Shown one piece after another: positions 1-64,000 of a stretch of DNA of 64,000 nucleotides. The stretch is from Opitutales bacterium. Lineage in GTDB: Bacteria > Verrucomicrobiota > Verrucomicrobiia > Opitutales > Oceanipulchritudinaceae. The stretch's first letter is position 1, and each line of letters starts with the position of its first letter. The position numbers were made by a program, and so were the translations under genes. Under the pieces are notes generated by a model, which did not search any database, was not told the DNA's origin, and was given only the letters and a program-made list of their open reading frames with translations. Where the stretch lies: positions 1-64,000 of the forward strand of contig JAFIGE010000007.1 of the NCBI GenBank assembly GCA_020831585.1. Reading direction: 5' to 3'.

Positions 1-2
1 GA

Positions 3-410
3 CCGGAGGCGGTTGTCCGGACGGTGACGGATCGACACCAGACCACCCTGGCCAACGGAGTCGAATGGTATTACAACGCGGGCTCAATCGGTTTCGCTGC
101 GGAAGGTCAGGTTATTTTTCAAAACGAGGCCGATCTCAACAGCTCAGGCCAATTCGGGGGCACCACCGACGCCTTTGGAGCAACGCGGCTCAGTTGGCAC
201 ACCCGTAACGCAGACCAATCGACTCAATATGGTGTCGAGCCTGTATTTCTCAATCCCGGCTGGCGCGCGGGTGAGACAGCCTTTCTCAATGATGCTGTGA
301 ATTGGGAACGGCTGGTCTTCGTAGCCATTCCGGAACCCGGTGCCGCGGCGGTCGTATTTGGACTGGGGGCGCTCGGGCTTTGCCTCGCGCGGCGCAAGCG
401 GATGGCTTGA
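3..410 (+). CDS. PEP-CTERM protein, C-terminal part (5' end outside window)
   Basis: The reading frame is open to the left edge, so this is the 3' end of a longer secreted protein. The visible part ends with the exosortase-type sorting signal: an IPEPG motif about 27 residues from the end, a hydrophobic helix (AAAVVFGLGALGLCLA) and a basic tail (RRKRMA). Such proteins are exported, cleaved by an exosortase and usually end up at the surface or in an extracellular matrix. A GTG at position 24 could be read as a start, but the frame has no stop before it and no signal peptide follows, so I do not accept it. The function of the body domain is not recognisable. Confidence 0.8.
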   Translation, partial: PEAVVRTVTDRHQTTLANGVEWYYNAGSIGFAAEGQVIFQNEADLNSSGQFGGTTDAFGATRLSWHTRNADQSTQYGVEPVFLNPGWRAGETAFLNDAVNWERLVFVAIPEPGAAAVVFGLGALGLCLARRKRMA

Positions 411-507
411 GCTCCTCTCCGGCGGGGCCCCAACGTTCTGTTTTGCCGATTTGTCCGCGCTTTCGGGCCTCGGAGCACCTCCGCACCGGGCTATCCCTTT
501 CGTCGCT

Positions 508-1431
508 TCACGCAATCAGGTGCCGGGCGACCATTTCAAGTAGGCCCAGAAACAGGGTCTCGGCAAAGGCTTCCGGGCGGCCCCGGGGACGGAGCAGCAC
601 CCAGTTGCGCCGGAGCGCACGACGCCCGGGAGGAAAGGCCCGGAGGCGCCCATCGCGGATTTCCTCGCGGGCAATCCATTCCGGCAGGAGGGCTACCCCG
701 AGATCGAGATCGACGAGCTTTTTGATGAGCATCTCCCCCCGCACTTCGATGAAGGGTTCAATCTGGATTCGCTCGGAGCGGAAATAGGCTTCGATCAAGC
801 GAAAGGCATCGGAGTCGGTCTCGGAGAGGATAAATCGCTGGGCGGTGATCTCGGCCCGCACCACGCGCCCCGAGGTCGCCCACGGGTGCAAGGGATGCAC
901 GAGAAAGACGAGCTTCTCCTCCACGAGGGGCGTCTGCTCAAGGTCCCGCGTCTGGCGGTCCTGAACGCAAACGGCAAAATCGAGTTCGCCTCGATTGAGG
1001 GCGGTGATGAGTTCCTCGGGGGTCCCTTCCGTGAGGCGGAGACTGACTTGGGGAAAACTGTCCCTAAACTCCCGGATCACCGAAGGCAGGAGAAAGTTGC
1101 ACCCCGCGCTGGTCGACCCGATCCGCAGGCGCCCTTGCCGCCAATCCAGGCGCTGGCGGAAGCGCTGGGCGGTGTGCTCAATATTTTCCAGAAGGGACTT
1201 GGCCTCCGTTTGAAAGAGCCTCCCGGCGACAGTGAGGTGCAACCCGCGCCCGCGTCTGTCAAAAAGTGTGCAACCGAGATCCGCCTCCAACCGCTTGAGG
1301 GCATGGCTGAGCGCGGAGGGCGTAAGGCTCAACGCTTTGGCCGCGTGCCCCATGTGACCGCGCTCAGCAAGTTCCACAAACAGCCTTAACTGTCTGGTTT
1401 CCAGTTCATTAGCCACGCCGGGGAAAAGCAA
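508..1431 (-). CDS. LysR-family transcriptional regulator
   Basis: This 307-residue protein has the usual LysR layout. An N-terminal winged helix-turn-helix occupies about residues 10-70 (LETRQLRLFVELAERGHMGHA, split here at the helix end, then AKALSLTPSALSHALKRLE), followed by a substrate-binding-like effector domain from about residue 95. It is transcribed away from the binding-protein/permease/cyanase operon and shares a 116-bp divergent control region with it. By analogy with CynR and NtcB-type regulators it probably activates that operon in response to cyanate or nitrogen status; the ligand cannot be read from the sequence. Confidence 0.9.
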   Translation of the reverse strand: MLFPGVANELETRQLRLFVELAERGHMGHAAKALSLTPSALSHALKRLEADLGCTLFDRRGRGLHLTVAGRLFQTEAKSLLENIEHTAQRFRQRLDWRQGRLRIGSTSAGCNFLLPSVIREFRDSFPQVSLRLTEGTPEELITALNRGELDFAVCVQDRQTRDLEQTPLVEEKLVFLVHPLHPWATSGRVVRAEITAQRFILSETDSDAFRLIEAYFRSERIQIEPFIEVRGEMLIKKLVDLDLGVALLPEWIAREEIRDGRLRAFPPGRRALRRNWVLLRPRGRPEAFAETLFLGLLEMVARHLIA

Positions 1432-1460
1432 CGAACGTGCCGGTTTGGTTTTTCAATGAA

Positions 1461-1473
1461 TTGTTTTCAACAA
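1461..1473. promoter_or_regulatory. Candidate LysR operator, TTGTT-TTC-AACAA
   Basis: A perfect 5-bp inverted repeat with T-N11-A geometry lies between the LysR gene and the operon it faces, 30 bp from the regulator start. That is the position and shape typical of LysR-type binding sites. Inferred from geometry only. Confidence 0.45.
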
Positions 1474-1518
1474 ACAGATGATTTTATTTCGCCGGATTAA
1501 TCAATGAGGGCGGCTGTT

Positions 1519-1535
1519 TTGGCATTGAGGTTGCA
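1519..1535 (+). promoter_or_regulatory. Candidate sigma-54 promoter (-24/-12)
   Basis: The sequence TTGGCATTGAGGTTGCA contains GG and GC separated by exactly ten bases and matches most of the sigma-54 consensus (TGGCAC-N5-TTGCW). Sigma-54 control would suit a nitrogen-source operon. The predicted transcript start falls around 1545, only a few bases before the ATG at 1548, so either the mRNA is nearly leaderless, translation starts further downstream (for example the GTG at 1618), or the match is chance. Confidence 0.4.
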
Positions 1536-1547
1536 CGCTGGAGGGAC

Positions 1548-2693
1548 ATGCGAATCAGCGCACAGACGACAACCGCCCCGGGCGCGGACGGGGCTTCCCG
1601 CTCCGGCGGGCGGTTGCGTGTCGGCTATGTGCCGCTGATCGACAGCGCTCCCTTGGTCATCGCGCAAACGCACGGCTTTTTCGAACGGGCGGGGCTGGAG
1701 GTGGAACTGGTCCGTGAGGTGGGCTGGGCCTCCGTGCGGGAAAAGATTCGCCTCGGTGAGCTGGACGGTGCGCAGGCTCCCGCGAGCATGGTCTTTGAGC
1801 TGAGCGAGGGTCTCGGGGTGCTGCCAGAGGCCTGTTTCACCGGCTTGGTAACGGCCCACCACGGCAACGCCCTCGTCCTCTCCATGGAACTTTGGGAGTT
1901 GGGCGTGCGCGACGCCCATTCGCTGGCGCGGGTGGTGCGGGCGCATCGGGGCAAGCGGCGTTTCATTTTCGCCGGTGTATTGAATTATTCATCACAAAAT
2001 TACCTTATGCGGCGGTGGCTCCTCAGCGGGGGACTGCGCCCCGAGCAGGATGTGGATCTGGCCATGGTGCCGCCTCCGCAGGTGCGCCGCTGCCTTGAAG
2101 CAGGGCATTTGGACGGCTTCTGCGTGGCCGAGCCGTGGGGGTCTGCCGTGATCGCCGCCGGTCTGGGCTGGAGCCCGGACCTGAGCGCGGACTTCGATCC
2201 GGGACACCCGGAGAAGGTGTTTCTGGTGACCGATGAGTTTCACCGCCGCCGCCCGTCCGACCACATGGCCTTGCTAACGGCCTTGTTGGCGGCGGCCCGC
2301 TTCTGCGAGGAGCCCCGCAACCGCCGTGGAGTGGCGCAGGTGCTCGCCCAACCGGGCTTCCTCGACCTGCCGGAAGAAATTTTGCGGCCCGCTCTGGTGG
2401 GCCCCTACCCCATGGGCTGCGAGCGCGAGCGGCCCGGGGATGATGTCATCCGCTTTGCCGGAGAAGGAATCAATGCCCCCACCGAGGAGAAGGCCCGCTG
2501 GGTCCTTGAAGAGATTGCCCGCCATGGCCTCTCGCGCGGGATGGCACCGCTCTCCACGGCAGCCATCGCGGCCCGTTTCCGCATGGATGTCTTCGAGGAG
2601 GCGGCGGCCATGGTCCGCTTTCTTCCCCCGCCTCCCGCCACGGCCGAACCGGTCTCCGTCCCGCCCGCCGAAGGCCCAAACCCATTTTCCTAA
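1548..2693 (+). CDS. NrtA/CmpA-type binding protein without signal peptide (NasS-like)
   Basis: The 381-residue product is an NMT1/NrtA-type periplasmic-binding-protein fold. LRVGYVPLIDSAPLVIAQ marks the first strand, FFERAGLEVELVREVGWAS the typical specificity loop, and VPPPQVRRCLEAGHLDGFCVAEPW the conserved inter-lobe segment. It has no signal peptide or Tat motif, unlike the second binding protein downstream. Such soluble cytoplasmic NrtA relatives exist as nitrate sensors (NasS) and as the C-terminal domain of cyanobacterial NrtC, so a regulatory or ATPase-modulating role is likely. An ATG at 1548 follows a GAGGGAC stretch. No NasT-like partner is visible. Confidence 0.8.
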   Translation: MRISAQTTTAPGADGASRSGGRLRVGYVPLIDSAPLVIAQTHGFFERAGLEVELVREVGWASVREKIRLGELDGAQAPASMVFELSEGLGVLPEACFTGLVTAHHGNALVLSMELWELGVRDAHSLARVVRAHRGKRRFIFAGVLNYSSQNYLMRRWLLSGGLRPEQDVDLAMVPPPQVRRCLEAGHLDGFCVAEPWGSAVIAAGLGWSPDLSADFDPGHPEKVFLVTDEFHRRRPSDHMALLTALLAAARFCEEPRNRRGVAQVLAQPGFLDLPEEILRPALVGPYPMGCERERPGDDVIRFAGEGINAPTEEKARWVLEEIARHGLSRGMAPLSTAAIAARFRMDVFEEAAAMVRFLPPPPATAEPVSVPPAEGPNPFS

Positions 2694-2754
2694 TCCGCCT
2701 GTATCAGGAAACTCACCACATCATCGAAAACCACACATCAACGAAACCGACACC

Positions 2755-4188
2755 ATGAGCACGCACTTCAAAGATCCTCTCAACCCGAACATCGACGTCT
2801 GGAGCGAGTGTGGCGAAAACGCCGCCGGCCAGACCGCCGATCCCCATGCGGGACTGGCTCCGGACGAGAAAGCCCTCCTTGAGAAGCGCCGGATCAATCC
2901 GGCCAACCGCGACGAAGTCGTCGCCCGCGCCCTCGAAAGCGCGGCCATGAAAGGTATCTTCCGTAACGACATCAACCGCCGCACCTTCCTGCGCCGCGTG
3001 GGCGTAGGCACAGCGGCTGCCCTGGTGGCTCAGTTTTTCCCTTTCGGTTCACTCCAGGCGATGGCCTCTGATGCGGCGAAAAACCTCGAAAAAAAGCGCC
3101 TCCGGATCGGTTTCGTGCCCATCACCTGCGCCACGCCCATCGTCGCGGGCCACGGTCTCGGTTTCTACCAAAAGTATGGCCTCGATGTGGAGATCATCAA
3201 GACGGCCGGGTGGGCGGTCTCGCGGGACAACTGCCTCAACGGCAACTACGACGGCTCCCACCTGCTCTTTCCGATGCCCCAGGCGATGAGCCTCGGCCTC
3301 GGTTCGACCCGCGCCCCCTGGCGAATCGTCTCCAACGTCAACACCAACGGCCAGGCCATCGTGCTCTCCAATGAGCACCGCGACAAACGCGACCCGAAAC
3401 AGTGGAAGGGCATGCGCTTCGCCGTGCCCTTCGAGTATTCCCTGCACAACTTCCTCCTGCGCATGGTGGTGGCCGATGCGGGGCTCGACCCCGACCGCGA
3501 CATCCAGATCCGCGTGGTTCCTCCGCCGGAAATGGTGGCCAATCTGCGGGCGGGCAATGTCGATGGCTATCTCGCGCCCGATCCCTTCTGCCAACGGGCG
3601 GTCTTCGATGGCGTGGGCTTCATCCACAAGCTGACCATGGAGCTGTGGGACCAGCACCCCTGCTGCGTCTTCAGCACAAGCCAGCGCTTCATCGACGAAA
3701 ACCCCAACACCTTCATGGCTTTGAGCATGGCGATCCTCGAAGCCACGGCGATGGCCGAGCTTCCGCAAAATCGCGCCCAATTCGCCGAGGTCATGGCACC
3801 CCGAAACTATCTGAACCAGCCCGTCGAGGTCCTCCGGCAAATCCTCACGGGTATCTTCCCCGACGGCCTCGGCAACGTCCGTCGGGTGCCCGACCGCATC
3901 TCCTTCATGCCCTTCCCCTCGCAGTCGATGAGCATCTGGGTGCTCTCGCAAATGAAGCGTTGGGGCTACATACGCGAGGAGATCGATTACACTGAAATCT
4001 CGCGCCGCATCACCCTCTCCGCCTCCACCGAAGAACGCATGCGCAAGCTCTCCGGGAAAAACCCCGAGATCGCCTGGAGAGACCTCCCCGAGGAGGAGCA
4101 CCCCGTCCTCAACATTCATGGGCGTCGCTTCGATCCGGCCGATGTCGCCGGGTATCTGAACAAGTTCGAAATCCGCCGCGACATCTGA
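2755..4188 (+). CDS. ABC transporter substrate-binding protein, nitrate/cyanate type, Tat-exported
   Basis: The 477-residue protein is the substrate-binding subunit of a nitrate/bicarbonate/cyanate-family ABC importer. A twin-arginine signal sits unusually deep, at residues 74-101 (NRRTFLRRVGVG followed by a hydrophobic stretch ending near SLQAMA), after a charged 70-residue leader. The mature part keeps NrtA hallmarks: IGFVPITCATPIVAGHGLGF, EIIKTAGWAVSRDN and PPPEMVANLRAGNVDGYLAP. The ATG at 2755 is chosen because the open frame upstream overlaps the preceding gene in another frame. With cynS in the same operon, cyanate is the preferred guess for the ligand; nitrate is the alternative. Confidence 0.9.
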   Translation: MSTHFKDPLNPNIDVWSECGENAAGQTADPHAGLAPDEKALLEKRRINPANRDEVVARALESAAMKGIFRNDINRRTFLRRVGVGTAAALVAQFFPFGSLQAMASDAAKNLEKKRLRIGFVPITCATPIVAGHGLGFYQKYGLDVEIIKTAGWAVSRDNCLNGNYDGSHLLFPMPQAMSLGLGSTRAPWRIVSNVNTNGQAIVLSNEHRDKRDPKQWKGMRFAVPFEYSLHNFLLRMVVADAGLDPDRDIQIRVVPPPEMVANLRAGNVDGYLAPDPFCQRAVFDGVGFIHKLTMELWDQHPCCVFSTSQRFIDENPNTFMALSMAILEATAMAELPQNRAQFAEVMAPRNYLNQPVEVLRQILTGIFPDGLGNVRRVPDRISFMPFPSQSMSIWVLSQMKRWGYIREEIDYTEISRRITLSASTEERMRKLSGKNPEIAWRDLPEEEHPVLNIHGRRFDPADVAGYLNKFEIRRDI

Positions 4189-4200
4189 TTCCGCGCCACC

Positions 4201-4228
4201 CCGCAGCGAGGCTGAACCCTCGCTGCGG
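4201..4228 (+). other. Stable hairpin between binding-protein and permease genes
   Basis: CCGCAGCGAGG and CCTCGCTGCGG form a perfect 11-bp stem with a six-base loop just after the stop at 4188. There is no T-run, so it is unlikely to be a full terminator. Hairpins at this place in ABC operons commonly protect the upstream mRNA and raise binding-protein output relative to the permease. Confidence 0.55.
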
Positions 4229-4297
4229 AGGCGCTCCCTTCTTTTCACCTGCCCGGGCTGCTGCGGCCGCCCGACCACCCGTTTTCGTCCCTTCGCC

Positions 4298-5296
4298 ATG
4301 AAATCAACGCGAGCCCAAGGCTACCTTCTCTCAGCCATCATTTTCTTTGTCTTCATCGCCCTTTGGCATGTGGCCACGCTGCAAACGGTGCACCTGGCTG
4401 AGGGCACTCACCTCGCCCCCGCGCAGATCGCCGCTCTCGAAGAGATGGGGATGGCCACCGGCGATATCGAAACGCTCGCGGCCGCCGGTCTGAGCTTTGC
4501 CCAAATGCAGCAACTGGCCGGGCTCGGGTTGACCCTCGAAGAGCTGGAGATGGCCGGAGGGATTGGCGCCTTCGGTTTCACCACCGGAGAAGGCGGTGCC
4601 GCCGAAACGGCGGTCACCGGCTTTCCCGGCCCGGGCCAGGTGGGAAGAGAGATTGTGAACCAGTTGAGCGACCCGTTTTACAACCGGGGTCCCAACGACA
4701 AAGGCATCCTCCTCCAGCTTCTTTACTCCCTGCGGCGCGTCGCCCTCGGCTTTGGGCTGGCCCTCCTCGTCGCCCTGCCCCTCGGCTTCCTTCTTGGCAT
4801 GTCGCCCGTCTTTAAGACCGCGCTCGATCCCTATGTGCAAATACTCAAGCCCATCTCTCCACTGGCCTGGATGCCCCTTGCGCTCTACACGATCAAGGAT
4901 GCGGAGCTGTCGTCCATCTTCGTCATCTTCATTTGCTCCATCTGGCCCATGCTCATCAACACCACCTTTGGCGTTGCCGCCGTGAAGAGTGACTGGATCA
5001 ACCTCGGCCGCACGCTCGAACTGGGCCGCTTCAACCTCGCCTGGCGGATCATCCTGCCCGCCGCCGCACCCACCATTTTCACGGGCATGCGCATATCCAT
5101 CGGCATTGCCTGGCTGGTCATCGTCGCTGCGGAAATGCTCATCGGCGGCACCGGTATCGGCTACTTCGTTTGGAATGAATGGAACGGTCTCAACATCGAT
5201 TCCATGATCCTCGCCATCCTCGTCATCGGCCTTGTCGGATTCGCCCTCGATGCGGCCCTTGGCACCCTTCTGCGCCGCTTCTCCTACAAAGCTTAA
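4298..5296 (+). CDS. ABC transporter permease, NrtB type
   Basis: The 332-residue protein has an N-terminal transmembrane helix (residues about 8-24), then a hydrophilic stretch to about residue 125, then the binding-protein-dependent permease domain with about six helices. NrtB-family signatures include PISPLAWMPLALYTIKDAE (coupling-helix region) and YFVWNEWNGLNIDSMILAI near the end. The segment at residues 35-100 is odd: it contains repeated short helices of the form IAALEEMGMATGDIETL, resembling tandem helix-hairpin units, and is longer than the usual periplasmic loop. It pairs with the binding protein upstream and the ATPase downstream. Confidence 0.9.
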   Translation: MKSTRAQGYLLSAIIFFVFIALWHVATLQTVHLAEGTHLAPAQIAALEEMGMATGDIETLAAAGLSFAQMQQLAGLGLTLEELEMAGGIGAFGFTTGEGGAAETAVTGFPGPGQVGREIVNQLSDPFYNRGPNDKGILLQLLYSLRRVALGFGLALLVALPLGFLLGMSPVFKTALDPYVQILKPISPLAWMPLALYTIKDAELSSIFVIFICSIWPMLINTTFGVAAVKSDWINLGRTLELGRFNLAWRIILPAAAPTIFTGMRISIGIAWLVIVAAEMLIGGTGIGYFVWNEWNGLNIDSMILAILVIGLVGFALDAALGTLLRRFSYKA

Positions 5297-5342
5297 ACCG
5301 CCTCTTTATACCCCGGCAAAACATACAGCCGCCCATCGTATC

Positions 5343-6245
5343 ATGAAAAAGCAGCTCGTCCTTTCCGAGACCCTCACCAAAGCCTATCCCTCTGAGAACA
5401 GGGGAGAGCCCGAACTGGTCGTTTTTGAAAACGTCAACTTCCGTATCCGCGAAGGGGAATTCGTCACCTGCATCGGGCACTCAGGCTGCGGCAAATCGAC
5501 TATCCTCAACATCCTCGCGGGCTTACAGTCCCCGAGCAAAGGCTACGTCTTCCTCGACGGCAAAGAAATCACGCGGCCCGGGCTCGACCGTGCCGTCGTC
5601 TTCCAGGGGCACAGCCTCCTGCCTTGGCTCACCGCCCTCGAAAACGTAACCTTCGCCGTCCGCGCCCGCTGGCCCGAATGGACCAAAGCCCAAGTGCGGG
5701 CACATGCCCTCGAATACATCGAGATGGTCGGCCTCAAAGATGCCTTTGACCGCAAGCCCCACCAGCTTTCCGGGGGCATGTGCCAGCGCGTCGGGATCGC
5801 CCGCGCCTTTGCCATCCGCAGCCGACTCCTCCTCATGGATGAACCCTTCGGTGCCCTCGACGCCCTCACCCGCGGCTCCATTCAGGAGGAACTCGTTAAA
5901 ATCTGTGCCGCCACCGGTCAGACCGTTTTTATGATCACCCACGATGTCGATGAGGCCATCCTCCTCTCCGACCGCATCTTTCTCATGACCAACGGCCCCC
6001 GCGCCCATGTCGCCGAAGCCGTCTCCATCAACCTCCCCCGGCCCCGCGACCGCGCCGAAATCGTGCACCACCCCGGCTACTACACCATCCGCAACCACCT
6101 CGTGGATTTCCTCGTCTCCCGCTCGCGGGAACTCTCCGGCGGGCGCCACGGTGCCACACCCGTCCCCGTCCACAATGCCAAGGGTGAACTCCTCTTCCCG
6201 CCCGATGTCGATCCCCTTGCTCTGAGCGAAACCGTCACCCGCTGA
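5343..6245 (+). CDS. ABC transporter ATPase, NrtC/NrtD/CynD type
   Basis: The 300-residue ATPase couples ATP hydrolysis to import through the adjacent permease. Walker A is GHSGCGKST (about residues 43-51), the Q-loop region follows at VFQGHSLLPWL, the signature is LSGGMCQR and Walker B is LLLMDEPFGALD, with the switch His in MITHDVDEA. It lacks the extra NrtA-like C-terminal domain of cyanobacterial NrtC; the free-standing signal-less binding protein at 1548 may supply that function. The ATG at 5343 gives the normal family N-terminus. Confidence 0.93.
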   Translation: MKKQLVLSETLTKAYPSENRGEPELVVFENVNFRIREGEFVTCIGHSGCGKSTILNILAGLQSPSKGYVFLDGKEITRPGLDRAVVFQGHSLLPWLTALENVTFAVRARWPEWTKAQVRAHALEYIEMVGLKDAFDRKPHQLSGGMCQRVGIARAFAIRSRLLLMDEPFGALDALTRGSIQEELVKICAATGQTVFMITHDVDEAILLSDRIFLMTNGPRAHVAEAVSINLPRPRDRAEIVHHPGYYTIRNHLVDFLVSRSRELSGGRHGATPVPVHNAKGELLFPPDVDPLALSETVTR

Positions 6246-6329
6246 ACCGTCGACAGAGCGCTTCCCGCAATCATCCGTTTTTTTCCTCAAACCCTTCTGT
6301 TCACCTAATACCGAAAACAAGAAATCATT

Positions 6330-6770
6330 ATGAAAAAGATTGAAATGACTGAAATCATCCTTGCCGCCAAAGCGAAGAAAAAGGCCACGTGGCAAGCCCT
6401 TGCCGAATCCGTGGGCTTGACGGATGTCTTCCTCGTCTCCGCTTGCCTTGGCCAGAACAGCCTGCCTGCGGAACACGCCGACAAGCTTTGCGAGGCACTC
6501 GACCTGGCACCGGCGGTGTCCGCCGCCTTGCAGGAGTTCCCCACCAAGGGAATGGACCCGGCCCTCCTGCAAGACCCCGTCATCTATCGCCTCCAGGAGA
6601 TCGTGTATGTCTACGGTCCTTCCATCAAGGCCGTCATCCATGAAAAACTGGGTGATGGCATCATGAGCGCCATCGACTTTTCCATGCACATCGACAAGGA
6701 ACCCAACCCCGCCGGTGACCGCGTGAACATCCGTCTGAGCGGGAAGTTCCTCCCCTACAAACGCTGGTGA
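6330..6770 (+). CDS. cynS: Cyanate hydratase (cyanase)
   Basis: Cyanase converts cyanate plus bicarbonate to ammonia and CO2 in the cytoplasm. The 146-residue length fits the family. An N-terminal helix-turn-helix-like domain (residues 5-70) is followed by the catalytic domain. Arg87, Glu90 and Ser113 occupy the positions of the E. coli triad Arg96, Glu99 and Ser122 with identical spacing, in the motifs VIYRLQEIVYVYG and GDGIMSAIDF. As the last cytoplasmic gene of the import operon it provides the strongest evidence for the transporter's substrate. Confidence 0.97.
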   Translation: MKKIEMTEIILAAKAKKKATWQALAESVGLTDVFLVSACLGQNSLPAEHADKLCEALDLAPAVSAALQEFPTKGMDPALLQDPVIYRLQEIVYVYGPSIKAVIHEKLGDGIMSAIDFSMHIDKEPNPAGDRVNIRLSGKFLPYKRW

Positions 6771-6901
6771 GTGCCCTCCTCCGGGGCACCGGCCCGCTCT
6801 CCCCAACCGGCGGAGAACGGGCCGGGCGCTCCCGGAAGGCGCCCACCGATAATATGCCTCCTCCAACCATTCGAAAACAACCACACCCTCCCACACCTAT
6901 C

Positions 6902-8131
6902 ATGTCTTTCCGCACCACCTTACGTCTCTCCGCCGGCACAGCCCTCGCCGCTGCGCTCTGTGCCCTAAGCCCGTCTCTGGCGGCCGATCCTCTCGAGGCG
7001 GCCCTCGACGATTTCTTTGCCTCCATCGAAGAAGCTGTCCCCGGTAAGTTCTCCCTCAACAGCCGCACGCGCTATGAGCGCTTTGCCACCCCTGCGGTCG
7101 ACCGCCGCGGCTTCTCTCAACGCTTCCGCTACGGATACGCCACTCCCGACTTTGAAGGATTCGGGGCCTACATCGAAGGGGAAACGCTCTTTGCGCTCAA
7201 CGGCAGCCACCGCATCCACCCTCTCGACCAAGCCGGCTCCGGCACGGAACTCAACCAGTTGCGCCTGCATTACGCGGACCCCGCCCTCGGGCGCATCACC
7301 CTGGGTCGCCAAATCTACACGCTCGATGACCAACGCTTCATCGGCCACGTCGGCTGGCGACAAAACATCCAGACATTCGACGCCCTCACAGCCGCCTTCA
7401 CCGGCGTGGAGAACCTCGCCGTCAACGCCTTCTACCTCGACCGCGTAAAGCGCGTTGATGGCTCCGGACAGGACTTGACCGGGCTCGGCCTCAACCTCCG
7501 CTACACCGTCGCCCCCTCCCTCGCGGTCACTGCCTTCGCCTACCGTCTCGACTTCGACCGCATGGCCGCCTGGTCCAACGACACGATCGGCCTGCGCCTC
7601 ACCGGACGAACAGCCGCCTCCGACCTCACCCTCGCCTACGCCCTCTCCTACGCCCGCCAGACGGACAACAGCGGCAGCGGCCCCCGCGACTTTTCCCTCG
7701 ACTACTGGGCCGGGGACCTCGCGGCCACGTTCCACGGGGTCACCCTCGGAGCTGGATTCGAGTTCCTTGAGGGCGACGGAACCGAAGGTTTCCGCACTCC
7801 CCTCGCCACCGTCCACGCCTTCAACGGACATGCCGATAAATTCCTTCCCGTGGCCGGGTTCCCCCTTGGTCTCGACGACCGCTACCTCTACGCGAGCTAC
7901 CGCCTCCCCGTGGGCGCGGGCATTCCCCTGCGTGTGGCCCACCACTGGTTCCGCCCCGAACAGGGGCCTGGGCGCTACGGACGGGAACTCAACTTCACCG
8001 GCAGCTACGCCTTCAACAAATACTTCTCCCTTGTCGCCAAATACGGGCGCTATCGGCCCGACTCCCATGCCGTCGGTATCGGCCAGGGCAAAAAGTCCAT
8101 GTTCACGCTGGAGTTGAATTTCAATTATTGA
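6902..8131 (+). CDS. Outer-membrane beta-barrel, alginate-export/porin-like
   Basis: The 409-residue protein starts with a clear Sec signal peptide (MSFRTTLRLSAGTALAAALC then ALSPSLAA) and continues as alternating amphipathic strands, ending in aromatic residues (LELNFNY), as expected for a barrel inserted in the outer membrane. Segments such as LNQLRLHYADPALGRITLGR recall the Alginate_exp family. Its place directly after cynS suggests an anion porin for cyanate or nitrate, which is inference. The ATG at 6902 is preferred over an upstream GTG because the signal peptide follows it. Confidence 0.8.
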   Translation: MSFRTTLRLSAGTALAAALCALSPSLAADPLEAALDDFFASIEEAVPGKFSLNSRTRYERFATPAVDRRGFSQRFRYGYATPDFEGFGAYIEGETLFALNGSHRIHPLDQAGSGTELNQLRLHYADPALGRITLGRQIYTLDDQRFIGHVGWRQNIQTFDALTAAFTGVENLAVNAFYLDRVKRVDGSGQDLTGLGLNLRYTVAPSLAVTAFAYRLDFDRMAAWSNDTIGLRLTGRTAASDLTLAYALSYARQTDNSGSGPRDFSLDYWAGDLAATFHGVTLGAGFEFLEGDGTEGFRTPLATVHAFNGHADKFLPVAGFPLGLDDRYLYASYRLPVGAGIPLRVAHHWFRPEQGPGRYGRELNFTGSYAFNKYFSLVAKYGRYRPDSHAVGIGQGKKSMFTLELNFNY

Positions 8132-8247
8132 GTGAGCGCAGACACATGACGGCTCTTGGCAGACGCGGGCCTCCCCCTTCCCCGCCGTCTCCCCGGAATC
8201 CATGGTTGCCTCGACCGGAAAAACGCCGCATCACAGACGGCGAAATC

Positions 8248-8655
8248 ATGAACACACCCATTAAGCAACTCATCCTTCTCGCCGGGTTCGGACTCGCCGC
8301 GCTCTCCATCAATGCCGCACCCGATGAGCGGGTCGACCACTTCAAGGGCAAACCGGCCCCCACGCTCGAAGTCGCCCTCGCGAACCTCGCCACCTACAAC
8401 GCCAAGCTGGCCGATTTGATCAGCGGGGAAACCCTCACGGCGCAAGCCATGGTCGATATTCACGAGATCAGCTATACGCTCGAAAACGCCTTCGAAACCA
8501 TCGCCCGTGAGCACGCCCGCCTCGCCGATCTCCTGGAGGAAGTCCACCTCGCCTCCGAGCGCTTGGACTCCGCCACGATCAAGGCAAGCGGCCAGGCTTT
8601 CCTCACCGGCACCGCCCCCCTCACCCGCGCCGCCGCCCCCAAAACGAAGGAATAG
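8248..8655 (+). CDS. Small periplasmic helical protein (DUF6746-like)
   Basis: The 135-residue product has a signal peptide ending near SINAAPDE. The mature part is helical and acidic, with ERVDHFKGKPAPTLEVALAN and DIHEISYTLENAFETIAREH, which I recall from proteins annotated as DUF6746 in denitrifying and marine bacteria. No enzyme motif is visible. It sits 116 bp after the barrel gene and is followed by a strong hairpin that probably ends the operon. Confidence 0.7.
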   Translation: MNTPIKQLILLAGFGLAALSINAAPDERVDHFKGKPAPTLEVALANLATYNAKLADLISGETLTAQAMVDIHEISYTLENAFETIAREHARLADLLEEVHLASERLDSATIKASGQAFLTGTAPLTRAAAPKTKE

Positions 8656-8710
8656 CCCTCATTTCACCGCCCGGCCACCGGCCTTGGCAACCCCACCCCA
8701 CCCCGGTCCC

Positions 8711-8753
8711 TCCCGTCCAAAAATGTCTCACCTGAGACATTTTTTGGACGGGA
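8711..8753. terminator. Bidirectional terminator; copy 1 of the TGTCTC-ACCT-GAGACA palindrome
   Basis: A long hairpin lies between two converging genes. The inner core (8724-8739) is TGTCTCACCTGAGACA, flanked by five A on the left and six T on the right, then by TCCCGTCC and GGACGGGA, giving a stem of about 19 pairs with one bulge. The A and T tracts on either side let it act as an intrinsic terminator for both strands. The same core recurs three more times in the window. Confidence 0.75.
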
Positions 8754-8774
8754 ATGAGGAAAGTCCGGGCGGCC

Positions 8775-9512
8775 CTAAGCCTCCGCCCTTTCCAAAAACG
8801 CCTGCAAGCCTGCGGTATCCGGAAAGCGCAGGTGCTTGCCCTCGACTGCCAACAGCTCCGCTGCCCGCAAGCGGGCAAAGACCCGGGAGAGTGTTTCACT
8901 CGTGATACCGAGTTGGCTCGCGAGAAGGTGCTTGGCGAGCGGCAAATCGAAGGCAGACACCCCGTCCGGATCCTGTCCGGCGGACCGCAGTTGGCGCAGG
9001 AGCCACTGCGCCACGCGCGACTCAGCCTGCTTGAGTTTGAGATCCTCAATGGTCTCAACCAGGAAGCGCAGATGTTGGCTCATGGAAGCGAGAATGCAAA
9101 GGGCAAGATCGGGGTCGGCCTTGATGCGGGCGCGGAAAAACTCCGTTGGCACGAGAATGACCTGGCTGTTCTCAGTCGCTTTGGCGGATGCCGGATAGGC
9201 GTGGTTGCCCGCAATAACCACCTCTCCGAGGCTCTCGCCGGGATAAAAGACGCGGATCACCTGTTCGCGTCCATCTTCGGTGACACGGTGGACATTGATC
9301 GCTCCCGCGTGCACGACAAAAAAACCGTCGGCTGCCGTGCCCGCATGAAAGAGGTATCCGCCTTTATCCACCTGGCGTAGGGAGCAACCGAGCGCAAGCG
9401 TCTCCAAGGCGTCCGCGCGGATGCCGGAGAAAATGGGGGCCTTGCGAAGGGTGTGCGCCAGCATAATGCGCCGTGAATCAGCGCGTTCAACGGAGAGGCG
9501 GGAGTCAGTCAT
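8775..9512 (-). CDS. CRP/FNR-family regulator, Dnr/NnrR-like
   Basis: The 245-residue protein has a cyclic-nucleotide-binding-like beta roll (about residues 25-145), a long dimer helix and a C-terminal winged HTH with LPLAKHLLASQLGITSETLS as recognition region. It lacks the N-terminal cysteine cluster of oxygen-sensing FNR. That combination, next to a nitrite/NO cluster with FNR-type boxes, points to the Dnr/NnrR/NarR branch that senses NO, often through haem. Direct ligand evidence is absent. Confidence 0.85.
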   Translation of the reverse strand: MTDSRLSVERADSRRIMLAHTLRKAPIFSGIRADALETLALGCSLRQVDKGGYLFHAGTAADGFFVVHAGAINVHRVTEDGREQVIRVFYPGESLGEVVIAGNHAYPASAKATENSQVILVPTEFFRARIKADPDLALCILASMSQHLRFLVETIEDLKLKQAESRVAQWLLRQLRSAGQDPDGVSAFDLPLAKHLLASQLGITSETLSRVFARLRAAELLAVEGKHLRFPDTAGLQAFLERAEA

Positions 9513-9571
9513 TACACAATTGTCGGGGGAAATCTGAAACAGAATGGGCAGACCGAAAAGTGCTCGAATGG

Positions 9572-9585
9572 TTGACCGGGGTCAA
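9572..9585. promoter_or_regulatory. FNR/Dnr-type box, TTGACCGGGGTCAA
   Basis: This is a perfect 14-bp inverted repeat of the TTGAC-N4-GTCAA form used by Dnr and NnrR. It lies 35 bp before the DUF2249 gene and about 60 bp from the start of the divergent CRP/FNR regulator, so it could serve both. Confidence 0.7.
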
Positions 9586-9619
9586 GAAACCAGAGCCCGC
9601 CTTCGGTTAAGGTGGGGCC

Positions 9620-10111
9620 ATGTCAACCACGCCCTCGCCCGAACCCCGTTTGCTCGACGTGCGCCCCGCTTTGGCGCGCGGGGAAAATCTCTTCGCTCTC
9701 ATTATGGGGGCCAAGGCGGATTTGGAGGTCGGCCAGGCTCTGCACCTCATCGCTCCCTTCGAACCTATCCCCCTCCTGGCACACTTTCAGGCGGAAGGTT
9801 TCACCGTCGAGACCAGCCTGGTGAAGCCATCCGAGTGGCACATCGTCTTTTCACCCGCCGCCGATCAGTCCATCGCCTCCGCCCTGCGCGAACTCGACCT
9901 GCGCGAACTCGATCCACCGGGTCCCTTGCACAAGGGCCTCGCGGCGGCGGCCCGGCTGGCGCGGGGTGAGACCCTCGTCCTGCACACGCGCTTCCGCCCT
10001 GTGCACCTCTTCGAGGAGCTGGGCGCTGGCGATTTCGATTTTGAGACCGAGGAAACCGCCCCCATGCACTGGGTCACACACATCTGGCGTGTTGCCAGCA
10101 GCACCCTCTAA
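9620..10111 (+). CDS. DUF2249 protein with two repeats
   Basis: Two DUF2249-like (TusA-fold-like) units follow one another: LLDVRPALARGENLFALIMG with LHLIAPFEPIPLLAHFQAEG at residues 10-75, and LDLRELDPPGPLHKGLAAAA with LVLHTRFRPVHLFEELGAG at residues 88-145. Family members are small cytoplasmic proteins that commonly sit beside nirK, nnrS and norB; their biochemical role is not settled. It begins the operon behind the FNR/Dnr box, 21 bp before the next gene. Confidence 0.85.
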   Translation: MSTTPSPEPRLLDVRPALARGENLFALIMGAKADLEVGQALHLIAPFEPIPLLAHFQAEGFTVETSLVKPSEWHIVFSPAADQSIASALRELDLRELDPPGPLHKGLAAAARLARGETLVLHTRFRPVHLFEELGAGDFDFETEETAPMHWVTHIWRVASSTL

Positions 10112-10132
10112 CCCACCAACCGCCCTCCCGCC

Positions 10133-11506
10133 GTGAACAAAACCTCCACCCCCTTCCTCCGCGATCGCGGACAGACCTCCGCCGTGACCGCCCTTGGCTT
10201 CCTTGGCATCAGCGGAGTCTGCCTTGTCACCTGCCTCGGTATCCTTTTGGGCTTCCCCGAGGTCCTCGCGGGCGATCCCCTGCGCACGGAAGTGCTGGCA
10301 TTGGCCGCTCTCGCCGTTCCGGGCTTCGTCGCCTCCTTTGTCTTCGGCACTTTCTACGCTGTCGCCTCTCTCCTATCCGGAAGCGGCCTCTGGAGCCGGC
10401 CGCTGGCTCTCCTGCACCTTGCCACACACGCCCTCGGCATGGGCTGGCTGGTCGCCGCCTACGGGGGCATGCCCTTTTTCGAGCAACCCTATCTCGGCAT
10501 CGCCATCGGGGGCGGCATCATTCTCGCGGGTGTGGCCATGCTGGTCGTCAACCTCATGCTCACGGCCGCGCGCCACAATCGCTGGGAACCCGCGCAGCTC
10601 ACTGTCGTCGCCTCGCTTTTCTGGCTCTTGCTCGCCGGCGGGGCCGCCCTCGCCCGCGTGCTGGAGCCGCACCTCGCGTGGTTACCGGCACAGCTCCGCG
10701 CACAAATGGAGGGTTTCATCCTTCTCGGGTTGGCCGGTTTTCTCTGGCTCGGGCTCCTCGGTGCCGTCCTTAAATTGGTCTCCATGTTTGCCGTGGGCGA
10801 CCGCGCCCCCGGTGCCCTCTCGTGGACCGGTCTTGTTTTCATCAACGGGGTCTTCTTCGCCCTCGTGCCTTTGATAGCGAGCTACTTCGCTCCGCCTCTC
10901 GGCCTCGTGGCCGCCGGTGTTTTCCTCGGCAGCCTGGGCTACTTCGCCGACCTCGCCCGCCTCCTCGCCACCGCCCGCAAACGCGCCGATGCCGGACTCA
11001 TGACCGCCCTTGCAGGGATCGTCGCCGGGCTCGCGCTCCTCCTCTGGTTCACCCTCGGACAGCCCCACCTTAGCGGCGCGGAGGCGGCCATCGTCCTGGA
11101 AACCGCCCGGGTGGCCACTGTCTGGATGATTTTCGCCACGGTCACCCTGGTCGCTCTCGGACTGGGGTTGCGTCTCTTACCCTTCCTCGTCTGGCGCATT
11201 CGCTGCGCCCCATGGATGGGGCAACAGGGGGTGCCCACACCTGCCGAACTCGAACGCCCCGGTAGCCGCCTGCCCGTGGCCGTCTGCCTTCTCACGGGAG
11301 CGGGTTACCTCCTGGCCGGACAAATGGCGGAGCACCCGGCGGGCACTCAACTGGGCGTGCTCTGTTTGCTCGTGGGCGCGGGCTGGTTCGCCCATGCCAT
11401 CGCCCCGGCCGTAAGCCTTTTCGTGCTCGGCCCGCAACCGCCCAAACCGGCGGACACAGCTATCCCCGCCGCCCCGCCCGCCAAACCAATTCGGTCGATT
11501 TCTTGA
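10133..11506 (+). CDS. Polytopic membrane protein of the nitrite/NO cluster
   Basis: The 457-residue product is almost entirely hydrophobic with about 12 transmembrane helices. Histidines sit within helices, for example LLHLATHALGMGWLVAA and WFAHAIAPAVSLF, faintly reminiscent of haem-copper oxidase subunit I folds, but I see no full set of metal ligands. It starts at a GTG 21 bp after the DUF2249 gene, and a Dnr-type box for nirK overlaps its stop codon. A role in NO handling or electron transfer is suggested only by context. Confidence 0.7.
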   Translation: MNKTSTPFLRDRGQTSAVTALGFLGISGVCLVTCLGILLGFPEVLAGDPLRTEVLALAALAVPGFVASFVFGTFYAVASLLSGSGLWSRPLALLHLATHALGMGWLVAAYGGMPFFEQPYLGIAIGGGIILAGVAMLVVNLMLTAARHNRWEPAQLTVVASLFWLLLAGGAALARVLEPHLAWLPAQLRAQMEGFILLGLAGFLWLGLLGAVLKLVSMFAVGDRAPGALSWTGLVFINGVFFALVPLIASYFAPPLGLVAAGVFLGSLGYFADLARLLATARKRADAGLMTALAGIVAGLALLLWFTLGQPHLSGAEAAIVLETARVATVWMIFATVTLVALGLGLRLLPFLVWRIRCAPWMGQQGVPTPAELERPGSRLPVAVCLLTGAGYLLAGQMAEHPAGTQLGVLCLLVGAGWFAHAIAPAVSLFVLGPQPPKPADTAIPAAPPAKPIRSIS

Positions 11507-11516
11507 CCCGGATCAA
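11503..11516. promoter_or_regulatory. FNR/Dnr-type box upstream of the nirK-like gene, TTGACCCGGATCAA
   Basis: The match to the TTGAC-N4-(G/A)TCAA pattern lies 36 bp before the nirK-like start codon. Together with the box at 9572 it defines a two-site local regulon for the CRP/FNR protein at 8775-9512. Confidence 0.7.
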
Positions 11517-11551
11517 TCCACCCCACCGCAAACCCTGGTAATCTTTCCATC

Positions 11552-13417
11552 ATGAACACGACCCCTCACCCCCCCCGTCTTCTCGCTACCCGCGCGGTCG
11601 CCGCCGCGGCCCTTGTCGGCCTCGCCCTCGCCGCCACGCCGCTGGTGCACGCCTGCGCCGCCTGCAACCTCACCTTCGCCGATGAAGTCACCACTGGCGA
11701 ACGCGCCGAGTCCATCATGGCTGCCGATCTGCGCCGCGCCATGGAAAACCAGCGCGCCGTCAACTTCGACGGCTTTGGCGACACCGCGCTCATCCAGGCC
11801 CAACTGGCCAAGCTCGACGCCGGGGAAACCCCTCCGGCGCAGCTTGCCTCCAGTTCCCCTCCATCCGTTGCCGAACGCACCGCAAACGCCGCCCCCGCCA
11901 GCATCCGTCCATCTGCGACTTCCACTCCAACCGACGGTCGCCCCCTTCCTGCCTACATGGAGGCGGCCGACTTCATCGAGATCATCGAACGTGACTACGC
12001 CCTCGCCACGCGCCCGACTTCTTTTGTCCCGCAAGACACCCCCCACGACAAAACCTTCACCATCACTCTCCACGAAGGAACGACCTACATCGGCAACGGC
12101 GTCGTCTATGAAGGCTTCCTCATGGACGGCAAAGTCCCCGGGCAGACCATCATCGTTGATGAAGGCGATGTCGTGGAAATGATCTTCGAGAACAAAGGCA
12201 ACATCCCCCACGGTGCCTCCATTCACTCCGCCTACACGCAGACCTCCAAATATGTCGGCAGCATCGGCCCCATGACCTCCAAGTCCGTGCGCTTCCGCGC
12301 CATGACGCCCGGTGTCTACATGTATCACTGCGCCCCCGGCGGCCACGCCATCGGCATGCACGTCATCGGCGGCCAATACGGCATGATGGTGGTGCGCCCA
12401 AAGCCCGGCAGCTTTCGCCTCGAACAGGAGCTCGGCCATGAACCCAACCTTGAACTCTTTCTCATCCAACACGAACTCTACGCCACCGGACGCGACTCCA
12501 TCTTCGGGGAGGCCGAATACACCCTCTTCAACGGTCGTCTCTTCCGCTACGTTGAAGAACCCATCCTGGTGAAGCCGGGCGACTATGTGCGCATCAACTT
12601 CCTCAACGTTGGCCCCAACCTTCTCTCCACCTTCCATATCGTCGGCATCATCTGGGATTACATCTACTGGCAGGGCCATCCAGAGGCCATGCTGCCCGGA
12701 GGCCAAACCGTTACCGCCGGACCCTCCGACTCCTTCGTCATCGAATTCCGTATTCCACCCGATGAAGGGGCCTACACGATGCTCTCGCACGCCGTGGGCT
12801 CAACCAACCGGGGTGCCATCGGCCTCCTTGTGGCGGACCGCGACGCCAACGTGCCCGCTCACCGGAAAATCCTTGCCGATGGCCCCGCCTTCACGGAATC
12901 GGAGATGGATCGCTACATCTCCGGGGCCACCCGCACGATCTCGCCCTTCGGCATTGGCACGCACCCAAAGGACCGTCCCGTCATCTTCGGTCCCGAAACC
13001 AAGGAGGTGCACGTCGCCATTATCGGAAACGCCTTTTATCCGAAAGTTATCCAAATCGCCCCCGGGACCAAGGTCACCTGGACCAACGAAGACGCCTTCA
13101 CGTATTTGGCCGGTGAATACTCCGGTATCCACAATGCCGCTGCTATCTCCGCACCGGAGGATAGCGATGGGTTCGTCTCTCCCCTCCTCGCCCACGGCGA
13201 ATCCTGGAGCCATGTCTTCGACGACACCGAGTGGACCTACGATTACATTTGCACGCCCCACCCCTACATGCTCGGGCGCGTCATCGTGGCTGAACCCGAG
13301 TATGCCCTCGGGGAAGCTGGAAGCGCGCGTGTGAGCCTCGGCGGATGGGTCCTCCCGCTCATCGGCGTATGCCTCATCCTCTCCACCGCCTCCCTCGCCT
13401 TTCGACGGAGAGGTTAA
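11552..13417 (+). CDS. nirK: NirK-like multicopper oxidase fused to a C-terminal cupredoxin and membrane anchor
   Basis: The 621-residue protein has a signal peptide followed by a CAAC motif (35-38), a two-domain copper nitrite reductase body (about 165-430), an extra cupredoxin domain (about 485-582) and a terminal transmembrane helix with a basic tail. Type-1 ligands in domain 1 are His220, Cys260 and His270. Type-2 ligands are His225, His259 and His413. The third domain has a plastocyanin/amicyanin-like CTPHPYM site (Cys567, His570, Met573) with a His at 527 or nearby. Three normally invariant NirK residues are changed: catalytic Asp98 is Ser223, catalytic His255 is Ile367 and the axial Met150 position is Gln275. 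It may reduce nitrite with altered chemistry or act on something else. Confidence 0.8.
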   Translation: MNTTPHPPRLLATRAVAAAALVGLALAATPLVHACAACNLTFADEVTTGERAESIMAADLRRAMENQRAVNFDGFGDTALIQAQLAKLDAGETPPAQLASSSPPSVAERTANAAPASIRPSATSTPTDGRPLPAYMEAADFIEIIERDYALATRPTSFVPQDTPHDKTFTITLHEGTTYIGNGVVYEGFLMDGKVPGQTIIVDEGDVVEMIFENKGNIPHGASIHSAYTQTSKYVGSIGPMTSKSVRFRAMTPGVYMYHCAPGGHAIGMHVIGGQYGMMVVRPKPGSFRLEQELGHEPNLELFLIQHELYATGRDSIFGEAEYTLFNGRLFRYVEEPILVKPGDYVRINFLNVGPNLLSTFHIVGIIWDYIYWQGHPEAMLPGGQTVTAGPSDSFVIEFRIPPDEGAYTMLSHAVGSTNRGAIGLLVADRDANVPAHRKILADGPAFTESEMDRYISGATRTISPFGIGTHPKDRPVIFGPETKEVHVAIIGNAFYPKVIQIAPGTKVTWTNEDAFTYLAGEYSGIHNAAAISAPEDSDGFVSPLLAHGESWSHVFDDTEWTYDYICTPHPYMLGRVIVAEPEYALGEAGSARVSLGGWVLPLIGVCLILSTASLAFRRRG

Positions 13418-13442
13418 TGTAATGAAATATCCGATACTTACC

Positions 13443-13934
13443 ATGAAAACCCTCCTCTCCCTCTTCACCCTCTTCCTCTGTATTTCCCTCTCCCTGAACA
13501 CGGGTTGCGGAAAAAACGGTGATGCCGCGATGGCCGAAACCGATACACCGGTCACGGAGATCACCATCACCGGAGATGACCGTATGCGCTTTGCCCCCAC
13601 CCGCTTCACTGTGCGGGCCGGCCACCGCATCACGCTCACGCTCGATAACATCGGACGCATGCCCAAGGAATCCATGGGGCACAATCTCGTCATCCTTGAT
13701 CAAGGCGTGGCCCCCAACGCCTTCGCCGCCGCCTCCGTCGGCTTTCCTCAAAATGAATATATCGCCCCGCAGTTTGAAAACCGTGTCATCGCCGCGACCA
13801 CCGTCCTCGGCCCCGGCGAACAGGAAACGATCACCTTCATCGCCCCAGCCACGCCCGGCGAGTATCCCTTCGTCTGCTCCTTCCCCGGCCACACGCAGGC
13901 ACGCATGGTCGGCATCATGATCGTGATCCCGTGA
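13443..13934 (+). CDS. Azurin-like blue-copper lipoprotein
   Basis: The 163-residue protein begins with a hydrophobic signal ending in LNTGC, a plausible lipobox that would anchor it in a membrane. The mature part is a cupredoxin of the azurin/plastocyanin type: MGHNLVIL supplies the first His and FVCSFPGHTQARMVG the Cys, His and Met ligands. It lies 25 bp after the NirK-like gene and would be a natural electron donor to it or to an oxidase. The ATG at 13443 is preferred to one at 13422 because the signal peptide starts there. Confidence 0.88.
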   Translation: MKTLLSLFTLFLCISLSLNTGCGKNGDAAMAETDTPVTEITITGDDRMRFAPTRFTVRAGHRITLTLDNIGRMPKESMGHNLVILDQGVAPNAFAAASVGFPQNEYIAPQFENRVIAATTVLGPGEQETITFIAPATPGEYPFVCSFPGHTQARMVGIMIVIP

Positions 13935-13989
13935 TCCGGTCTCGCTCGGCAATGCGTTGCGAAGCCTGATGACCACAACCTTCCCCTTT

Positions 13990-14244
13990 ATGACCTATCA
14001 CAAAAACACCTCCGTTCACGCCCACGAAGCCCTCGCCTTCATCGATACAAACGCCGGACGCTACGACGCCCAGACACTCCCCGACGCCATCCGTTCCGCC
14101 TTCGGTGCCGAGGCCCGCTTTCATGCGTGCTCCGCCACCGGCATGTCCCCCGAGGCCCTCCTCGCCTTCCTCCTCCAGAAGGAAAAGATCGTCCTCCACG
14201 GCGGCCGTTTTCACCTGAACCGCGCAAACATCTGCACACACTGA
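13990..14244 (+). CDS. YecH-family metal-binding-type protein
   Basis: The 84-residue product resembles the YecH family (DUF2492): HAHEALAFIDTNAGRY at the N-terminus, FGAEARFHACSATGMSPEAL in the middle and a terminal ANICTH. His and Cys residues are concentrated in these motifs, consistent with metal binding. Such genes often accompany nnrS and nitrite-reduction clusters. Alternative starts exist at 13957 and 13969; the chosen ATG gives the usual family length. Confidence 0.75.
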   Translation: MTYHKNTSVHAHEALAFIDTNAGRYDAQTLPDAIRSAFGAEARFHACSATGMSPEALLAFLLQKEKIVLHGGRFHLNRANICTH

Positions 14245-14253
14245 GGGGTCCGC

Positions 14254-15447
14254 ATGGCATTGACCCATCCACCGCCATCCGCCCTTCGCCTGACCGCTGC
14301 CGGGGAACCCTTTCGCCTGCTCTTTCCCCTGGGGACGATGCTCGGCATCCTCGGTGTGGCCCTCTGGCCAGCCTTTGCCTGGGGGCTCTGGCCGGTCTAC
14401 CCGGCGGCGGCGCATGCGCCCATCATGATCCATGGGTTCCTCGCGAGCTATGTTTTCGGCTTTCTCGGCACAGCCCTTCCGCGTTTGCTCGATGCGCCTA
14501 AACTGGGCTTGCGCACGACTCTCTTGCTCGGAGCCGGTCCGCTTGCCCTGTCCATCGCTCACTTGGCCGAGGCGGCAGCGCTCGGTTTCGGCCTTTTCCT
14601 TGTTTGGCTCACGGGGTTCCTCCTTCTTCTCGGAAGCCGCTTCCGGGAGAACCGCGATATCCCCCCTCCGGGATTTGTCCTCGTCGCCCTGGGGCTGCTC
14701 TGCGGGTGGACAGGCTCCCTCCTGCTCTTCATGGATGCCGTCGGCACGGGGCTCGGGCCGACCCTCTACACGCTCGCCCGTCTCCTTGCCTGGCAAGCAT
14801 TCCTCCTCTTCCCCGTTCTGGGTATCGGAGCTTTTCTGCTCCCGCGCTTCTTCGGCATGCCGAGCAAGCACGCCTTCCCCGAGCAGCTCCTACCGTCCCC
14901 GGCCTGGCTGCGCCGGGCAGGTTTCGCCAGCGCCTGCGGTAGCCTCATCCTCATAGGCTTTTCTCTTGAAGCATATGGGCACGCCGTTGCCGGACATCTC
15001 CTGCGCGCCCTCGGCTTATCCATTTATCTGCTACGTGAAATCCCCTTACACAAGGCACACGAGGCGCGGGGAGATCTCGCCCTCGGCTTGCGCATCGCGC
15101 TCATCGCACTGCCCCTGGGTCTGGTTTTAGCGAGTTCCTTCGCGGGTGCCCACCTGGGTTGGATGCATGTCTTCTACCTCACCGGATTCGGGCTGATCAC
15201 CTTCATTGTGGCGACCCGGGTCTTGCTCGGCCACTCGGGCCAATCGGGCCGTTTCACCGCACGCCTGCCCGGTGTGCGTGTGCTCAGCCTCTGCACGGTG
15301 CTCAGCCTCGCTCTGCGCGTCAGAGCGGATTATCTCAACACCGGACGATTCGAAGCCTATGCCTGGGCGGCACTGATCTGGATCGGCGGAGTGGCTGCCT
15401 GGACCGCCACCACCCTGCCCCGCATACGCTATCCCGACAACGAATAA
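14254..15447 (+). CDS. nnrS: NnrS family protein
   Basis: The 397-residue integral membrane protein has about 12 helices with the family features EPFRLLFPLGTMLGILGVAL at the start and HAPIMIHGFLASYVFGFLGTA, in which the conserved histidines lie. NnrS is a haem- and copper-containing membrane protein that relieves nitrosative stress and is typically controlled by NnrR. It ends the nitrite/NO cluster, nine bases after the YecH-like gene. Confidence 0.92.
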   Translation: MALTHPPPSALRLTAAGEPFRLLFPLGTMLGILGVALWPAFAWGLWPVYPAAAHAPIMIHGFLASYVFGFLGTALPRLLDAPKLGLRTTLLLGAGPLALSIAHLAEAAALGFGLFLVWLTGFLLLLGSRFRENRDIPPPGFVLVALGLLCGWTGSLLLFMDAVGTGLGPTLYTLARLLAWQAFLLFPVLGIGAFLLPRFFGMPSKHAFPEQLLPSPAWLRRAGFASACGSLILIGFSLEAYGHAVAGHLLRALGLSIYLLREIPLHKAHEARGDLALGLRIALIALPLGLVLASSFAGAHLGWMHVFYLTGFGLITFIVATRVLLGHSGQSGRFTARLPGVRVLSLCTVLSLALRVRADYLNTGRFEAYAWAALIWIGGVAAWTATTLPRIRYPDNE

Positions 15448-15608
15448 CCTGCCCGCCTCCACGGTGTTTCCCCACCGTGGCTCCGGCTGTACGACCATGG
15501 CTGCGGGCTGCCCTGGTCGCCTTCTTTCCTTCATGCTGCCCCCATTTAATATCCCAGGTATATTTTTTCTTGATTCCTTGGAGTTTGGATGCAGTCTGTG
15601 TAGTTAGG

Positions 15609-16604
15609 ATGATGCAACTGATCCCGCCAAAGTCTCGCCGCGCACCCCGGATTCTAGTGAAGGGTGCCCGTGCCTATTATCATGTGGTTAGCCGAGTTGT
15701 TGACCGATCGTTTCGTCTTGCTGATGTGGATAAGGAGGTGTTTCGCGGATTGCTTGGGCGGGTGGTGGCGTTTTGCGGGGTGCGGGTGCTCACCTATGCG
15801 GTGCTGGACAACCACTTTCACCTTCTGGTGGAGGTGCCGGCTTCGCCGGGCGAGCCGGATGATGAAGAGCTTCGCCGAAGGGCGCGGCTGCTCTATGGCA
15901 AGGAGCGAAAGGGGCAACCGCTTTCCTTCTTCCGCATCGACCGTGCCTTGGCTGCCGGGGGTGAAACCCGGGAGCGTATGAGGGCGCTGCTGATCGGACG
16001 CATGGGATCGCTTCCGATGTTCGTGAAGATCCTCAAACAACGCTTTTCGATCATCCACAACCGCAAGCATGACCGCTTGGGTACGCTCTGGGAGGATCGT
16101 TTCCATAGTGTCTTGGTGGAGGATTCGGTGGCGGCGCTTATGTCCGTGGCGGCCTACATCGATCTGAATGCGGTGCGGGCAGGGATCGTGCAAGACCCCA
16201 AGGATTATCGCTTCAGTGGCTATGGAGAGGCAGCGGGCACGCGACGGGGATTCAGCCGCTTCCCTCTGTTTGAAAGGCTGGCGGCGGAGCACGCGGAGCC
16301 GATCGGGCAAATCGCCGCATTGTATCGTCGGCGTCTCTTTGTTTCCGGGAGCAACCCAGGCAAGGGGGGCACGGTTTCGAAGGAGGCGATGGAGCGCGCG
16401 CTCCGTCAGAAGGGAGCGATGACCCGGGGCGAATCGCTGCTTTGTCGACTGCGCTACATGACGCGGGGAGCCATCATCGGCTCGAAAGTCTTTATCGAGG
16501 AGTGGGCAGCCCAGAATAAAGAGCGGTATTTTCCCAAACGTCCGAAACGCCCGAAGCCGCTGTTTTTGGAAAATGGAGAGTCGTCTTTGTGTCGGCTTCG
16601 CTAA
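15609..16604 (+). CDS. Y1_Tnp (HUH) transposase, long form
   Basis: The 331-residue protein belongs to the single-tyrosine HUH transposases (Tnp1/IS200-like, RAYT-related). ARAYYHVVSRVVDRSFRLAD is the typical start, the metal-binding HUH motif is HFH at residues 69-71 and the nucleophile is probably Tyr183 in AAYIDLNAVRAGI. A long C-terminal extension (about 240-331) ends in RPKRPKPLFLENGESSLC, as seen in many Verrucomicrobia and Planctomycetes copies. No REP-type repeats or inverted ends are obvious next to it, so it may be a domesticated or inactive copy. Confidence 0.85.
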   Translation: MMQLIPPKSRRAPRILVKGARAYYHVVSRVVDRSFRLADVDKEVFRGLLGRVVAFCGVRVLTYAVLDNHFHLLVEVPASPGEPDDEELRRRARLLYGKERKGQPLSFFRIDRALAAGGETRERMRALLIGRMGSLPMFVKILKQRFSIIHNRKHDRLGTLWEDRFHSVLVEDSVAALMSVAAYIDLNAVRAGIVQDPKDYRFSGYGEAAGTRRGFSRFPLFERLAAEHAEPIGQIAALYRRRLFVSGSNPGKGGTVSKEAMERALRQKGAMTRGESLLCRLRYMTRGAIIGSKVFIEEWAAQNKERYFPKRPKRPKPLFLENGESSLCRLR

Positions 16605-16746
16605 AATATCGGGCAGACTTTCGCTGAATCAAACCTGCGGATGTTTGGACAAACATGGTTCCCCAGGCAACCACTTGGAGGAAGTCCCCGGCGAGGCCCG
16701 GGATCCCATGCCTGCGTTTACCGTGCACCGGACGGCGGGGTGCGCT

Positions 16747-18948
16747 TCAGAAGGTAACCTCCCATCCCACCCGCAAGCTCCGGCCCGGAAGCGGGGCGAT
16801 GTCTTTGAGGAAGGAGGGGTGATGGCGGGCTTCGCGGTTGAGGAGGTTTTCGGCCCGCAGGGTGATTTGGTGGCGGATACGGCCGACGACAAAGGGGACA
16901 CGCAGCCCGGCGTTGACGAAGGTGTAAGCGGGGGTCGGCGCCTGGTAAGCAAGGGTGCCAAAGACCGAATCGGGCACGCGGTTTTGCGCGAAGGCGCGGC
17001 GGACTTCAAGGTGGGTGGCGAAGCGGTCGAGGTCGGCGGCGAGGCGAAGGGAGGCGCGCAGGGGCGGTATGCGGGGCAGCGGTTGGTCGCGCTCCCGATC
17101 CTGACCGCGCAGGAGGTCGGCATCGGTCTGGAGAAAGACCGTTCGCTCCGCCTCGCGCCAGAGAACATAGCGGACCGTGCCCTCCAGCCCATGGAAACGG
17201 GCGGGGCTCTGCACGTGGCGGTAGGCAACGAGGCCCTCAATTTCAAAACCCTGGTTGCGCAGATAAATGAAGCCGTCGAAATCGCGCACAAAGGCATTGC
17301 CTTGGAGGAGCAGGCGCTCGCTCTCGTAGCGGACAAGGACTTCCGCGCTGCGCACGCGCTCGGGGCGCAGAGTGGGATCGGGAATGCGAAAGATCCCGGT
17401 GGCCTCGTGGGGAGCTTCAATAAAAAGTTCCTCGCTGGCGGGGCTTCGGCGCGCTTCGCCGAGATGGAGGCTGGCTTCGAGCGCGGGGGTCAGCTGAAAA
17501 CGCAGGCCAGCGGCTGTGCTCAGGGTGGCAAACCGGCGCGAGCGCAGGTCCTCGGGAAATCCTTCGGGCGGATCGCGCCGCCGGGCATGGCGCAGGCCGA
17601 GGTGCGTCCCCGCCTCAGCGGTCCAGCGGTCCGCGATCGGTTGCTCGGCGAGGGCAAAGAGCGCGCCGCCATGGTCCCGGCTGGTGAGGATGTCTTCGAA
17701 GGGACGACCGAGAAAAAAACTCGTGTTGCGGTTGCGGTAATCGGTGCGAAAGGCGGTGAGCCCGCCGGAGATCAGCGCCCCGGTCGGCGCGGTGTGCAGG
17801 ACCTCGCTGCGGACCTCGGCCTCCGTGCGGCGGAAGCTGTTGGTGAGAAAGGCCCCCTCGCGTTCGTCCTGGCGGAAGCGGGAAAAGCGCGCGCGGGTAT
17901 CCAGGGTTGGTTCATCGCCCAGCGCGGGGCGGCGGGCGGTGGCAAGCAAACGGAAGTTTTCGAGGTCGATGCGGACGGGATCGAAAGGGCTCGGGGCGTT
18001 CACCCCTGGCTGGGAAAAGGGGTTCCCATGGGCATGGCCATCCGGCGGCACACCGTATTCGGAGAAGTAGGCGTTGACGGCCGCACCAAACTCCCAGGTG
18101 CGCCCCGGGATGAGGGTGCCCAGGCTGGCGGAACGGGTGCGCAGATCGGTGTTGGGCACACGGCCGCCGGGATTGGGCGCGGGCGCGGGCACAGTCGGCG
18201 GAAGACGGACGCGATGGGCGGCATCGTAGCTCTCCGTGCGCGCCCGCCCGGGGATTCTGTAGTCACCGGCGGCCCGGTGGAGCGTCTGCGCGCGCACCAG
18301 CACGGACCCGGCGCTTGCCGTGTGTTCGAGGGCGGCGAGGCGCCCGTTGTTCACGGTCTCCCCTTGCGTGAGCAAACGGGTCTGCCCTTCCTCGCCCGGC
18401 TGGGGAATCAAGCCGCCGTCGACATCGACCGCCCCCCCGATCGCCGCACCGCCAAAGCGCAGCGCGGGGGTGCCTTTGTAGACAGTGACCCGACGGAGGA
18501 AAACCGGATCGAGAGCGACCGCGTGATCCGGACTGGTGTCGGAGACATCCCCCGTGCCGAGGCGGTTTTCAAAAACGCCCACCCGATAGCCGTCGAGACC
18601 GCGGATAACGGGCCGGCTGGCAGCCGGAGAGTAAAAGCTGGCCGTCACACCCGGCTCCCAGGCGAGGAGATCGGCCAGCGAGGGAGCGAGCCGTTCGGCG
18701 AGTTCGGTGCCCTCGATATCGCGGGTGAGACCGAGGGCCAATACCGGGCGCGGGGCCGCATCCGCACGGGCTCGGGCTTCCAGCGGGTCCAGCTCGTGGA
18801 TGTCGTCGCCGGGCATCTCATCGGCGAGCGCCCCGAGGGTCCCGGCGAGGGCCAACAGCAGGCAGCCAACGAGCCCCCGGAGGAACCGGGCAAGGGCCGT
18901 TTGGCAAGAGGCGGGGCGTGCGCGCACGGGTGTTTTATTGCAAATCAC
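16747..18948 (-). CDS. TonB-dependent outer-membrane receptor, ZnuD-like
   Basis: The product of about 730 residues has a signal peptide (LVGCLLLALAGTLGALA), a plug domain with SRPVIRGLDGYRVGVFENR and TGDVSDTSPDHAVALDPVF, and a barrel ending in LPGRSLRVGWEVTF. The plug motif and the end (HHPSFLKDIAPLPGRSLRVG) closely recall the zinc receptor ZnuD of Neisseria, including a His-containing loop PPDGHAHGNP. It shares a divergent promoter with a choice-of-anchor M gene. The first ATG lies inside the palindromic box, so the GTG at 18927 is a serious alternative start. Confidence 0.88.
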   Translation of the reverse strand: MICNKTPVRARPASCQTALARFLRGLVGCLLLALAGTLGALADEMPGDDIHELDPLEARARADAAPRPVLALGLTRDIEGTELAERLAPSLADLLAWEPGVTASFYSPAASRPVIRGLDGYRVGVFENRLGTGDVSDTSPDHAVALDPVFLRRVTVYKGTPALRFGGAAIGGAVDVDGGLIPQPGEEGQTRLLTQGETVNNGRLAALEHTASAGSVLVRAQTLHRAAGDYRIPGRARTESYDAAHRVRLPPTVPAPAPNPGGRVPNTDLRTRSASLGTLIPGRTWEFGAAVNAYFSEYGVPPDGHAHGNPFSQPGVNAPSPFDPVRIDLENFRLLATARRPALGDEPTLDTRARFSRFRQDEREGAFLTNSFRRTEAEVRSEVLHTAPTGALISGGLTAFRTDYRNRNTSFFLGRPFEDILTSRDHGGALFALAEQPIADRWTAEAGTHLGLRHARRRDPPEGFPEDLRSRRFATLSTAAGLRFQLTPALEASLHLGEARRSPASEELFIEAPHEATGIFRIPDPTLRPERVRSAEVLVRYESERLLLQGNAFVRDFDGFIYLRNQGFEIEGLVAYRHVQSPARFHGLEGTVRYVLWREAERTVFLQTDADLLRGQDRERDQPLPRIPPLRASLRLAADLDRFATHLEVRRAFAQNRVPDSVFGTLAYQAPTPAYTFVNAGLRVPFVVGRIRHQITLRAENLLNREARHHPSFLKDIAPLPGRSLRVGWEVTF

Positions 18949-18953
18949 TTGCG
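18938..18953. promoter_or_regulatory. Fur/Zur-like box 1, TTGCAAATCACTTGCG
   Basis: This imperfect inverted repeat (GCAA-N5-TTGC) lies in the 36-bp gap between the divergent ZnuD-like and choice-of-anchor M genes and overlaps the first possible start of the receptor. It matches the two sites at 21005 and 21039, suggesting one shared repressor. Confidence 0.6.
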
Positions 18954-18984
18954 AAAAGGAAATTCGGTCCCAAGCTCGTTTTCG

Positions 18985-19986
18985 ATGTTCCGGGTGTCAA
19001 TGCAGCAATCGTTTGGCCTCGCGGCGGTCGTTCTGGCGCTGACGTGGGCGAGCCCCGCGTCCGGCAAGCGGGTGCTGTGGGCGGGCCATTTCGACCTCGG
19101 CGCGCATTTCGATCCGGAGACGGGCTGGCACAGTTACGTTTGGGACTTCGATGAGGAGCGTGCGCTCGCGACCGAGAGCACCCTGCTTTGGGTTGGTCCC
19201 GCATACTGGAGGGAAATCGACTCGCCGATCCTGGCACCGTTGGCGAATGTGGGAGAGGCCGTTTGGGTCCTCCCGGCAACGCTCCCGGAGCACCTTTCCT
19301 GGGATGAGTTTCTCTACCTCGGCCTGGGCACCCAGCGGCAACAACCCGGGATTTTCCGTGGTGGAGCGGGCGGGCGCGGGGAGAAAACCATGCGCCTGGT
19401 CTCGGTGGAAGGCTCCGGCCCCGCGAACGGCGGCCACTTTGCCATGTGGTATACGGAGGGTCTGGGCCGGGTGATCTGGATTTTCAATACGCGCGATGGG
19501 ATCGGCGAGAGCGACCGTTTCGAAGGTCTCCGCGCCGGCTTCCACGGCCACTACAACACCGCCTTCACGCAACCGGGGCGTTACGAAGTGACGGTGGAGT
19601 TTTCCGGGGACTTGCGGGATGCCCACGGTGGCGGGCAGACGGCCCACCGCGCCACGTGGATTTTTTACGTGAGCGATTCCGAGGTGGATTGGTCGCGCGA
19701 ATTTACCCTCGCATCCGGCTGGGTCTTCACACCGGAAACCGGCTGGATGTATCCGCTCGGAGACGACCTTTACTACCGGCCGCACCGTGGATTCTGGAAG
19801 TTTTCCGATGCATCGCGGGAGGCCGCCTTTGTCTACGATCCCCGCTGGCAACAGTGGATCTACCGGTCGCAAGCATGGTATCCCTGGGCCTTTGATATGG
19901 AGGCCGGTTGGGTCTATGAGATCCGCCCGGATGCCCGACATCGGTTTTTTCCCGGAAATGGCTGGGTCCTTGAGCAAGTTGAATGA
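18985..19986 (+). CDS. Choice-of-anchor M domain surface protein 1
   Basis: The 333-residue protein has a signal peptide (QQSFGLAAVVLALTWASPASG) and one full TIGR03769-like domain: VLWAGHFDLGAHFDPETGWH, VWVLPATLPEHL, GPANGGHFAMWYTEGLGRVI and HGHYNTAFTQPGRYEVTVEF. The regularly spaced His pairs are typical of this family, which in actinobacteria is found beside metal ABC transporters. After it, residues about 245-333 are Trp/Tyr-rich repeats of about 20 residues (SGWVFTPETGWMYPLGDDLY, RGFWKFSDASREAAFVY, AGWVYEIRPD), a short-repeat motif often seen in Verrucomicrobia exoproteins. It may start at 18985 or 19000. Confidence 0.78.
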   Translation: MFRVSMQQSFGLAAVVLALTWASPASGKRVLWAGHFDLGAHFDPETGWHSYVWDFDEERALATESTLLWVGPAYWREIDSPILAPLANVGEAVWVLPATLPEHLSWDEFLYLGLGTQRQQPGIFRGGAGGRGEKTMRLVSVEGSGPANGGHFAMWYTEGLGRVIWIFNTRDGIGESDRFEGLRAGFHGHYNTAFTQPGRYEVTVEFSGDLRDAHGGGQTAHRATWIFYVSDSEVDWSREFTLASGWVFTPETGWMYPLGDDLYYRPHRGFWKFSDASREAAFVYDPRWQQWIYRSQAWYPWAFDMEAGWVYEIRPDARHRFFPGNGWVLEQVE

Positions 19987-20049
19987 GGGCGAGCGGTTTG
20001 GACCCCGCGGCCATTCTCCTGCTTTCGGAGCCACTTGGCGACGATTGGC

Positions 20050-20079
20050 CCAAAAAAACCTCCCCCGGTTTGGGGGAGG
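20050..20079 (-). terminator. Intrinsic terminator for the PEP-CTERM choice-of-anchor M gene
   Basis: CCTCCCCC and GGGGGAGG form a perfect 8-bp stem with a GGTTT loop. Read on the minus strand it is followed by seven T, giving a classic terminator 42 bp after the stop at 20121. Confidence 0.8.
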
Positions 20080-20120
20080 CGACTGAGAGAGACAGACGAT
20101 GGGCGAAATCGAAAAAGGCG

Positions 20121-20924
20121 CTAGGCCCGAATTTGGGCGCGCCGGCGAAGGAGAAGCACAAAGCCGAGGGCCACGAGACCGAAGGCGGCGGCGAAGGCGC
20201 GCGGCTCGGGGATCACGGAGAAGTTCACTGTCACACTGTCGATGGAGGAAGGGCCGTAAAGACCGCCAATCCCCTGGAAATCAAAGACAAACGAATAGTT
20301 CCCGGGTTGCGAGAACCCCCAGTGCCAGTGGGTGTGCCCCCAGGCCGGCCAGTCGTGAACGAGGTCGCCCGCAGCGGTCTCGTAGAGAATGACATTCGGT
20401 GGTTCCCCGGCCAGCGGATCGCCCGCGCGGAAGAGGATGAACTCCGCGCCCGCAGGCATCTCCGAGGCCCCCGTGTTGAGAGTCACCCGGAGGTTTGCGA
20501 ATTGGTTCACATCCGTGCCGTTATCATCCTCGCGCAATCGGGTGCGGAAACCGAAATCAGGCTGCGTTTCAATGTTGTAGCCGGTGCCCGATGCCGGAGT
20601 CACAAGATACGGGACGCCGTTGACTTCGACAAAGGGAGCGGTCGTCACCCGCACCGTGAGATCGGTGAAGTTGAAGTCGTTGGCCGAACCCCCGACGCCG
20701 CCCGGCGGTGTGCCGTAGGGCGAAGTGAGGTTCGTGGCCACCGTGTTGCCCTTTGTCCGGAAAATGGTGTCCCAACTGCCCAATCCGCTGTTGTAAAAGA
20801 AGGTGAGGTCGGCCCCGCCTTCGGTGAAGACGATGGACTGGGCGCTGACCGGCCCGGCCAGACCCGCCGCCAAGCCGAGCATCGCCGAATAAACCCCCGC
20901 ACGGGGAAGAATCGCTTGTTTCAT
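20121..20924 (-). CDS. PEP-CTERM protein with choice-of-anchor M-like fold
   Basis: The 267-residue protein has a signal peptide ending VSAQ, a body with EGGADLTFFYNSGLGSWDT, AGAEFILFRAGDPL and WGHTHWHWGFSQPGNYSFVF, and the sorting signal VIPEPRAFAAAFGLVALGF followed by RRRAQIRA. The H-T-H-W-H-W-G-F stretch before QPGNYSF corresponds to the His-rich segment of the neighbouring proteins. It would be released or anchored by an exosortase system encoded elsewhere. The ATG at 20924 directly precedes the signal peptide; a longer frame to 20999 lacks one. Confidence 0.8.
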   Translation of the reverse strand: MKQAILPRAGVYSAMLGLAAGLAGPVSAQSIVFTEGGADLTFFYNSGLGSWDTIFRTKGNTVATNLTSPYGTPPGGVGGSANDFNFTDLTVRVTTAPFVEVNGVPYLVTPASGTGYNIETQPDFGFRTRLREDDNGTDVNQFANLRVTLNTGASEMPAGAEFILFRAGDPLAGEPPNVILYETAAGDLVHDWPAWGHTHWHWGFSQPGNYSFVFDFQGIGGLYGPSSIDSVTVNFSVIPEPRAFAAAFGLVALGFVLLLRRRAQIRA

Positions 20925-21004
20925 AGTGATGGATTTCGAGTTTAATTGTTGTGGGTGAGGCCGGTGCCCGGCAGCTGTCGGGCAACCCAGCCTCACCACT
21001 CTTA

Positions 21005-21020
21005 TTGCAAATAATTTGCG
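21005..21020. promoter_or_regulatory. Fur/Zur-like box 2, TTGCAAATAATTTGCG
   Basis: GCAAAT-A-ATTTGC is a perfect 6-1-6 palindrome, the arrangement used by Fur-superfamily repressors. It lies 81 bp before the ATG of the minus-strand PEP-CTERM gene and 66 bp before the plus-strand synthase-like gene. Confidence 0.7.
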
Positions 21021-21038
21021 TTACGGGTCAATGACCAA

Positions 21039-21054
21039 TTGCAAGTTTCTTGCA
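21039..21054. promoter_or_regulatory. Fur/Zur-like box 3, TTGCAAGTTTCTTGCA
   Basis: TGCAAG-TTT-CTTGCA is a perfect inverted repeat of the same family, 18 bp after box 2 and 32 bp before the plus-strand start at 21086. Paired boxes here would give strong repression of the operon. Confidence 0.65.
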
Positions 21055-21085
21055 TTTGGAGGGCAAAGGGGTTGCGTTGGGGAAG

Positions 21086-23575
21086 ATGGAGCGGCACGAC
21101 GGAGAACCGGTGGCGAGGGGGGCGTTTGCCTGGGCCTGCGCGCTGGCGGTGGGCAGCGGGGCGGCAGCGCTGGCGCACCAGCTTTTGTGGACGCGCCGGA
21201 CGGTGGACCTTCTCGGAGCGGGGTCGGAATCGGCGGCACGGGTATTTGCGTGTTTCTTTCTCGGGCTGGCGCTGGGGTCGGGCCTGGGCGCGTGGATGGC
21301 GCGGCGGGTGCGGCGTCCGTGGCTCACGCTGGGCGTGGTGGAGGCCGGTGTGGCGGTGCTTTGTCTGCCGGTGGTTTTCCTGCCTGCGTGGACATCGGGG
21401 TTATGGGCCGCGCTGGGTCCGGCGTTTCTGGAGAGCGGGCACGGGGTCTGGGTGAAACTGGGCCTTTCGCTCCTCACGCTCACGCCGCCCGCCATTCTGA
21501 TGGGCGTTTTTCTCCCCGTGGCGGGCCGTGCGGTCTTTGGCGAGCGGCGGCGGCTCGGGCGGGACGGCCTCTGGCTCTATGCGCTGAACACGCTGGGCGG
21601 CGTGGCGGGCATGGCGGTGGTTTTGCTCTGGGCTCTGCCGGTATTCGGGGCGATGGGGGCGATGGGGTTCACCCTGCTCTTGAATGGCGCGGTGGCGGCG
21701 GGTTGTTTTGCCGCGCATCTGCGCTTTGGGGCGGTGGGTGAAGGCAGGGAGGCGGGGGGCGGGTCGCCGCTGCGCGGAATTTCGGCTTGGGTGGCGACCT
21801 TGGCCTTCGCCTCGGGCTTTCTCGTGTTGGCCTCTGAACTGGCTTTTCTCCAAATGCTTCTGCTCGCGGCGCCCCTCTCCCTTTACGCGGCGGCGGGGAT
21901 GCTGATGACGGTCATTTTGTGTCTCGGTCTGGCCGCCCTCATGACCCCGCGCCTCCTGCGGCTCGCGGGCGGACCCGCCGGGCTGCTGCCTTTTGCCCTC
22001 GGCGTGTCGGCGCTGACCACGCTGGCGGCCCCGATTCTCTTCCACGGTTTGGCGCTTCTCGGCGTGAATCTCTTCGATGTCGGCGGGGTCGGGGCGTTTT
22101 TTGCCGTCTTGGCGGCCACCTCGCTCCTTGTGCTGGGGCCGGTTTTTCTCGTCTCCGGGGTGGTCTTGCCCGCTGTCTTTGCGGCCCATGGCGAGCGCGC
22201 CGGAAACGAACACGGGCAGGGTTGGGGTTGGCTGCTCGCCGTGAACGGTTTCGGCGGGTTCCTCGGGGCGGAGTTCGCCTATCGCGCCCTCCTTCCCGCT
22301 TTGGGCATCTACGGCACGGTCGCGGCCTGCGCCGCCGTATATGGCGCGCTCGCCCTCGCCGCTGCCGTGCGGGTGCGCACCTACGCCGCTGGGGGCTTTG
22401 CCCTCGCCTGCGCCGCCGCCGTGGTGCTGGCCTTTGCACCGGTCGCGGGCCTGCCTGTTGTCAATCCGGCCGTGCCTGTGCGCATCCTCCACGCGGAGGC
22501 CGGACGCGAGGGTAGCCTGGCAGTGATCGAAAGCCCGTTGGCAGGCCGGGCGATGCTCCTGCAAAACCAATACATGCTCGGGAGCACGGCCGCCCGCTAT
22601 GAACAGGAACGGCTCGGCCACTTGCCGCTCCTTCTCCACCCGTCACCCCGGCGGGTAGGCTACATCGGACTCGCCACCGGGATCACGCCTTCCGCCGCGC
22701 TCCGGCATGAGGCGGTCGAGCGCATAGACGTGGCGGAGATTTCGAGGAGCGTCACACGGGCGGCGGAGATGTGGTTTACGGAGTTCAACGGAGGTCTCCA
22801 CGCCGATCCGCGGGTGCGCCTTTGGCTGGAGGATGGCCGCGTTTTCGCCGCTGCGCACCGGGAGGCCTTTGACGTCCTCACGGGCGATCTTTTCCTGCCT
22901 TGGGGGCCCGGAGAAGGGCGGCTCTTCGCCGTGGAGCACTTTGCGCATTGCCGGGCGGCCCTGCGGCCCGGAGGCGTCTTTGTGCAGTGGTTGCCCATGC
23001 ACCAGCTCACGCGAGACCAGTTTGAGACCATCCGGGCCGCCTTCGGGGCGGTTTTCGGTCCGCACGACATCTTCACGGCGGGCTTTGAGCCCCATACGCC
23101 CTTGGTCGCGCTCGCCGGATGGCGCGAGGGCGCACTGCTGGACTGGAATGTGGTGGGCCGGCGAACCGCAGAGGCCCGTTCGTTCATCCCGGACCCGGTC
23201 CTTCGGCACCCGGAGGGGCTGGCGCTGCTCTACCTCGGGCGCCCCCCCTTGTCCGAAGGCATTCCCCCCAACACCCTCGACAACATGCGCCTGGAGCTGG
23301 ATGCCGCCCGCCGGCGTATCGGCGGCGGTGCCCCGTATCTCTACGGTCGGGAATGGATCGATTTTCGCACCGGGCTGGCAGAGACCGCCGCCCCCGCCTT
23401 GGGCACCGATGGCGAGTTAATACAGTCGGGCGAGCAGATCGCCCGGGCCGCCCTGCGTGTGCGCTCGGGAGATACCGGTGCCCGCCCGATGCGCGGATGG
23501 ATACCCGAGGTGCTCCTCCTCGACCACGGTGCGGACTGGCGGCGTTGGCCCGGTCCGGATCCGCGTTTCCACTGA
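21086..23575 (+). CDS. Membrane protein fused to a spermidine-synthase-like domain
   Basis: The 829-residue protein has about 12-14 transmembrane helices in residues 10-460, followed by a soluble spermidine-synthase/methyltransferase-like domain (about 480-780) with PRRVGYIGLATGITPSAALR, ERIDVAEISRSVTRAAEMWF and EDGRVFAAAHREAFDVLTGD. The C-terminal domain keeps the Rossmann layout, but I cannot judge whether a polyamine substrate fits. Fused synthase-transporters of this kind are known but mostly uncharacterised. The ATG at 21086 follows GGGGAAG; an earlier TTG at 21050 lies inside box 3. It is followed after five bases by another choice-of-anchor M gene, so the two are co-transcribed. Confidence 0.82.
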   Translation: MERHDGEPVARGAFAWACALAVGSGAAALAHQLLWTRRTVDLLGAGSESAARVFACFFLGLALGSGLGAWMARRVRRPWLTLGVVEAGVAVLCLPVVFLPAWTSGLWAALGPAFLESGHGVWVKLGLSLLTLTPPAILMGVFLPVAGRAVFGERRRLGRDGLWLYALNTLGGVAGMAVVLLWALPVFGAMGAMGFTLLLNGAVAAGCFAAHLRFGAVGEGREAGGGSPLRGISAWVATLAFASGFLVLASELAFLQMLLLAAPLSLYAAAGMLMTVILCLGLAALMTPRLLRLAGGPAGLLPFALGVSALTTLAAPILFHGLALLGVNLFDVGGVGAFFAVLAATSLLVLGPVFLVSGVVLPAVFAAHGERAGNEHGQGWGWLLAVNGFGGFLGAEFAYRALLPALGIYGTVAACAAVYGALALAAAVRVRTYAAGGFALACAAAVVLAFAPVAGLPVVNPAVPVRILHAEAGREGSLAVIESPLAGRAMLLQNQYMLGSTAARYEQERLGHLPLLLHPSPRRVGYIGLATGITPSAALRHEAVERIDVAEISRSVTRAAEMWFTEFNGGLHADPRVRLWLEDGRVFAAAHREAFDVLTGDLFLPWGPGEGRLFAVEHFAHCRAALRPGGVFVQWLPMHQLTRDQFETIRAAFGAVFGPHDIFTAGFEPHTPLVALAGWREGALLDWNVVGRRTAEARSFIPDPVLRHPEGLALLYLGRPPLSEGIPPNTLDNMRLELDAARRRIGGGAPYLYGREWIDFRTGLAETAAPALGTDGELIQSGEQIARAALRVRSGDTGARPMRGWIPEVLLLDHGADWRRWPGPDPRFH

Positions 23576-23580
23576 ACCAG

Positions 23581-24756
23581 ATGAAACCCCGATCCCTGCG
23601 CGGAATTCTTTTTATGCATCATCAAAAATGGACCTTCGTTCTTTTATTTCTCACCTTCGTAACGGCGACGCAAAGCAGCGGCGACGTGGCGGGACGCCTC
23701 GTCATGGGGCAGGGCCACCTTGACATGGATTTCGACTACACGGCGGAGGCGGGCTGGGTCTTGCGGCACCGCCATGAGGACAAGGGTATCCGTTCCTTCG
23801 GGGAGGGCTTGATCTTTGTCCGCGACGGCGCTTTCCCGGCGGAGGGCTCGCGGATCACGCGACCGGAGGACGGGCAGTGGGCGTTTCTCGGTGTGGCAGC
23901 GGGTGAGCCCTTCTGGTTTCTGCCGGCCTCCGAACGGGATGGGATCGTGTGGCCGGGCATGGCCGCCGAACACACCGATCTGTCGCTCCTGGCAGCTTGG
24001 GAAGCGGGCGATCCCCGCCGCACGGCGCAAGCCACGCGTTGGATTGCCGTGGACCTTGTGGGGGTTCGCTTCACCGGTGAGGGCACGGGTCACCTCGCCA
24101 TGTGGGTAACCGATATCGGCGGCGCGCCCCTGGTCTTTTGGTCGACCGCCGCCCCCCACCCCGCCGGAAACCGTTATCTCATGGCGGCGGGATCGCACAA
24201 TCACATGGCCTGGGCTTTCAGCGCGCCCGGCGTCTACGAGGTCGATGTGCGGGCCTCCACCGTTCTGGCAGATGGCACGGTGAGCGAAAGTGCGGTGGAT
24301 ACGCTTGTCTTTGTTGTTGGCGCGACGCCGGACCCCCTTCGCTATCAGGAGTGGGCCGCCCTGCGCTTTTCCGCCCAAGAGCGCGACGCCGGAAAAGCCG
24401 ACCCGGCCGCAGACCCCATGGGCACGGGTGTGCCCAACCTCCTTGCCTTCGCATCCGGAGGGGAGCCGGGAGCGTCCCCGGCATCGATCACCCCCCGCCT
24501 GGAAGTGGCTGACAACCGGGTTGCCCTCGCCTTCACGCGAAGGGCCGATCTGGGTGACACGATCCTGCGCCTCATGCGCTCATCCGACCTCGCCGTATGG
24601 ACCGAGGTCGCGCACACGACGGGCCCGAACCCTTGGACGCTGTTGGAAACGGAGGCCACTGTCGGGGAGTCAAGTCTCGGAGAGGGCCTCCGTCGTGTCG
24701 AGGTATCGCTGCCGAACGATCCGACGGTATTCATTCGCTTGGAGGCCCATTTCTAA
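23581..24756 (+). CDS. Choice-of-anchor M domain surface protein 2
   Basis: The 391-residue protein has a signal peptide (WTFVLLFLTFVTATQSSGD; an inner start at 23614 is possible). Its domain shows VMGQGHLDMDFDYTAEAGWV, GTGHLAMWVTDIGGAPLVFW and GSHNHMAWAFSAPGVYEVDV, again with the ordered His residues. The C-terminal part (about 255-391) has a spacer ADPAADPMGTGVPNLLAFA, typical of Verrucomicrobia exoproteins, and a beta module ending in FIRLEAHF. It is the last gene of the operon controlled by boxes 2 and 3. Confidence 0.8.
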   Translation: MKPRSLRGILFMHHQKWTFVLLFLTFVTATQSSGDVAGRLVMGQGHLDMDFDYTAEAGWVLRHRHEDKGIRSFGEGLIFVRDGAFPAEGSRITRPEDGQWAFLGVAAGEPFWFLPASERDGIVWPGMAAEHTDLSLLAAWEAGDPRRTAQATRWIAVDLVGVRFTGEGTGHLAMWVTDIGGAPLVFWSTAAPHPAGNRYLMAAGSHNHMAWAFSAPGVYEVDVRASTVLADGTVSESAVDTLVFVVGATPDPLRYQEWAALRFSAQERDAGKADPAADPMGTGVPNLLAFASGGEPGASPASITPRLEVADNRVALAFTRRADLGDTILRLMRSSDLAVWTEVAHTTGPNPWTLLETEATVGESSLGEGLRRVEVSLPNDPTVFIRLEAHF

Positions 24757-25171
24757 CCGGAAGCCTGATCGCCTAAGGTTGTGGAAAAAGAGGGAGAAAG
24801 CGGTTCGATTTGGGCGGCTTCCGACCCAAGTCAGGCCTCGCTGCCCAGCGGCGGGGCCGAACCCTTTATTTGACCGAGCGCAACAGGGGCACCGACCACG
24901 CTCCGCATCCGAGGGATGCCGCCACCGGCGTTGCGCGCCGCAAGGGTGCGTTTCAACCCACTCGGCGGCGGCGGCGCAGGGCAACGAGGCCCACAATCGA
25001 CTCCGTCCACGCAAAGATGTCTTAATCTTAACGCGAATGAACCGCAACCTCCACGAATTCTCGATATTCGGTTGCCCAGCCTCCTCACCTCGATGTCCCT
25101 AACCCGCCTGCTTCCGCCCCTCCATCAATCCCTCCCTTACCTCACCTTGACCCATGACCACGTTGCATCGA

Positions 25172-25187
25172 TGTCTCACCTGAGACA
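25172..25187 (+). repeat. TGTCTC-ACCT-GAGACA palindrome, copy 2
   Basis: The exact 16-bp core is present, but its flanks (GCATCGA on the left, ATTATGG on the right) do not extend the stem, so this copy is the minimal form. It lies 65 bp before copy 3 in the same orientation. Confidence 0.7.
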
Positions 25188-25229
25188 ATTATGGCACCTC
25201 CTCCTGGGGCGAATTCGCCCATCCGCCCG

Positions 25230-25259
25230 CAATAAATGTCTCACCTGAGACATTTATTG
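25230..25259 (+). repeat. TGTCTC-ACCT-GAGACA palindrome, copy 3, extended stem
   Basis: CAATAAATGTCTC and GAGACATTTATTG form a perfect 13-bp stem around the ACCT loop. The outer pairs differ in sequence from those of copy 1 yet remain complementary. It lies 86 bp before the PEP-CTERM start. Confidence 0.75.
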
Positions 25260-25344
25260 TGTGTGGGGGGGGGCGGGGAAGTCGGAGGGGCTCCGTTGCG
25301 ATACTGCGGATCGAAAACAACCTCGTTTGCCGTCCTCCCCTCGT

Positions 25345-25995
25345 TTGAAACACGTAAAGGCCGCCCGCCCGCTCTTCGCCCTTTTGATTCTGGCCATCGG
25401 GCTCTGTGCCCTGACTTCACCACCACTGCGCGGGGTCGTGCTGATCCAGGTGGACGTCTCGAATCCCGAAGCGGTCGTCTTCACGGCGACCGGCAATGCG
25501 CCCCTGGTGTTGAACGAGGCGACGCGTTTGTTCCAGGGGGTAATTCTGCAGGATTTCTTTCCGGCAGGTTCGAATCAGGGCGAAGGCTTTACAGAAGAAG
25601 TTTTTGCAACCAATTCAGCTTTGGGTCCGACCAACGACAGTGGAGATTTCATCCCTTACGACATCGCCCTGATTACTCCTGGAAGTCCGGATCTGGAGAT
25701 CGCTCACGCAGGACGCTTCGGCGGCGCGTATCAAATCTTCGATCCGGCCTCTGCTGCTTTCAGTGGCAGCCTGATCCTCGACTTATCCGACTATATGCTT
25801 CCGTCTGCGGGGGCAATCGGCCCGATTTCGACGGATTCCTTTTTGGCTGAGGACTTCAGCTTCGGCGAACCGGATATCATCGGCCAATGGCAGGTGATTC
25901 CCGAGCCGCGATTCTACGGTGCGCTCTTTGGCCTGATCAGTCCGGCGTGGGTGGTGTCGCGCCGCCGTCGGCAGAGCGGTCGCATCTGCGGGTGA
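25345..25995 (+). CDS. PEP-CTERM protein A
   Basis: The 216-residue secreted protein probably starts at the TTG at 25345, which places a signal peptide (ARPLFALLILAIGLCALTS) at the N-terminus. The body begins VLIQVDVSNPEAVVFTATGN and ends IIGQWQVIPEPRFYGALFGL with a basic tail RRRRQSGR. It is a paralogue of the gene at 33175-33780, which shares the opening strand, the ILDLSDY/IVDLAGF segment and the GQW-VIPEP junction. Function unknown; the two copies bracket the repeat-rich region. Confidence 0.75.
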   Translation: MKHVKAARPLFALLILAIGLCALTSPPLRGVVLIQVDVSNPEAVVFTATGNAPLVLNEATRLFQGVILQDFFPAGSNQGEGFTEEVFATNSALGPTNDSGDFIPYDIALITPGSPDLEIAHAGRFGGAYQIFDPASAAFSGSLILDLSDYMLPSAGAIGPISTDSFLAEDFSFGEPDIIGQWQVIPEPRFYGALFGLISPAWVVSRRRRQSGRICG

Positions 25996-26029
25996 TTTGA
26001 TTGGGCACGGCGCACACCGTTCTCCGATT

Positions 26030-26126
26030 GAGTTCCGATTCGAACAAGGAGGCCAATTCACTAGCAATGGACAGTCGTAGCGCGATCCTTGGACTTCCGT
26101 TTTCATACTGACCGACACCGGCGGCC
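26030..26126 (-). pseudogene. Possible relic of an XRE-type helix-turn-helix gene
   Basis: On the minus strand, AAGVGQYENGSPRIALRLSI followed by ASELASLFESELN looks like the last helices of a Cro/CI-type DNA-binding domain (compare the usual S-Q-Y-E-N-G pattern). No complete gene surrounds it. The resemblance is short, so this is tentative. Confidence 0.3.
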
Positions 26127-26258
26127 TCAGCGCCACCGCCACCGCCCAGTTTGAACCCGCTCGGCAGAACAGCGCACCGGTCTCTGGCAGCCCTGTCGCC
26201 CTGAGTGGGACTATCGAGGTATTTGCCCAAATCCTGGCAGCCGATGCAGGGATGAGGG

Positions 26259-26330
26259 CAAGGAATGGCGGCATTCGTCTGCCACGCGCGAATCCGTGGC
26301 TACGGGGCAGCAGGATGCAGCCCCTCCTTG
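26259..26330 (+). repeat. REP-type palindrome a, diverged left arm
   Basis: The right arm GGCAGCAGGATGCAGCCCC plus TCCTTGG is intact; the left arm is degenerate (CAAGGAATGGCGGCATTCG). The sequence just before it, GATGCAGGGATGAGGGCAAGG, resembles the 3' end of the RAYT gene plus its trailing repeat, marking a decayed copy. Confidence 0.75.
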
Positions 26331-26344
26331 GTGGCGGCGTGGGT

Positions 26345-26445
26345 TGGACACGCGAGGCCATGGCCTTCCTTGGCGACTCGGTGATGCAAGACTTCACGTC
26401 CGGGATTTCTCAGGGCTGGCCGACGCCATCGACTTGGGTCGGCTG
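26345..26445 (+). pseudogene. Fragment of a second vanadium haloperoxidase gene
   Basis: The frame encodes REAMAFLGDSVMQDFTSGIS, which matches REAMAYLDGSVRQDFAAGIF of the haloperoxidase at 32048-33058 in protein and closely in DNA. Only this short 3' part remains, starting within 20 bp of REP copy a. It is a relic of a duplication or rearrangement. Confidence 0.7.
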
Positions 26446-26523
26446 ATCGATGGTGGCCTTGCGCCGTCTTTCGATGGAGCTGATTTAACCGTCAATTTTC
26501 CATGGGCTTCTGAGGCGATGTCT

Positions 26524-27579
26524 TCAAATCCCAATGGCGTGGAACCATTGATGATGCTCCCTCTGGATCTGCTGTTGCTTGAAACTCGGCGGCAAGGCTG
26601 GTGCAAACGGCCTGATCCCGCCGTTTGCCTCCGCGCGGGCTTCGCCGGGGGTGATATCGAAAGCCTTGCGAAAATTCCGGTTAAAGGTGGCCGGGTGATT
26701 GAAGCCCCATCGGTAGGCGATCTCGGCAATCTGCAGGTGAGCTTGCACGGGATCCTGCAGCGCCGCGAGGCAGCGCTGCAACCGCAGATGCCTCTGATAG
26801 CGGGCAATCCCGCCAAGCGGCTCGAGCAACTGGTAAAGCTGGGTGCGGGAAATGCCGAACTTCCGGGCTATTTGCGCCGGCGACAAATTGGACGCCCCCA
26901 GGTTCTCCCGAATGTAGCGTTTGATCTGATAGGTCAGCACCTCCATCATCGCGCCTTGCGCCTCTGATTCCGGGAGCAGTTCGCCGCTCGCCATCGCCGC
27001 GCCGGCCAGAACCAGGGTCGCGCTTTCCACCCGCTGACCTTCACTGATGCTGAACCGGGGAGCCAGCTCTTGACAGGAAAGCATGTGCCGCCGCAACAGA
27101 TCCACGGAGGGATTGTCTCTGGGCAGCGTTTGGCCGTGCCAACGGGCGATTTCGGGAACAACCACCTCGATGGCCGCACGCGGCCACATGGAGGTGACGT
27201 GCCGGAACTTCGAGTTGATGTTGTCCACCGGCTGGGCCAGGTCGAAGATCACGATGTCCCCGGCTTCGGCATAGGTCGTGCGCCGGCCGACCCCGAACTG
27301 CACCCCGCCCTCGATGAAAAGCTGCAACAGGACCGCATCCAACCCGTCTCGCGCCGCCTTGCGCTGCGTCCGGAGGTAGCGCCCGGTCGAGGCCCTCAAA
27401 TCCCCCAGCACTGACTGCCCGAAGTGATGCAACTCGAAAGTCGCATGATACGGTCTCTCGACGGGCAAGGGCGACTTTTCGACGTCGAAAATGGTCGACA
27501 TATCCTCCCGCCAAGCCGCGAATCGGTCCTTTTCCGGAAGCACATCGGTGGTGAAGAGTGAATGAGGGAGAAAGCCCAC
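26524..27579 (-). CDS. AraC-family transcriptional regulator
   Basis: The protein has an N-terminal AraC_binding_2-like domain (FTTDVLPEKDRFAAWREDMS through GDIVIFDLAQPV) and a C-terminal pair of HTH motifs, NLSPAQIARKFGISRTQLYQ and HLQIAEIAYRWGFNHPATF. The frame is open to 27738, but the first 30 or so codons of that longer version are the REP element b, so the real start is probably the GTG at 27579 just before the family N-terminus. No target genes are obvious; the neighbours are a frameshifted lnt and repeats. Confidence 0.8.
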   Translation of the reverse strand: MGFLPHSLFTTDVLPEKDRFAAWREDMSTIFDVEKSPLPVERPYHATFELHHFGQSVLGDLRASTGRYLRTQRKAARDGLDAVLLQLFIEGGVQFGVGRRTTYAEAGDIVIFDLAQPVDNINSKFRHVTSMWPRAAIEVVVPEIARWHGQTLPRDNPSVDLLRRHMLSCQELAPRFSISEGQRVESATLVLAGAAMASGELLPESEAQGAMMEVLTYQIKRYIRENLGASNLSPAQIARKFGISRTQLYQLLEPLGGIARYQRHLRLQRCLAALQDPVQAHLQIAEIAYRWGFNHPATFNRNFRKAFDITPGEARAEANGGIRPFAPALPPSFKQQQIQREHHQWFHAIGI

Positions 27580-27643
27580 AACTAGTGATGTAGGTCGATA
27601 CCGTTCGGAGTCAACCAACGGTTGAAGCTTGGCGGATGGCCAA

Positions 27644-27716
27644 CCAAGGAGTGGCTGCATTCTGCTGCCACGGGTGAATCCGGTTTTCTGGGCAGCAGAA
27701 TGCAGCCCCACCTTGG
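27644..27716 (+). repeat. REP-type palindrome b, complete
   Basis: The left arm CCAAGGAGTGGCTGCATTC plus TGCTGCC and the right arm GGCAGCAGAATGCAGCCCC plus ACCTTGG are inverted copies separated by about 21 bp. Each arm is itself a small hairpin (GGCTGCA/TGCTGCC with one mismatch), the structure expected of REP/BIME elements. Confidence 0.85.
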
Positions 27717-27869
27717 GATTGAAGTGCAAAATGCACACGGAATTTCTTTCCCCGGCTGGGACGCAGGATCAAAGATCCGGACAAATCGTCAGTCATCGCC
27801 CCTTGGCTCGGCGGTGGGCGTCCGCGAGGCTAATGACAAAATGAATCGTGATTCAGGAGCGCCCGGGTA

Positions 27870-29739
27870 ATGGGCTTCGTGCGTGTGCTTTTGCTGAGCG
27901 GTCTGTCCTCGGTTTTCTTTTGGACGGGGTATTATGCCTGGTGGCCGGCCATCGTTCCGGCGGGCGCGTTGCTTGGGTTGGGTTGGCGTTTTGCCAACTG
28001 CGCACCCGCTGGGCCTGTGTCCCGGCCACGCTGTTGGGCGGATTCATCGCGTGGCGGCCGCTGCAGGATCCGCTCACGGCTTACGGGCAATACGGCATTC
28101 ATGTGCTTCTGTTCTGGCAGGCGATCACCCTGATCCCGGTGGCGCTGAGCCTGCGCTGGGGGTGGCAACGCGGCCTGCGCATGGTCTGGTTCTTCCCGCT
28201 GGTCTGGGTGGACGGTGAATACCTGCGGATGCTGGGGCCATTGGCTTTCCCTTCTGCGCCCTCGCGCTCCCCGTTTACGAGCAACTCTGGCTCATTCAAA
28301 TCGCCGATCTCGGTGGGCTTCACCTCGTCAGCGCGGTCGTCGCGATGGCCAGCGGTCTCCTGCTCGATCTTTGGAAAAACCATCGGCCCGGGAACGGATT
28401 CGCCCGCAAGCCGCTGCGCCCCTCCATCGCGGCCGTGGCGGTGGTGCTGGCGCTCACCGTTGGCTACGGGCCGGTCCGCCTCTATCAGGTCGAAGGCAAC
28501 CTCCAGCCGGGACCGGTCATCGCCGTTATCCAACCCGACGTTCCCTTAACCGGGGCCATGGAAGGTGATTACGACGGGGGGCAACTGCTCCGGGAACTCA
28601 AAGCCATGAGCGAGGAAGCCGCCCTCGCCATCCCGCCTCCGCAGCTCATCGTCTGGTCCGAAGCCATGAATGTCTGGCCGCTGCGCAACCCGGAATACTT
28701 CGAGCAGCCGTTCGCCGAGTCGCTTTTTCCGGAAATCGCCACTGCGGGAATCGACCTGCCCCGCGAGGAATTCATCCGCCTCTGGGATGCCCGGCGGGCC
28801 GGGCTGCGCAGTGAAGACGCCGCCCTGCGCATGTGGGTTCAGGAACTCGGCATTCCATTGTTGTTCGGCCAGGACACGCGGCTGCCCTCCACGGGTGAGG
28901 GGCAACCTGTCTTCGAGCGCTACAACGCCGCCCGGCTCATCCGCCCGCCGGGCAACGACCTCCTGGAGCGCCAGTACAAGGTCCGCATCTTTCCCGGAGG
29001 TGAATACGTCCCCGGCGGACGTGAACGATTCCAGCCTCTCGCCCGCTTATCGGCACACTTCAGCGATTATCTCGACTCCATTCACGAAATCCGTCCCGGC
29101 AGTGAGCGTGAGCGTTTCCTCCTCCATCCCCCCGCCGCCGCCCCCTCAACCGCGCCGGACCTGCCCTTCGTTGTCTCGATTTGCGCGCAAATATTATGCC
29201 CGAAAAGTTCCGGCGTATTCGACTACAGCGAGGAACGGCCTTTTCACGTCACCATCGCCAGCGAGGGCCGCTTCCTGCGCAACCGTGCCCAGCTCATTAC
29301 CTACATGTCCCAGCCTTTCCGCGCTATCGAAGCCCGTAGCGCCATCGCCCGCAGTGCCAACACGGGCATCTCCGGATTCGTCGCGCCCACCGGTGCGCTC
29401 TACGGCCAAGTCACCAACGCCGACGGCCAATACCGCACCGGCCTTGGCTTCGCGGAACAAGCCGCCATCGAGCGCTTCCAGGAACGCGCCCGCACCTTTG
29501 CGGAAAATCCGGATTGCCGGGCAGCAGGGTGCAGCCCCTCCTTGGAGCTTGTCGAGCGGGCCGTGGAGATTCGCCGAATCCGCGCCGAGGCCGGCGTCTC
29601 GGGCTTCTCCGTCGCCCGCATTGATATCTCACCCCACGGCACGCTCTATCAACGCATCGGCGATGTTTTTCCCCGGTTCGCGCTGCTTATGCTGGGTTTG
29701 GCAACCCTCGCCGCCTGTATCCAACCGCAGAGGGCATAA
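27870..29739 (+). pseudogene. lnt: Apolipoprotein N-acyltransferase, two frameshifts
   Basis: Three frames together encode an Lnt-like protein. The N-terminal helices start at 27870 (GFVRVLLLSGLSSVFFWTGY), the frame changes near 27985 (QLRTRWACVPATLLGGFIAW) and again near 28255 (CALALPVYEQLWLIQIADLG, reaching MASGLLLDLWKNH). The nitrilase domain retains the putative Glu (IVWSEAMNVW), Lys (YKVRIFPGGEYVP) and Cys (VVSICAQILCP). A half REP element lies in frame within the 3' part. The gene is probably inactive unless the shifts are sequencing errors; a functional lnt should then be elsewhere. Confidence 0.75.
29519..29545 (+). repeat. REP-type half element c inside lnt
   Basis: The right arm GGCAGCAGGGTGCAGCCCC plus TCCTTGG occurs without a left arm and is read in frame as RAAGCSPSLE within the lnt C-terminal region. 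It keeps the frame open. Confidence 0.8.
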
Positions 29740-29804
29740 CAAGGAGTGGCTGCATTCTGCTGCCGCGCGTGATTATTGGGCAGCAGGATGCAGCCACTCC
29801 TTGG
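29740..29804 (+). repeat. REP-type palindrome d, left flank of the RAYT gene
   Basis: A complete 65-bp element with arms CAAGGAGTGGCTGCATTC-TGCTGCC and GGCAGCAGGATGCAGCCAC-TCCTTGG. It follows the lnt stop by one base and lies 50 bp before the RAYT start. Confidence 0.9.
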
Positions 29805-29854
29805 GTTTTCCTTGGGGCTTGAATCGCTTGATTGGAAATGGATAAATCTGCCGA

Positions 29855-30484
29855 ATGCGTTTTTTCAGTGATCAGGCGCGGACGGTAACGACACGGAACC
29901 ATCTCCCGCATTGGCAACAGGAAGAGGCGACCTACTTCGTGACCTGGCGCTTGAAAGACTCGATCCCGCAGGCGCTGATGGAGTCGTGGAGGCAGGATCG
30001 GGAGGAATGGGTGCGGCTTCATCCGGAACCCTGGACGGAGGAACAGACGATGGAGTATCATTCGCTGTTTTCCACACGAATGGATGCGTTGATGGACGAG
30101 GGCTACGGGGAGTGTGTGCTCCGGCAGGAGGCTTGCCGGGAGATCCTTGCCGCATCGCTGGGCATGTTCGATGGCGAGCGTTTCCTGATGCACTCCTGGG
30201 TAGCGATGCCAAACCATGTGCATGCCCTTTTCTCGATGGCGAAAGGCAGGAAGCTGGAAAAAGTGGTGGGGGGATGGAAAGGATACTCCGCGAAGGATAT
30301 CAACGTGCTCTTGGAGAGGACAGGGGCGCTGTGGCAAAAGGATTACTTCGACAGGATGGTGAGGGATTGGGATCACCTGTTCCGCGTTGCGAGGTATATC
30401 CGGAGAAACCCGGTGAAGGCCAAACTGGGTGAAGGCGAGTTCACCCTGTATGAGGCGAATTGGGTGAAGAAGATGCTGGGATGA
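29855..30484 (+). CDS. REP-associated tyrosine transposase (RAYT)
   Basis: The 209-residue Y1_Tnp protein has LPHWQQEEATYFVTWRLKDS at the N-terminus, the metal-binding HUH motif HVH at residues 121-123 (AMPNHVHALF), the RAYT signature ALWQKDYFDRMVRDWDHLF and the nucleophile Tyr181 in ARYIRRNPVKAKL. RAYTs cut and join single-stranded REP hairpins and are thought to spread them. This gene is flanked on both sides by complete REP palindromes (d and e), the classic REPtron arrangement, and seven or more copies lie within 7 kb, so the pair looks functionally linked. Confidence 0.93.
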   Translation: MRFFSDQARTVTTRNHLPHWQQEEATYFVTWRLKDSIPQALMESWRQDREEWVRLHPEPWTEEQTMEYHSLFSTRMDALMDEGYGECVLRQEACREILAASLGMFDGERFLMHSWVAMPNHVHALFSMAKGRKLEKVVGGWKGYSAKDINVLLERTGALWQKDYFDRMVRDWDHLFRVARYIRRNPVKAKLGEGEFTLYEANWVKKMLG

Positions 30485-30487
30485 GGA

Positions 30488-30550
30488 CAAGGAGTGGCTG
30501 CATTCTGCTGCCACGTGGTTGCCGGGCAGCAGGATGCAGCCCCTCCTTGG
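30488..30550 (+). repeat. REP-type palindrome e, right flank of the RAYT gene
   Basis: A complete 63-bp element starting three bases after the RAYT stop and ending three bases before the stop codon of the convergent DUF4143 gene. Confidence 0.9.
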
Positions 30551-30553
30551 GGT

Positions 30554-31711
30554 TTAGATAACCGCATCATTCCACGGGCGCACCTCGCCCGCTTTCCGGT
30601 TTTGGCGCGAATCGCCGCCGTAAACGAGAACACACTCGGAGGCCGACAGCCCGGTCTGCCGGGAAAACCAGGACAGGCCTTCGAAAAAGCTGGGATGAAG
30701 GGTGGTTCCGGACTTGATTTCGACCGCCTTGATGGCCGGGCCATCCTCGATGATCAGGTCGATTTCATGTCCACTATGGTCGCGCCAGAAAAAGACCGAG
30801 GGGCGCTCTCCCCGATTGTAGTGTGCTTTGATTTGTTCCGTGATGACATGGTTTTCGAAGATCGATCCGCGGAGGTAGTGTCCGGCCAGGCCATCCGCGT
30901 TTTTGATGCCGAGGAGCGAACACAGCAAGCCGGTGTCGTGGAAATAGAGCTTGGGTTGCTTCACCACCCGCTTGTTCCAGTTACGATGATACGGGCGCAG
31001 GAGGAAAACGATGAAGCAGGCTTCCAGGACGGAGATCCATGAGCGGATGGTTTTGTGATCCACCCCCACTTCGTTTCCCAGCGCGGCCGTGTTCAGGAGC
31101 TGTCCGGTTCTCCCGGCGCAGAGGATGAGGAATTTTCGAAACAGCGAGAGGTCGCCGATGTTTTTGAGCGTTCGCAAATCGCGCTCCAGATAAGTTTCGA
31201 TGTAGGCAGGATAGAAGTCCTCCGGTGCGACCGGCCGGTCAAAAACCGGGGGATAGCTCCCCTGGAATAGCACCGTGTCCAGATCGCTGGCAAAGATGCC
31301 GGCGGATTTCAGCTCCGCAGAGGAAAAGGGCAGCAGGTGTGAAATCGCCGTGCGCCCCGCCAACGATTGGGAGATTTTTTCCAGAAGGAGAAAGTTCTGC
31401 GAACCGGTCAGGACAAACCGCCCCATCCGCCCGCTGTCGTCCACAATCCCTTGCAGGTAGGAAAAAAGCTCGGGTGCTCGCTGGGCTTCGTCGATGATCG
31501 CTCCCGTGTCCTTGTGCGCTTCCAGGAAGCGGCGGGGATCCTCTGTCGCTGCCGCCATGACATCGAGATTTTCGAGGTTCAGGTAGGCAAAGTCCGGGAA
31601 AATCTCGCGCACCAAGGTCGTTTTACCGGATTGACGGGGACCCGTCAGCGAAAGCACCGGAAACCCGCGGGCAAGGCTACCCAGCTTTGCAGTGATTTCG
31701 CGGTCGATCAT
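30554..31711 (-). CDS. AAA ATPase with DUF4143 domain
   Basis: The 385-residue protein has an N-terminal AAA_14 P-loop domain with SLTGPRQSGKTTLVREIF as Walker A and TGAIIDEAQRAPELFSYLQG as Walker B, then a C-terminal DUF4143 domain containing an endonuclease-like core (HSGHEIDLIIED, AVEIKSG). Such solitary ATPases are widespread and their role is unknown; links to mobile elements or stress have been proposed. The ATG at 31711 begins MIDREITAKLGSL; a longer frame to 31750 adds an Arg-rich leader. A perfect palindrome lies 49 bp upstream. Confidence 0.88.
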   Translation of the reverse strand: MIDREITAKLGSLARGFPVLSLTGPRQSGKTTLVREIFPDFAYLNLENLDVMAAATEDPRRFLEAHKDTGAIIDEAQRAPELFSYLQGIVDDSGRMGRFVLTGSQNFLLLEKISQSLAGRTAISHLLPFSSAELKSAGIFASDLDTVLFQGSYPPVFDRPVAPEDFYPAYIETYLERDLRTLKNIGDLSLFRKFLILCAGRTGQLLNTAALGNEVGVDHKTIRSWISVLEACFIVFLLRPYHRNWNKRVVKQPKLYFHDTGLLCSLLGIKNADGLAGHYLRGSIFENHVITEQIKAHYNRGERPSVFFWRDHSGHEIDLIIEDGPAIKAVEIKSGTTLHPSFFEGLSWFSRQTGLSASECVLVYGGDSRQNRKAGEVRPWNDAVI

Positions 31712-31759
31712 GATTACTCGATTTATGCGCACCCGGACCCGCACAGTCAAGAGGATTTT

Positions 31760-31790
31760 GTAAATACGGGAATTCGATTCCCGTATTTAC
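31760..31790. promoter_or_regulatory. Perfect 14-bp palindrome upstream of the DUF4143 ATPase
   Basis: GTAAATACGGGAAT and ATTCCCGTATTTAC are perfect inverted copies around a TCG centre. The position suggests an operator or a recognition site for the ATPase. It is unrelated in sequence to the REP elements on either side. Confidence 0.65.
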
Positions 31791-31805
31791 GGAGTGATCA
31801 TTGAA

Positions 31806-31829
31806 GCGGGTGAAAAAGATGCTGGGATG
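31806..31829 (+). pseudogene. Relic of a RAYT 3' end
   Basis: GCGGGTGAAAAAGATGCTGG plus GATGA matches the last codons of the RAYT gene (VKKMLG and stop) with two or three changes. It is followed, as in the intact gene, by CAAGGAGTGGCTG, showing that a RAYT copy once stood here or that the repeat moved with this flank. Confidence 0.65.
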
Positions 31830-31833
31830 AGGG

Positions 31834-31947
31834 CAAGGAGTGGCTGAACAAGGAGGGGCATTCTGCTGCCACGTGATTGTTGGGCAGCAGGATGCAGCCC
31901 CTCCTTGGGGTTTGGTTGCTGGGCAGCAGAATGCAGCCCCTCCTTGG
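31834..31947 (+). repeat. REP-type cluster f: truncated arm, full palindrome and half element
   Basis: A broken left arm (31834-31847) is followed by a complete palindrome (31849-31907, arms starting CAAGGAGGGGC and ending CTCCTTGG) and then a second right half (31918-31947). The tandem arrangement resembles a BIME. Confidence 0.85.
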
Positions 31948-32047
31948 TGGATGAATGATCAAGGATATGGACGGATTGCACAGGTTTGCCTGTCGTTCCG
32001 GTCGCGGAATTGGGTGAGTGTTGTGGCGGTAAATCCGGTTATGGACG

Positions 32048-33058
32048 GTGTTCCGTATGGAGCCGGTAGCCCGAAACACGCCGGGATTCGAAAAAAGACT
32101 TCAAGGTCACGGTCCCATCATGGCCGATCTCGAATGGGACGTGAAACTCTATCTCACGCTGAACGCCGCGCTGCACGACGCCGCCGTTGCGGCTTGGGGC
32201 ATCAAGCGCAAATACGATACCGCCCGTCCGATCACGAGCATCCGCCACATGGCCGGCCTGGGGCAGTCGTCCGATCCGGGGCTTCGGCCCTACCATCCCA
32301 ACGGGCTACCCCTGATCCCCGGATTGATCGAACTGGTGACCACCGAGACCGCCGCCGCCGGGCAGCGGCATGAGGGCTTGTTTCCCCGATCGATTGCCGT
32401 TCTGTCGTGGCTGGGTGAGCCGGGCTCGCCAAGCGAGGCCGGTGGTGTCGGTTGGATCCGTGGGGTGAACTGGCTGCCCTACCAGCGCAGCACCTTTGTC
32501 TCACCTGCGATCTCGGGTTATATTTCCGGGCACAGCACCTTCAGCCGCGCGGCCCCCGAGGTGCTCACCGCATTTACCGGAAGTCCGTATTTTCCCGGAG
32601 GCCTCGGCACTCACACGGTGGCACCCGGCTCGCTGGAATTCGAGTTCGGCCCGTCCGCCACGGTGGAATTGCAATGGGCGACCTACTACGATGCTGCCGA
32701 TCAAGCCGGACTCTCGCGGATCTACGGAGGCATCCACCCGGCGGCCGACGACGGGCCGGGGCGGGTCATCGGAGGGAAAGTCGGGAGAGCCGCGTTCCGC
32801 GAGGCCATGGCCTACCTCGATGGCTCGGTGCGGCAAGACTTCGCCGCCGGAATTTTCCACAACGGCACAACCGTCCAGATCACCTGGCGAAGCATCCCCG
32901 GCTACCTCTACAAGGTGCAGTGGGCCGACACGCTGGAGGAGAGCGCATTTCAAGACCTCACGGATTTCCAAGCGTATCCCCCGGGAGAGATCCGCGTGGT
33001 GGAGGACACGGCATCGGCAACCATGCGATTCTACCGGGTGGTGAGGATTCCGAAATGA
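32048..33058 (+). CDS. Vanadium-dependent haloperoxidase, 5'-truncated
   Basis: The 336-residue frame encodes the C-terminal half of a vanadium haloperoxidase/PAP2 fold. Vanadate-binding motifs are present: KRKYDTARPITSIRH, SGYISGHSTFSRAA and SRIYGGIHPAADD. Family members I know are about twice as long, with a signal peptide and an N-terminal helical half that are missing here; an in-frame stop at 32030 and a REP cluster lie just upstream. After the enzyme domain comes a beta module (VQITWRSIPGYLYKVQWADT ... MRFYRVVRIPK) common in Verrucomicrobia exoproteins. Probably a non-functional remnant. Confidence 0.75.
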   Translation: MFRMEPVARNTPGFEKRLQGHGPIMADLEWDVKLYLTLNAALHDAAVAAWGIKRKYDTARPITSIRHMAGLGQSSDPGLRPYHPNGLPLIPGLIELVTTETAAAGQRHEGLFPRSIAVLSWLGEPGSPSEAGGVGWIRGVNWLPYQRSTFVSPAISGYISGHSTFSRAAPEVLTAFTGSPYFPGGLGTHTVAPGSLEFEFGPSATVELQWATYYDAADQAGLSRIYGGIHPAADDGPGRVIGGKVGRAAFREAMAYLDGSVRQDFAAGIFHNGTTVQITWRSIPGYLYKVQWADTLEESAFQDLTDFQAYPPGEIRVVEDTASATMRFYRVVRIPK

Positions 33059-33105
33059 AACGGGACCGCCAAGGGATTGAGTGTTGTGGTCAAGCGGTTC
33101 CAACC

Positions 33106-33131
33106 CCAAGGAGGGGCTGCATTCTGCTGCC
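33106..33131 (-). repeat. REP-type half element g, inverted
   Basis: CCAAGGAGGGGCTGCATTC plus TGCTGCC is the reverse complement of the right arm of the other copies (note GGGG rather than GTGG), so this half element points the other way. It lies between the haloperoxidase and PEP-CTERM B stop codons. Confidence 0.8.
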
Positions 33132-33174
33132 AAAAAACACGGGGACGGTCGCTACCCGTGAAAGATCAATTGAC

Positions 33175-33780
33175 TCAACCCCGCGTGCGGCGGCGAATAA
33201 CCCACGCGAGACTCCCCAGCCCGAAGAGCAGCCCGAAGTGTCCCGGCTCAGGGATCGCCTGCCATTGCCCGATCACTGGCCCGAACTCGCCGCCAAAGCC
33301 GTTGCCCAAAACGATGTCTCCGGTTCCGGGATTTAAGCTGAAGCCGGCAAGGTCGACGATGGACGATCCCACAAAGGCGGTGGAATCGGTCGAAAAAATC
33401 TGGTTCGGCGCAGTGAACTCCGGATCAAGGGATAAAAAGAATGAGTAGAGGTTGAGCCCGTCGATACCGGCAGTCGAAACCAAGGTGTAAGTTTCACTCG
33501 AATTCCCCGCGTCATTGAGCGAGGGGGATATGTTTGAACCTTGAAACTGACCGAGGAACTCGCCGGGGGCGGAGGCCACCAGACCCAGAAGGGTGATACC
33601 CTGGTCAAAACCGACGGAATCGTCAGACACCGAGGCGAAACCATCCGTGGTGGAAAACGCCACCGCATTCAGGTTGGAAAAATCGATTTCGATTAAGACC
33701 AGAGCGGATGCCTGCTGCCAGCTACTGGCGGCAAATGTGGCGGTAAACAGAAGTGCGGAACGAAATTTCATAGTGGTCAA
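33175..33780 (-). CDS. PEP-CTERM protein B
   Basis: The 201-residue protein has a signal peptide (FRSALLFTATFAASSWQQASA), a body starting LVLIEIDFSNLNAVAFSTTD and a sorting signal AIPEPGHFGLLFGLGSLAWV with basic tail RRRTRG. It is a paralogue of PEP-CTERM A at 25345. An inner ATG at 33771 is an equally good start. Exported; function unknown. Confidence 0.82.
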   Translation of the reverse strand: MTTMKFRSALLFTATFAASSWQQASALVLIEIDFSNLNAVAFSTTDGFASVSDDSVGFDQGITLLGLVASAPGEFLGQFQGSNISPSLNDAGNSSETYTLVSTAGIDGLNLYSFFLSLDPEFTAPNQIFSTDSTAFVGSSIVDLAGFSLNPGTGDIVLGNGFGGEFGPVIGQWQAIPEPGHFGLLFGLGSLAWVIRRRTRG

Positions 33781-34131
33781 TTGATTTTAGCGAGACGGAA
33801 AGATTCATGACCGGGGAGGATCAGCTCCAGTCTCAAGACTTTGCAATCCGTGTGGATCATTGATCTTCCGTCCCAAAACGTGGCTTCATTTGGCGGGATG
33901 GCATCCGCTACAAATCTTTGAAGGGGACATCGTTGGCCAATGGGTCTGCTCTCGATTCCACCCAACGGACCACCGAATCGGTTTTGCCCGGAAAGCCGTA
34001 ACTGGGCCGACCCCTCACGAAGGATCTATATCAGTGTAAGATTGGAGGAACAAGCGTGATCAAAAGTGCGGGGATTTTGTTGGAGTTCCGGACATTGGCG
34101 AACTCAGTCGAGGCGGTTAGCCGGTCCCGTT
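33781..34131. other. Intergenic region, nothing recognised
   Basis: About 350 bp between the PEP-CTERM B start and the fmt stop. I see no coding frame with support, no RNA gene and no repeat copy. The promoter of PEP-CTERM B should lie at its left end. Confidence 0.5.
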
Positions 34132-35160
34132 TCATGCCGTCCACCCGAAGGGCTCCTTGCCGACGAGGGGCATGGCTTCCAGCATTTCCAGACGGGAGCC
34201 CTCTTCGATGGGGTAGCCCCGAAGAAAATCCGCAGCTGGTAACAGGCGGCCGCCCGGACGCTGTAAGGATTCCAGGCGCAGCCATCCCCGTGAACAGGCG
34301 ATGGTCGGTGCCCCCCCGGTGATTTCGACGGTTCCCGGCTCACCGGGAGATTGGCCGCCATCGCCATCGAGAACCCGCGCCCCCCCCACGCGCAGATCAA
34401 GCCCTTGATGCCGGACCAGGGCACCGGGCCAGGGCCGGAAAGCGCGGATACGCCGCTCAAGAACCGTCGCCGGCAGACGAAAATCCAGGTAAGCGTCTTC
34501 CTTCCGCAACCGGCGGCAATACGTCACGGCTGTCTGATCTTGCTCAAGGAAACGTAACCCGGGACCGCACAAAGCTTGGATTGCGCGAGCCCAGAGGGCA
34601 ACACACGCGCCGCCGAGCGCCTCACGCAGGGAGAAATGATCCGTTTCCGCCGTGATCGGCACAATTTCCCGGTCGGCCACCGGCCCGGCATCCATCTTGG
34701 GCACCAGCCGCATCAGGGAAATGCCGGTCTCCGTAAACCCTTCGGCGAGGGCCGTTTGAATGGGCGAGGCTCCACGCAGTTGGGGCAGGAGCGAACCGTG
34801 AAAGTTCAGAACCCCGAGGGGCACCGACTCAAGGAGCGCGCGCCGGAGGATCTGACCGTAGGCCATGACGATGACAACATCCACCCTCGCCTTGCGGAGC
34901 GCATCGACATCGGCATCTCCACACTTTTCCGGCTGACGCACAGGAATCCCCGCCTCCTGCGCCCAGACTTTGATTTCGTTTGGTTGGGTTTTCAAGCCCC
35001 GCCCGGTCCGCCGGTCGGGCTGCGTGAAAACCAGAACCCACTGCATTTGTCCGCTCATTTGCGCCTGCGCCGCGCGCAGGAACGGCAAAGCAATCGGGTC
35101 GGAACCCATAAAGGCAACGCGCAGGTGACGCGTCAGTGACGGTTTGGAAAAGGATTTCAT
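34132..35160 (-). CDS. fmt: Methionyl-tRNA formyltransferase
   Basis: The 342-residue enzyme formylates initiator Met-tRNA using 10-formyl-tetrahydrofolate. The N-terminal domain has LRVAFMGSDPIALPFLRAA, the folate-site motif NFHGSLLPQLRGASPIQTAL (with the catalytic Asn and His) and LMRLVPKMDAGPVADRE; the C-terminal OB-like domain contains RIRAFRPWPGALV. A longer open frame runs to 36006 antisense to the next gene, but the ATG at 35160 gives the normal length. Confidence 0.95.
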   Translation of the reverse strand: MKSFSKPSLTRHLRVAFMGSDPIALPFLRAAQAQMSGQMQWVLVFTQPDRRTGRGLKTQPNEIKVWAQEAGIPVRQPEKCGDADVDALRKARVDVVIVMAYGQILRRALLESVPLGVLNFHGSLLPQLRGASPIQTALAEGFTETGISLMRLVPKMDAGPVADREIVPITAETDHFSLREALGGACVALWARAIQALCGPGLRFLEQDQTAVTYCRRLRKEDAYLDFRLPATVLERRIRAFRPWPGALVRHQGLDLRVGGARVLDGDGGQSPGEPGTVEITGGAPTIACSRGWLRLESLQRPGGRLLPAADFLRGYPIEEGSRLEMLEAMPLVGKEPFGWTA

Positions 35161-35236
35161 GAGTTTTTGATCAAATGACAACGAAGCACCCGAGGCAATG
35201 CTTGACATCATCAACGGTTTATGCAGCGTCGGCTCT

Positions 35237-35254
35237 GTTTGTGTACGCACAAAC
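35237..35254. promoter_or_regulatory. Inverted repeat upstream of the TorF-like gene
   Basis: GTTTGTG-TACG-CACAAAC is a perfect 7-bp inverted repeat 36 bp before the start codon. It could be an operator or a 5'-UTR hairpin; the regulator is unknown. Confidence 0.4.
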
Positions 35255-35289
35255 GTGCATTCAACCATACAACTACAACAAATAAGAAA

Positions 35290-35982
35290 ATGAAAAAGAC
35301 GACAGCAATTCTCGCTGCTTCCCTGGTGGGCTTTTCCGGCCTTTACGCTCAGGAAGAACTCTCCGTCACGACGTCCGTCGAGTTCGTTTCCCACTACGTA
35401 TTCCGTGGGGTTCAGCTTGGCGAACAGTTTATCAACTCCTCCGTGGATCTTGAGTTTGGCGGCTTCTACGCCGGTATCTGGGCAGCCATGCCCATTGACC
35501 ATGCGGACGCCAATGAGGTCGATTTCTACGCCGGTTACGGCTGGGAATTGTCCGAAATGGTCGGAGCCGACGTGGGCTTCACTTACTACACGTTCCCGGA
35601 TGATGCCCGCAAGTTCTTCGACGGCGATGTGAACACCTTCGAAATCTATGCCGGTCTCACCTTCGAAGTGGACTTCGCTCCGGCCGCCTACATCTTCTAT
35701 GACTTCGACCTGAAGGCATGGACGTTTGAAGTTTCCGGTGGCGAAAGCTGGGAAGTTGCTCCCGACACGACCTTTGACCTCGGTATTTACGGCGGTCGTG
35801 TGAACATCAAGGACGCCGACAACTACTGGTACCTCGGTGCAACGGGCGGCTTCACATACGCGATCAACGACTTCGTTTCCGCGAGCGCCTATCTTGGCTA
35901 TGCTTGGTCCTCCGAGCGCCAAATGTTCAACGACAAGAAGGCCCGCCTCTACGCAGGTGTTTCGATCTCCGCCGGCTTCTAA
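35290..35982 (+). CDS. TorF-family outer-membrane beta-barrel
   Basis: The 230-residue protein has a signal peptide (KKTTAILAASLVGFSGLYAQ) and a barrel with the family opening VTTSVEFVSHYVFRGVQLGE. The strands alternate and end in LYAGVSISAGF, with a terminal Phe as for BAM substrates. TorF-type proteins (TIGR02001-like) are of unclear function. Its codon use and lower GC hint at high expression. A strong terminator follows. Confidence 0.85.
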   Translation: MKKTTAILAASLVGFSGLYAQEELSVTTSVEFVSHYVFRGVQLGEQFINSSVDLEFGGFYAGIWAAMPIDHADANEVDFYAGYGWELSEMVGADVGFTYYTFPDDARKFFDGDVNTFEIYAGLTFEVDFAPAAYIFYDFDLKAWTFEVSGGESWEVAPDTTFDLGIYGGRVNIKDADNYWYLGATGGFTYAINDFVSASAYLGYAWSSERQMFNDKKARLYAGVSISAGF

Positions 35983-36013
35983 TCGTTTCCAGCGAGCGAG
36001 AATCATAATCTAA

Positions 36014-39145
<3,132 letters not shown>

Positions 39146-39353
39146 AACGAACAAGCGCACCTGGAGAAGCTGCTCGCGGGAGGCTCGAAACCATCCCGGG
39201 GACCAAACTTCGTAATCGTTCCCCCCTTGGCGCTTCCGGCGGAAACGTCCTTGACGGCGTGAACGGGCCTTCTTTGTTAGGCGGAGATGGGGATGCCGTT
39301 TCCCGCAAAAGGCAAAGCCGCCTGCGAAAAACCTGTCCCTCTCTCCCTTTATT

Positions 39354-40439
39354 ATGAGCTACAAACTATTCATCCCCGGCCCCGTGGAGGTGTCGGCCAA
39401 GACCTATGCCGCCATGACAACGCCGGTTTTCGGCCATCGCAGCAAAGACTTTGTCGAGCTTTACAACTCCGTGCAACCCGGCTTGCAAGCCCTCTTCGGC
39501 ACGAAAGACCCCGTCTTCATTTCGACCAGTTCGGCCTGGGGAGTGATGGAGGGCGCGGTCCGCAACCTCGTGCGCAAGAAGGTGCTCAACTGCTGCAGCG
39601 GCGCTTTTTCGGACAAGTGGTTTGATGTCTCGAAGCGCTGCGGCAAGGAAGCGGAGGCCCTCTCCTACGAGTGGGGCACCCCGGTTGATCCGGCGGATAT
39701 CCGCGCCAAACTGGCCACGGGCGACTTCGATGCCATCACCCTCATTCACAACGAGACCTCCACGGGCACGATGAACCCGATCCGCGAAATCATGGACGTC
39801 ATCCGCGATTTCCCCGAGGTGGTTTCGATTGTCGATTGCGTCAGCTCCTTCAGCGCCGTGCCTCTGCCGAAGGATGAGCTGGGCATCGACGTGCTCCTCT
39901 GCGGCTCGCAAAAGGCGCTCGCACTGCCCCCGGGGATGGCCCTCTTCAGCGTCTCGCAGCGCGCCCTCGATCGCGCCCGCGAATTGCCGGACCGGGGCTA
40001 CTACTTCGATTTCATCGAGTTTCTGAGCAACCACGAGAAAGGCATGACTCCGTCCACGCCAGTCATTCCGCTCATTTTCGCTCTCCGCTCGAAGCTCGAA
40101 GACATTTTCGCGGAGGGGCTGGAAAACCGGTATACCCGCCACAGCGCCCTCAATGCCCTTGTCCACGCCTGGGTTGAGCGCGCCGGCTTCGAACTTCTGC
40201 CGCCCCGCGCCTTCGCCTCCAAAACCCTCACCTGCGTGAAGAACAACCGCGGTATCGATGTCGCCGCTCTCAATGCCGGGCTCAAGCAGCGCTACAACTG
40301 CGTCATCGATGGCGGCTATGGAAAGCTCAAGGGGAAGACCTTCCGCATATCCAATATGGGCGATGAAACCGAAGAATCCATCCGCACCCTCCTCGAACAG
40401 ATCGATCGCGTTCTGGCGGATTTGGGGACGGGCGCATGA
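39354..40439 (+). CDS. Class V aminotransferase (alanine-glyoxylate/serine-pyruvate type)
   Basis: The 361-residue PLP enzyme has LFIPGPVEVSAKTYAAMTTP at the N-terminus, the pyridoxal site STSSAWGVMEGAVRN and Lys187 in LCGSQKALALPPGM as the Schiff-base lysine. Members interconvert serine, alanine, glyoxylate and pyruvate; some have been annotated as a soluble hydrogenase subunit. The exact substrate pair is not readable. It stands alone between lacZ and topB. Confidence 0.9.
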   Translation: MSYKLFIPGPVEVSAKTYAAMTTPVFGHRSKDFVELYNSVQPGLQALFGTKDPVFISTSSAWGVMEGAVRNLVRKKVLNCCSGAFSDKWFDVSKRCGKEAEALSYEWGTPVDPADIRAKLATGDFDAITLIHNETSTGTMNPIREIMDVIRDFPEVVSIVDCVSSFSAVPLPKDELGIDVLLCGSQKALALPPGMALFSVSQRALDRARELPDRGYYFDFIEFLSNHEKGMTPSTPVIPLIFALRSKLEDIFAEGLENRYTRHSALNALVHAWVERAGFELLPPRAFASKTLTCVKNNRGIDVAALNAGLKQRYNCVIDGGYGKLKGKTFRISNMGDETEESIRTLLEQIDRVLADLGTGA

Positions 40440-40530
40440 GCTTTTTTGCGGCCAAATCTTGAAAACGGGAGCGTTCTCCCTTCCCCTCCATCCACTGGCC
40501 CCGCGATTCACAGCCGGCCCCCGTTAAATT

Positions 40531-43059
40531 ATGAAAACACTTGTTATTGCCGAAAAACCCAGCGTCGCCCAGGACATCGCGCGTGTCCTCGGCCGTACGA
40601 AGCGGGAGGGCGACCATTTTGAGAATGAGGAGTATGTCATTGCCGCCGCCGCCGGGCACCTCGCCGGCTTGCAGATGCCGGAAGACATCGACAAGAAGCG
40701 CTACGGTTTCTGGCGGCTGAGCGAACTGCCCATCATGCCGGAGAAGTTTGAGGTCAAGGTGCTCGATGAGAAGCGCGCCAAAGAACGCTTCGACAGCCTC
40801 AAAAAACTCTTCAACCGCAAGGATGTGGACAAGATCCTCAACGCCTGTGACGCCGGGCGCGAAGGCGAACTCATTTTCACCTACATCTACGAGCTGGCGA
40901 AGTGCAAAAAGCCCGTTGAGCGCCTCTGGATGCAGTCGATGACGAAGCAGGCCATCCAGACCGCCTTTGAACGCCCGCGCACCCAGGAGCAGATGAAGGG
41001 CTTGCAGGACGCCGCCCGGAGCCGTTCCGAAGCGGACTGGCTCATCGGCATCAACGGCACCCGCGCCATCACCAAGCGCATGTTCGGGCGCGGCAAGCAG
41101 GTGGCCACGGTGGGCCGCGTGCAGACCCCCACCCTCTCCATCGTGCTCCAGCGCGAACTGGAGATCCGCAATTTCGTGCCCCGCTCCTACTGGCGTCTGC
41201 TCGGCGAGTTTCACGTGACCAAGGGGGATTACGAGGGCACCTTCCAACACCCCCTCGCCGGCAAGCGAAAGGTCGAGGAAGACAAAGCCGACCGCATCTG
41301 GGATGAGGCCGAAGCCAAAGCGCTTCTCGCGGAAGTGGAAAAACCCGGCTTCGGGACGGTGGAAGACGTGAAGAAGCGCACCACCCAATCCTCCGGCCGC
41401 CTCTACGACCTCACCTCCCTCCAGCGCGAGGCCAACGGGCGCTACGGCCTCCCCGCCAACCGCACCCTCCAGATCGCCCAGTCACTCTACGAAAAGCACA
41501 AGGTCCTCACCTACCCGCGAACCGACTCCCGCGCCCTTCCCGAGGACTACATCCCCACCGTCATCGAGACCCTCGGCAACCTTTCCGGCGAATACAAAGA
41601 GAAGGCCGCCCCCGTCATTTGGAACAAGTGGGTGCGTCCCAACAAACGCATCTTCAACAACGCCCAGGTGAGCGATCACTTCGCCATCATCCCCACGGGC
41701 CAGACGTCCTCCAAGCTCACAGCCGATGAGGAGAAGATCTACGACATGGTCACCCGGCGGTTCATCGCCATCTTCTATCCGCCGGCCGAGTTTGATGAGA
41801 CGACGCGCACCACGACGGTCGCCGGCCACGCCTTCAAGACCGTCGGCAAGGTCCTCGTCGAGCCGGGTTACCTCGCCGTCTACGGCAGGGCGCAGATCGA
41901 CAAGGAACTCCCCGCCCTCTGCGATGAAGACCGTTCGCCCAAGTGGCTCAAGGGCGAAAACCCCTCGAAAAGCCACCTCGCCCTCCCCCTTGACCTCTCC
42001 CTCTCCGCCGAGGAGACCAAGCCACCCGCGCGCTACACCGAAGCCACCCTCCTCTCCGCCATGGAAGGCGCGGGCAAGCTCCTCGACGACGAAGACCTCG
42101 CCGAGGCCATGAAAGAAAAAGGACTCGGCACCCCCGCCACCCGCGCCGCCACCATCGAGCACCTCCTGCGCGAGAAATACATGGAGCGCGACGGCAAATC
42201 CCTCCTCCCCACGACCAAGGCCGAGAGCCTCTTCGAATTTCTCGGGGCCATCAAGGTCGATGATCTCACCAGCCCCAGCCTCACGGGCGAATGGGAACAC
42301 AAACTCCTCCTCATGGAAAAAGGCCGCCTCGACCGCGACTCCTTCATGAAGGACATCCGCAAACTCACCCAGGAGTTCGTGGAGAAGACGCGCAACTTCG
42401 AGGAGTCGATGGAGGAGGCCACGGAGACGGGCATCATTTCCCCCTCCGACGGCAAACCGCTCGTGGAAATGCTCCGCGCCTACAAGTCGCAGGATGAGGT
42501 CTTCACCATCTACAAGACCATTGGCAACCGGAAGCTCTCCGAAGAAGAGGTCCAGACTCTCCTCAACGAGCGCATGATTGGTCCCCTCGACGGATTCCGC
42601 TCCAAGGCGGGCAAGCCCTATTCGGCCATCCTGCGCCTCGACGCCATGAACAAGGTGAGCTTCGATTTTGGCGACAAGGAGGGCGACGATACCGGCGAAG
42701 ACGGCTCCACCCTCGACCGCTCGCAACTGCGCGTCGTCGGCACCTTCCCGCCCACCGGCGCAAAGGTCTACGAGACCCCCAACGCCTACGCCTGCGACAA
42801 ATCCCTCGACGGCGAAAAAGATAAAGCCAAAGCCTTTCGCATGAGCCGCACCATGCTCGAAAAGGTCCTGCCGCCGGAGGAAATCAGCAACCTTCTCGAA
42901 AAAGGCAAAACCGGCCTCATCAAAGGCTTCCGCTCGAAGCGAACAAACCGCCTCTTCGACGCCTACCTCCTCCTCAAGCCCGACGGCGGGATTGGCTTCG
43001 ATTTCCCCCCGCGCCCTGCTAAAAAAGCGGCCGCCAAGAAGTCTGCCCGAAAGGTCTGA
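40531..43059 (+). CDS. topB: DNA topoisomerase III (type IA)
   Basis: The 842-residue enzyme relaxes and decatenates DNA by single-strand passage. The TOPRIM domain starts MKTLVIAEKPSVAQDIARVL and contains NACDAGREGELIF. The catalytic tyrosine is residue 328 in LTYPRTDSRALPEDY. After the core (to about 600) come two C-terminal repeats with KTGLIKGFRSKRTNRLFDAY, the Toprim-like Crpt type, and a Lys/Ala-rich tail (KKAAAKKSARKV) instead of zinc fingers. Confidence 0.95.
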   Translation: MKTLVIAEKPSVAQDIARVLGRTKREGDHFENEEYVIAAAAGHLAGLQMPEDIDKKRYGFWRLSELPIMPEKFEVKVLDEKRAKERFDSLKKLFNRKDVDKILNACDAGREGELIFTYIYELAKCKKPVERLWMQSMTKQAIQTAFERPRTQEQMKGLQDAARSRSEADWLIGINGTRAITKRMFGRGKQVATVGRVQTPTLSIVLQRELEIRNFVPRSYWRLLGEFHVTKGDYEGTFQHPLAGKRKVEEDKADRIWDEAEAKALLAEVEKPGFGTVEDVKKRTTQSSGRLYDLTSLQREANGRYGLPANRTLQIAQSLYEKHKVLTYPRTDSRALPEDYIPTVIETLGNLSGEYKEKAAPVIWNKWVRPNKRIFNNAQVSDHFAIIPTGQTSSKLTADEEKIYDMVTRRFIAIFYPPAEFDETTRTTTVAGHAFKTVGKVLVEPGYLAVYGRAQIDKELPALCDEDRSPKWLKGENPSKSHLALPLDLSLSAEETKPPARYTEATLLSAMEGAGKLLDDEDLAEAMKEKGLGTPATRAATIEHLLREKYMERDGKSLLPTTKAESLFEFLGAIKVDDLTSPSLTGEWEHKLLLMEKGRLDRDSFMKDIRKLTQEFVEKTRNFEESMEEATETGIISPSDGKPLVEMLRAYKSQDEVFTIYKTIGNRKLSEEEVQTLLNERMIGPLDGFRSKAGKPYSAILRLDAMNKVSFDFGDKEGDDTGEDGSTLDRSQLRVVGTFPPTGAKVYETPNAYACDKSLDGEKDKAKAFRMSRTMLEKVLPPEEISNLLEKGKTGLIKGFRSKRTNRLFDAYLLLKPDGGIGFDFPPRPAKKAAAKKSARKV

Positions 43060-43122
43060 CGGATCCAAGGTCCCCCCTTCCGCCGCTAGGCGACAGCGAT
43101 ACGGTCGAAATCCCCACATCTT

Positions 43123-45441
43123 ATGAATCCCCCGTCCGATCTCACTTTTTCGCCCAAGGGCGACGCGTTGACCCTCACGAATCCGCGCCTGTTTGAACGC
43201 GCAGACTACGACCTGTGGAACGACCGCATGTGCCTGCACCTCGATCACCGGGGTCGCGGTAGCGGCTTTTTCCAGCAACCGAACCCCACTCCCTACGCCG
43301 GCAACGGGCGCTGGTTCTATATCCAGGAAGAAGGCCGCCCATTGTGGAGCCTGCCTTTCGGGCCAGTCCACACCGATCCGGAGAAGTTCGCCTTTGAAGT
43401 CGCTCCTGATCACCTGGTCTGGCGGGTCACACAAAACGCATGGGAGGCCACCTTGCGGGTGGAATTGCCCCGCGAGGGCCTCGCCGAGCGCTGGGAACTG
43501 GAAATCCGCAACAGGGCCACAACCGCGCGCAAACTGCGCGTGACCCCCGCCTTTCCCATGGGATTCTTCGGTCTCCTCGACCAACAGGCCCGCTACGAGC
43601 CCGAGTTCGGTGGCATCATCTCCCGCTTCTTCCCCTACTACGTGGCCATTGATGACTACGCCAAGCTCGCGCGTCGCCGGAATATATCGTATGTCCTTGT
43701 GGATCGGGAGCCTGAAAGCTGGTGTGCCGCTCAAAGCTCGTTCCTTGGCTTCGGAGACTGGAGCCAGCCGGAGCAACTCCGCCGTCCGCAACTCAATTGC
43801 ACGCCCCTCCGCTACGCCGAGGGCATTGCCGCCTTTGACTACCACCCCACCGTCGCTCCAAACGAAGCCTTCACCCTCACCCTTCTTTGCGGTCCGGCGG
43901 CCGACGACGCCGAGATCCGATCGGCGCGCGAGCGCTTCCTCCAGCCCGCCGCCGGTCCAGCCCTGCGCGAGGAAAGGAAGGTCTGGAAAGCTGACTACCC
44001 GGCCCCTCTGGAGATCGAGACCCCGGACCCCGCCTTTGATGCCTACATCAACCACTGGTTGCCCGACCGCGTCCTGCGCGTCGGGCGGACCCTGCGCTTC
44101 AATCCCTCGCCGCAAGCGCGCAATGCCCTGCAAGATGCCATGGCGGCCTCGCTCATGGACCCCGTCAGCTCCCGCAAATGGTTTGTGCAGCTGTGGGAAC
44201 ACCAACGTCCGGACGGCTTTCTCCCGCACGGCCTGCCGATGTATCCGGAGGCCGAAATCATGCCCATCACAAAGATTCCGCACAAAGACAGCGGCGTGTG
44301 GGCGGCTCCCGCCATCCTTTGCTACCTCCATGAAACGGGCGACTTTTCCATCCTCGACGAAGTGCGCCCCTTTGCCGACGGCGAGCAGGCCAGTGTCTAT
44401 GAGCACGTGAACCGCGCCCTCGGCTGGCTCCTCAACGACCGCACCGGGCGGGGCCTCTCCCGGATCGGCCAGGGCGATTGGAACGATCCCCTGAACATGG
44501 CCGGCCCCGGGGAGAAAGGCGAATCGATCTGGCTCACCGAAGCCCTCGCCCACTCCCTCGACGAATGGGCCGAAGTGGCCAATCACCGGGGAGACTCCAC
44601 CTGGGCGGCGATTTGCCAACGCGAGGCGGAAGCCTGCCGCGCCGCGATCCGCGAACTCGCCTGGGACGGTGCCTGGTTCCGGCGCGCCACCACCGATGCG
44701 GGCCGCTGGCTCGGTTCGGCGGATTGCCCCGAAGGCCGAATCTTCCTCAACGCCCAGAGTTGGGCGCTAATCAGCCGAACCGCTTCCGCCGAGCAACTCC
44801 GGAAAATGCGGGCCAGCGTGGCGACCCACCTGGAGACCCCCGCAGGCCCCGAACTCCTGGCCCCCGCCTTCCCGGGCATGCGCACCGACGTGGGCAAGAT
44901 CACCTTGAAAACACCCGGCACAGGCGAAAATGGTTCGGTCTATTGCCACGCCGTCGTCTTCTGGGCCTACGGTCTCTACGAATACGGCGAAAGCGACGAA
45001 GCCTGGCGCAACCTCCGCCGTCTCCTCCCCGGCGGCTCCGGCGGCCACCCCGTTGAAACAGCCGGACAGTTGCCGCTCTACATCCCCAATTTCTACCGGG
45101 GCTCCCAGTTCCCCGAGGTCGCGGGGCAGAGCAGCCATTCACCCAACACCGGCACCAGCGCCTGGTATCTCCGCACTGTGAGCGAGGGCCTCTTCGGTTT
45201 TCGTCCAGACCTCAAGGGCCTGCGCATCACGCCCCAACTGCCGGGCGACTGGTCGCATGCCCGCGTGACGCGCCGCATTCGCGGAAGCACCTTTCAGGTC
45301 TCCATCGAGCGGGCCGAAGGCGTCACCGCCATCGAAGTTTACCACGACGGCGAGCGCGTGCCCCACGGCTGGATTCCCTGGCCCCATCCCGGAGCCAAGA
45401 TCCACCTGCGCGTTCGCCTCCCCCTGGCCAACCCGGTGTGA
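43123..45441 (+). CDS. GH94-type glycoside phosphorylase
   Basis: The 772-residue protein has a beta-sandwich N-terminal domain (1-290) and an alpha/alpha-barrel catalytic domain. The putative catalytic Asp lies in RIGQGDWNDPLNMAG (GDWND at 451-455), as in cellobiose phosphorylases, and the C-terminal HSPNTGTSAWYLRTVSEGLF segment is typical of GH94. It would cleave a beta-linked disaccharide with phosphate inside the cell. It lacks a signal peptide. The substrate (cellobiose, cellobionate, laminaribiose or other) cannot be told apart here. Confidence 0.85.
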   Translation: MNPPSDLTFSPKGDALTLTNPRLFERADYDLWNDRMCLHLDHRGRGSGFFQQPNPTPYAGNGRWFYIQEEGRPLWSLPFGPVHTDPEKFAFEVAPDHLVWRVTQNAWEATLRVELPREGLAERWELEIRNRATTARKLRVTPAFPMGFFGLLDQQARYEPEFGGIISRFFPYYVAIDDYAKLARRRNISYVLVDREPESWCAAQSSFLGFGDWSQPEQLRRPQLNCTPLRYAEGIAAFDYHPTVAPNEAFTLTLLCGPAADDAEIRSARERFLQPAAGPALREERKVWKADYPAPLEIETPDPAFDAYINHWLPDRVLRVGRTLRFNPSPQARNALQDAMAASLMDPVSSRKWFVQLWEHQRPDGFLPHGLPMYPEAEIMPITKIPHKDSGVWAAPAILCYLHETGDFSILDEVRPFADGEQASVYEHVNRALGWLLNDRTGRGLSRIGQGDWNDPLNMAGPGEKGESIWLTEALAHSLDEWAEVANHRGDSTWAAICQREAEACRAAIRELAWDGAWFRRATTDAGRWLGSADCPEGRIFLNAQSWALISRTASAEQLRKMRASVATHLETPAGPELLAPAFPGMRTDVGKITLKTPGTGENGSVYCHAVVFWAYGLYEYGESDEAWRNLRRLLPGGSGGHPVETAGQLPLYIPNFYRGSQFPEVAGQSSHSPNTGTSAWYLRTVSEGLFGFRPDLKGLRITPQLPGDWSHARVTRRIRGSTFQVSIERAEGVTAIEVYHDGERVPHGWIPWPHPGAKIHLRVRLPLANPV

Positions 45442-45627
45442 CTCTCCCCGAGCGGTGGACAACCGGCTCGGTAGCGAAGATTGCGCCACCGCCCATCCCT
45501 CGCGGCGTCGGCATTCGGGCGAGTGGGGCCATTGATGGGGGTGGCGGCATCCTGGCGCTCCAACAAAAGCGGAGAGCCGGTGTCTTCGCGCTTGGCAAAA
45601 AGAAACGCCCTCCTAGGATGCCCGCTA

Positions 45628-47139
45628 ATGAAGGCTAACGTCTCAAATAAGGTCATCTTTAACAACACCGTCCTCCGCGACGGTCACCAGTCCCTCGCGG
45701 CCACGCGTATGCGCACGGAGCAGATGCTGCCGATTCTCAGCGATCTCGACTCCCTCGGCTTTGGCGCACTCGAAACCTGGGGGGGCGCCACGATCGACGC
45801 GGGTTTGCGCTTCCTCAAGGAGTTTCCTTTCGACCGGCTGGATGCGCTCAAGAAGGGCACCCCGAAAACGCCGCACATGATGCTCCTGCGGGGGCAGAAT
45901 ATCGTGCAGTATTCGAATTTTCCGGATGATGTGGTGGAAGCCTTCGTTCACATGTCGGCGAAGCACGGAATGGATATATTCCGGATTTTTGATGCCCTCA
46001 ACGACGTGCGCAACATCGAGACGGCGGTGCGCGCGGCCAAAGCGGCGGGCAAGCACGCGCAAGGCGTCATCTGCTACACGGCGAGCCCCTTCCACACGGT
46101 GGAAAAATTCCTCGAAATGGGTGTGGAGCTGGAAGCGATCGGGTGTGATTCGATCTGCCTGAAGGATATGGCAGGATTGGTCCCGCCCTACGTGGCTTTC
46201 CGCATCGTCAAGGGCTTGAAGGAGCGGGTGAAGATCCCCGTGATCGTGCACACGCACGAAACGGCCGGCCTCGGTGCGCCCACTTATTATGCTGCCATCG
46301 AAGCGGGGGTCGACCAGGTGGATACGTCGATCGTGCCTTTTGCCAACGGCACCGGGCAACCGGACACGGTGCGCATGCTCAGCCTCCTGGAGGACCATCC
46401 GCGCTGCCCCTCCTATGACCGCCCCACTCTCCAGCGCATCCGCGAGCACTTAACCACTGTCTACAAGGAGCTGTCGAACTTCACTTCCGTGACCAACGAG
46501 GTCGTGGATTCCGACGCCCTCACCTATCAAGTGCCCGGCGGGATGCTCTCCAACTTCCGCAACCAGTTGAAAGACCAGAAGATGGAAGATCGCTTCGAGG
46601 AGGTGTTCCGTGAAATCCCGGTGGTCCGCGAGGCCCTCGGATGGATCCCGCTCGTCACCCCCACCTCCCAGATCGTGGGCGTGCAGGCCATGCTCAATGT
46701 GAAGTTCGGGCGATGGAAAAACTTCGCCCCGCAGGCCATGGACATCGCCCTCGGCTACTACGGGCAAACGCCCGCGCCGGTCGATAAAGAGGTGCGCGCC
46801 CTCGCCGCCAAAATCAGCAAAAAAGATCCCATCGATGTGCGCCCGGCGGATCTTCTCAAACCGCGCATGGACGCGTTGCGGGAGGAGCTGCGCAAACAAG
46901 AATTCCCCGACGACGATGAGCATTGCGTGATCCACGCGATGTTCCCCCAGGAGCTTCGCCAATACTACGAGGCCAAAAAGAAAGCCGCCGAGCCCAAGGA
47001 AACCGTCGTGGCCACCCCGGCACCAGCCGCGCCTCCCCCACCCGCCGCGCCGCGTGCCGGAGGGGGACCCGTGAAACGCTTTGCCCTGCAAATCGAGGGC
47101 AACGATTACGCTGTCGAAGTTGAAGAAATCCGGCAGTGA
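45628..47139 (+). CDS. oadA: Oxaloacetate decarboxylase alpha / pyruvate carboxylase B-type carboxyltransferase
   Basis: The 503-residue protein has the carboxyltransferase TIM barrel (VIFNNTVLRDGHQSLAATRM; metal site in VIVHTHETAGLG; DQVDTSIVPFANGTGQPDT) and the following PYC_OADA domain. It ends just where a biotinyl domain should begin (KRFALQIEGNDYAVEVEEIR), after an Ala/Pro-rich linker, with no biotin-attachment MKM motif. A separate biotin carrier must be supplied elsewhere. No beta or gamma subunit is nearby, so coupling to sodium transport cannot be shown. Confidence 0.9.
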   Translation: MKANVSNKVIFNNTVLRDGHQSLAATRMRTEQMLPILSDLDSLGFGALETWGGATIDAGLRFLKEFPFDRLDALKKGTPKTPHMMLLRGQNIVQYSNFPDDVVEAFVHMSAKHGMDIFRIFDALNDVRNIETAVRAAKAAGKHAQGVICYTASPFHTVEKFLEMGVELEAIGCDSICLKDMAGLVPPYVAFRIVKGLKERVKIPVIVHTHETAGLGAPTYYAAIEAGVDQVDTSIVPFANGTGQPDTVRMLSLLEDHPRCPSYDRPTLQRIREHLTTVYKELSNFTSVTNEVVDSDALTYQVPGGMLSNFRNQLKDQKMEDRFEEVFREIPVVREALGWIPLVTPTSQIVGVQAMLNVKFGRWKNFAPQAMDIALGYYGQTPAPVDKEVRALAAKISKKDPIDVRPADLLKPRMDALREELRKQEFPDDDEHCVIHAMFPQELRQYYEAKKKAAEPKETVVATPAPAAPPPPAAPRAGGGPVKRFALQIEGNDYAVEVEEIRQ

Positions 47140-47189
47140 GCCGGGCCGAAGGTGCCCCGGCGCGGGTGCCCTGATTTGCAAAAAACCCT

Positions 47190-48503
47190 ATGTACACCTA
47201 TCCGATTGTCGATTTTGGTGCCGTTGCCGACGGCACGACGAACAACGCCGCCGCCATCCAGGCCGCCGTGGATGCGTGCGCCGCCGCTGGCGGCGGGCAA
47301 GTCATCGTTCCCCCGGCCAAACGCGCGTTTGTCTCGGGCACCATTGAGCTGCGTCCGCGCGTGGAGCTTCACCTTGCCAACGGCGCTGTCCTGCGGGCAA
47401 GCGCCCACCCCGCCGACTACCGCGAACAGCCCATCGCGGGCGAATACGGCGGCAGCACAGGGGCTTTTCTTATCCATGCGGAGAAGGCCAACGGCATCGC
47501 GATTTCCGGCCAGGGCGTGATCGATGGATTCGCCGAAGCCTTCCTCGATGGCTGGTGGACGGATGATGGCCCCTACATTCGCCGCCCGAAGGCTTTCCGT
47601 CCGCGTGTCATCGGGCTCTTCGGCTGCCAAAACGTGCGCCTTCACCACTTCACCGTGCGCGACGCCCCCCAGTGGAGCTGTCACCTCACGGGTTGCCGCG
47701 ATGTGGTTATCCACGGCATCACCATCCTCAACGGACTCGACGTGCCCAACTGCGACGGCATCGACCCCGACCATTGCCAAAACGTGCGCATCAGCGATTG
47801 CCACATTGAAGCCGGGGACGACGGCATCGTCATCAAAACCACCCGCGAATACACCGAATACGGACCTTCGGAAAATATCACCGTGAGCGGATGCACCATC
47901 GTCAGCACCTCTGCCGCGATCAAGATCGGCACGGAATCGCATTCCGACATCCGCGACATCACCGTGACCAACTGCGTCATCCGCCGCTCCCACCGCGGCC
48001 TCGCCATCCAATTGCGCGACGGCGGCAACGTGGAAAACGTCCACTTCAGCAACTGCATTGTGGAGACCCGGCAGTTTCACCCAAAATGGTGGGGCAATGC
48101 CGAAGCCGTCTATCTCACGGCGGTGCCGCGCCATGCCGAGACCCGCGTCGGGCGCATCCGTAATGTGCTCTGCAGCCACCTGACCTGCCGCGGCGAGAAT
48201 GGGATCTTTCTTCACGGCACACCGGAAACGCCCCTCGAAAACATCCGCTTCGATCACGTGCAGGTGGACTTGGCGAAAACCACCCGCTGGCCCATTGCCT
48301 TCCACGACCTGCGACCCTACAAATCCGCCGAGCACGGGGGGCTCGATGAAGCTCCCCTCGCCATGCTCACAGCCCGCCACGTGGTGGGCCTCGAACTCCG
48401 TGCCTGCTCCCTCCGGTGCCGCCCGGAAGACGCCCATCACTGGTCCGGCGAAGTCGATTGCGCGGAGGTGCAGGACGGCCGCATGGAGGAGCGGGCGCTC
48501 TAG
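47190..48503 (+). CDS. Polygalacturonase-like glycoside hydrolase, GH28
   Basis: The 437-residue right-handed beta-helix protein begins PIVDFGAVADGTTNNAAAIQ and carries the GH28 active-site motifs NCDGIDPDHC and GDDGIVIKT with the following SHSDIRDITV. It probably hydrolyses pectic or related uronic-acid glycosides. There is no signal peptide, which suggests action on small imported oligosaccharides. A 56-bp gap separates it from the restriction-modification island. Confidence 0.9.
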   Translation: MYTYPIVDFGAVADGTTNNAAAIQAAVDACAAAGGGQVIVPPAKRAFVSGTIELRPRVELHLANGAVLRASAHPADYREQPIAGEYGGSTGAFLIHAEKANGIAISGQGVIDGFAEAFLDGWWTDDGPYIRRPKAFRPRVIGLFGCQNVRLHHFTVRDAPQWSCHLTGCRDVVIHGITILNGLDVPNCDGIDPDHCQNVRISDCHIEAGDDGIVIKTTREYTEYGPSENITVSGCTIVSTSAAIKIGTESHSDIRDITVTNCVIRRSHRGLAIQLRDGGNVENVHFSNCIVETRQFHPKWWGNAEAVYLTAVPRHAETRVGRIRNVLCSHLTCRGENGIFLHGTPETPLENIRFDHVQVDLAKTTRWPIAFHDLRPYKSAEHGGLDEAPLAMLTARHVVGLELRACSLRCRPEDAHHWSGEVDCAEVQDGRMEERAL

Positions 48504-48559
48504 ACCCAGCGGCGCTGGGCAGCACTCGCAAGCAGCCCGGAATCAGCCACCGACTTTAA

Positions 48560-49576
48560 TCATTTCGAGGGCAGGGAACCTTGGATGTGAACCGAGCCCT
48601 TATGCCTCGAATTTACCGCCTTGATGGGCCTAGTTTTCTTTCCCTTTTCCCTGCACTTGGCGGGGTAAGTAACTTGTTCTTCGAGGACTCGATTTATTCC
48701 TTTCATCCATTCCAAATCTCGCCCAATGACTAACTCTGTCATTGCAGCATGATGAGTATTTTTCATCGGAATAGGCTTGGCTTGGAAACCATAATCTCTT
48801 GCTAAATCTTTCACTTCACTAGCATTATCGTAGGTCATAATAAAGTCACCAGCTAGCTCGGAGCATATAGAAAATAGCCTTTCATGATTCAGCTGAAAGT
48901 GCGTGTAAAGTCTACTGCCAGCTTTCTTCCCTCCTGCTGTATATGGAGGATCAATAAAAAAGACCGAATCCTCATCATTCTTATGCTCTTTGAGGACCTC
49001 AAAAGCATCCCTACATTCGAAAGATAAACGTGCTCGAATCAGATCAATATTTCGAATTCGCCTCGCCAATGTGGTCGGATACCATCTAGACAATATGCCT
49101 TTGCCTGCTTCACCATTTTTTAAGAACCCTGATCCAGCGGCTAGAATTCCGCCGTGGAATGTTCGATTCTTAATAATTGTCTGAAAGGCAACTTCTCGGG
49201 AAGACTTCCTTTTTAAGGAAAGAGCTTCTATTGCATTATCTTTTGTCATATCGAAACTCAAAATCCGAGATGCGAGCCATTCAGCATTTCCACCAACCAA
49301 CGTTTCCCATACGGCAGCAATCTCACGGTCAATTTCTACCAAATGAGCGGCCTCAACAAGGTTCTCAGAAACGGATGTAAGAGATACGATTCCCCCACCC
49401 GCAAAGGGTTCGATCAACTTCTTGGGTTTTCGAGGTTGGCTCGATAGCCACTCTCGTAGTCGTGGAACGAACCACGTCTTACCACCTGGATAACGAAATG
49501 GACTTAACTGCGGTACTGAAGCCACATTTACCGCCTTCGGCATCTCAACCTCATCACTGAATAATAGCTTTTGCAT
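48560..49576 (-). CDS. D12-class DNA N6-adenine methyltransferase
   Basis: The 338-residue protein has the D12/Dam-type motifs: FRYPGGKTWFVPRLREWL (SAM-binding motif X, residues 27-44), KLIEPFAGGGIVSLTS (motif I) and the catalytic DPPY at 209-212 (FFIDPPYTAGGKKAGSRLY). DPPY points to N6-adenine. It follows the restriction gene by three bases and should protect host DNA from it. The gene is clearly AT-richer than its surroundings, which indicates recent acquisition. Confidence 0.9.
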   Translation of the reverse strand: MQKLLFSDEVEMPKAVNVASVPQLSPFRYPGGKTWFVPRLREWLSSQPRKPKKLIEPFAGGGIVSLTSVSENLVEAAHLVEIDREIAAVWETLVGGNAEWLASRILSFDMTKDNAIEALSLKRKSSREVAFQTIIKNRTFHGGILAAGSGFLKNGEAGKGILSRWYPTTLARRIRNIDLIRARLSFECRDAFEVLKEHKNDEDSVFFIDPPYTAGGKKAGSRLYTHFQLNHERLFSICSELAGDFIMTYDNASEVKDLARDYGFQAKPIPMKNTHHAAMTELVIGRDLEWMKGINRVLEEQVTYPAKCREKGKKTRPIKAVNSRHKGSVHIQGSLPSK

Positions 49577-49579
49577 GAG

Positions 49580-50458
49580 TCAGTATTCAAAGGGTGAATC
49601 AATCGTTTTATGTTCGGGGGGATTTTCCAACTTCTCATCAACCTTCGATTGGAGTATTTCCATAAATCTCTCAACCTTTCCAACCCTAGGTAGAGCAAGA
49701 GTATTCAGTGCATCAGAAAACTTGGTGTATACTGTCTCAATCCTTTTCAGTTCATAGGATTCGCCTCCACGATCATTCAAATCGTAAACCAACCACGACA
49801 TGTCTGCATCCTCCTTAGAAACTCGCTCCAGCGCCGGAAGGGTCTCAAAAAATGCAACGTCAAGTGCTACTGCCATCTTTTTCCGCCACGCATTTAAGAT
49901 TCCACCCTTAAACATGAGCTGAGGTGCGAGACGTTTGCGAGACGATGAAAGAAAATCCGGTCTTGGGTAGTTTGGTTTCTCGGTCCAGTCCATATGTGCG
50001 TTGTTTCGGCAATCCGCCATATAGTGCGCAAAAGGATCTCGAACATTACCCGAAATGTAGACAGCTTGAATTTCGAGCGATCCAAAGTCGTAAACCTGCC
50101 CTCTTTCATCGTATGCGACCAGAACAACGTCAATATTCCCTGCTGATTTGCCATCATAGTCTGTAAGCCTTACTTCGGTTAACGATGTCCATGTCGCATT
50201 CTCCCCGAAAAAGAAATCTGCAGCATCATCTGCGATAAGCCAATTTTCCCGGAATCTCACCGGGCAGGTGATCACGGGCCTATTCCTGTGCATAACGCTG
50301 CAAACACCCAGAGGATCCTTCGCTTTGTCTTTTGTGCAGCTCGGGACTTTATTATTGAAGGGGCAAAGTCGATTTTTTCGGAAACGCTGTGCTTTCGCTG
50401 ACATGTCCGAGGGGAGATGCCCAAATACTTCTGCCAAAGGATGCCGCAGTTCTTTCAT
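49580..50458 (-). CDS. NotI-family type II restriction endonuclease
   Basis: The 292-residue protein follows NotI closely along its length: HPLAEVFGHLPSD, RFRKNRLCPFNNKVPSCTKD, DPLGVCSVMH, WLIADDAADFFF, KSAGNIDVVLVAYDE, FGSLEIQAVYISGNVR and DFLSSSRKRLAPQLMFKGGI. Four cysteines (32, 41, 53 and 65) match the metal-binding cluster typical of this family, and Asp110, Glu129 and Gln131 fit a PD-(D/E)XK active site. It would cut DNA at a site related to, but not necessarily the same as, that of NotI. It forms an operon with the methyltransferase. Confidence 0.93.
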   Translation of the reverse strand: MKELRHPLAEVFGHLPSDMSAKAQRFRKNRLCPFNNKVPSCTKDKAKDPLGVCSVMHRNRPVITCPVRFRENWLIADDAADFFFGENATWTSLTEVRLTDYDGKSAGNIDVVLVAYDERGQVYDFGSLEIQAVYISGNVRDPFAHYMADCRNNAHMDWTEKPNYPRPDFLSSSRKRLAPQLMFKGGILNAWRKKMAVALDVAFFETLPALERVSKEDADMSWLVYDLNDRGGESYELKRIETVYTKFSDALNTLALPRVGKVERFMEILQSKVDEKLENPPEHKTIDSPFEY

Positions 50459-50522
50459 TCAAATTCAGCCTGCGGGAGACTTTTCTGGCTTGCGATAACA
50501 AAAATTTACCTCGCCCAAAAGC

Positions 50523-51452
50523 TTAGGCGGAAGGAAAGGGATTCGCGCCGGGCGCGGGGAAGAGGCGCCGGTCCACCGGAATCTGGGTGCGGAACCACGT
50601 CTCCTGCTTGCGCAGAAGGCGGCGGGTGTTGCGGTTGATGGTTTCCTCCAAGTCGGCACGGTCGAGGGTGCCGTCGAGATATGCGAGGGTTTCGCGGTAG
50701 CCGATGGCCCGGGAGGCGGTGGGGTTCTCGCGGATGCCCTCGTCGATAAGGGCGCGCACTTCTTCGATCAGGCCCGCGTCGAGCATCTCACGTGTCCGCC
50801 GGGCGATGCGCTCGTGCAGTTCCGCCCGCGGGCGCTCCAAGAGGGTGACGTCTTTCGCCCAACCGGCAAAGGCACTTTCTTCCCGCGCGAACGCGCCTTC
50901 AAGCTCGCCCAGGGTGCGGCCGCTGGCGAGGCAACGCTCGAGGGCGCGGGCCACCCGCCGGGGGTTGCGGATATCGAGACTGCCCAGACCGGAGGGATTG
51001 AGCCGATGTAACTCCTCCACCGCCCCTGCCAGGCCCTCCGTTTCCAAAAGATAGCCCACCCGTTCGCGGATTTCCGCGCTCACGGCCACTTTGTCCACAA
51101 CGGCGGAAAAAAAACTTTTCAGGTAAAAGCCGCTCCCGCCCGCCACCAGGAGGTGACGTCCCCGTGACAACACATCCTTTGCCACCGCAAGCGCAAGCTG
51201 CGTGTAGCCGGCCACCGAGTAGGGCGTATCCGCGCTGACAACATCGATTCCGTGATGCCGCACCCGCTTCTGTTCCTCGGCCGTGGGCTTGGCCGTGCCC
51301 ACGTCCATCCCGCTGTAGACGCAGAACGCATCGCAACTGAGGATCTCCGCGCCGTGCGCCTCGGCCCAATCGAGGGCGAGGGCCGTCTTTCCCACAGCAG
51401 TCGGCCCGACGAGAAAAAAGAGGGGGGATTGGCCTTTCTCAGACAAATTCAC
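50523..51452 (-). CDS. miaA: tRNA dimethylallyltransferase
   Basis: The 309-residue enzyme adds a dimethylallyl group to A37 of tRNAs reading U-starting codons. The P-loop is GPTAVGKTALALDWAE (residues 16-31), followed by SCDAFCVYSGMDVGTAKPTA and the tRNA-binding ENPTASRAIGYRETLAYLDG. Length and order match the family. It resumes the host-like GC content after the restriction island. Confidence 0.95.
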   Translation of the reverse strand: MNLSEKGQSPLFFLVGPTAVGKTALALDWAEAHGAEILSCDAFCVYSGMDVGTAKPTAEEQKRVRHHGIDVVSADTPYSVAGYTQLALAVAKDVLSRGRHLLVAGGSGFYLKSFFSAVVDKVAVSAEIRERVGYLLETEGLAGAVEELHRLNPSGLGSLDIRNPRRVARALERCLASGRTLGELEGAFAREESAFAGWAKDVTLLERPRAELHERIARRTREMLDAGLIEEVRALIDEGIRENPTASRAIGYRETLAYLDGTLDRADLEETINRNTRRLLRKQETWFRTQIPVDRRLFPAPGANPFPSA

Positions 51453-51582
51453 GGAAACGTAACCAGATTGGCGGCAGGCAGACAGGAAGCCCGTATAGAC
51501 TCCCGACCGTGCGAGTTATTCACAAGTTGTTCCCACATACGCCGGTCCTACGGGACGGGCGGAATTACCCGTTTCCCCGATC

Positions 51583-52731
51583 TTGAACATCACCTTAGTT
51601 ACGGAGACCTTTCCCCCGGAAGTCAACGGGGTAGCCATGACCCTTGGGCGGGTGGTGGAGGGGCTTCACCGCCTCGGTCACGAAATGTCTGTCATCGCCC
51701 CGAGCAGGGCCGACCGCAAACCCTGCCCCTCGGGCACATTCACCCTTCATCAGGTTCCCTCGGCACCGATTCCGCGGTATCCGGATCTGCGGTTTGGATT
51801 TCCGGCGAAGCGCCGCATCCTCCGGCTCTGGCGGGAACGCCGGCCCGATCTTGTGCATGTGGCCACGGAAGGTCCGCTCGGTTGGAGTGCGGTGCGCGCA
51901 GCGCGCCAGCTCGGCGTGCCCCTCGTGACGAGCTTCCACACAAATTTCCACAGCTACGGGCAACACTACGGCTACCGGTTTATGACGCGGGGTGTCTTTC
52001 GCTGGCTGCGCTACATTCACCGGCACGCTCACCGCACATTTGTTCCCTCCGAAGAGTTGCGCACCCATCTTCAAGCGGAAGGTTTTGCCCATTTGCGCAT
52101 CCTTGGCCGCGGGGTCGACACCGCCCTCTTCACACCCGCAGGACGCGACGAAACCCTCCGTGCCTCCTGGGGGGCGGACGAAGACACCCCCGTGGCCGTC
52201 TATGTTGGGCGGCTCGCCGCCGAAAAAAATCTCCCGCTCACGATCTTGGCGTGGCAGACGATGCGGGAGACGCTTCCGAATCTCAAACTGGTCATGGTAG
52301 GCGATGGCCCCCTGCGGGCAAAGCTCGCCCAGACCCACCCCGAGATCGTTTTCGCGGGCACGCGCAAAGGAGCAGACCTCGCGCGGCATTACGCCAGCGG
52401 CGACATCTTTCTCTTCGCCAGCACGACCGAGACCTTTGGCAACGTCGTGACGGAGGCCATGGCCAGCGGACTGGGAGTTTTAGCTTTTGATTACGCCGCG
52501 CCCCACCGCTTCATCCGCCCGGGAGAGACCGGTTGGCTCGCCCCCTTCGGAGACGAGGCGGCTTACATCTCGGCGGGCGCCGAAATTGCTTGCGCCCGCG
52601 AGGCCTGGCCGGCAATTCGCCGCTCCGCCCGCGAAGCCGTCCTCTCGGTCTCATGGGAAGGTGTGCTTCGAGACTTTGAGAAAGAACTCCTGGAAATCAC
52701 TTCTTCGCCCATCACCGCCTCCCTACCATGA
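51583..52731 (+). CDS. GT4 glycosyltransferase (alpha-mannosyltransferase-like)
   Basis: The 382-residue protein is a GT-B glycosyltransferase. Its N-terminal domain starts NITLVTETFPPEVNGVAMTL and contains HVATEGPLGWSAVRAARQLG and TSFHTNFHSYGQHYGYRF. The C-terminal nucleotide-sugar domain has YVGRLAAEKNLPL and FLFASTTETFGNVVTEAMAS. These features match the MgtA/PimB-like GDP-mannose transferases; the acceptor lipid is not known. A TTG start gives the family N-terminus. It overlaps the next gene by four bases (ATGA). Confidence 0.9.
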   Translation: MNITLVTETFPPEVNGVAMTLGRVVEGLHRLGHEMSVIAPSRADRKPCPSGTFTLHQVPSAPIPRYPDLRFGFPAKRRILRLWRERRPDLVHVATEGPLGWSAVRAARQLGVPLVTSFHTNFHSYGQHYGYRFMTRGVFRWLRYIHRHAHRTFVPSEELRTHLQAEGFAHLRILGRGVDTALFTPAGRDETLRASWGADEDTPVAVYVGRLAAEKNLPLTILAWQTMRETLPNLKLVMVGDGPLRAKLAQTHPEIVFAGTRKGADLARHYASGDIFLFASTTETFGNVVTEAMASGLGVLAFDYAAPHRFIRPGETGWLAPFGDEAAYISAGAEIACAREAWPAIRRSAREAVLSVSWEGVLRDFEKELLEITSSPITASLP

Positions 52732-53612
52732 ACCCAAAGGCCAACAAACCCGCCCTTCGCTGCCGCACCCTCATCCTCTCGGATGTCCACCTCGGTGCGC
52801 CGGACTGCCAGATCGACAAGGTCAACTACGTCCTCAAGCACACCAAGTGCAGCAAGATCATCCTCAACGGCGACATCATTGACGGCTGGTCCCTCGGTCG
52901 CCGCGGAGGCTGGACGCGCGAACACACGCGTTTCATTCGCCTCATCCTCAAGCGTATTGAAAAAAAAGGCACGGAGGTCATCTACCTGCGCGGGAATCAC
53001 GACGATATCCTCGACCGCTTCCTCCCGCTCACTTTTGGCGGTCTGCGCATCGTCGATAAACACATCCACCAGACGCCGCACGGTCCTTACCTCGTGGTGC
53101 ACGGGGATGTCTTCGACGCCGTCACGCAAAACAGCAAGCTCATCGCTGTCGCCGGCGACATCGGCTACCAAACCCTTTTGAAGATCAACCGTCTCTACAA
53201 CCGCTACCGCCGTTGGCGCGGCAAGGAATACTTCTCGCTGAGCAAGGCCATCAAAGCAAAGACGAAGACCGTTGTGAGCTATATCAGCCGCTTCGAGGAG
53301 CAGGCGAAGTTACTCACGCGCAAAGAAGGCTGCGTGGGCTTCATCACCGGACACATCCACACACCCGACGACAAGATGATCGGCGATGTGCACTATCTCA
53401 ACTCAGGCGACTGGGTGGAGTCGAATACGGCCCTCATCGAGCACCTCGACGGGCGTTTCGAGGTGATCGCCTACGAAGACTTCCGCAAACGCATCGGCGA
53501 TCCGGTTTTGCCCGGCGAGCTGGAAACCTTCCCCTACCCGGCTTTGGACGATTCGGTGGAAGACGACTGGGTCCCCGCGCCGTCCCCGCCCGAAGCGGTG
53601 CGCGTATCATAA
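52728..53612 (+). CDS. UDP-2,3-diacylglucosamine diphosphatase-like metallophosphoesterase
   Basis: The 294-residue calcineurin-like enzyme carries the LpxH/YbbF motifs LILSDVHLGAPDCQIDKVNY, NGDIIDGWSLGRR, YLRGNHDDILDRF, LVVHGDVFD and GHIHTPDD. Members hydrolyse UDP-diacylglucosamine in lipid A synthesis or act on other phospholipids. Translational coupling to the glycosyltransferase suggests a shared envelope pathway. The 3' end overlaps the convergent DUF2062 gene by 79 bp. Confidence 0.9.
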   Translation: MNPKANKPALRCRTLILSDVHLGAPDCQIDKVNYVLKHTKCSKIILNGDIIDGWSLGRRGGWTREHTRFIRLILKRIEKKGTEVIYLRGNHDDILDRFLPLTFGGLRIVDKHIHQTPHGPYLVVHGDVFDAVTQNSKLIAVAGDIGYQTLLKINRLYNRYRRWRGKEYFSLSKAIKAKTKTVVSYISRFEEQAKLLTRKEGCVGFITGHIHTPDDKMIGDVHYLNSGDWVESNTALIEHLDGRFEVIAYEDFRKRIGDPVLPGELETFPYPALDDSVEDDWVPAPSPPEAVRVS

Positions 53613-54301
53613 GCTTCCCCAGCGGCCTGATTCGGGCCCTCGCTCATCTTGCGTTGCGCCGATCCCGATGTCGTTTCCCGCCCCGCCATCCGGTGCCGCT
53701 GGATTTCACGCAGGCGCTCATAATTCCGGGCGAACTCCATGGCCGCGAAACGATAGATCCAACTGCAAATCGTCGCCACGAAGAGCCCGATCATGAAGCC
53801 GCCCAACATAGTCACGCCCCAGACACCGAAGAAATAGCTCACGTTGCTTCCCCACTTTCCGGAGAACATGTTGTTCAGAAGGATCTCCAACTGAGCGCGG
53901 TTCAGGTTGTTCACCTCCACGCCAACCAGCGAAAGCATCACCCGGCCAACCTGGTAGCCCGCATAATAAGCCGGTACCACCGTAAACGGGTTTGTGATTA
54001 GCTGGAGACCCACCATCACAGCCAGATTGGCGCGCAGAGCGAATGAAAGCAAAACGGCGGCCAGCGCCTGGATCCCATAAAGGGGCATGAACGACAGGAT
54101 GCTCCCCGCGTACAGCGAAGCCACGACCGGCCGCACGCGAAATGACCACAGGTAGCCGCGCTGACGCGCCGCCGCCGCAAACCACTTAACCACGGGGTAG
54201 CGGTGCAGGTTGGCCTTGCGCGGAAGCCAGCGCAGGAGGCGCTTTGTCCGGGCAATCCGCACACTCCGTTGCGCGAGCAGTTCTTGTTCTTCGGCGGTCA
54301 T
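53534..54301 (-). CDS. DUF2062 membrane protein
   Basis: The 255-residue protein has three or four transmembrane helices (VVASLYAGSILSFMPLYGIQ, AVLLSFALRANLAVMVGLQL, TMLGGFMIGLFVATICSWIY) in the DUF2062 pattern, including the NPFTVVPAYYAGYQVG segment. The Ser/Gly-rich tail of about 50 residues covers the overlap with the convergent phosphatase gene. Function unknown; the family often sits near envelope glycosyltransferases. Confidence 0.85.
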   Translation of the reverse strand: MTAEEQELLAQRSVRIARTKRLLRWLPRKANLHRYPVVKWFAAAARQRGYLWSFRVRPVVASLYAGSILSFMPLYGIQALAAVLLSFALRANLAVMVGLQLITNPFTVVPAYYAGYQVGRVMLSLVGVEVNNLNRAQLEILLNNMFSGKWGSNVSYFFGVWGVTMLGGFMIGLFVATICSWIYRFAAMEFARNYERLREIQRHRMAGRETTSGSAQRKMSEGPNQAAGEAYDTRTASGGDGAGTQSSSTESSKAG

Positions 54302-54380
54302 TCAATCAAACAGACAATCATCCTAGAGCCAATGCGCTCTTTTCCAACTGTCGAGTGACAAAAAAGCCAATCGCCGGGTG

Positions 54381-55022
54381 TCAAGCCGGACGCGCGACGA
54401 TGTCCATTGTCTCGTCGCCCATGGCCATCCCGTACAAGCCACAACCGCTCGCAGCGACCCGGACCTCTTCCGGCAAAGACCAACTGGCCACGATACCGAT
54501 AAGCTCGTGCCCTTCATACTCCGGATAGAAGTCAAAGAATGACTCCAGTTTCGAGGGAAACGCCTGAGCCGCCTCAATCGTCGGGGAGGACTTGACCTCA
54601 ACGACGAGGACCTTCCCGAGGCCTGCGCAGACAATATCGAACTCACGCACACGCGCCTCGCCCCGCCGACTGCTACGGCGACCGCGAACCATCAAATCCA
54701 CGTTTTCGCCCATTCCAAAGACCTCGTCCGCCAAGCGGGTCACGTTTGGCGCGACAATATCCTCGGCAATGCTTCCCAACTTGTTGGCCAAGTCACCCCA
54801 AGCCTTGTTCATGCGCTTCCGATCACGCTCGCTCTCGTCCTTGAACGCGGTCATCTCATCCTTGAACACGCGCATCTCCTCCTTGAACACGCGCATCTCT
54901 TCCTTGAATTCGCGCATCTCTTTGGAGAGCGTGCGCAGGGAGATTTCCGTGCGCAACTGCGCATGGGCGAGCTCCGCAATCATCTCCTCAATGCGGTCTA
55001 CACGTGTCTCCATTACAGACAT
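54381..55022 (-). CDS. DUF3782-like protein with coiled coil and PD-(D/E)XK-like core
   Basis: The 213-residue protein has an N-terminal coiled coil (residues 5-75), including tandem seven-residue units of the form FKEEMRV, then a nuclease-like domain with VREFDIVCAGLGKVLVVEVK, whose D and E-V-K spacing fits a PD-(D/E)XK fold. It recalls DUF3782/DUF1626 proteins, widespread in cyanobacteria and others, whose function is unknown. Confidence 0.75.
   Translation of the reverse strand: MSVMETRVDRIEEMIAELAHAQLRTEISLRTLSKEMREFKEEMRVFKEEMRVFKDEMTAFKDESERDRKRMNKAWGDLANKLGSIAEDIVAPNVTRLADEVFGMGENVDLMVRGRRSSRRGEARVREFDIVCAGLGKVLVVEVKSSPTIEAAQAFPSKLESFFDFYPEYEGHELIGIVASWSLPEEVRVAASGCGLYGMAMGDETMDIVARPA
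54838..54921. repeat. Four tandem 21-bp units inside the coiled-coil gene
   Basis: Four consecutive 21-bp units of the form TCCTTGAACACGCGCATCTC plus one base encode one heptad each. Units 2 and 3 differ at a single base, so expansion is recent. Confidence 0.85.
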
Positions 55023-55096
55023 TCCCTGCTACACTACCCTCATTACCCCGCTTGGCAAACTCTTTGACATCCGTTTTCCCGAGCATTCCGGCCATC

Positions 55097-58000
55097 TCAC
55101 GCCCGGCGTCGGCGCAGGCGGTGGAAAAAACGTTTGCGGAGGGTGGTGACACGACCGCCAAGGACGAGCAGGGCCGGGGTGAGAAAGAGTGTAATGGCGG
55201 TGGCGAAAACCAACCCAACCGCAACCGATGTTGCGAGCTGCACCCACCATTGCGTCGAAGGCGCGTTGAAGGTCACATCTCGGCGGAGAAAATCGATATT
55301 CAGCCGCATGACCATGGGCAGAAGACCAAGGGCGGTGGTGACGGTCGTCAGGAGAACCGGTCGGAGGCGCTGGGCACCCGTGCGCATGGCCGCCTCAGTA
55401 ATTGAGAATCCGGCACGCCGTAGGTGCCCGAAGGTGTCGATGAGCACGATGTTGTTGTTCACCACAATGCCCGCGAGAGCGATTACCCCAACGCCGTTCA
55501 TGATGATACCGAAGGGTTGCCCGGTGAAAAGGAGGCCAAGAAACACCCCCACTGTCGAAAAGAAGACAGCCGTGAGAATGAGAAAGGCCTGATAGAAGCT
55601 GTTAAACTGGGTGACGAGAATGATGCCCATGACGAAGACGGCCACGACAAAGGCCTGCATGAGAAACTGCATGGCTTCGCGCTGCTCTTCGTCTTCCCCG
55701 CGAAAGCGCCAGCTCAGGCCCTCCGGCAAATCGATGCTGTTTTGCCAATCGCGCAGCTCCTGTACCTTGGCGTCGGTGAGAGCGACCTCGCGGTCGACAT
55801 TGGCGGATACCGTGTAGACGCGGCGCCCGTCCACCCGCTCGATGCGCGAGACTTGGCGGGCCGGGCCGCGCTCGATGAAATTGCGCGCGGGCACGACGCC
55901 CATGGGCGTGACTACGCGTAGATCGTCGATGCCCGTAAGGTGCCGCGAGGCTTCGGGGAACCTCACGCGGATATCGATCTCATCGTCGGCGGCATCGGGC
56001 CGGTAGGTGCCGAGGAGAAGGCCGTTGGTGACAAACTGGATGTAGCTGCCGACCGTCTGGATATCCGCGCCAAAGCGGCTCGCCGCCGCCCGGTCGACCC
56101 GCACCTGCCACTCCACGCCGGGCACGGGGCGGGAGTCGTCGACATCCCGCAGTCCCTCCACGCCCTCCAGGTAGGTGCGGACAAAGTCCACCGCCGGCAG
56201 AAGGATCGACGGATCGAAAGAGGCGAGTTCGATCTGAATGTCTTTTCCCGTGGGCGGTCCGGCTTCGAGCGCCCGTTGTTCGACAATGACTCCGGGCACG
56301 CCGAACAGGTAGCTTTGCAGGCGCTCGCCGACTTCCGCCCAATCGGCGGTTGATGGCCCCTGCTTCGGCTCCATGCGAAGGGTGCCGAGCACATGGAACC
56401 CCTCGGTGGGCGGCCCCGCGCTGGAGGATGCCCAAGTGACAACGGCTCCCGGTGCCGCCAACCGTGCGCGATCCTCCACTTCGCGCCGGGTGCGGTAGGC
56501 GCGGCCCGGCGGCGGAGGAAAACGGGTCTCCACAAGATACTCCACCCGGCGCACGCTCTCGGCTGGCTCCGCTCCCCCAAGCGGGCGCACGCGCACCCCC
56601 GGCACGCCCTCCGTGCGCAGGGCGATTTCGCGCAGAATTTCACGGGAGGGGCGGCGCTCACGCCAGTCTTTGAACTCCATCTGGATGAGGCCGTGGGTGT
56701 CTTCCGTAATCCCGTCGCCGGAAAAGCTCACACCCGTGCGCGCGGTGAGCGATTGGATGCCCTTCACCGGCAAAATGCGCTCTTCAACCTCCCGCACGAG
56801 CACGTCCATTTCCCGCACCGAGAGGTTGCCCCGCATGCGCACAAGCACGGTGGCAAACTCGGTGTCCACATCGGGGAAAAACTGCACGCCCTTGCCCTTG
56901 AACTGGTAGGCCCCCTGGACCGCACAGAAGAGAAGAATGGCCAGGAGGAGCGTCTTGAAGGGGTGACGGAGCACCGTCACAAGGCGGCGCACATACCACC
57001 CGGTGAGCCCGCCCAGCTCCCGCAGGTCGCCCTCTTCGGCGGCCGCAAGGCTCTTCATTTGTGCGGGGTTGGCCGGACCGGGTTTCCCAATCATCGCTCC
57101 GATGGCGGGCACAAACACCAGCGCCATCAAAAGACTCGCGGAGAGCGTGGCAATGAGCGTGATGGGCATGAATTTCATGAACTCGCCCACGATACCGGGC
57201 CAGAACAGGAGGGGCGCGAACGCCGCAAGCGTCGTGGCCGTGGAAGAGATGATGGGCAGGGCCATGCGCTGCGCGGCGAGCAAATAGGCCGTTTGCCGGG
57301 GCAGGCCCTCCTTCATTTTCCGGTCGGCAAACTCCGTCACGACAATGGCTCCGTCGACCAGCATCCCCACGGCGAGAATCAGGCTGAAGAGGACAACGAT
57401 GTTGATCGTGAGACCGAGCACGTTGAGCACGAGGATGCCCGTGAGGAAGGAACCGGGAATGGCGATGCCCACAAGCAGCCCGCTCCAGATACCAAGGGCG
57501 GCCACAACGATGATCATGACGAGGATGACCGCGCTGATGACATTGTTTTGGAGATCCTCCAGCATCACCTCGATGTCGCGGGAACGGTCTTGCGAAAAGG
57601 TCACCTCGATGCCCTCGGGCCACTTGGCCGCCTCCGCTTCAACGACTTCGCGCACCCGGCGGACGGAGGAGATGACATTCTCCCCCACCCGCTTGCTCAC
57701 ATAAAGCGTGAGGGCGGGCTGGCCGTTGAGGCGGGCAAAGCGGGTCGGGTCCTTGAAGGTGGGCCGCACCTCGCCGAGATCGCGGGTGCGCAGGACGACA
57801 TCGCCCTCGGTCTTGAGAGGCAGGTTGATGATGTCGAGAGGAGTCTCGAAGAGCCCCGGCACTTTCACCGGCAGGCGACCGGTGCCACTGTCCAGCACAC
57901 CCGCCGCGATGAGGGCATTGTTGCGGCGGGCGCTCGCCGAAATGTCCTGCAGCGAAAGCAGGTAGCTGCTGAAAACAAGCGGGTCGACGATGATCTCCAC

Positions 58001-58546
58001 CACCTCCTCGCGCGCGCCCCCGATCCCCACTTCGAGGATGGACGGAATGGCTTCAATGGCATCGCGCAGGTCACGCGCCACCCGCTGGAGTTGTCGCTCG
58101 GGAATATCGCCGGAGAGCGAGACCACGATGATCGGCTCAAGGGCGAGGTTGATCTCGTTGACCGTGGGCTCATCGGCGGCATCGGGGAGATCGGCCTTGG
58201 CCATGTCGACACGCTCGCGCACATCGATGAGGGCCTTGTTGATGTCGTGCCCGGCACTGAATTCCAGCATGACATTGCCGCCCCCCTCGTAAGCGGAGGA
58301 ACGGATTTCGCGCAGGCCGTCGAGACCGCGCATTTGCCGCTCCATCGGGCGGATGAGGAGCCGCTCGCTGTCTTCCGGCGAAATACCCTCCAGGTGCAGG
58401 CGCACGTAGACCAGGGGAATCTGCACATCCGGCTGGGCCTCCTTGGGGATGGTCAAATAAGAATAGGTCCCCGCCACGAGGAGAAAGACGAGCGTGAGCA
58501 CCACGGTGCGCCCCCGCCCCAGAAAGGATGCGATGATCGAGTCCAT
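55097..58546 (-). CDS. RND-family efflux transporter
   Basis: The 1149-residue inner-membrane pump has the two-fold RND layout with 12 helices and two large periplasmic loops. Typical elements are LTIPKEAQPDVQIPLVYVRL near the start, SLILAVGMLVDGAIVVTEFA in helix 4 (proton-relay Asp), and VIALAGIVVNNNIVLIDTFG in helix 10. It pumps an unknown substrate by proton exchange with the adaptor encoded just upstream. No TolC-type partner is in the window. The ATG at 58546 gives the family N-terminus (MDSIIASFLGRGRTVVLTLV). Confidence 0.93.
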   Translation of the reverse strand: MDSIIASFLGRGRTVVLTLVFLLVAGTYSYLTIPKEAQPDVQIPLVYVRLHLEGISPEDSERLLIRPMERQMRGLDGLREIRSSAYEGGGNVMLEFSAGHDINKALIDVRERVDMAKADLPDAADEPTVNEINLALEPIIVVSLSGDIPERQLQRVARDLRDAIEAIPSILEVGIGGAREEVVEIIVDPLVFSSYLLSLQDISASARRNNALIAAGVLDSGTGRLPVKVPGLFETPLDIINLPLKTEGDVVLRTRDLGEVRPTFKDPTRFARLNGQPALTLYVSKRVGENVISSVRRVREVVEAEAAKWPEGIEVTFSQDRSRDIEVMLEDLQNNVISAVILVMIIVVAALGIWSGLLVGIAIPGSFLTGILVLNVLGLTINIVVLFSLILAVGMLVDGAIVVTEFADRKMKEGLPRQTAYLLAAQRMALPIISSTATTLAAFAPLLFWPGIVGEFMKFMPITLIATLSASLLMALVFVPAIGAMIGKPGPANPAQMKSLAAAEEGDLRELGGLTGWYVRRLVTVLRHPFKTLLLAILLFCAVQGAYQFKGKGVQFFPDVDTEFATVLVRMRGNLSVREMDVLVREVEERILPVKGIQSLTARTGVSFSGDGITEDTHGLIQMEFKDWRERRPSREILREIALRTEGVPGVRVRPLGGAEPAESVRRVEYLVETRFPPPPGRAYRTRREVEDRARLAAPGAVVTWASSSAGPPTEGFHVLGTLRMEPKQGPSTADWAEVGERLQSYLFGVPGVIVEQRALEAGPPTGKDIQIELASFDPSILLPAVDFVRTYLEGVEGLRDVDDSRPVPGVEWQVRVDRAAASRFGADIQTVGSYIQFVTNGLLLGTYRPDAADDEIDIRVRFPEASRHLTGIDDLRVVTPMGVVPARNFIERGPARQVSRIERVDGRRVYTVSANVDREVALTDAKVQELRDWQNSIDLPEGLSWRFRGEDEEQREAMQFLMQAFVVAVFVMGIILVTQFNSFYQAFLILTAVFFSTVGVFLGLLFTGQPFGIIMNGVGVIALAGIVVNNNIVLIDTFGHLRRAGFSITEAAMRTGAQRLRPVLLTTVTTALGLLPMVMRLNIDFLRRDVTFNAPSTQWWVQLATSVAVGLVFATAITLFLTPALLVLGGRVTTLRKRFFHRLRRRRA

Positions 58547-58553
58547 GGGGGCC

Positions 58554-59627
58554 TCACCAACGGGCTTGCTCGGGAACCGCATCCACCGGCTGCCCCTCAT
58601 TCGCGAACCCCTGCCCCACCGTGATCAGGCGGATCGAGTCGGGAAGGCCGGAAAGAAAGAGCGCATCGGGCGTATCCCGCACGACATCGGCGGCCACAAA
58701 GCGCACGGTGTCCGTCTCGTCGACATACTTCACGCCGAACCGCCCGTCATCGGCAATGGCGATAATCGCTGGCGAAACAGCGTGCGCCCGCACCTGTTCG
58801 GTCTCCACCACGATGTCGGCCGACAAACCGGCGGGTATGCCGTAACCGGGATTGTCGAGCAGCAGTTCCACGCGAAAAGTCCGCGTGGCCGGGTGTGCCT
58901 CGGCGGAGACAAAGCGGATTCGCCCCTCCACCGTGCGCCCGCCCGGCAAGCGTGCCCGCCCCCGCTCGCCCACTGCGAGCAAGGGTGCCTCGACCTCCAG
59001 CACATGCCCCACGACAATGAGCGGATCGAGATCGAGAAGGTGCACGAGCGCATCCCCTACCCCCACCCGGTCGCCGACCTCCACCGACCGTTCATTGAGG
59101 ATAGCATCAAAGGGAGCCCGGAGGATCGTGCGCTCCAGATCGAGCTCGGCCTGCCGGAGCTGCCGCTCGGCGACGCGCAATTCCGCCCGCGCGGTAGCCA
59201 CGAACACTTCCGATTGCAAATCCCGCTCGCGCAGGCGGTTGGCGGCGGCGTATTCCTGCTCACGCTGGCGCACGCGCGTCTCCGCCTCCTCGACCCGTTG
59301 CGGGCGATCATTTGCGGAGAGGCGCAGGAGCCGGTCACCCGCCTTCACCGGCTTTCCCCGGTCCACAAAAATTTCCTCCACCGTCCCTTCGATCTCCGCC
59401 CGCAGATGCACCTGGCGGTTCGGTGCCGTCTGCCCCGTCATAACCACCTCCCGCGCGATCGTCTGGGCCTCCGAAACCCGCACCCGCACGGAAAGCAACG
59501 GACGCGCCGCAGCCCCCGCCTCAGTCGTCGGCGCATCGGCGGGCGCATCCCGCCGGAGCAACCCGGTGAGCATGTAAAGCGTAAGGCCCAGCAAAATGGC
59601 CAATGCGAAGAGAAAGGATCGGTTCAT
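58554..59627 (-). CDS. RND efflux adaptor (membrane fusion protein)
   Basis: The 357-residue periplasmic adaptor has an N-terminal anchor (FLFALAILLGLTLYMLTGLL), a lipoyl/barrel-sandwich half (NRQVHLRAEIEGTVEEIFVD), a helical hairpin (about 105-165) and the second half ILRAPFDAILNERSVEVGDR. It links the RND pump to an outer-membrane channel. The pump gene starts seven bases after its stop, so they form an operon. Confidence 0.93.
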   Translation of the reverse strand: MNRSFLFALAILLGLTLYMLTGLLRRDAPADAPTTEAGAAARPLLSVRVRVSEAQTIAREVVMTGQTAPNRQVHLRAEIEGTVEEIFVDRGKPVKAGDRLLRLSANDRPQRVEEAETRVRQREQEYAAANRLRERDLQSEVFVATARAELRVAERQLRQAELDLERTILRAPFDAILNERSVEVGDRVGVGDALVHLLDLDPLIVVGHVLEVEAPLLAVGERGRARLPGGRTVEGRIRFVSAEAHPATRTFRVELLLDNPGYGIPAGLSADIVVETEQVRAHAVSPAIIAIADDGRFGVKYVDETDTVRFVAADVVRDTPDALFLSGLPDSIRLITVGQGFANEGQPVDAVPEQARW

Positions 59628-59786
59628 GGAAGACTGCGACGATTGAATACCGCCCGAATTCAAAGAAGCAAGTCCTGCTGGTTTACGCAAAATGCCCCGC
59701 GCGAAATCCCCCGAAATTTTGATGCCATTTTTAGATGTTCTGAAAATTTATTTTGCCTACACGAGAAATAGATTTCGGATTCCTGC

Positions 59787-59930
59787 ATGAGTAGGACTTT
59801 TTTTCGGCGGTTACAGTATTCGAGTTCGGCGCGCTACCACCTTATCTCGAGGATGGTGCAGAAGAGGCGGCTGGTGGATGAGGAGGCAATGGGTGGGTGG
59901 GTCTTCAGAGGGGAAGGAAATCTAAACTGA
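59787..59930 (+). pseudogene. 5' fragment of a Y1_Tnp transposase
   Basis: The 47-codon frame encodes SARYHLISRMVQKRRLVDEE near its centre, the N-terminal signature of Y1 transposases (compare ARAYYHVVSRVVDRSFRLAD in the copy at 15609). The HUH and catalytic Tyr parts are absent, so it is a dead remnant. Confidence 0.65.
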
Positions 59931-60306
59931 GCCGGAGAAACCACCGCGATACGGGCCAGCCTTCTGCGAGAACCCGGCGAGCCCCGCACCTTCACGAGAT
60001 TTTCAACACCCTCGATGAGGGAGCCGACCCACCCCCCTTGCGCATGGCATTGAGACCCGACAACAATTTGCCTAAAATCAGCCATTTTCAGGCATTGAAT
60101 GGGGTAGCCGGTCCCGTCGATTCTGCTACGCTTCAGAGGCATCCAACCTGAATCCGGATTTTCTGGTGCCAGGGTTCTCCCTTCTCCCCGAGCGTTGGAT
60201 TGTCTCCAGAGAATATATACAACGGCTTCCTCCCGCACTCGAAAAGCGATCTCTCAAAAGCTACCCTATCCCTCACCCCGAAAGCACCCTGCCCGCCCTC
60301 GCAAAA

Positions 60307-60322
60307 TGTCTCACCTGAGACA
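60307..60322 (+). repeat. TGTCTC-ACCT-GAGACA palindrome, copy 4
   Basis: The exact core with short extension (AATGTCTC/GAGACATT) lies 71 bp before the next start codon. It has the same orientation as the other three copies. Confidence 0.75.
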
Positions 60323-60392
60323 TTCTTTTGAAGGAGGCGCGAGCCGGAGATTTTCCAGTCACGAGCCGAACCCACCCTGCCCACATTTCATT

Positions 60393-62675
60393 ATGAAAGT
60401 GCCCTCACGCCTCCTCTCCCTTCTTCCGCTTTGCCTCCTTCCGCTGCTATCGGCGGATGAGGAGGCCCTTTTTCAGGCGCGCTCGGCGCACTTGTTTGAC
60501 CAAGTGGCCGACGTCTACAACGCCGCCGGTTACCCCGGCACGGGCGGCACCGATCCGGGAAAATTCTTTTGGCCGAAAACGGTCGCCCGAATGGAAAAAT
60601 ACGGTCCCGGTGACGCCCTTGCCAACCAGTGGGTGCGGGATGCTTCGACCATCAACACCTTCCACTTCTATTTCCCCGGCCTCGCGGCCACGCTCTTCGG
60701 CTGGCCGGACGCACCTGAGGTGGTGAATCGCCGCGACCTCATTCTCCAGCGGATCGTCGACTCTACCCACGCCGCCAGCATCCAATACAACATCTGGACG
60801 AGCGAGGGCACGGAAAACCACGTCTACATGTGCCGCGCACCGGGCTATCTCTTTGCCCAACTCGCGGTCGAGCGCGGCATCGCAGCCGCTCCGGGCCAGC
60901 CCTCCCCGGAAGAGCGCCTCGCGCAGATGCGTGCATGGGTCATGGAAACCGCCGCGCTCATTCTCCGGGTGGGCAGCGCCGAATGGGACTCCGATCAATA
61001 TGCCGCCTACAATGCGCAGGGCTGGATCGTGCTCTACGATCATGCGAGCGATCCGGAGGTGCGCGACGCCGCTCGCGCCGTCCTTGATTTCTACGCCGCC
61101 TCCCTCGCCCTCAAGACCACCCAGACCCTTCAGTCCGGCCCCAAGCAGCGCGGCGTGCCAAACAACAACGGGCGCGCCTCGGCCGATTACCTCGCGTGGC
61201 TCTGGTTCTCGGAAAACGACCAGCCCCCCGCCTCATGGCAAGGCAGCGAATACCTGCCGTCCGTCCTCGCCGCCGTGAGCAGCTACCGTCCGCCCGCGAT
61301 CAGCCTCGCTCTGGCGCGCAAGGAACTCGCCCGCAACGCCACCTACCGCAACAGCAAACCCTCCTACCTGCTCACGCGCCCATCGGAAACCAAAGAAATC
61401 TACCACATCGGCGAGCGCTACACGATGGGCACCGCCTTCGACATTCACGGCGGCTGGAGCAATGCCTCCTGGGCTATCGTCAGTTGGAAAGCCATTATCG
61501 AAAACAGCCATGGCCATCCCGGTGTCCTCTGGGGCAATGGGGGCCAAAAATCAACTTCCCACGCCCGCGGGCGCAATCCCTACGATCAGTTCGTGCAGCA
61601 TCGCGGCACCCTCATTCAGATGACCCGCATACCCAACGACGCCGCCGCCATCGCCCAAGCAGTCGGTGAACTTATCGGCGACACCGTCAGCCACCCTGCG
61701 GGTAACGGCTGGCGGCAACGCTTCAACACCGACTTCGTGGCGCGTTTCGGGATCAGCCATCAAAACAACCCCGTAAAAGACAACGTGCGGGGCGATGTGA
61801 CCGCAGCCAACGCCCGCCGCAGCACACTCTTCCACCCCGGCCTCAGCCGCAGTGTGAGCAACAACATCGTCTGGCTGCAGCTCGACGGCACCTACGCCGC
61901 CGTGCGCTCCCTCCGGCAGACTGCACCGACCACGGCTAACAACGCGGTCTACGACACCGCCGCGATGGGTCAGCTTGCTGGCATCGTCGTGGAGTTGGGT
62001 TCGGTGGAAGTTTATGGCTCCCTTGCCTCCTTCCAGAACGCCATCCTCACGCAAACGGCTCTCAACCTCACCCACCGCGATGCCCCGGCTCCGCGTATTC
62101 TCTACACCACCCTCGAAGGCGATGTTCTCGATGTCACCTTCGGCACCAGTGGCGAATGGGTGGAGCCCGATTTCGATTGGAATTACGGCGTCACGGAGCA
62201 GCGAATCGGTTTCAACACGGAGGATTGGATTCAACCCACCTGGCCCTCCGGGGAAGGCCACGGTCGCCGGGCAAGCTGGACCGTCAACGGAGAAGCTGTG
62301 GACCTCAGCGGTGAATGGCCCGTACACGACGGCCCCAACCTTCGCCAGGCCGACGGCATCCTCACTCTCAACAACGGTAGCGAAGCCTACGAAGTCGACT
62401 TTAGCGGCCCCACCCCCATCTTCCGAACTTACACGCTTGCGGAGACAGCAGTGCCGATGGTGGGGATCTCTCTTGCCGAAGGTAACATCCAGCTCACTTT
62501 CCCAACCGCGCACGGCGTCAGCTACGCGGTGCAGTGGAGCCCCGATCTTGCAGCGCCTTCATGGGAGCCCCTCGGTCAACCGATCATGGGGCACGGCGGA
62601 GAAGCCACTTTCTCGTATCCGCTGGGCGCGCTCGCAGGCGATCACCACTTCTTTCGCTTGGCCGTTCTTCCCTGA
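60393..62675 (+). CDS. Large secreted protein, alpha/alpha-toroid-like, function unknown
   Basis: The 760-residue protein has a signal peptide (RLLSLLPLCLLPLLSA) and a helical N-terminal half (about 20-330) with repeated Trp/Tyr motifs such as YNIWTSEGTENHVYMCRAPG, which suggests an (alpha/alpha) toroid as in polysaccharide lyases. The middle is beta-rich, and the end (690-760) is a Verrucomicrobia beta module (IQLTFPTAHGVSYAVQWSPD ... HHFFRLAVLP). With the adjacent sulfatase it may act on a sulfated polysaccharide. I do not recognise a catalytic family. Confidence 0.75.
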   Translation: MKVPSRLLSLLPLCLLPLLSADEEALFQARSAHLFDQVADVYNAAGYPGTGGTDPGKFFWPKTVARMEKYGPGDALANQWVRDASTINTFHFYFPGLAATLFGWPDAPEVVNRRDLILQRIVDSTHAASIQYNIWTSEGTENHVYMCRAPGYLFAQLAVERGIAAAPGQPSPEERLAQMRAWVMETAALILRVGSAEWDSDQYAAYNAQGWIVLYDHASDPEVRDAARAVLDFYAASLALKTTQTLQSGPKQRGVPNNNGRASADYLAWLWFSENDQPPASWQGSEYLPSVLAAVSSYRPPAISLALARKELARNATYRNSKPSYLLTRPSETKEIYHIGERYTMGTAFDIHGGWSNASWAIVSWKAIIENSHGHPGVLWGNGGQKSTSHARGRNPYDQFVQHRGTLIQMTRIPNDAAAIAQAVGELIGDTVSHPAGNGWRQRFNTDFVARFGISHQNNPVKDNVRGDVTAANARRSTLFHPGLSRSVSNNIVWLQLDGTYAAVRSLRQTAPTTANNAVYDTAAMGQLAGIVVELGSVEVYGSLASFQNAILTQTALNLTHRDAPAPRILYTTLEGDVLDVTFGTSGEWVEPDFDWNYGVTEQRIGFNTEDWIQPTWPSGEGHGRRASWTVNGEAVDLSGEWPVHDGPNLRQADGILTLNNGSEAYEVDFSGPTPIFRTYTLAETAVPMVGISLAEGNIQLTFPTAHGVSYAVQWSPDLAAPSWEPLGQPIMGHGGEATFSYPLGALAGDHHFFRLAVLP

Positions 62676-62814
62676 GTTTGAAGGGCTCTTCGACCTGCTC
62701 CTTCGCCCCCTGGTAACCAACCAAACAATCAAAGGAAGAGAGCGGACACGCCGCCAATGCATTAGGACGACTGATTAGGCCGGCCATCGTTCCAGAATTC
62801 TTGATAGAGAGATC

Positions 62815-64000
62815 TCATGAAGAAAGCGGCGCGGTGTCTCCGGTGCGCTTTTGCCAAGTTCCGAGGCACCGGGTGAGTTCGCTCATGAGGCTAGCCTGCG
62901 CGGGATCGTTCGCGAGGTTGTGGCGTTCGAAAGGATCCTCACGCAGATGAAAGAGCTGCGGCTCGCCTAACTCCGGACTCGTGCTGAAGCGCCAACCGTC
63001 CGCCGTAATAAGCGTCCGGACGGGCTCGGTCATGGCGGCAAGGTAGCGCTCGCGGGATCCGGCAACAGCCAGTTGCTCTTCTTTCACCGAAGCGCGGGCG
63101 AGGGCCTCGATATCTTCGGGATGCTCATTCCAAGAGACGACAATGTCCTCCACGAGGCGGGTGTCGTTCCCCCCGAGAAGCGGGGCACGGCTCTGCCCAT
63201 GGAGGGCCTCGCCAGGCGGGGTGCCCATGAGTTCGAGCAAGGTGGGCATTAGATCGATTTGACTAAAGGGACCGGAGATCCGCTGCATCTTTCGCTGGCC
63301 CGGCAGGCGCACAACCAGCGGTACGCGGACGGCTTCCTGGTTCATGACGGATTTTCCAAGAACCCCGTGGCTACCCATCATCTCTCCATGGTCGGAAGTG
63401 AAGACGATGATGGTGTTGTCCGCCTGTCCCGTGGCTTCGAGGGTAGAGAGAATCCGCCCGACCATTTCGTCCACCAGGCTGCACAAGCCACGGTAGCCAG
63501 CGGTCATTTGCCGCCACCCGGCTTCCGTCTGGAGATTGTACCATTCAAAGCCTTCACGCCGAAAACGTTCCGTGCGCAACCGGAGGGGAAGGCCGTCCTC
63601 TGCCTGCGGACCGAAGTTCTCCGGAAGGCGCAGGGTCGCGGGATCATATTGCCCCGAACGCGGACCGAAGAAGGGCATGTGAGGTTCGAGGAAATTGACA
63701 AAGAGGATGAAAGGATCGCGTCCGGCTTGATTGAGGAAACGACAGGCTTCCTGCGCCGTAAAAGCAGGTTTGCCAAAAGCCTCGGGAAGGCAGCAGGCAC
63801 GATCCCGGCTAAAGTGTGCACCTTCGTCCGGCTGAAAACCCTGCTCAAGCAGCCAGCGCGTGTAGGGAGACAGGGCGTTTTGGTCCCGGTGCTTGCGATA
63901 GTGGGGCGCGTATTGGTCCTCCAGGCCAATCCACTCGTCGAAGCCGTGCTGGGCAAAGATCTCGTCGCCGAGGTGCCACTTGCCGTGATAGGCCGCACGG
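62815..64000 (-). CDS. Sulfatase (S1 family), N-terminus outside the window
   Basis: The frame is open to the right edge, so the part carrying the formylglycine C/S-x-P-x-R motif is not visible. Seen here are AAYHGKWHLGDE near the edge, ILFVNFLEPHMPFF, a VFTSDHGEMMGSHGVLGKS metal-site motif and the C-terminal subdomain LFHLREDPFERHNLA. These are typical of arylsulfatase-type enzymes that remove sulfate from carbohydrates. Pairing with the secreted protein upstream suggests a sulfated glycan as target. Confidence 0.92.
   Translation of the reverse strand, partial: RAAYHGKWHLGDEIFAQHGFDEWIGLEDQYAPHYRKHRDQNALSPYTRWLLEQGFQPDEGAHFSRDRACCLPEAFGKPAFTAQEACRFLNQAGRDPFILFVNFLEPHMPFFGPRSGQYDPATLRLPENFGPQAEDGLPLRLRTERFRREGFEWYNLQTEAGWRQMTAGYRGLCSLVDEMVGRILSTLEATGQADNTIIVFTSDHGEMMGSHGVLGKSVMNQEAVRVPLVVRLPGQRKMQRISGPFSQIDLMPTLLELMGTPPGEALHGQSRAPLLGGNDTRLVEDIVVSWNEHPEDIEALARASVKEEQLAVAGSRERYLAAMTEPVRTLITADGWRFSTSPELGEPQLFHLREDPFERHNLANDPAQASLMSELTRCLGTWQKRTGDTAPLSS

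Follow-up and report, generated by a model that had tools for sequence, protein, structure and literature searches.

The nearest functional analogue of the locus described here is ZepA of Anabaena (All3515), which was reported in 2024 as a Zur-controlled exoprotein for zinc uptake and is also present in PVC bacteria (PMC10957091). Genes neighboring zepA encode COG0523 proteins, TonB-dependent transporters, PEP-CTERM proteins and a Fur-family protein, and the authors proposed that ZepA hands zinc over to an outer-membrane receptor, raising the question by what route zinc bound to secreted proteins crosses the outer membrane (PMC10957091). In Corynebacterium diphtheriae, the zinc-regulated surface proteins ZnuE, ZnuF and ZnuG were found in 2025 to bind zinc in thermal-shift assays, and zinc-dependent shifts remained in mutants of their motif (PMC12445094). 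ZnuD of Neisseria is a TonB-dependent zinc receptor with the buried ligands Asp99, His100, Glu340 and His499 (PMC4557270). Judged by its sequence, the locus of an Opitutales bacterium analyzed here provides a link among ZnuD, the ZnuE/F/G proteins of corynebacteria and ZepA-like biology. It resembles the ZepA system in having a secreted putative zinc-uptake protein in a Gram-negative cell, a similar gene neighborhood and an occurrence in the PVC group. The original prediction knew of no described equivalent; ZepA (PMC10957091) and ZnuE/F/G (PMC12445094) correct this, but what is new is that, in Gram-negatives, proteins of the ZnuE/F/G type are paired with a ZnuD-like receptor. Among open-licence papers, we found no literature on a Verrucomicrobiota Zur regulon that includes choice-of-anchor M (anchor-M) proteins.

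The window, i.e., the whole 64,000-nt stretch of DNA analyzed, is part of contig C76. The genome measures 5.28 Mb and is 98.5% complete, and the closest relatives with a name are metagenome-assembled Opitutales genomes. Five intact ORFs span positions 16747–24756 at the originally predicted coordinates and, also as predicted, form two divergent pairs, with anchor-M gene 3 as the operon partner of the gene encoding a synthase-like membrane fusion (Table 1). The GTG listed as the start of the receptor gene (18948) falls within operator 1, and the GTG at 18927 appears to be the likelier start. Elsewhere in the window, two genes look like those of REP-associated transposases, and a short peptide frame, GQQDAAPPW, recurs in the intergenic DNA near them, suggesting a dispersed repeat.

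Table 1. Features of the zinc locus, its surroundings and related loci (window positions unless a locus handle precedes them)
Feature	Position	Strand	Remarks
ZnuD-like TonB-dependent receptor	16747..18948	(-)	733 aa as listed
Receptor ligand equivalent D141	18526-18528	(-)	
Receptor ligand equivalent H142	18523-18525	(-)	
Receptor ligand equivalent E362	17863-17865	(-)	
Receptor ligand equivalent H514	17407-17409	(-)	
Operator 1	18938..18954	(.)	TTGCAAATCACTTGCGA; between receptor and anchor-M 1
Anchor-M protein 1	18986..19986	(+)	Secreted; Trp-rich C-terminal part
Anchor-M 1 HFD	19087-19095		HxD
Anchor-M 1 HGH	19543-19551		HxH
Anchor-M protein 2	20121..20924	(-)	PEP-CTERM-like C-terminus: IPEP, hydrophobic stretch, RRR
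Anchor-M 2 HTH	20328-20336		HxH
Operator 2	21005..21021	(.)	TTGCAAATAATTTGCGT; between anchor-M 2 and fusion gene
Operator 3	21039..21055	(.)	TTGCAAGTTTCTTGCAT; between anchor-M 2 and fusion gene
Synthase-like fusion	21086..23575	(+)	829 aa
Anchor-M protein 3	about 23614..24756	(+)	Secreted; 38 bp 3' of fusion gene
Anchor-M 3 HLD	23716-23724		HxD
Anchor-M 3 HNH	24196-24204		HxH
Copper nitrite-reductase-like protein, then separate cupredoxin gene	11552-13934		Amicyanin-like C-terminal domain in the former
REP-associated-transposase-like genes	15159-16604; 29855-30484		By appearance
Candidate ZepA homolog	L292:12591-13289		PEP-CTERM protein with HDDHYH
TonB-dependent receptor, Fur-family gene and second COG0523 gene	L022 (G000:C136) 2958-7508		Receptor by eye like copper receptors
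Prepilin-like genes upstream of anchor-M	L087:14475-15293; L103:7564-8370; L107:11174-11866; L076:10267-10986		FTLVELL, DUF1559-type
Long anchor-M proteins	L233:3395-6496; L255:3113-6310		Roughly 1030-1065 residues; five anchor-M domains in L233

ZnuD proved to be the best NCBIfam model for the receptor (153.2 bits, E = 1e-44) and, since the curated cut-off of 950 bits was not reached, we call the protein ZnuD-like rather than ZnuD. Among solved structures, the top match was likewise ZnuD (4rdr, E = 1.5e-34), with heme receptors coming next (7.6e-7). Pairwise alignment to 4rdr revealed that all four zinc ligands are kept (Asp99, His100, Glu340 and His499 as D141, H142, E362 and H514, respectively), the 14-residue offset between the 4rdr chain and the literature numbering, obtained by counting, being consistent for all four; a His-containing loop (GHAHG) is present as well. 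Across 12 aligned receptors, D141, H142 and E362 are invariant, and the fourth position (H514) is occupied by His in roughly half of them and by Asn in the others. An iron or cobalt uptake locus, with heme, a siderophore or B12 as the receptor ligand, could be proposed from lower-scoring matches to heme/hemoglobin receptor models (94 bits) and from the former annotation of ZnuD itself as a heme receptor (PMC4557270), but no other solved structure matches nearly as well as ZnuD, the four ZnuD ligands are kept and the locus has an operator in common with znuABC and zigA (see below), which together render such a role very improbable. The receptor does not belong to a B12 or iron clade, in line with the original prediction of a zinc receptor. 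Separately, candidate roles in manganese, iron, heme and B12 uptake were rejected on the basis of the receptor ligands and the operator.

The three secreted proteins had been predicted to be anchor-M family members with ordered His pairs, which holds for anchor-M proteins 1 and 3 but only in part for anchor-M 2. Specifically, proteins 1 and 3 score above the NCBIfam choice_anch_M cut-off of 55 (60.2 and 87.1, respectively) and carry a complete HxD…HxH motif bracketing ~150 residues (149 and 157, respectively). In comparison, anchor-M 2 scores 31.5, is borderline for TIGR03769 (27.9 to 31.3 versus a cut-off of 30.9) and has half of the motif: HTH is kept, and HxD is lost, with GGAD in its place and the first histidine missing. 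Its C-terminus (IPEP…RRR) gave no TIGR02595 match at E 0.001. An alignment of 30 divergent anchor-M sequences contains only five invariant columns, D39, G117, H197, H199 and G208 (anchor-M 3 numbering), which represent the HxD…HxH motif of C. diphtheriae ZnuE/F/G. The spacing of about 150 aa is that of ZnuE/F/G and CmrA/CmrA2, a likeness by motif alone; those proteins belong to Gram-positives and use sortase or membrane anchoring without an outer membrane or TonB receptor. Since the C. diphtheriae motif mutants are still zinc-responsive, HxD/HxH is not proven as a zinc site, and the anchor-M proteins of this locus are regarded as putative zinc binders. The anchor-M 3 domain was modeled by AlphaFold with a pLDDT of 91.1; a fold search with this model returned no solved structure at E < 0.001, a second fold comparison gave generic beta-sandwich matches (Z up to 6.2, 125 residues, 3.8 Å), and a profile search of solved structures with the 30 anchor-M sequences gave no match.

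ZepA homologs are marked by the motif H-X2-9-H-F/Y-H, which is missing from all three anchor-M proteins here and was found in 2 of 142 anchor-M sequences; orthology of the anchor-M proteins to ZepA was thus rejected by motif. In locus L292, a PEP-CTERM protein that is a candidate ZepA homolog adjoins a cluster of receptor, anchor-M and COG0523 genes, from which the ZepA and anchor-M families seem to be distinct yet associated.

A palindrome, TTGCAA-N5-TTGCR, is present in three copies in the locus and occupies both divergent intergenic regions. Operator 1 has counterparts in relatives (TTGCAAATCACTTGCAA in L086 and ATGCAAATCACTTGCAA in L084), and the region between anchor-M 2 and the fusion gene contains TTGCAAGAAACTTGCAA or its complement in L083, L085 and L222. 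A pattern search over the whole 5.28-Mb genome yielded 8 exact matches, versus 3 for the reversed pattern used as a control. Five copies lie outside the locus, two of which precede zigA and znuABC. Specifically, one is located 49 bp before a COG0523 gene whose product passes the curated ZigA equivalog cut-off (605.9 versus 600), and the other is found ~120 bp before the matched part of znuA, followed by znuC and znuB; among solved structures, the znuA product is closest to 2ov1/1pq4 (E = 1.4e-47), which binds zinc as part of a zinc ABC transporter. Because znuABC and zigA have the same operator, membership of the locus in the Zur regulon is very probable, and the five genes are probably switched on by zinc starvation and presumably repressed by zinc. 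Within the order, operator-like sites are ~20-fold denser upstream of these genes than in the rest of the same loci, and the enrichment is 14- to 21-fold in a wider set. An operator upstream of znuA was not found in the close relatives G021 and G130, nor was an operator found in several loci of family f24. Most genomes carry two znuA-like genes, and among the best 30 znuA loci the site occurs only in L139 and L141, both of the operator-bearing class, so the non-operator class (e.g., that on C72 of this genome) serves as a negative group.

The genome encodes six Fur-family proteins, and which of them may be Zur is suggested from relatives only. A Fur-family gene directly follows the fusion/anchor-M genes in G021 and G130, its best counterpart here being on C126; another, on C136, adjoins the second COG0523 gene and displays 55–59% identity to the linked Fur genes of L097 and L106. 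In the latter region (L022), variant sites, GAAAGTnACTT, lie upstream of both the Fur-family and the COG0523 gene. In four other loci (Table 1), prepilin-like genes are found directly upstream of anchor-M genes with an operator in front, for which reason they may be members of the zinc regulon.

Co-occurrence in relatives, on which the original prediction could be checked, revealed a conserved linkage. The choice_anch_M domain is sparse: of 132 genomes of the order, 29 carry it, as do 28 of the 388 in a phylum sample. Three copies within 6 kb are therefore not background. In module 1, the ZnuD-like receptor gene is divergent from an anchor-M gene, an arrangement shared by 12 genomes besides this one (L091 and L224 being one genome). 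Module 2 comprises the fusion gene and anchor-M genes; an anchor-M gene lies within 4 kb at 31 of 41 fusion loci, and at 16 of the 20 with at least 2.5 kb on both sides. ZigA/COG0523, Fur-family, ZnuA, ZnuB, MerC and prepilin-like genes are recurrent neighbors of anchor-M genes, and the linkages are spread across the PVC superphylum. Just as ZnuE/F/G are encoded with the Znu transporter, L233 and L255 have a long anchor-M gene, znuA, znuB and the fusion gene in succession on a single strand. A copper function, in which the His-rich surface proteins would bind copper, draws on the copper nitrite-reductase/amicyanin-like protein and the cupredoxin encoded 3–5 kb away, yet this neighborhood is not seen beside the modules in relatives, where zinc genes are found instead, and the operator is that of zinc genes; we therefore see hardly any likelihood in it.

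The fusion matches the predicted membrane/spermidine-synthase-like architecture, with about 460 residues containing about 13 hydrophobic segments followed by a Spermine_synth domain. Its general architecture is like that of fused MFS/spermidine synthases (NF037959), but its score is below the cut-off (32.5 versus 40), its active-site motifs are altered and it is linked to zinc genes. Alignment to 3o4f revealed GLATG, EIS and DLFLP in place of the synthase motifs GGGDG, EID and DxTDP, and by its catalytic motifs the fusion does not qualify as a spermidine synthase; its enzymatic activity is consequently uncertain. With the rest of the locus, the fusion is very probably a new member of the zinc regulon. 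It might even represent a novel type of zinc-starvation protein, producing a small zinc chelator (zincophore) and exporting it for retrieval by an anchor-M protein or the ZnuD-like receptor: a SAM-type synthase fold is fused to a polytopic membrane domain, the gene is preceded by znuA and znuB on the same strand in L233 and L255, and it shares the operator with the TonB receptor gene. However, the fusion gene has no other biosynthetic gene as a conserved neighbor, and the changes from GGGDG to GLATG and from CTDP to LFLP leave synthase activity in doubt, so we consider a zincophore unlikely.

Taken together, the shared operator, the conserved receptor ligands, the conserved HxD/HxH motif and the conserved linkage support well the Gram-negative surface zinc capture originally predicted, and we are confident, on these sequence grounds, that the locus is a zinc-scavenging Zur-regulon module, for which a relay from anchor-M proteins through the receptor to ZnuABC is the likeliest mechanism. 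Under zinc shortage, a Zur-type repressor of the Fur family would leave the TTGCAA-N5-TTGCR operators, and both divergent pairs would be expressed, as would znuABC and the gene of the chaperone GTPase ZigA, which lie at other places in the genome. Zn2+ would be bound, on the outer membrane or beyond it, by secreted anchor-M proteins bearing an HxD…HxH site and might then pass to the receptor, a transfer that is plausible; the ZnuD-like receptor would take zinc into the periplasm with TonB energy, ZnuABC would carry it to the cytoplasm, and the synthase-like fusion would take part in the starvation response. A competing account departs from this relay in the transfer step only: within the same regulon, anchor-M proteins would store or buffer zinc at the surface and the receptor would import free zinc alone. 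ZnuD was crystallized with zinc bound and no carrier present (PMC4557270), ZnuF and ZnuG of C. diphtheriae seem to sequester zinc in the absence of the transporter (PMC12445094), and many relatives have anchor-M genes without a receptor nearby, but the divergent receptor/anchor-M pair, which recurs in 13 genomes when this one is counted, suggests a joint function of the two; we give storage or buffering somewhat less than an even chance.

In the relay from anchor-M proteins to the receptor, the hand-over would be directly testable, with secreted proteins and a receptor with recognizable zinc ligands in a conserved divergent pair. The locus would also bring HxD/HxH proteins, so far characterized in Corynebacterium, into Gram-negative biology and would tie an uncharacterized synthase-transporter fusion to zinc homeostasis.
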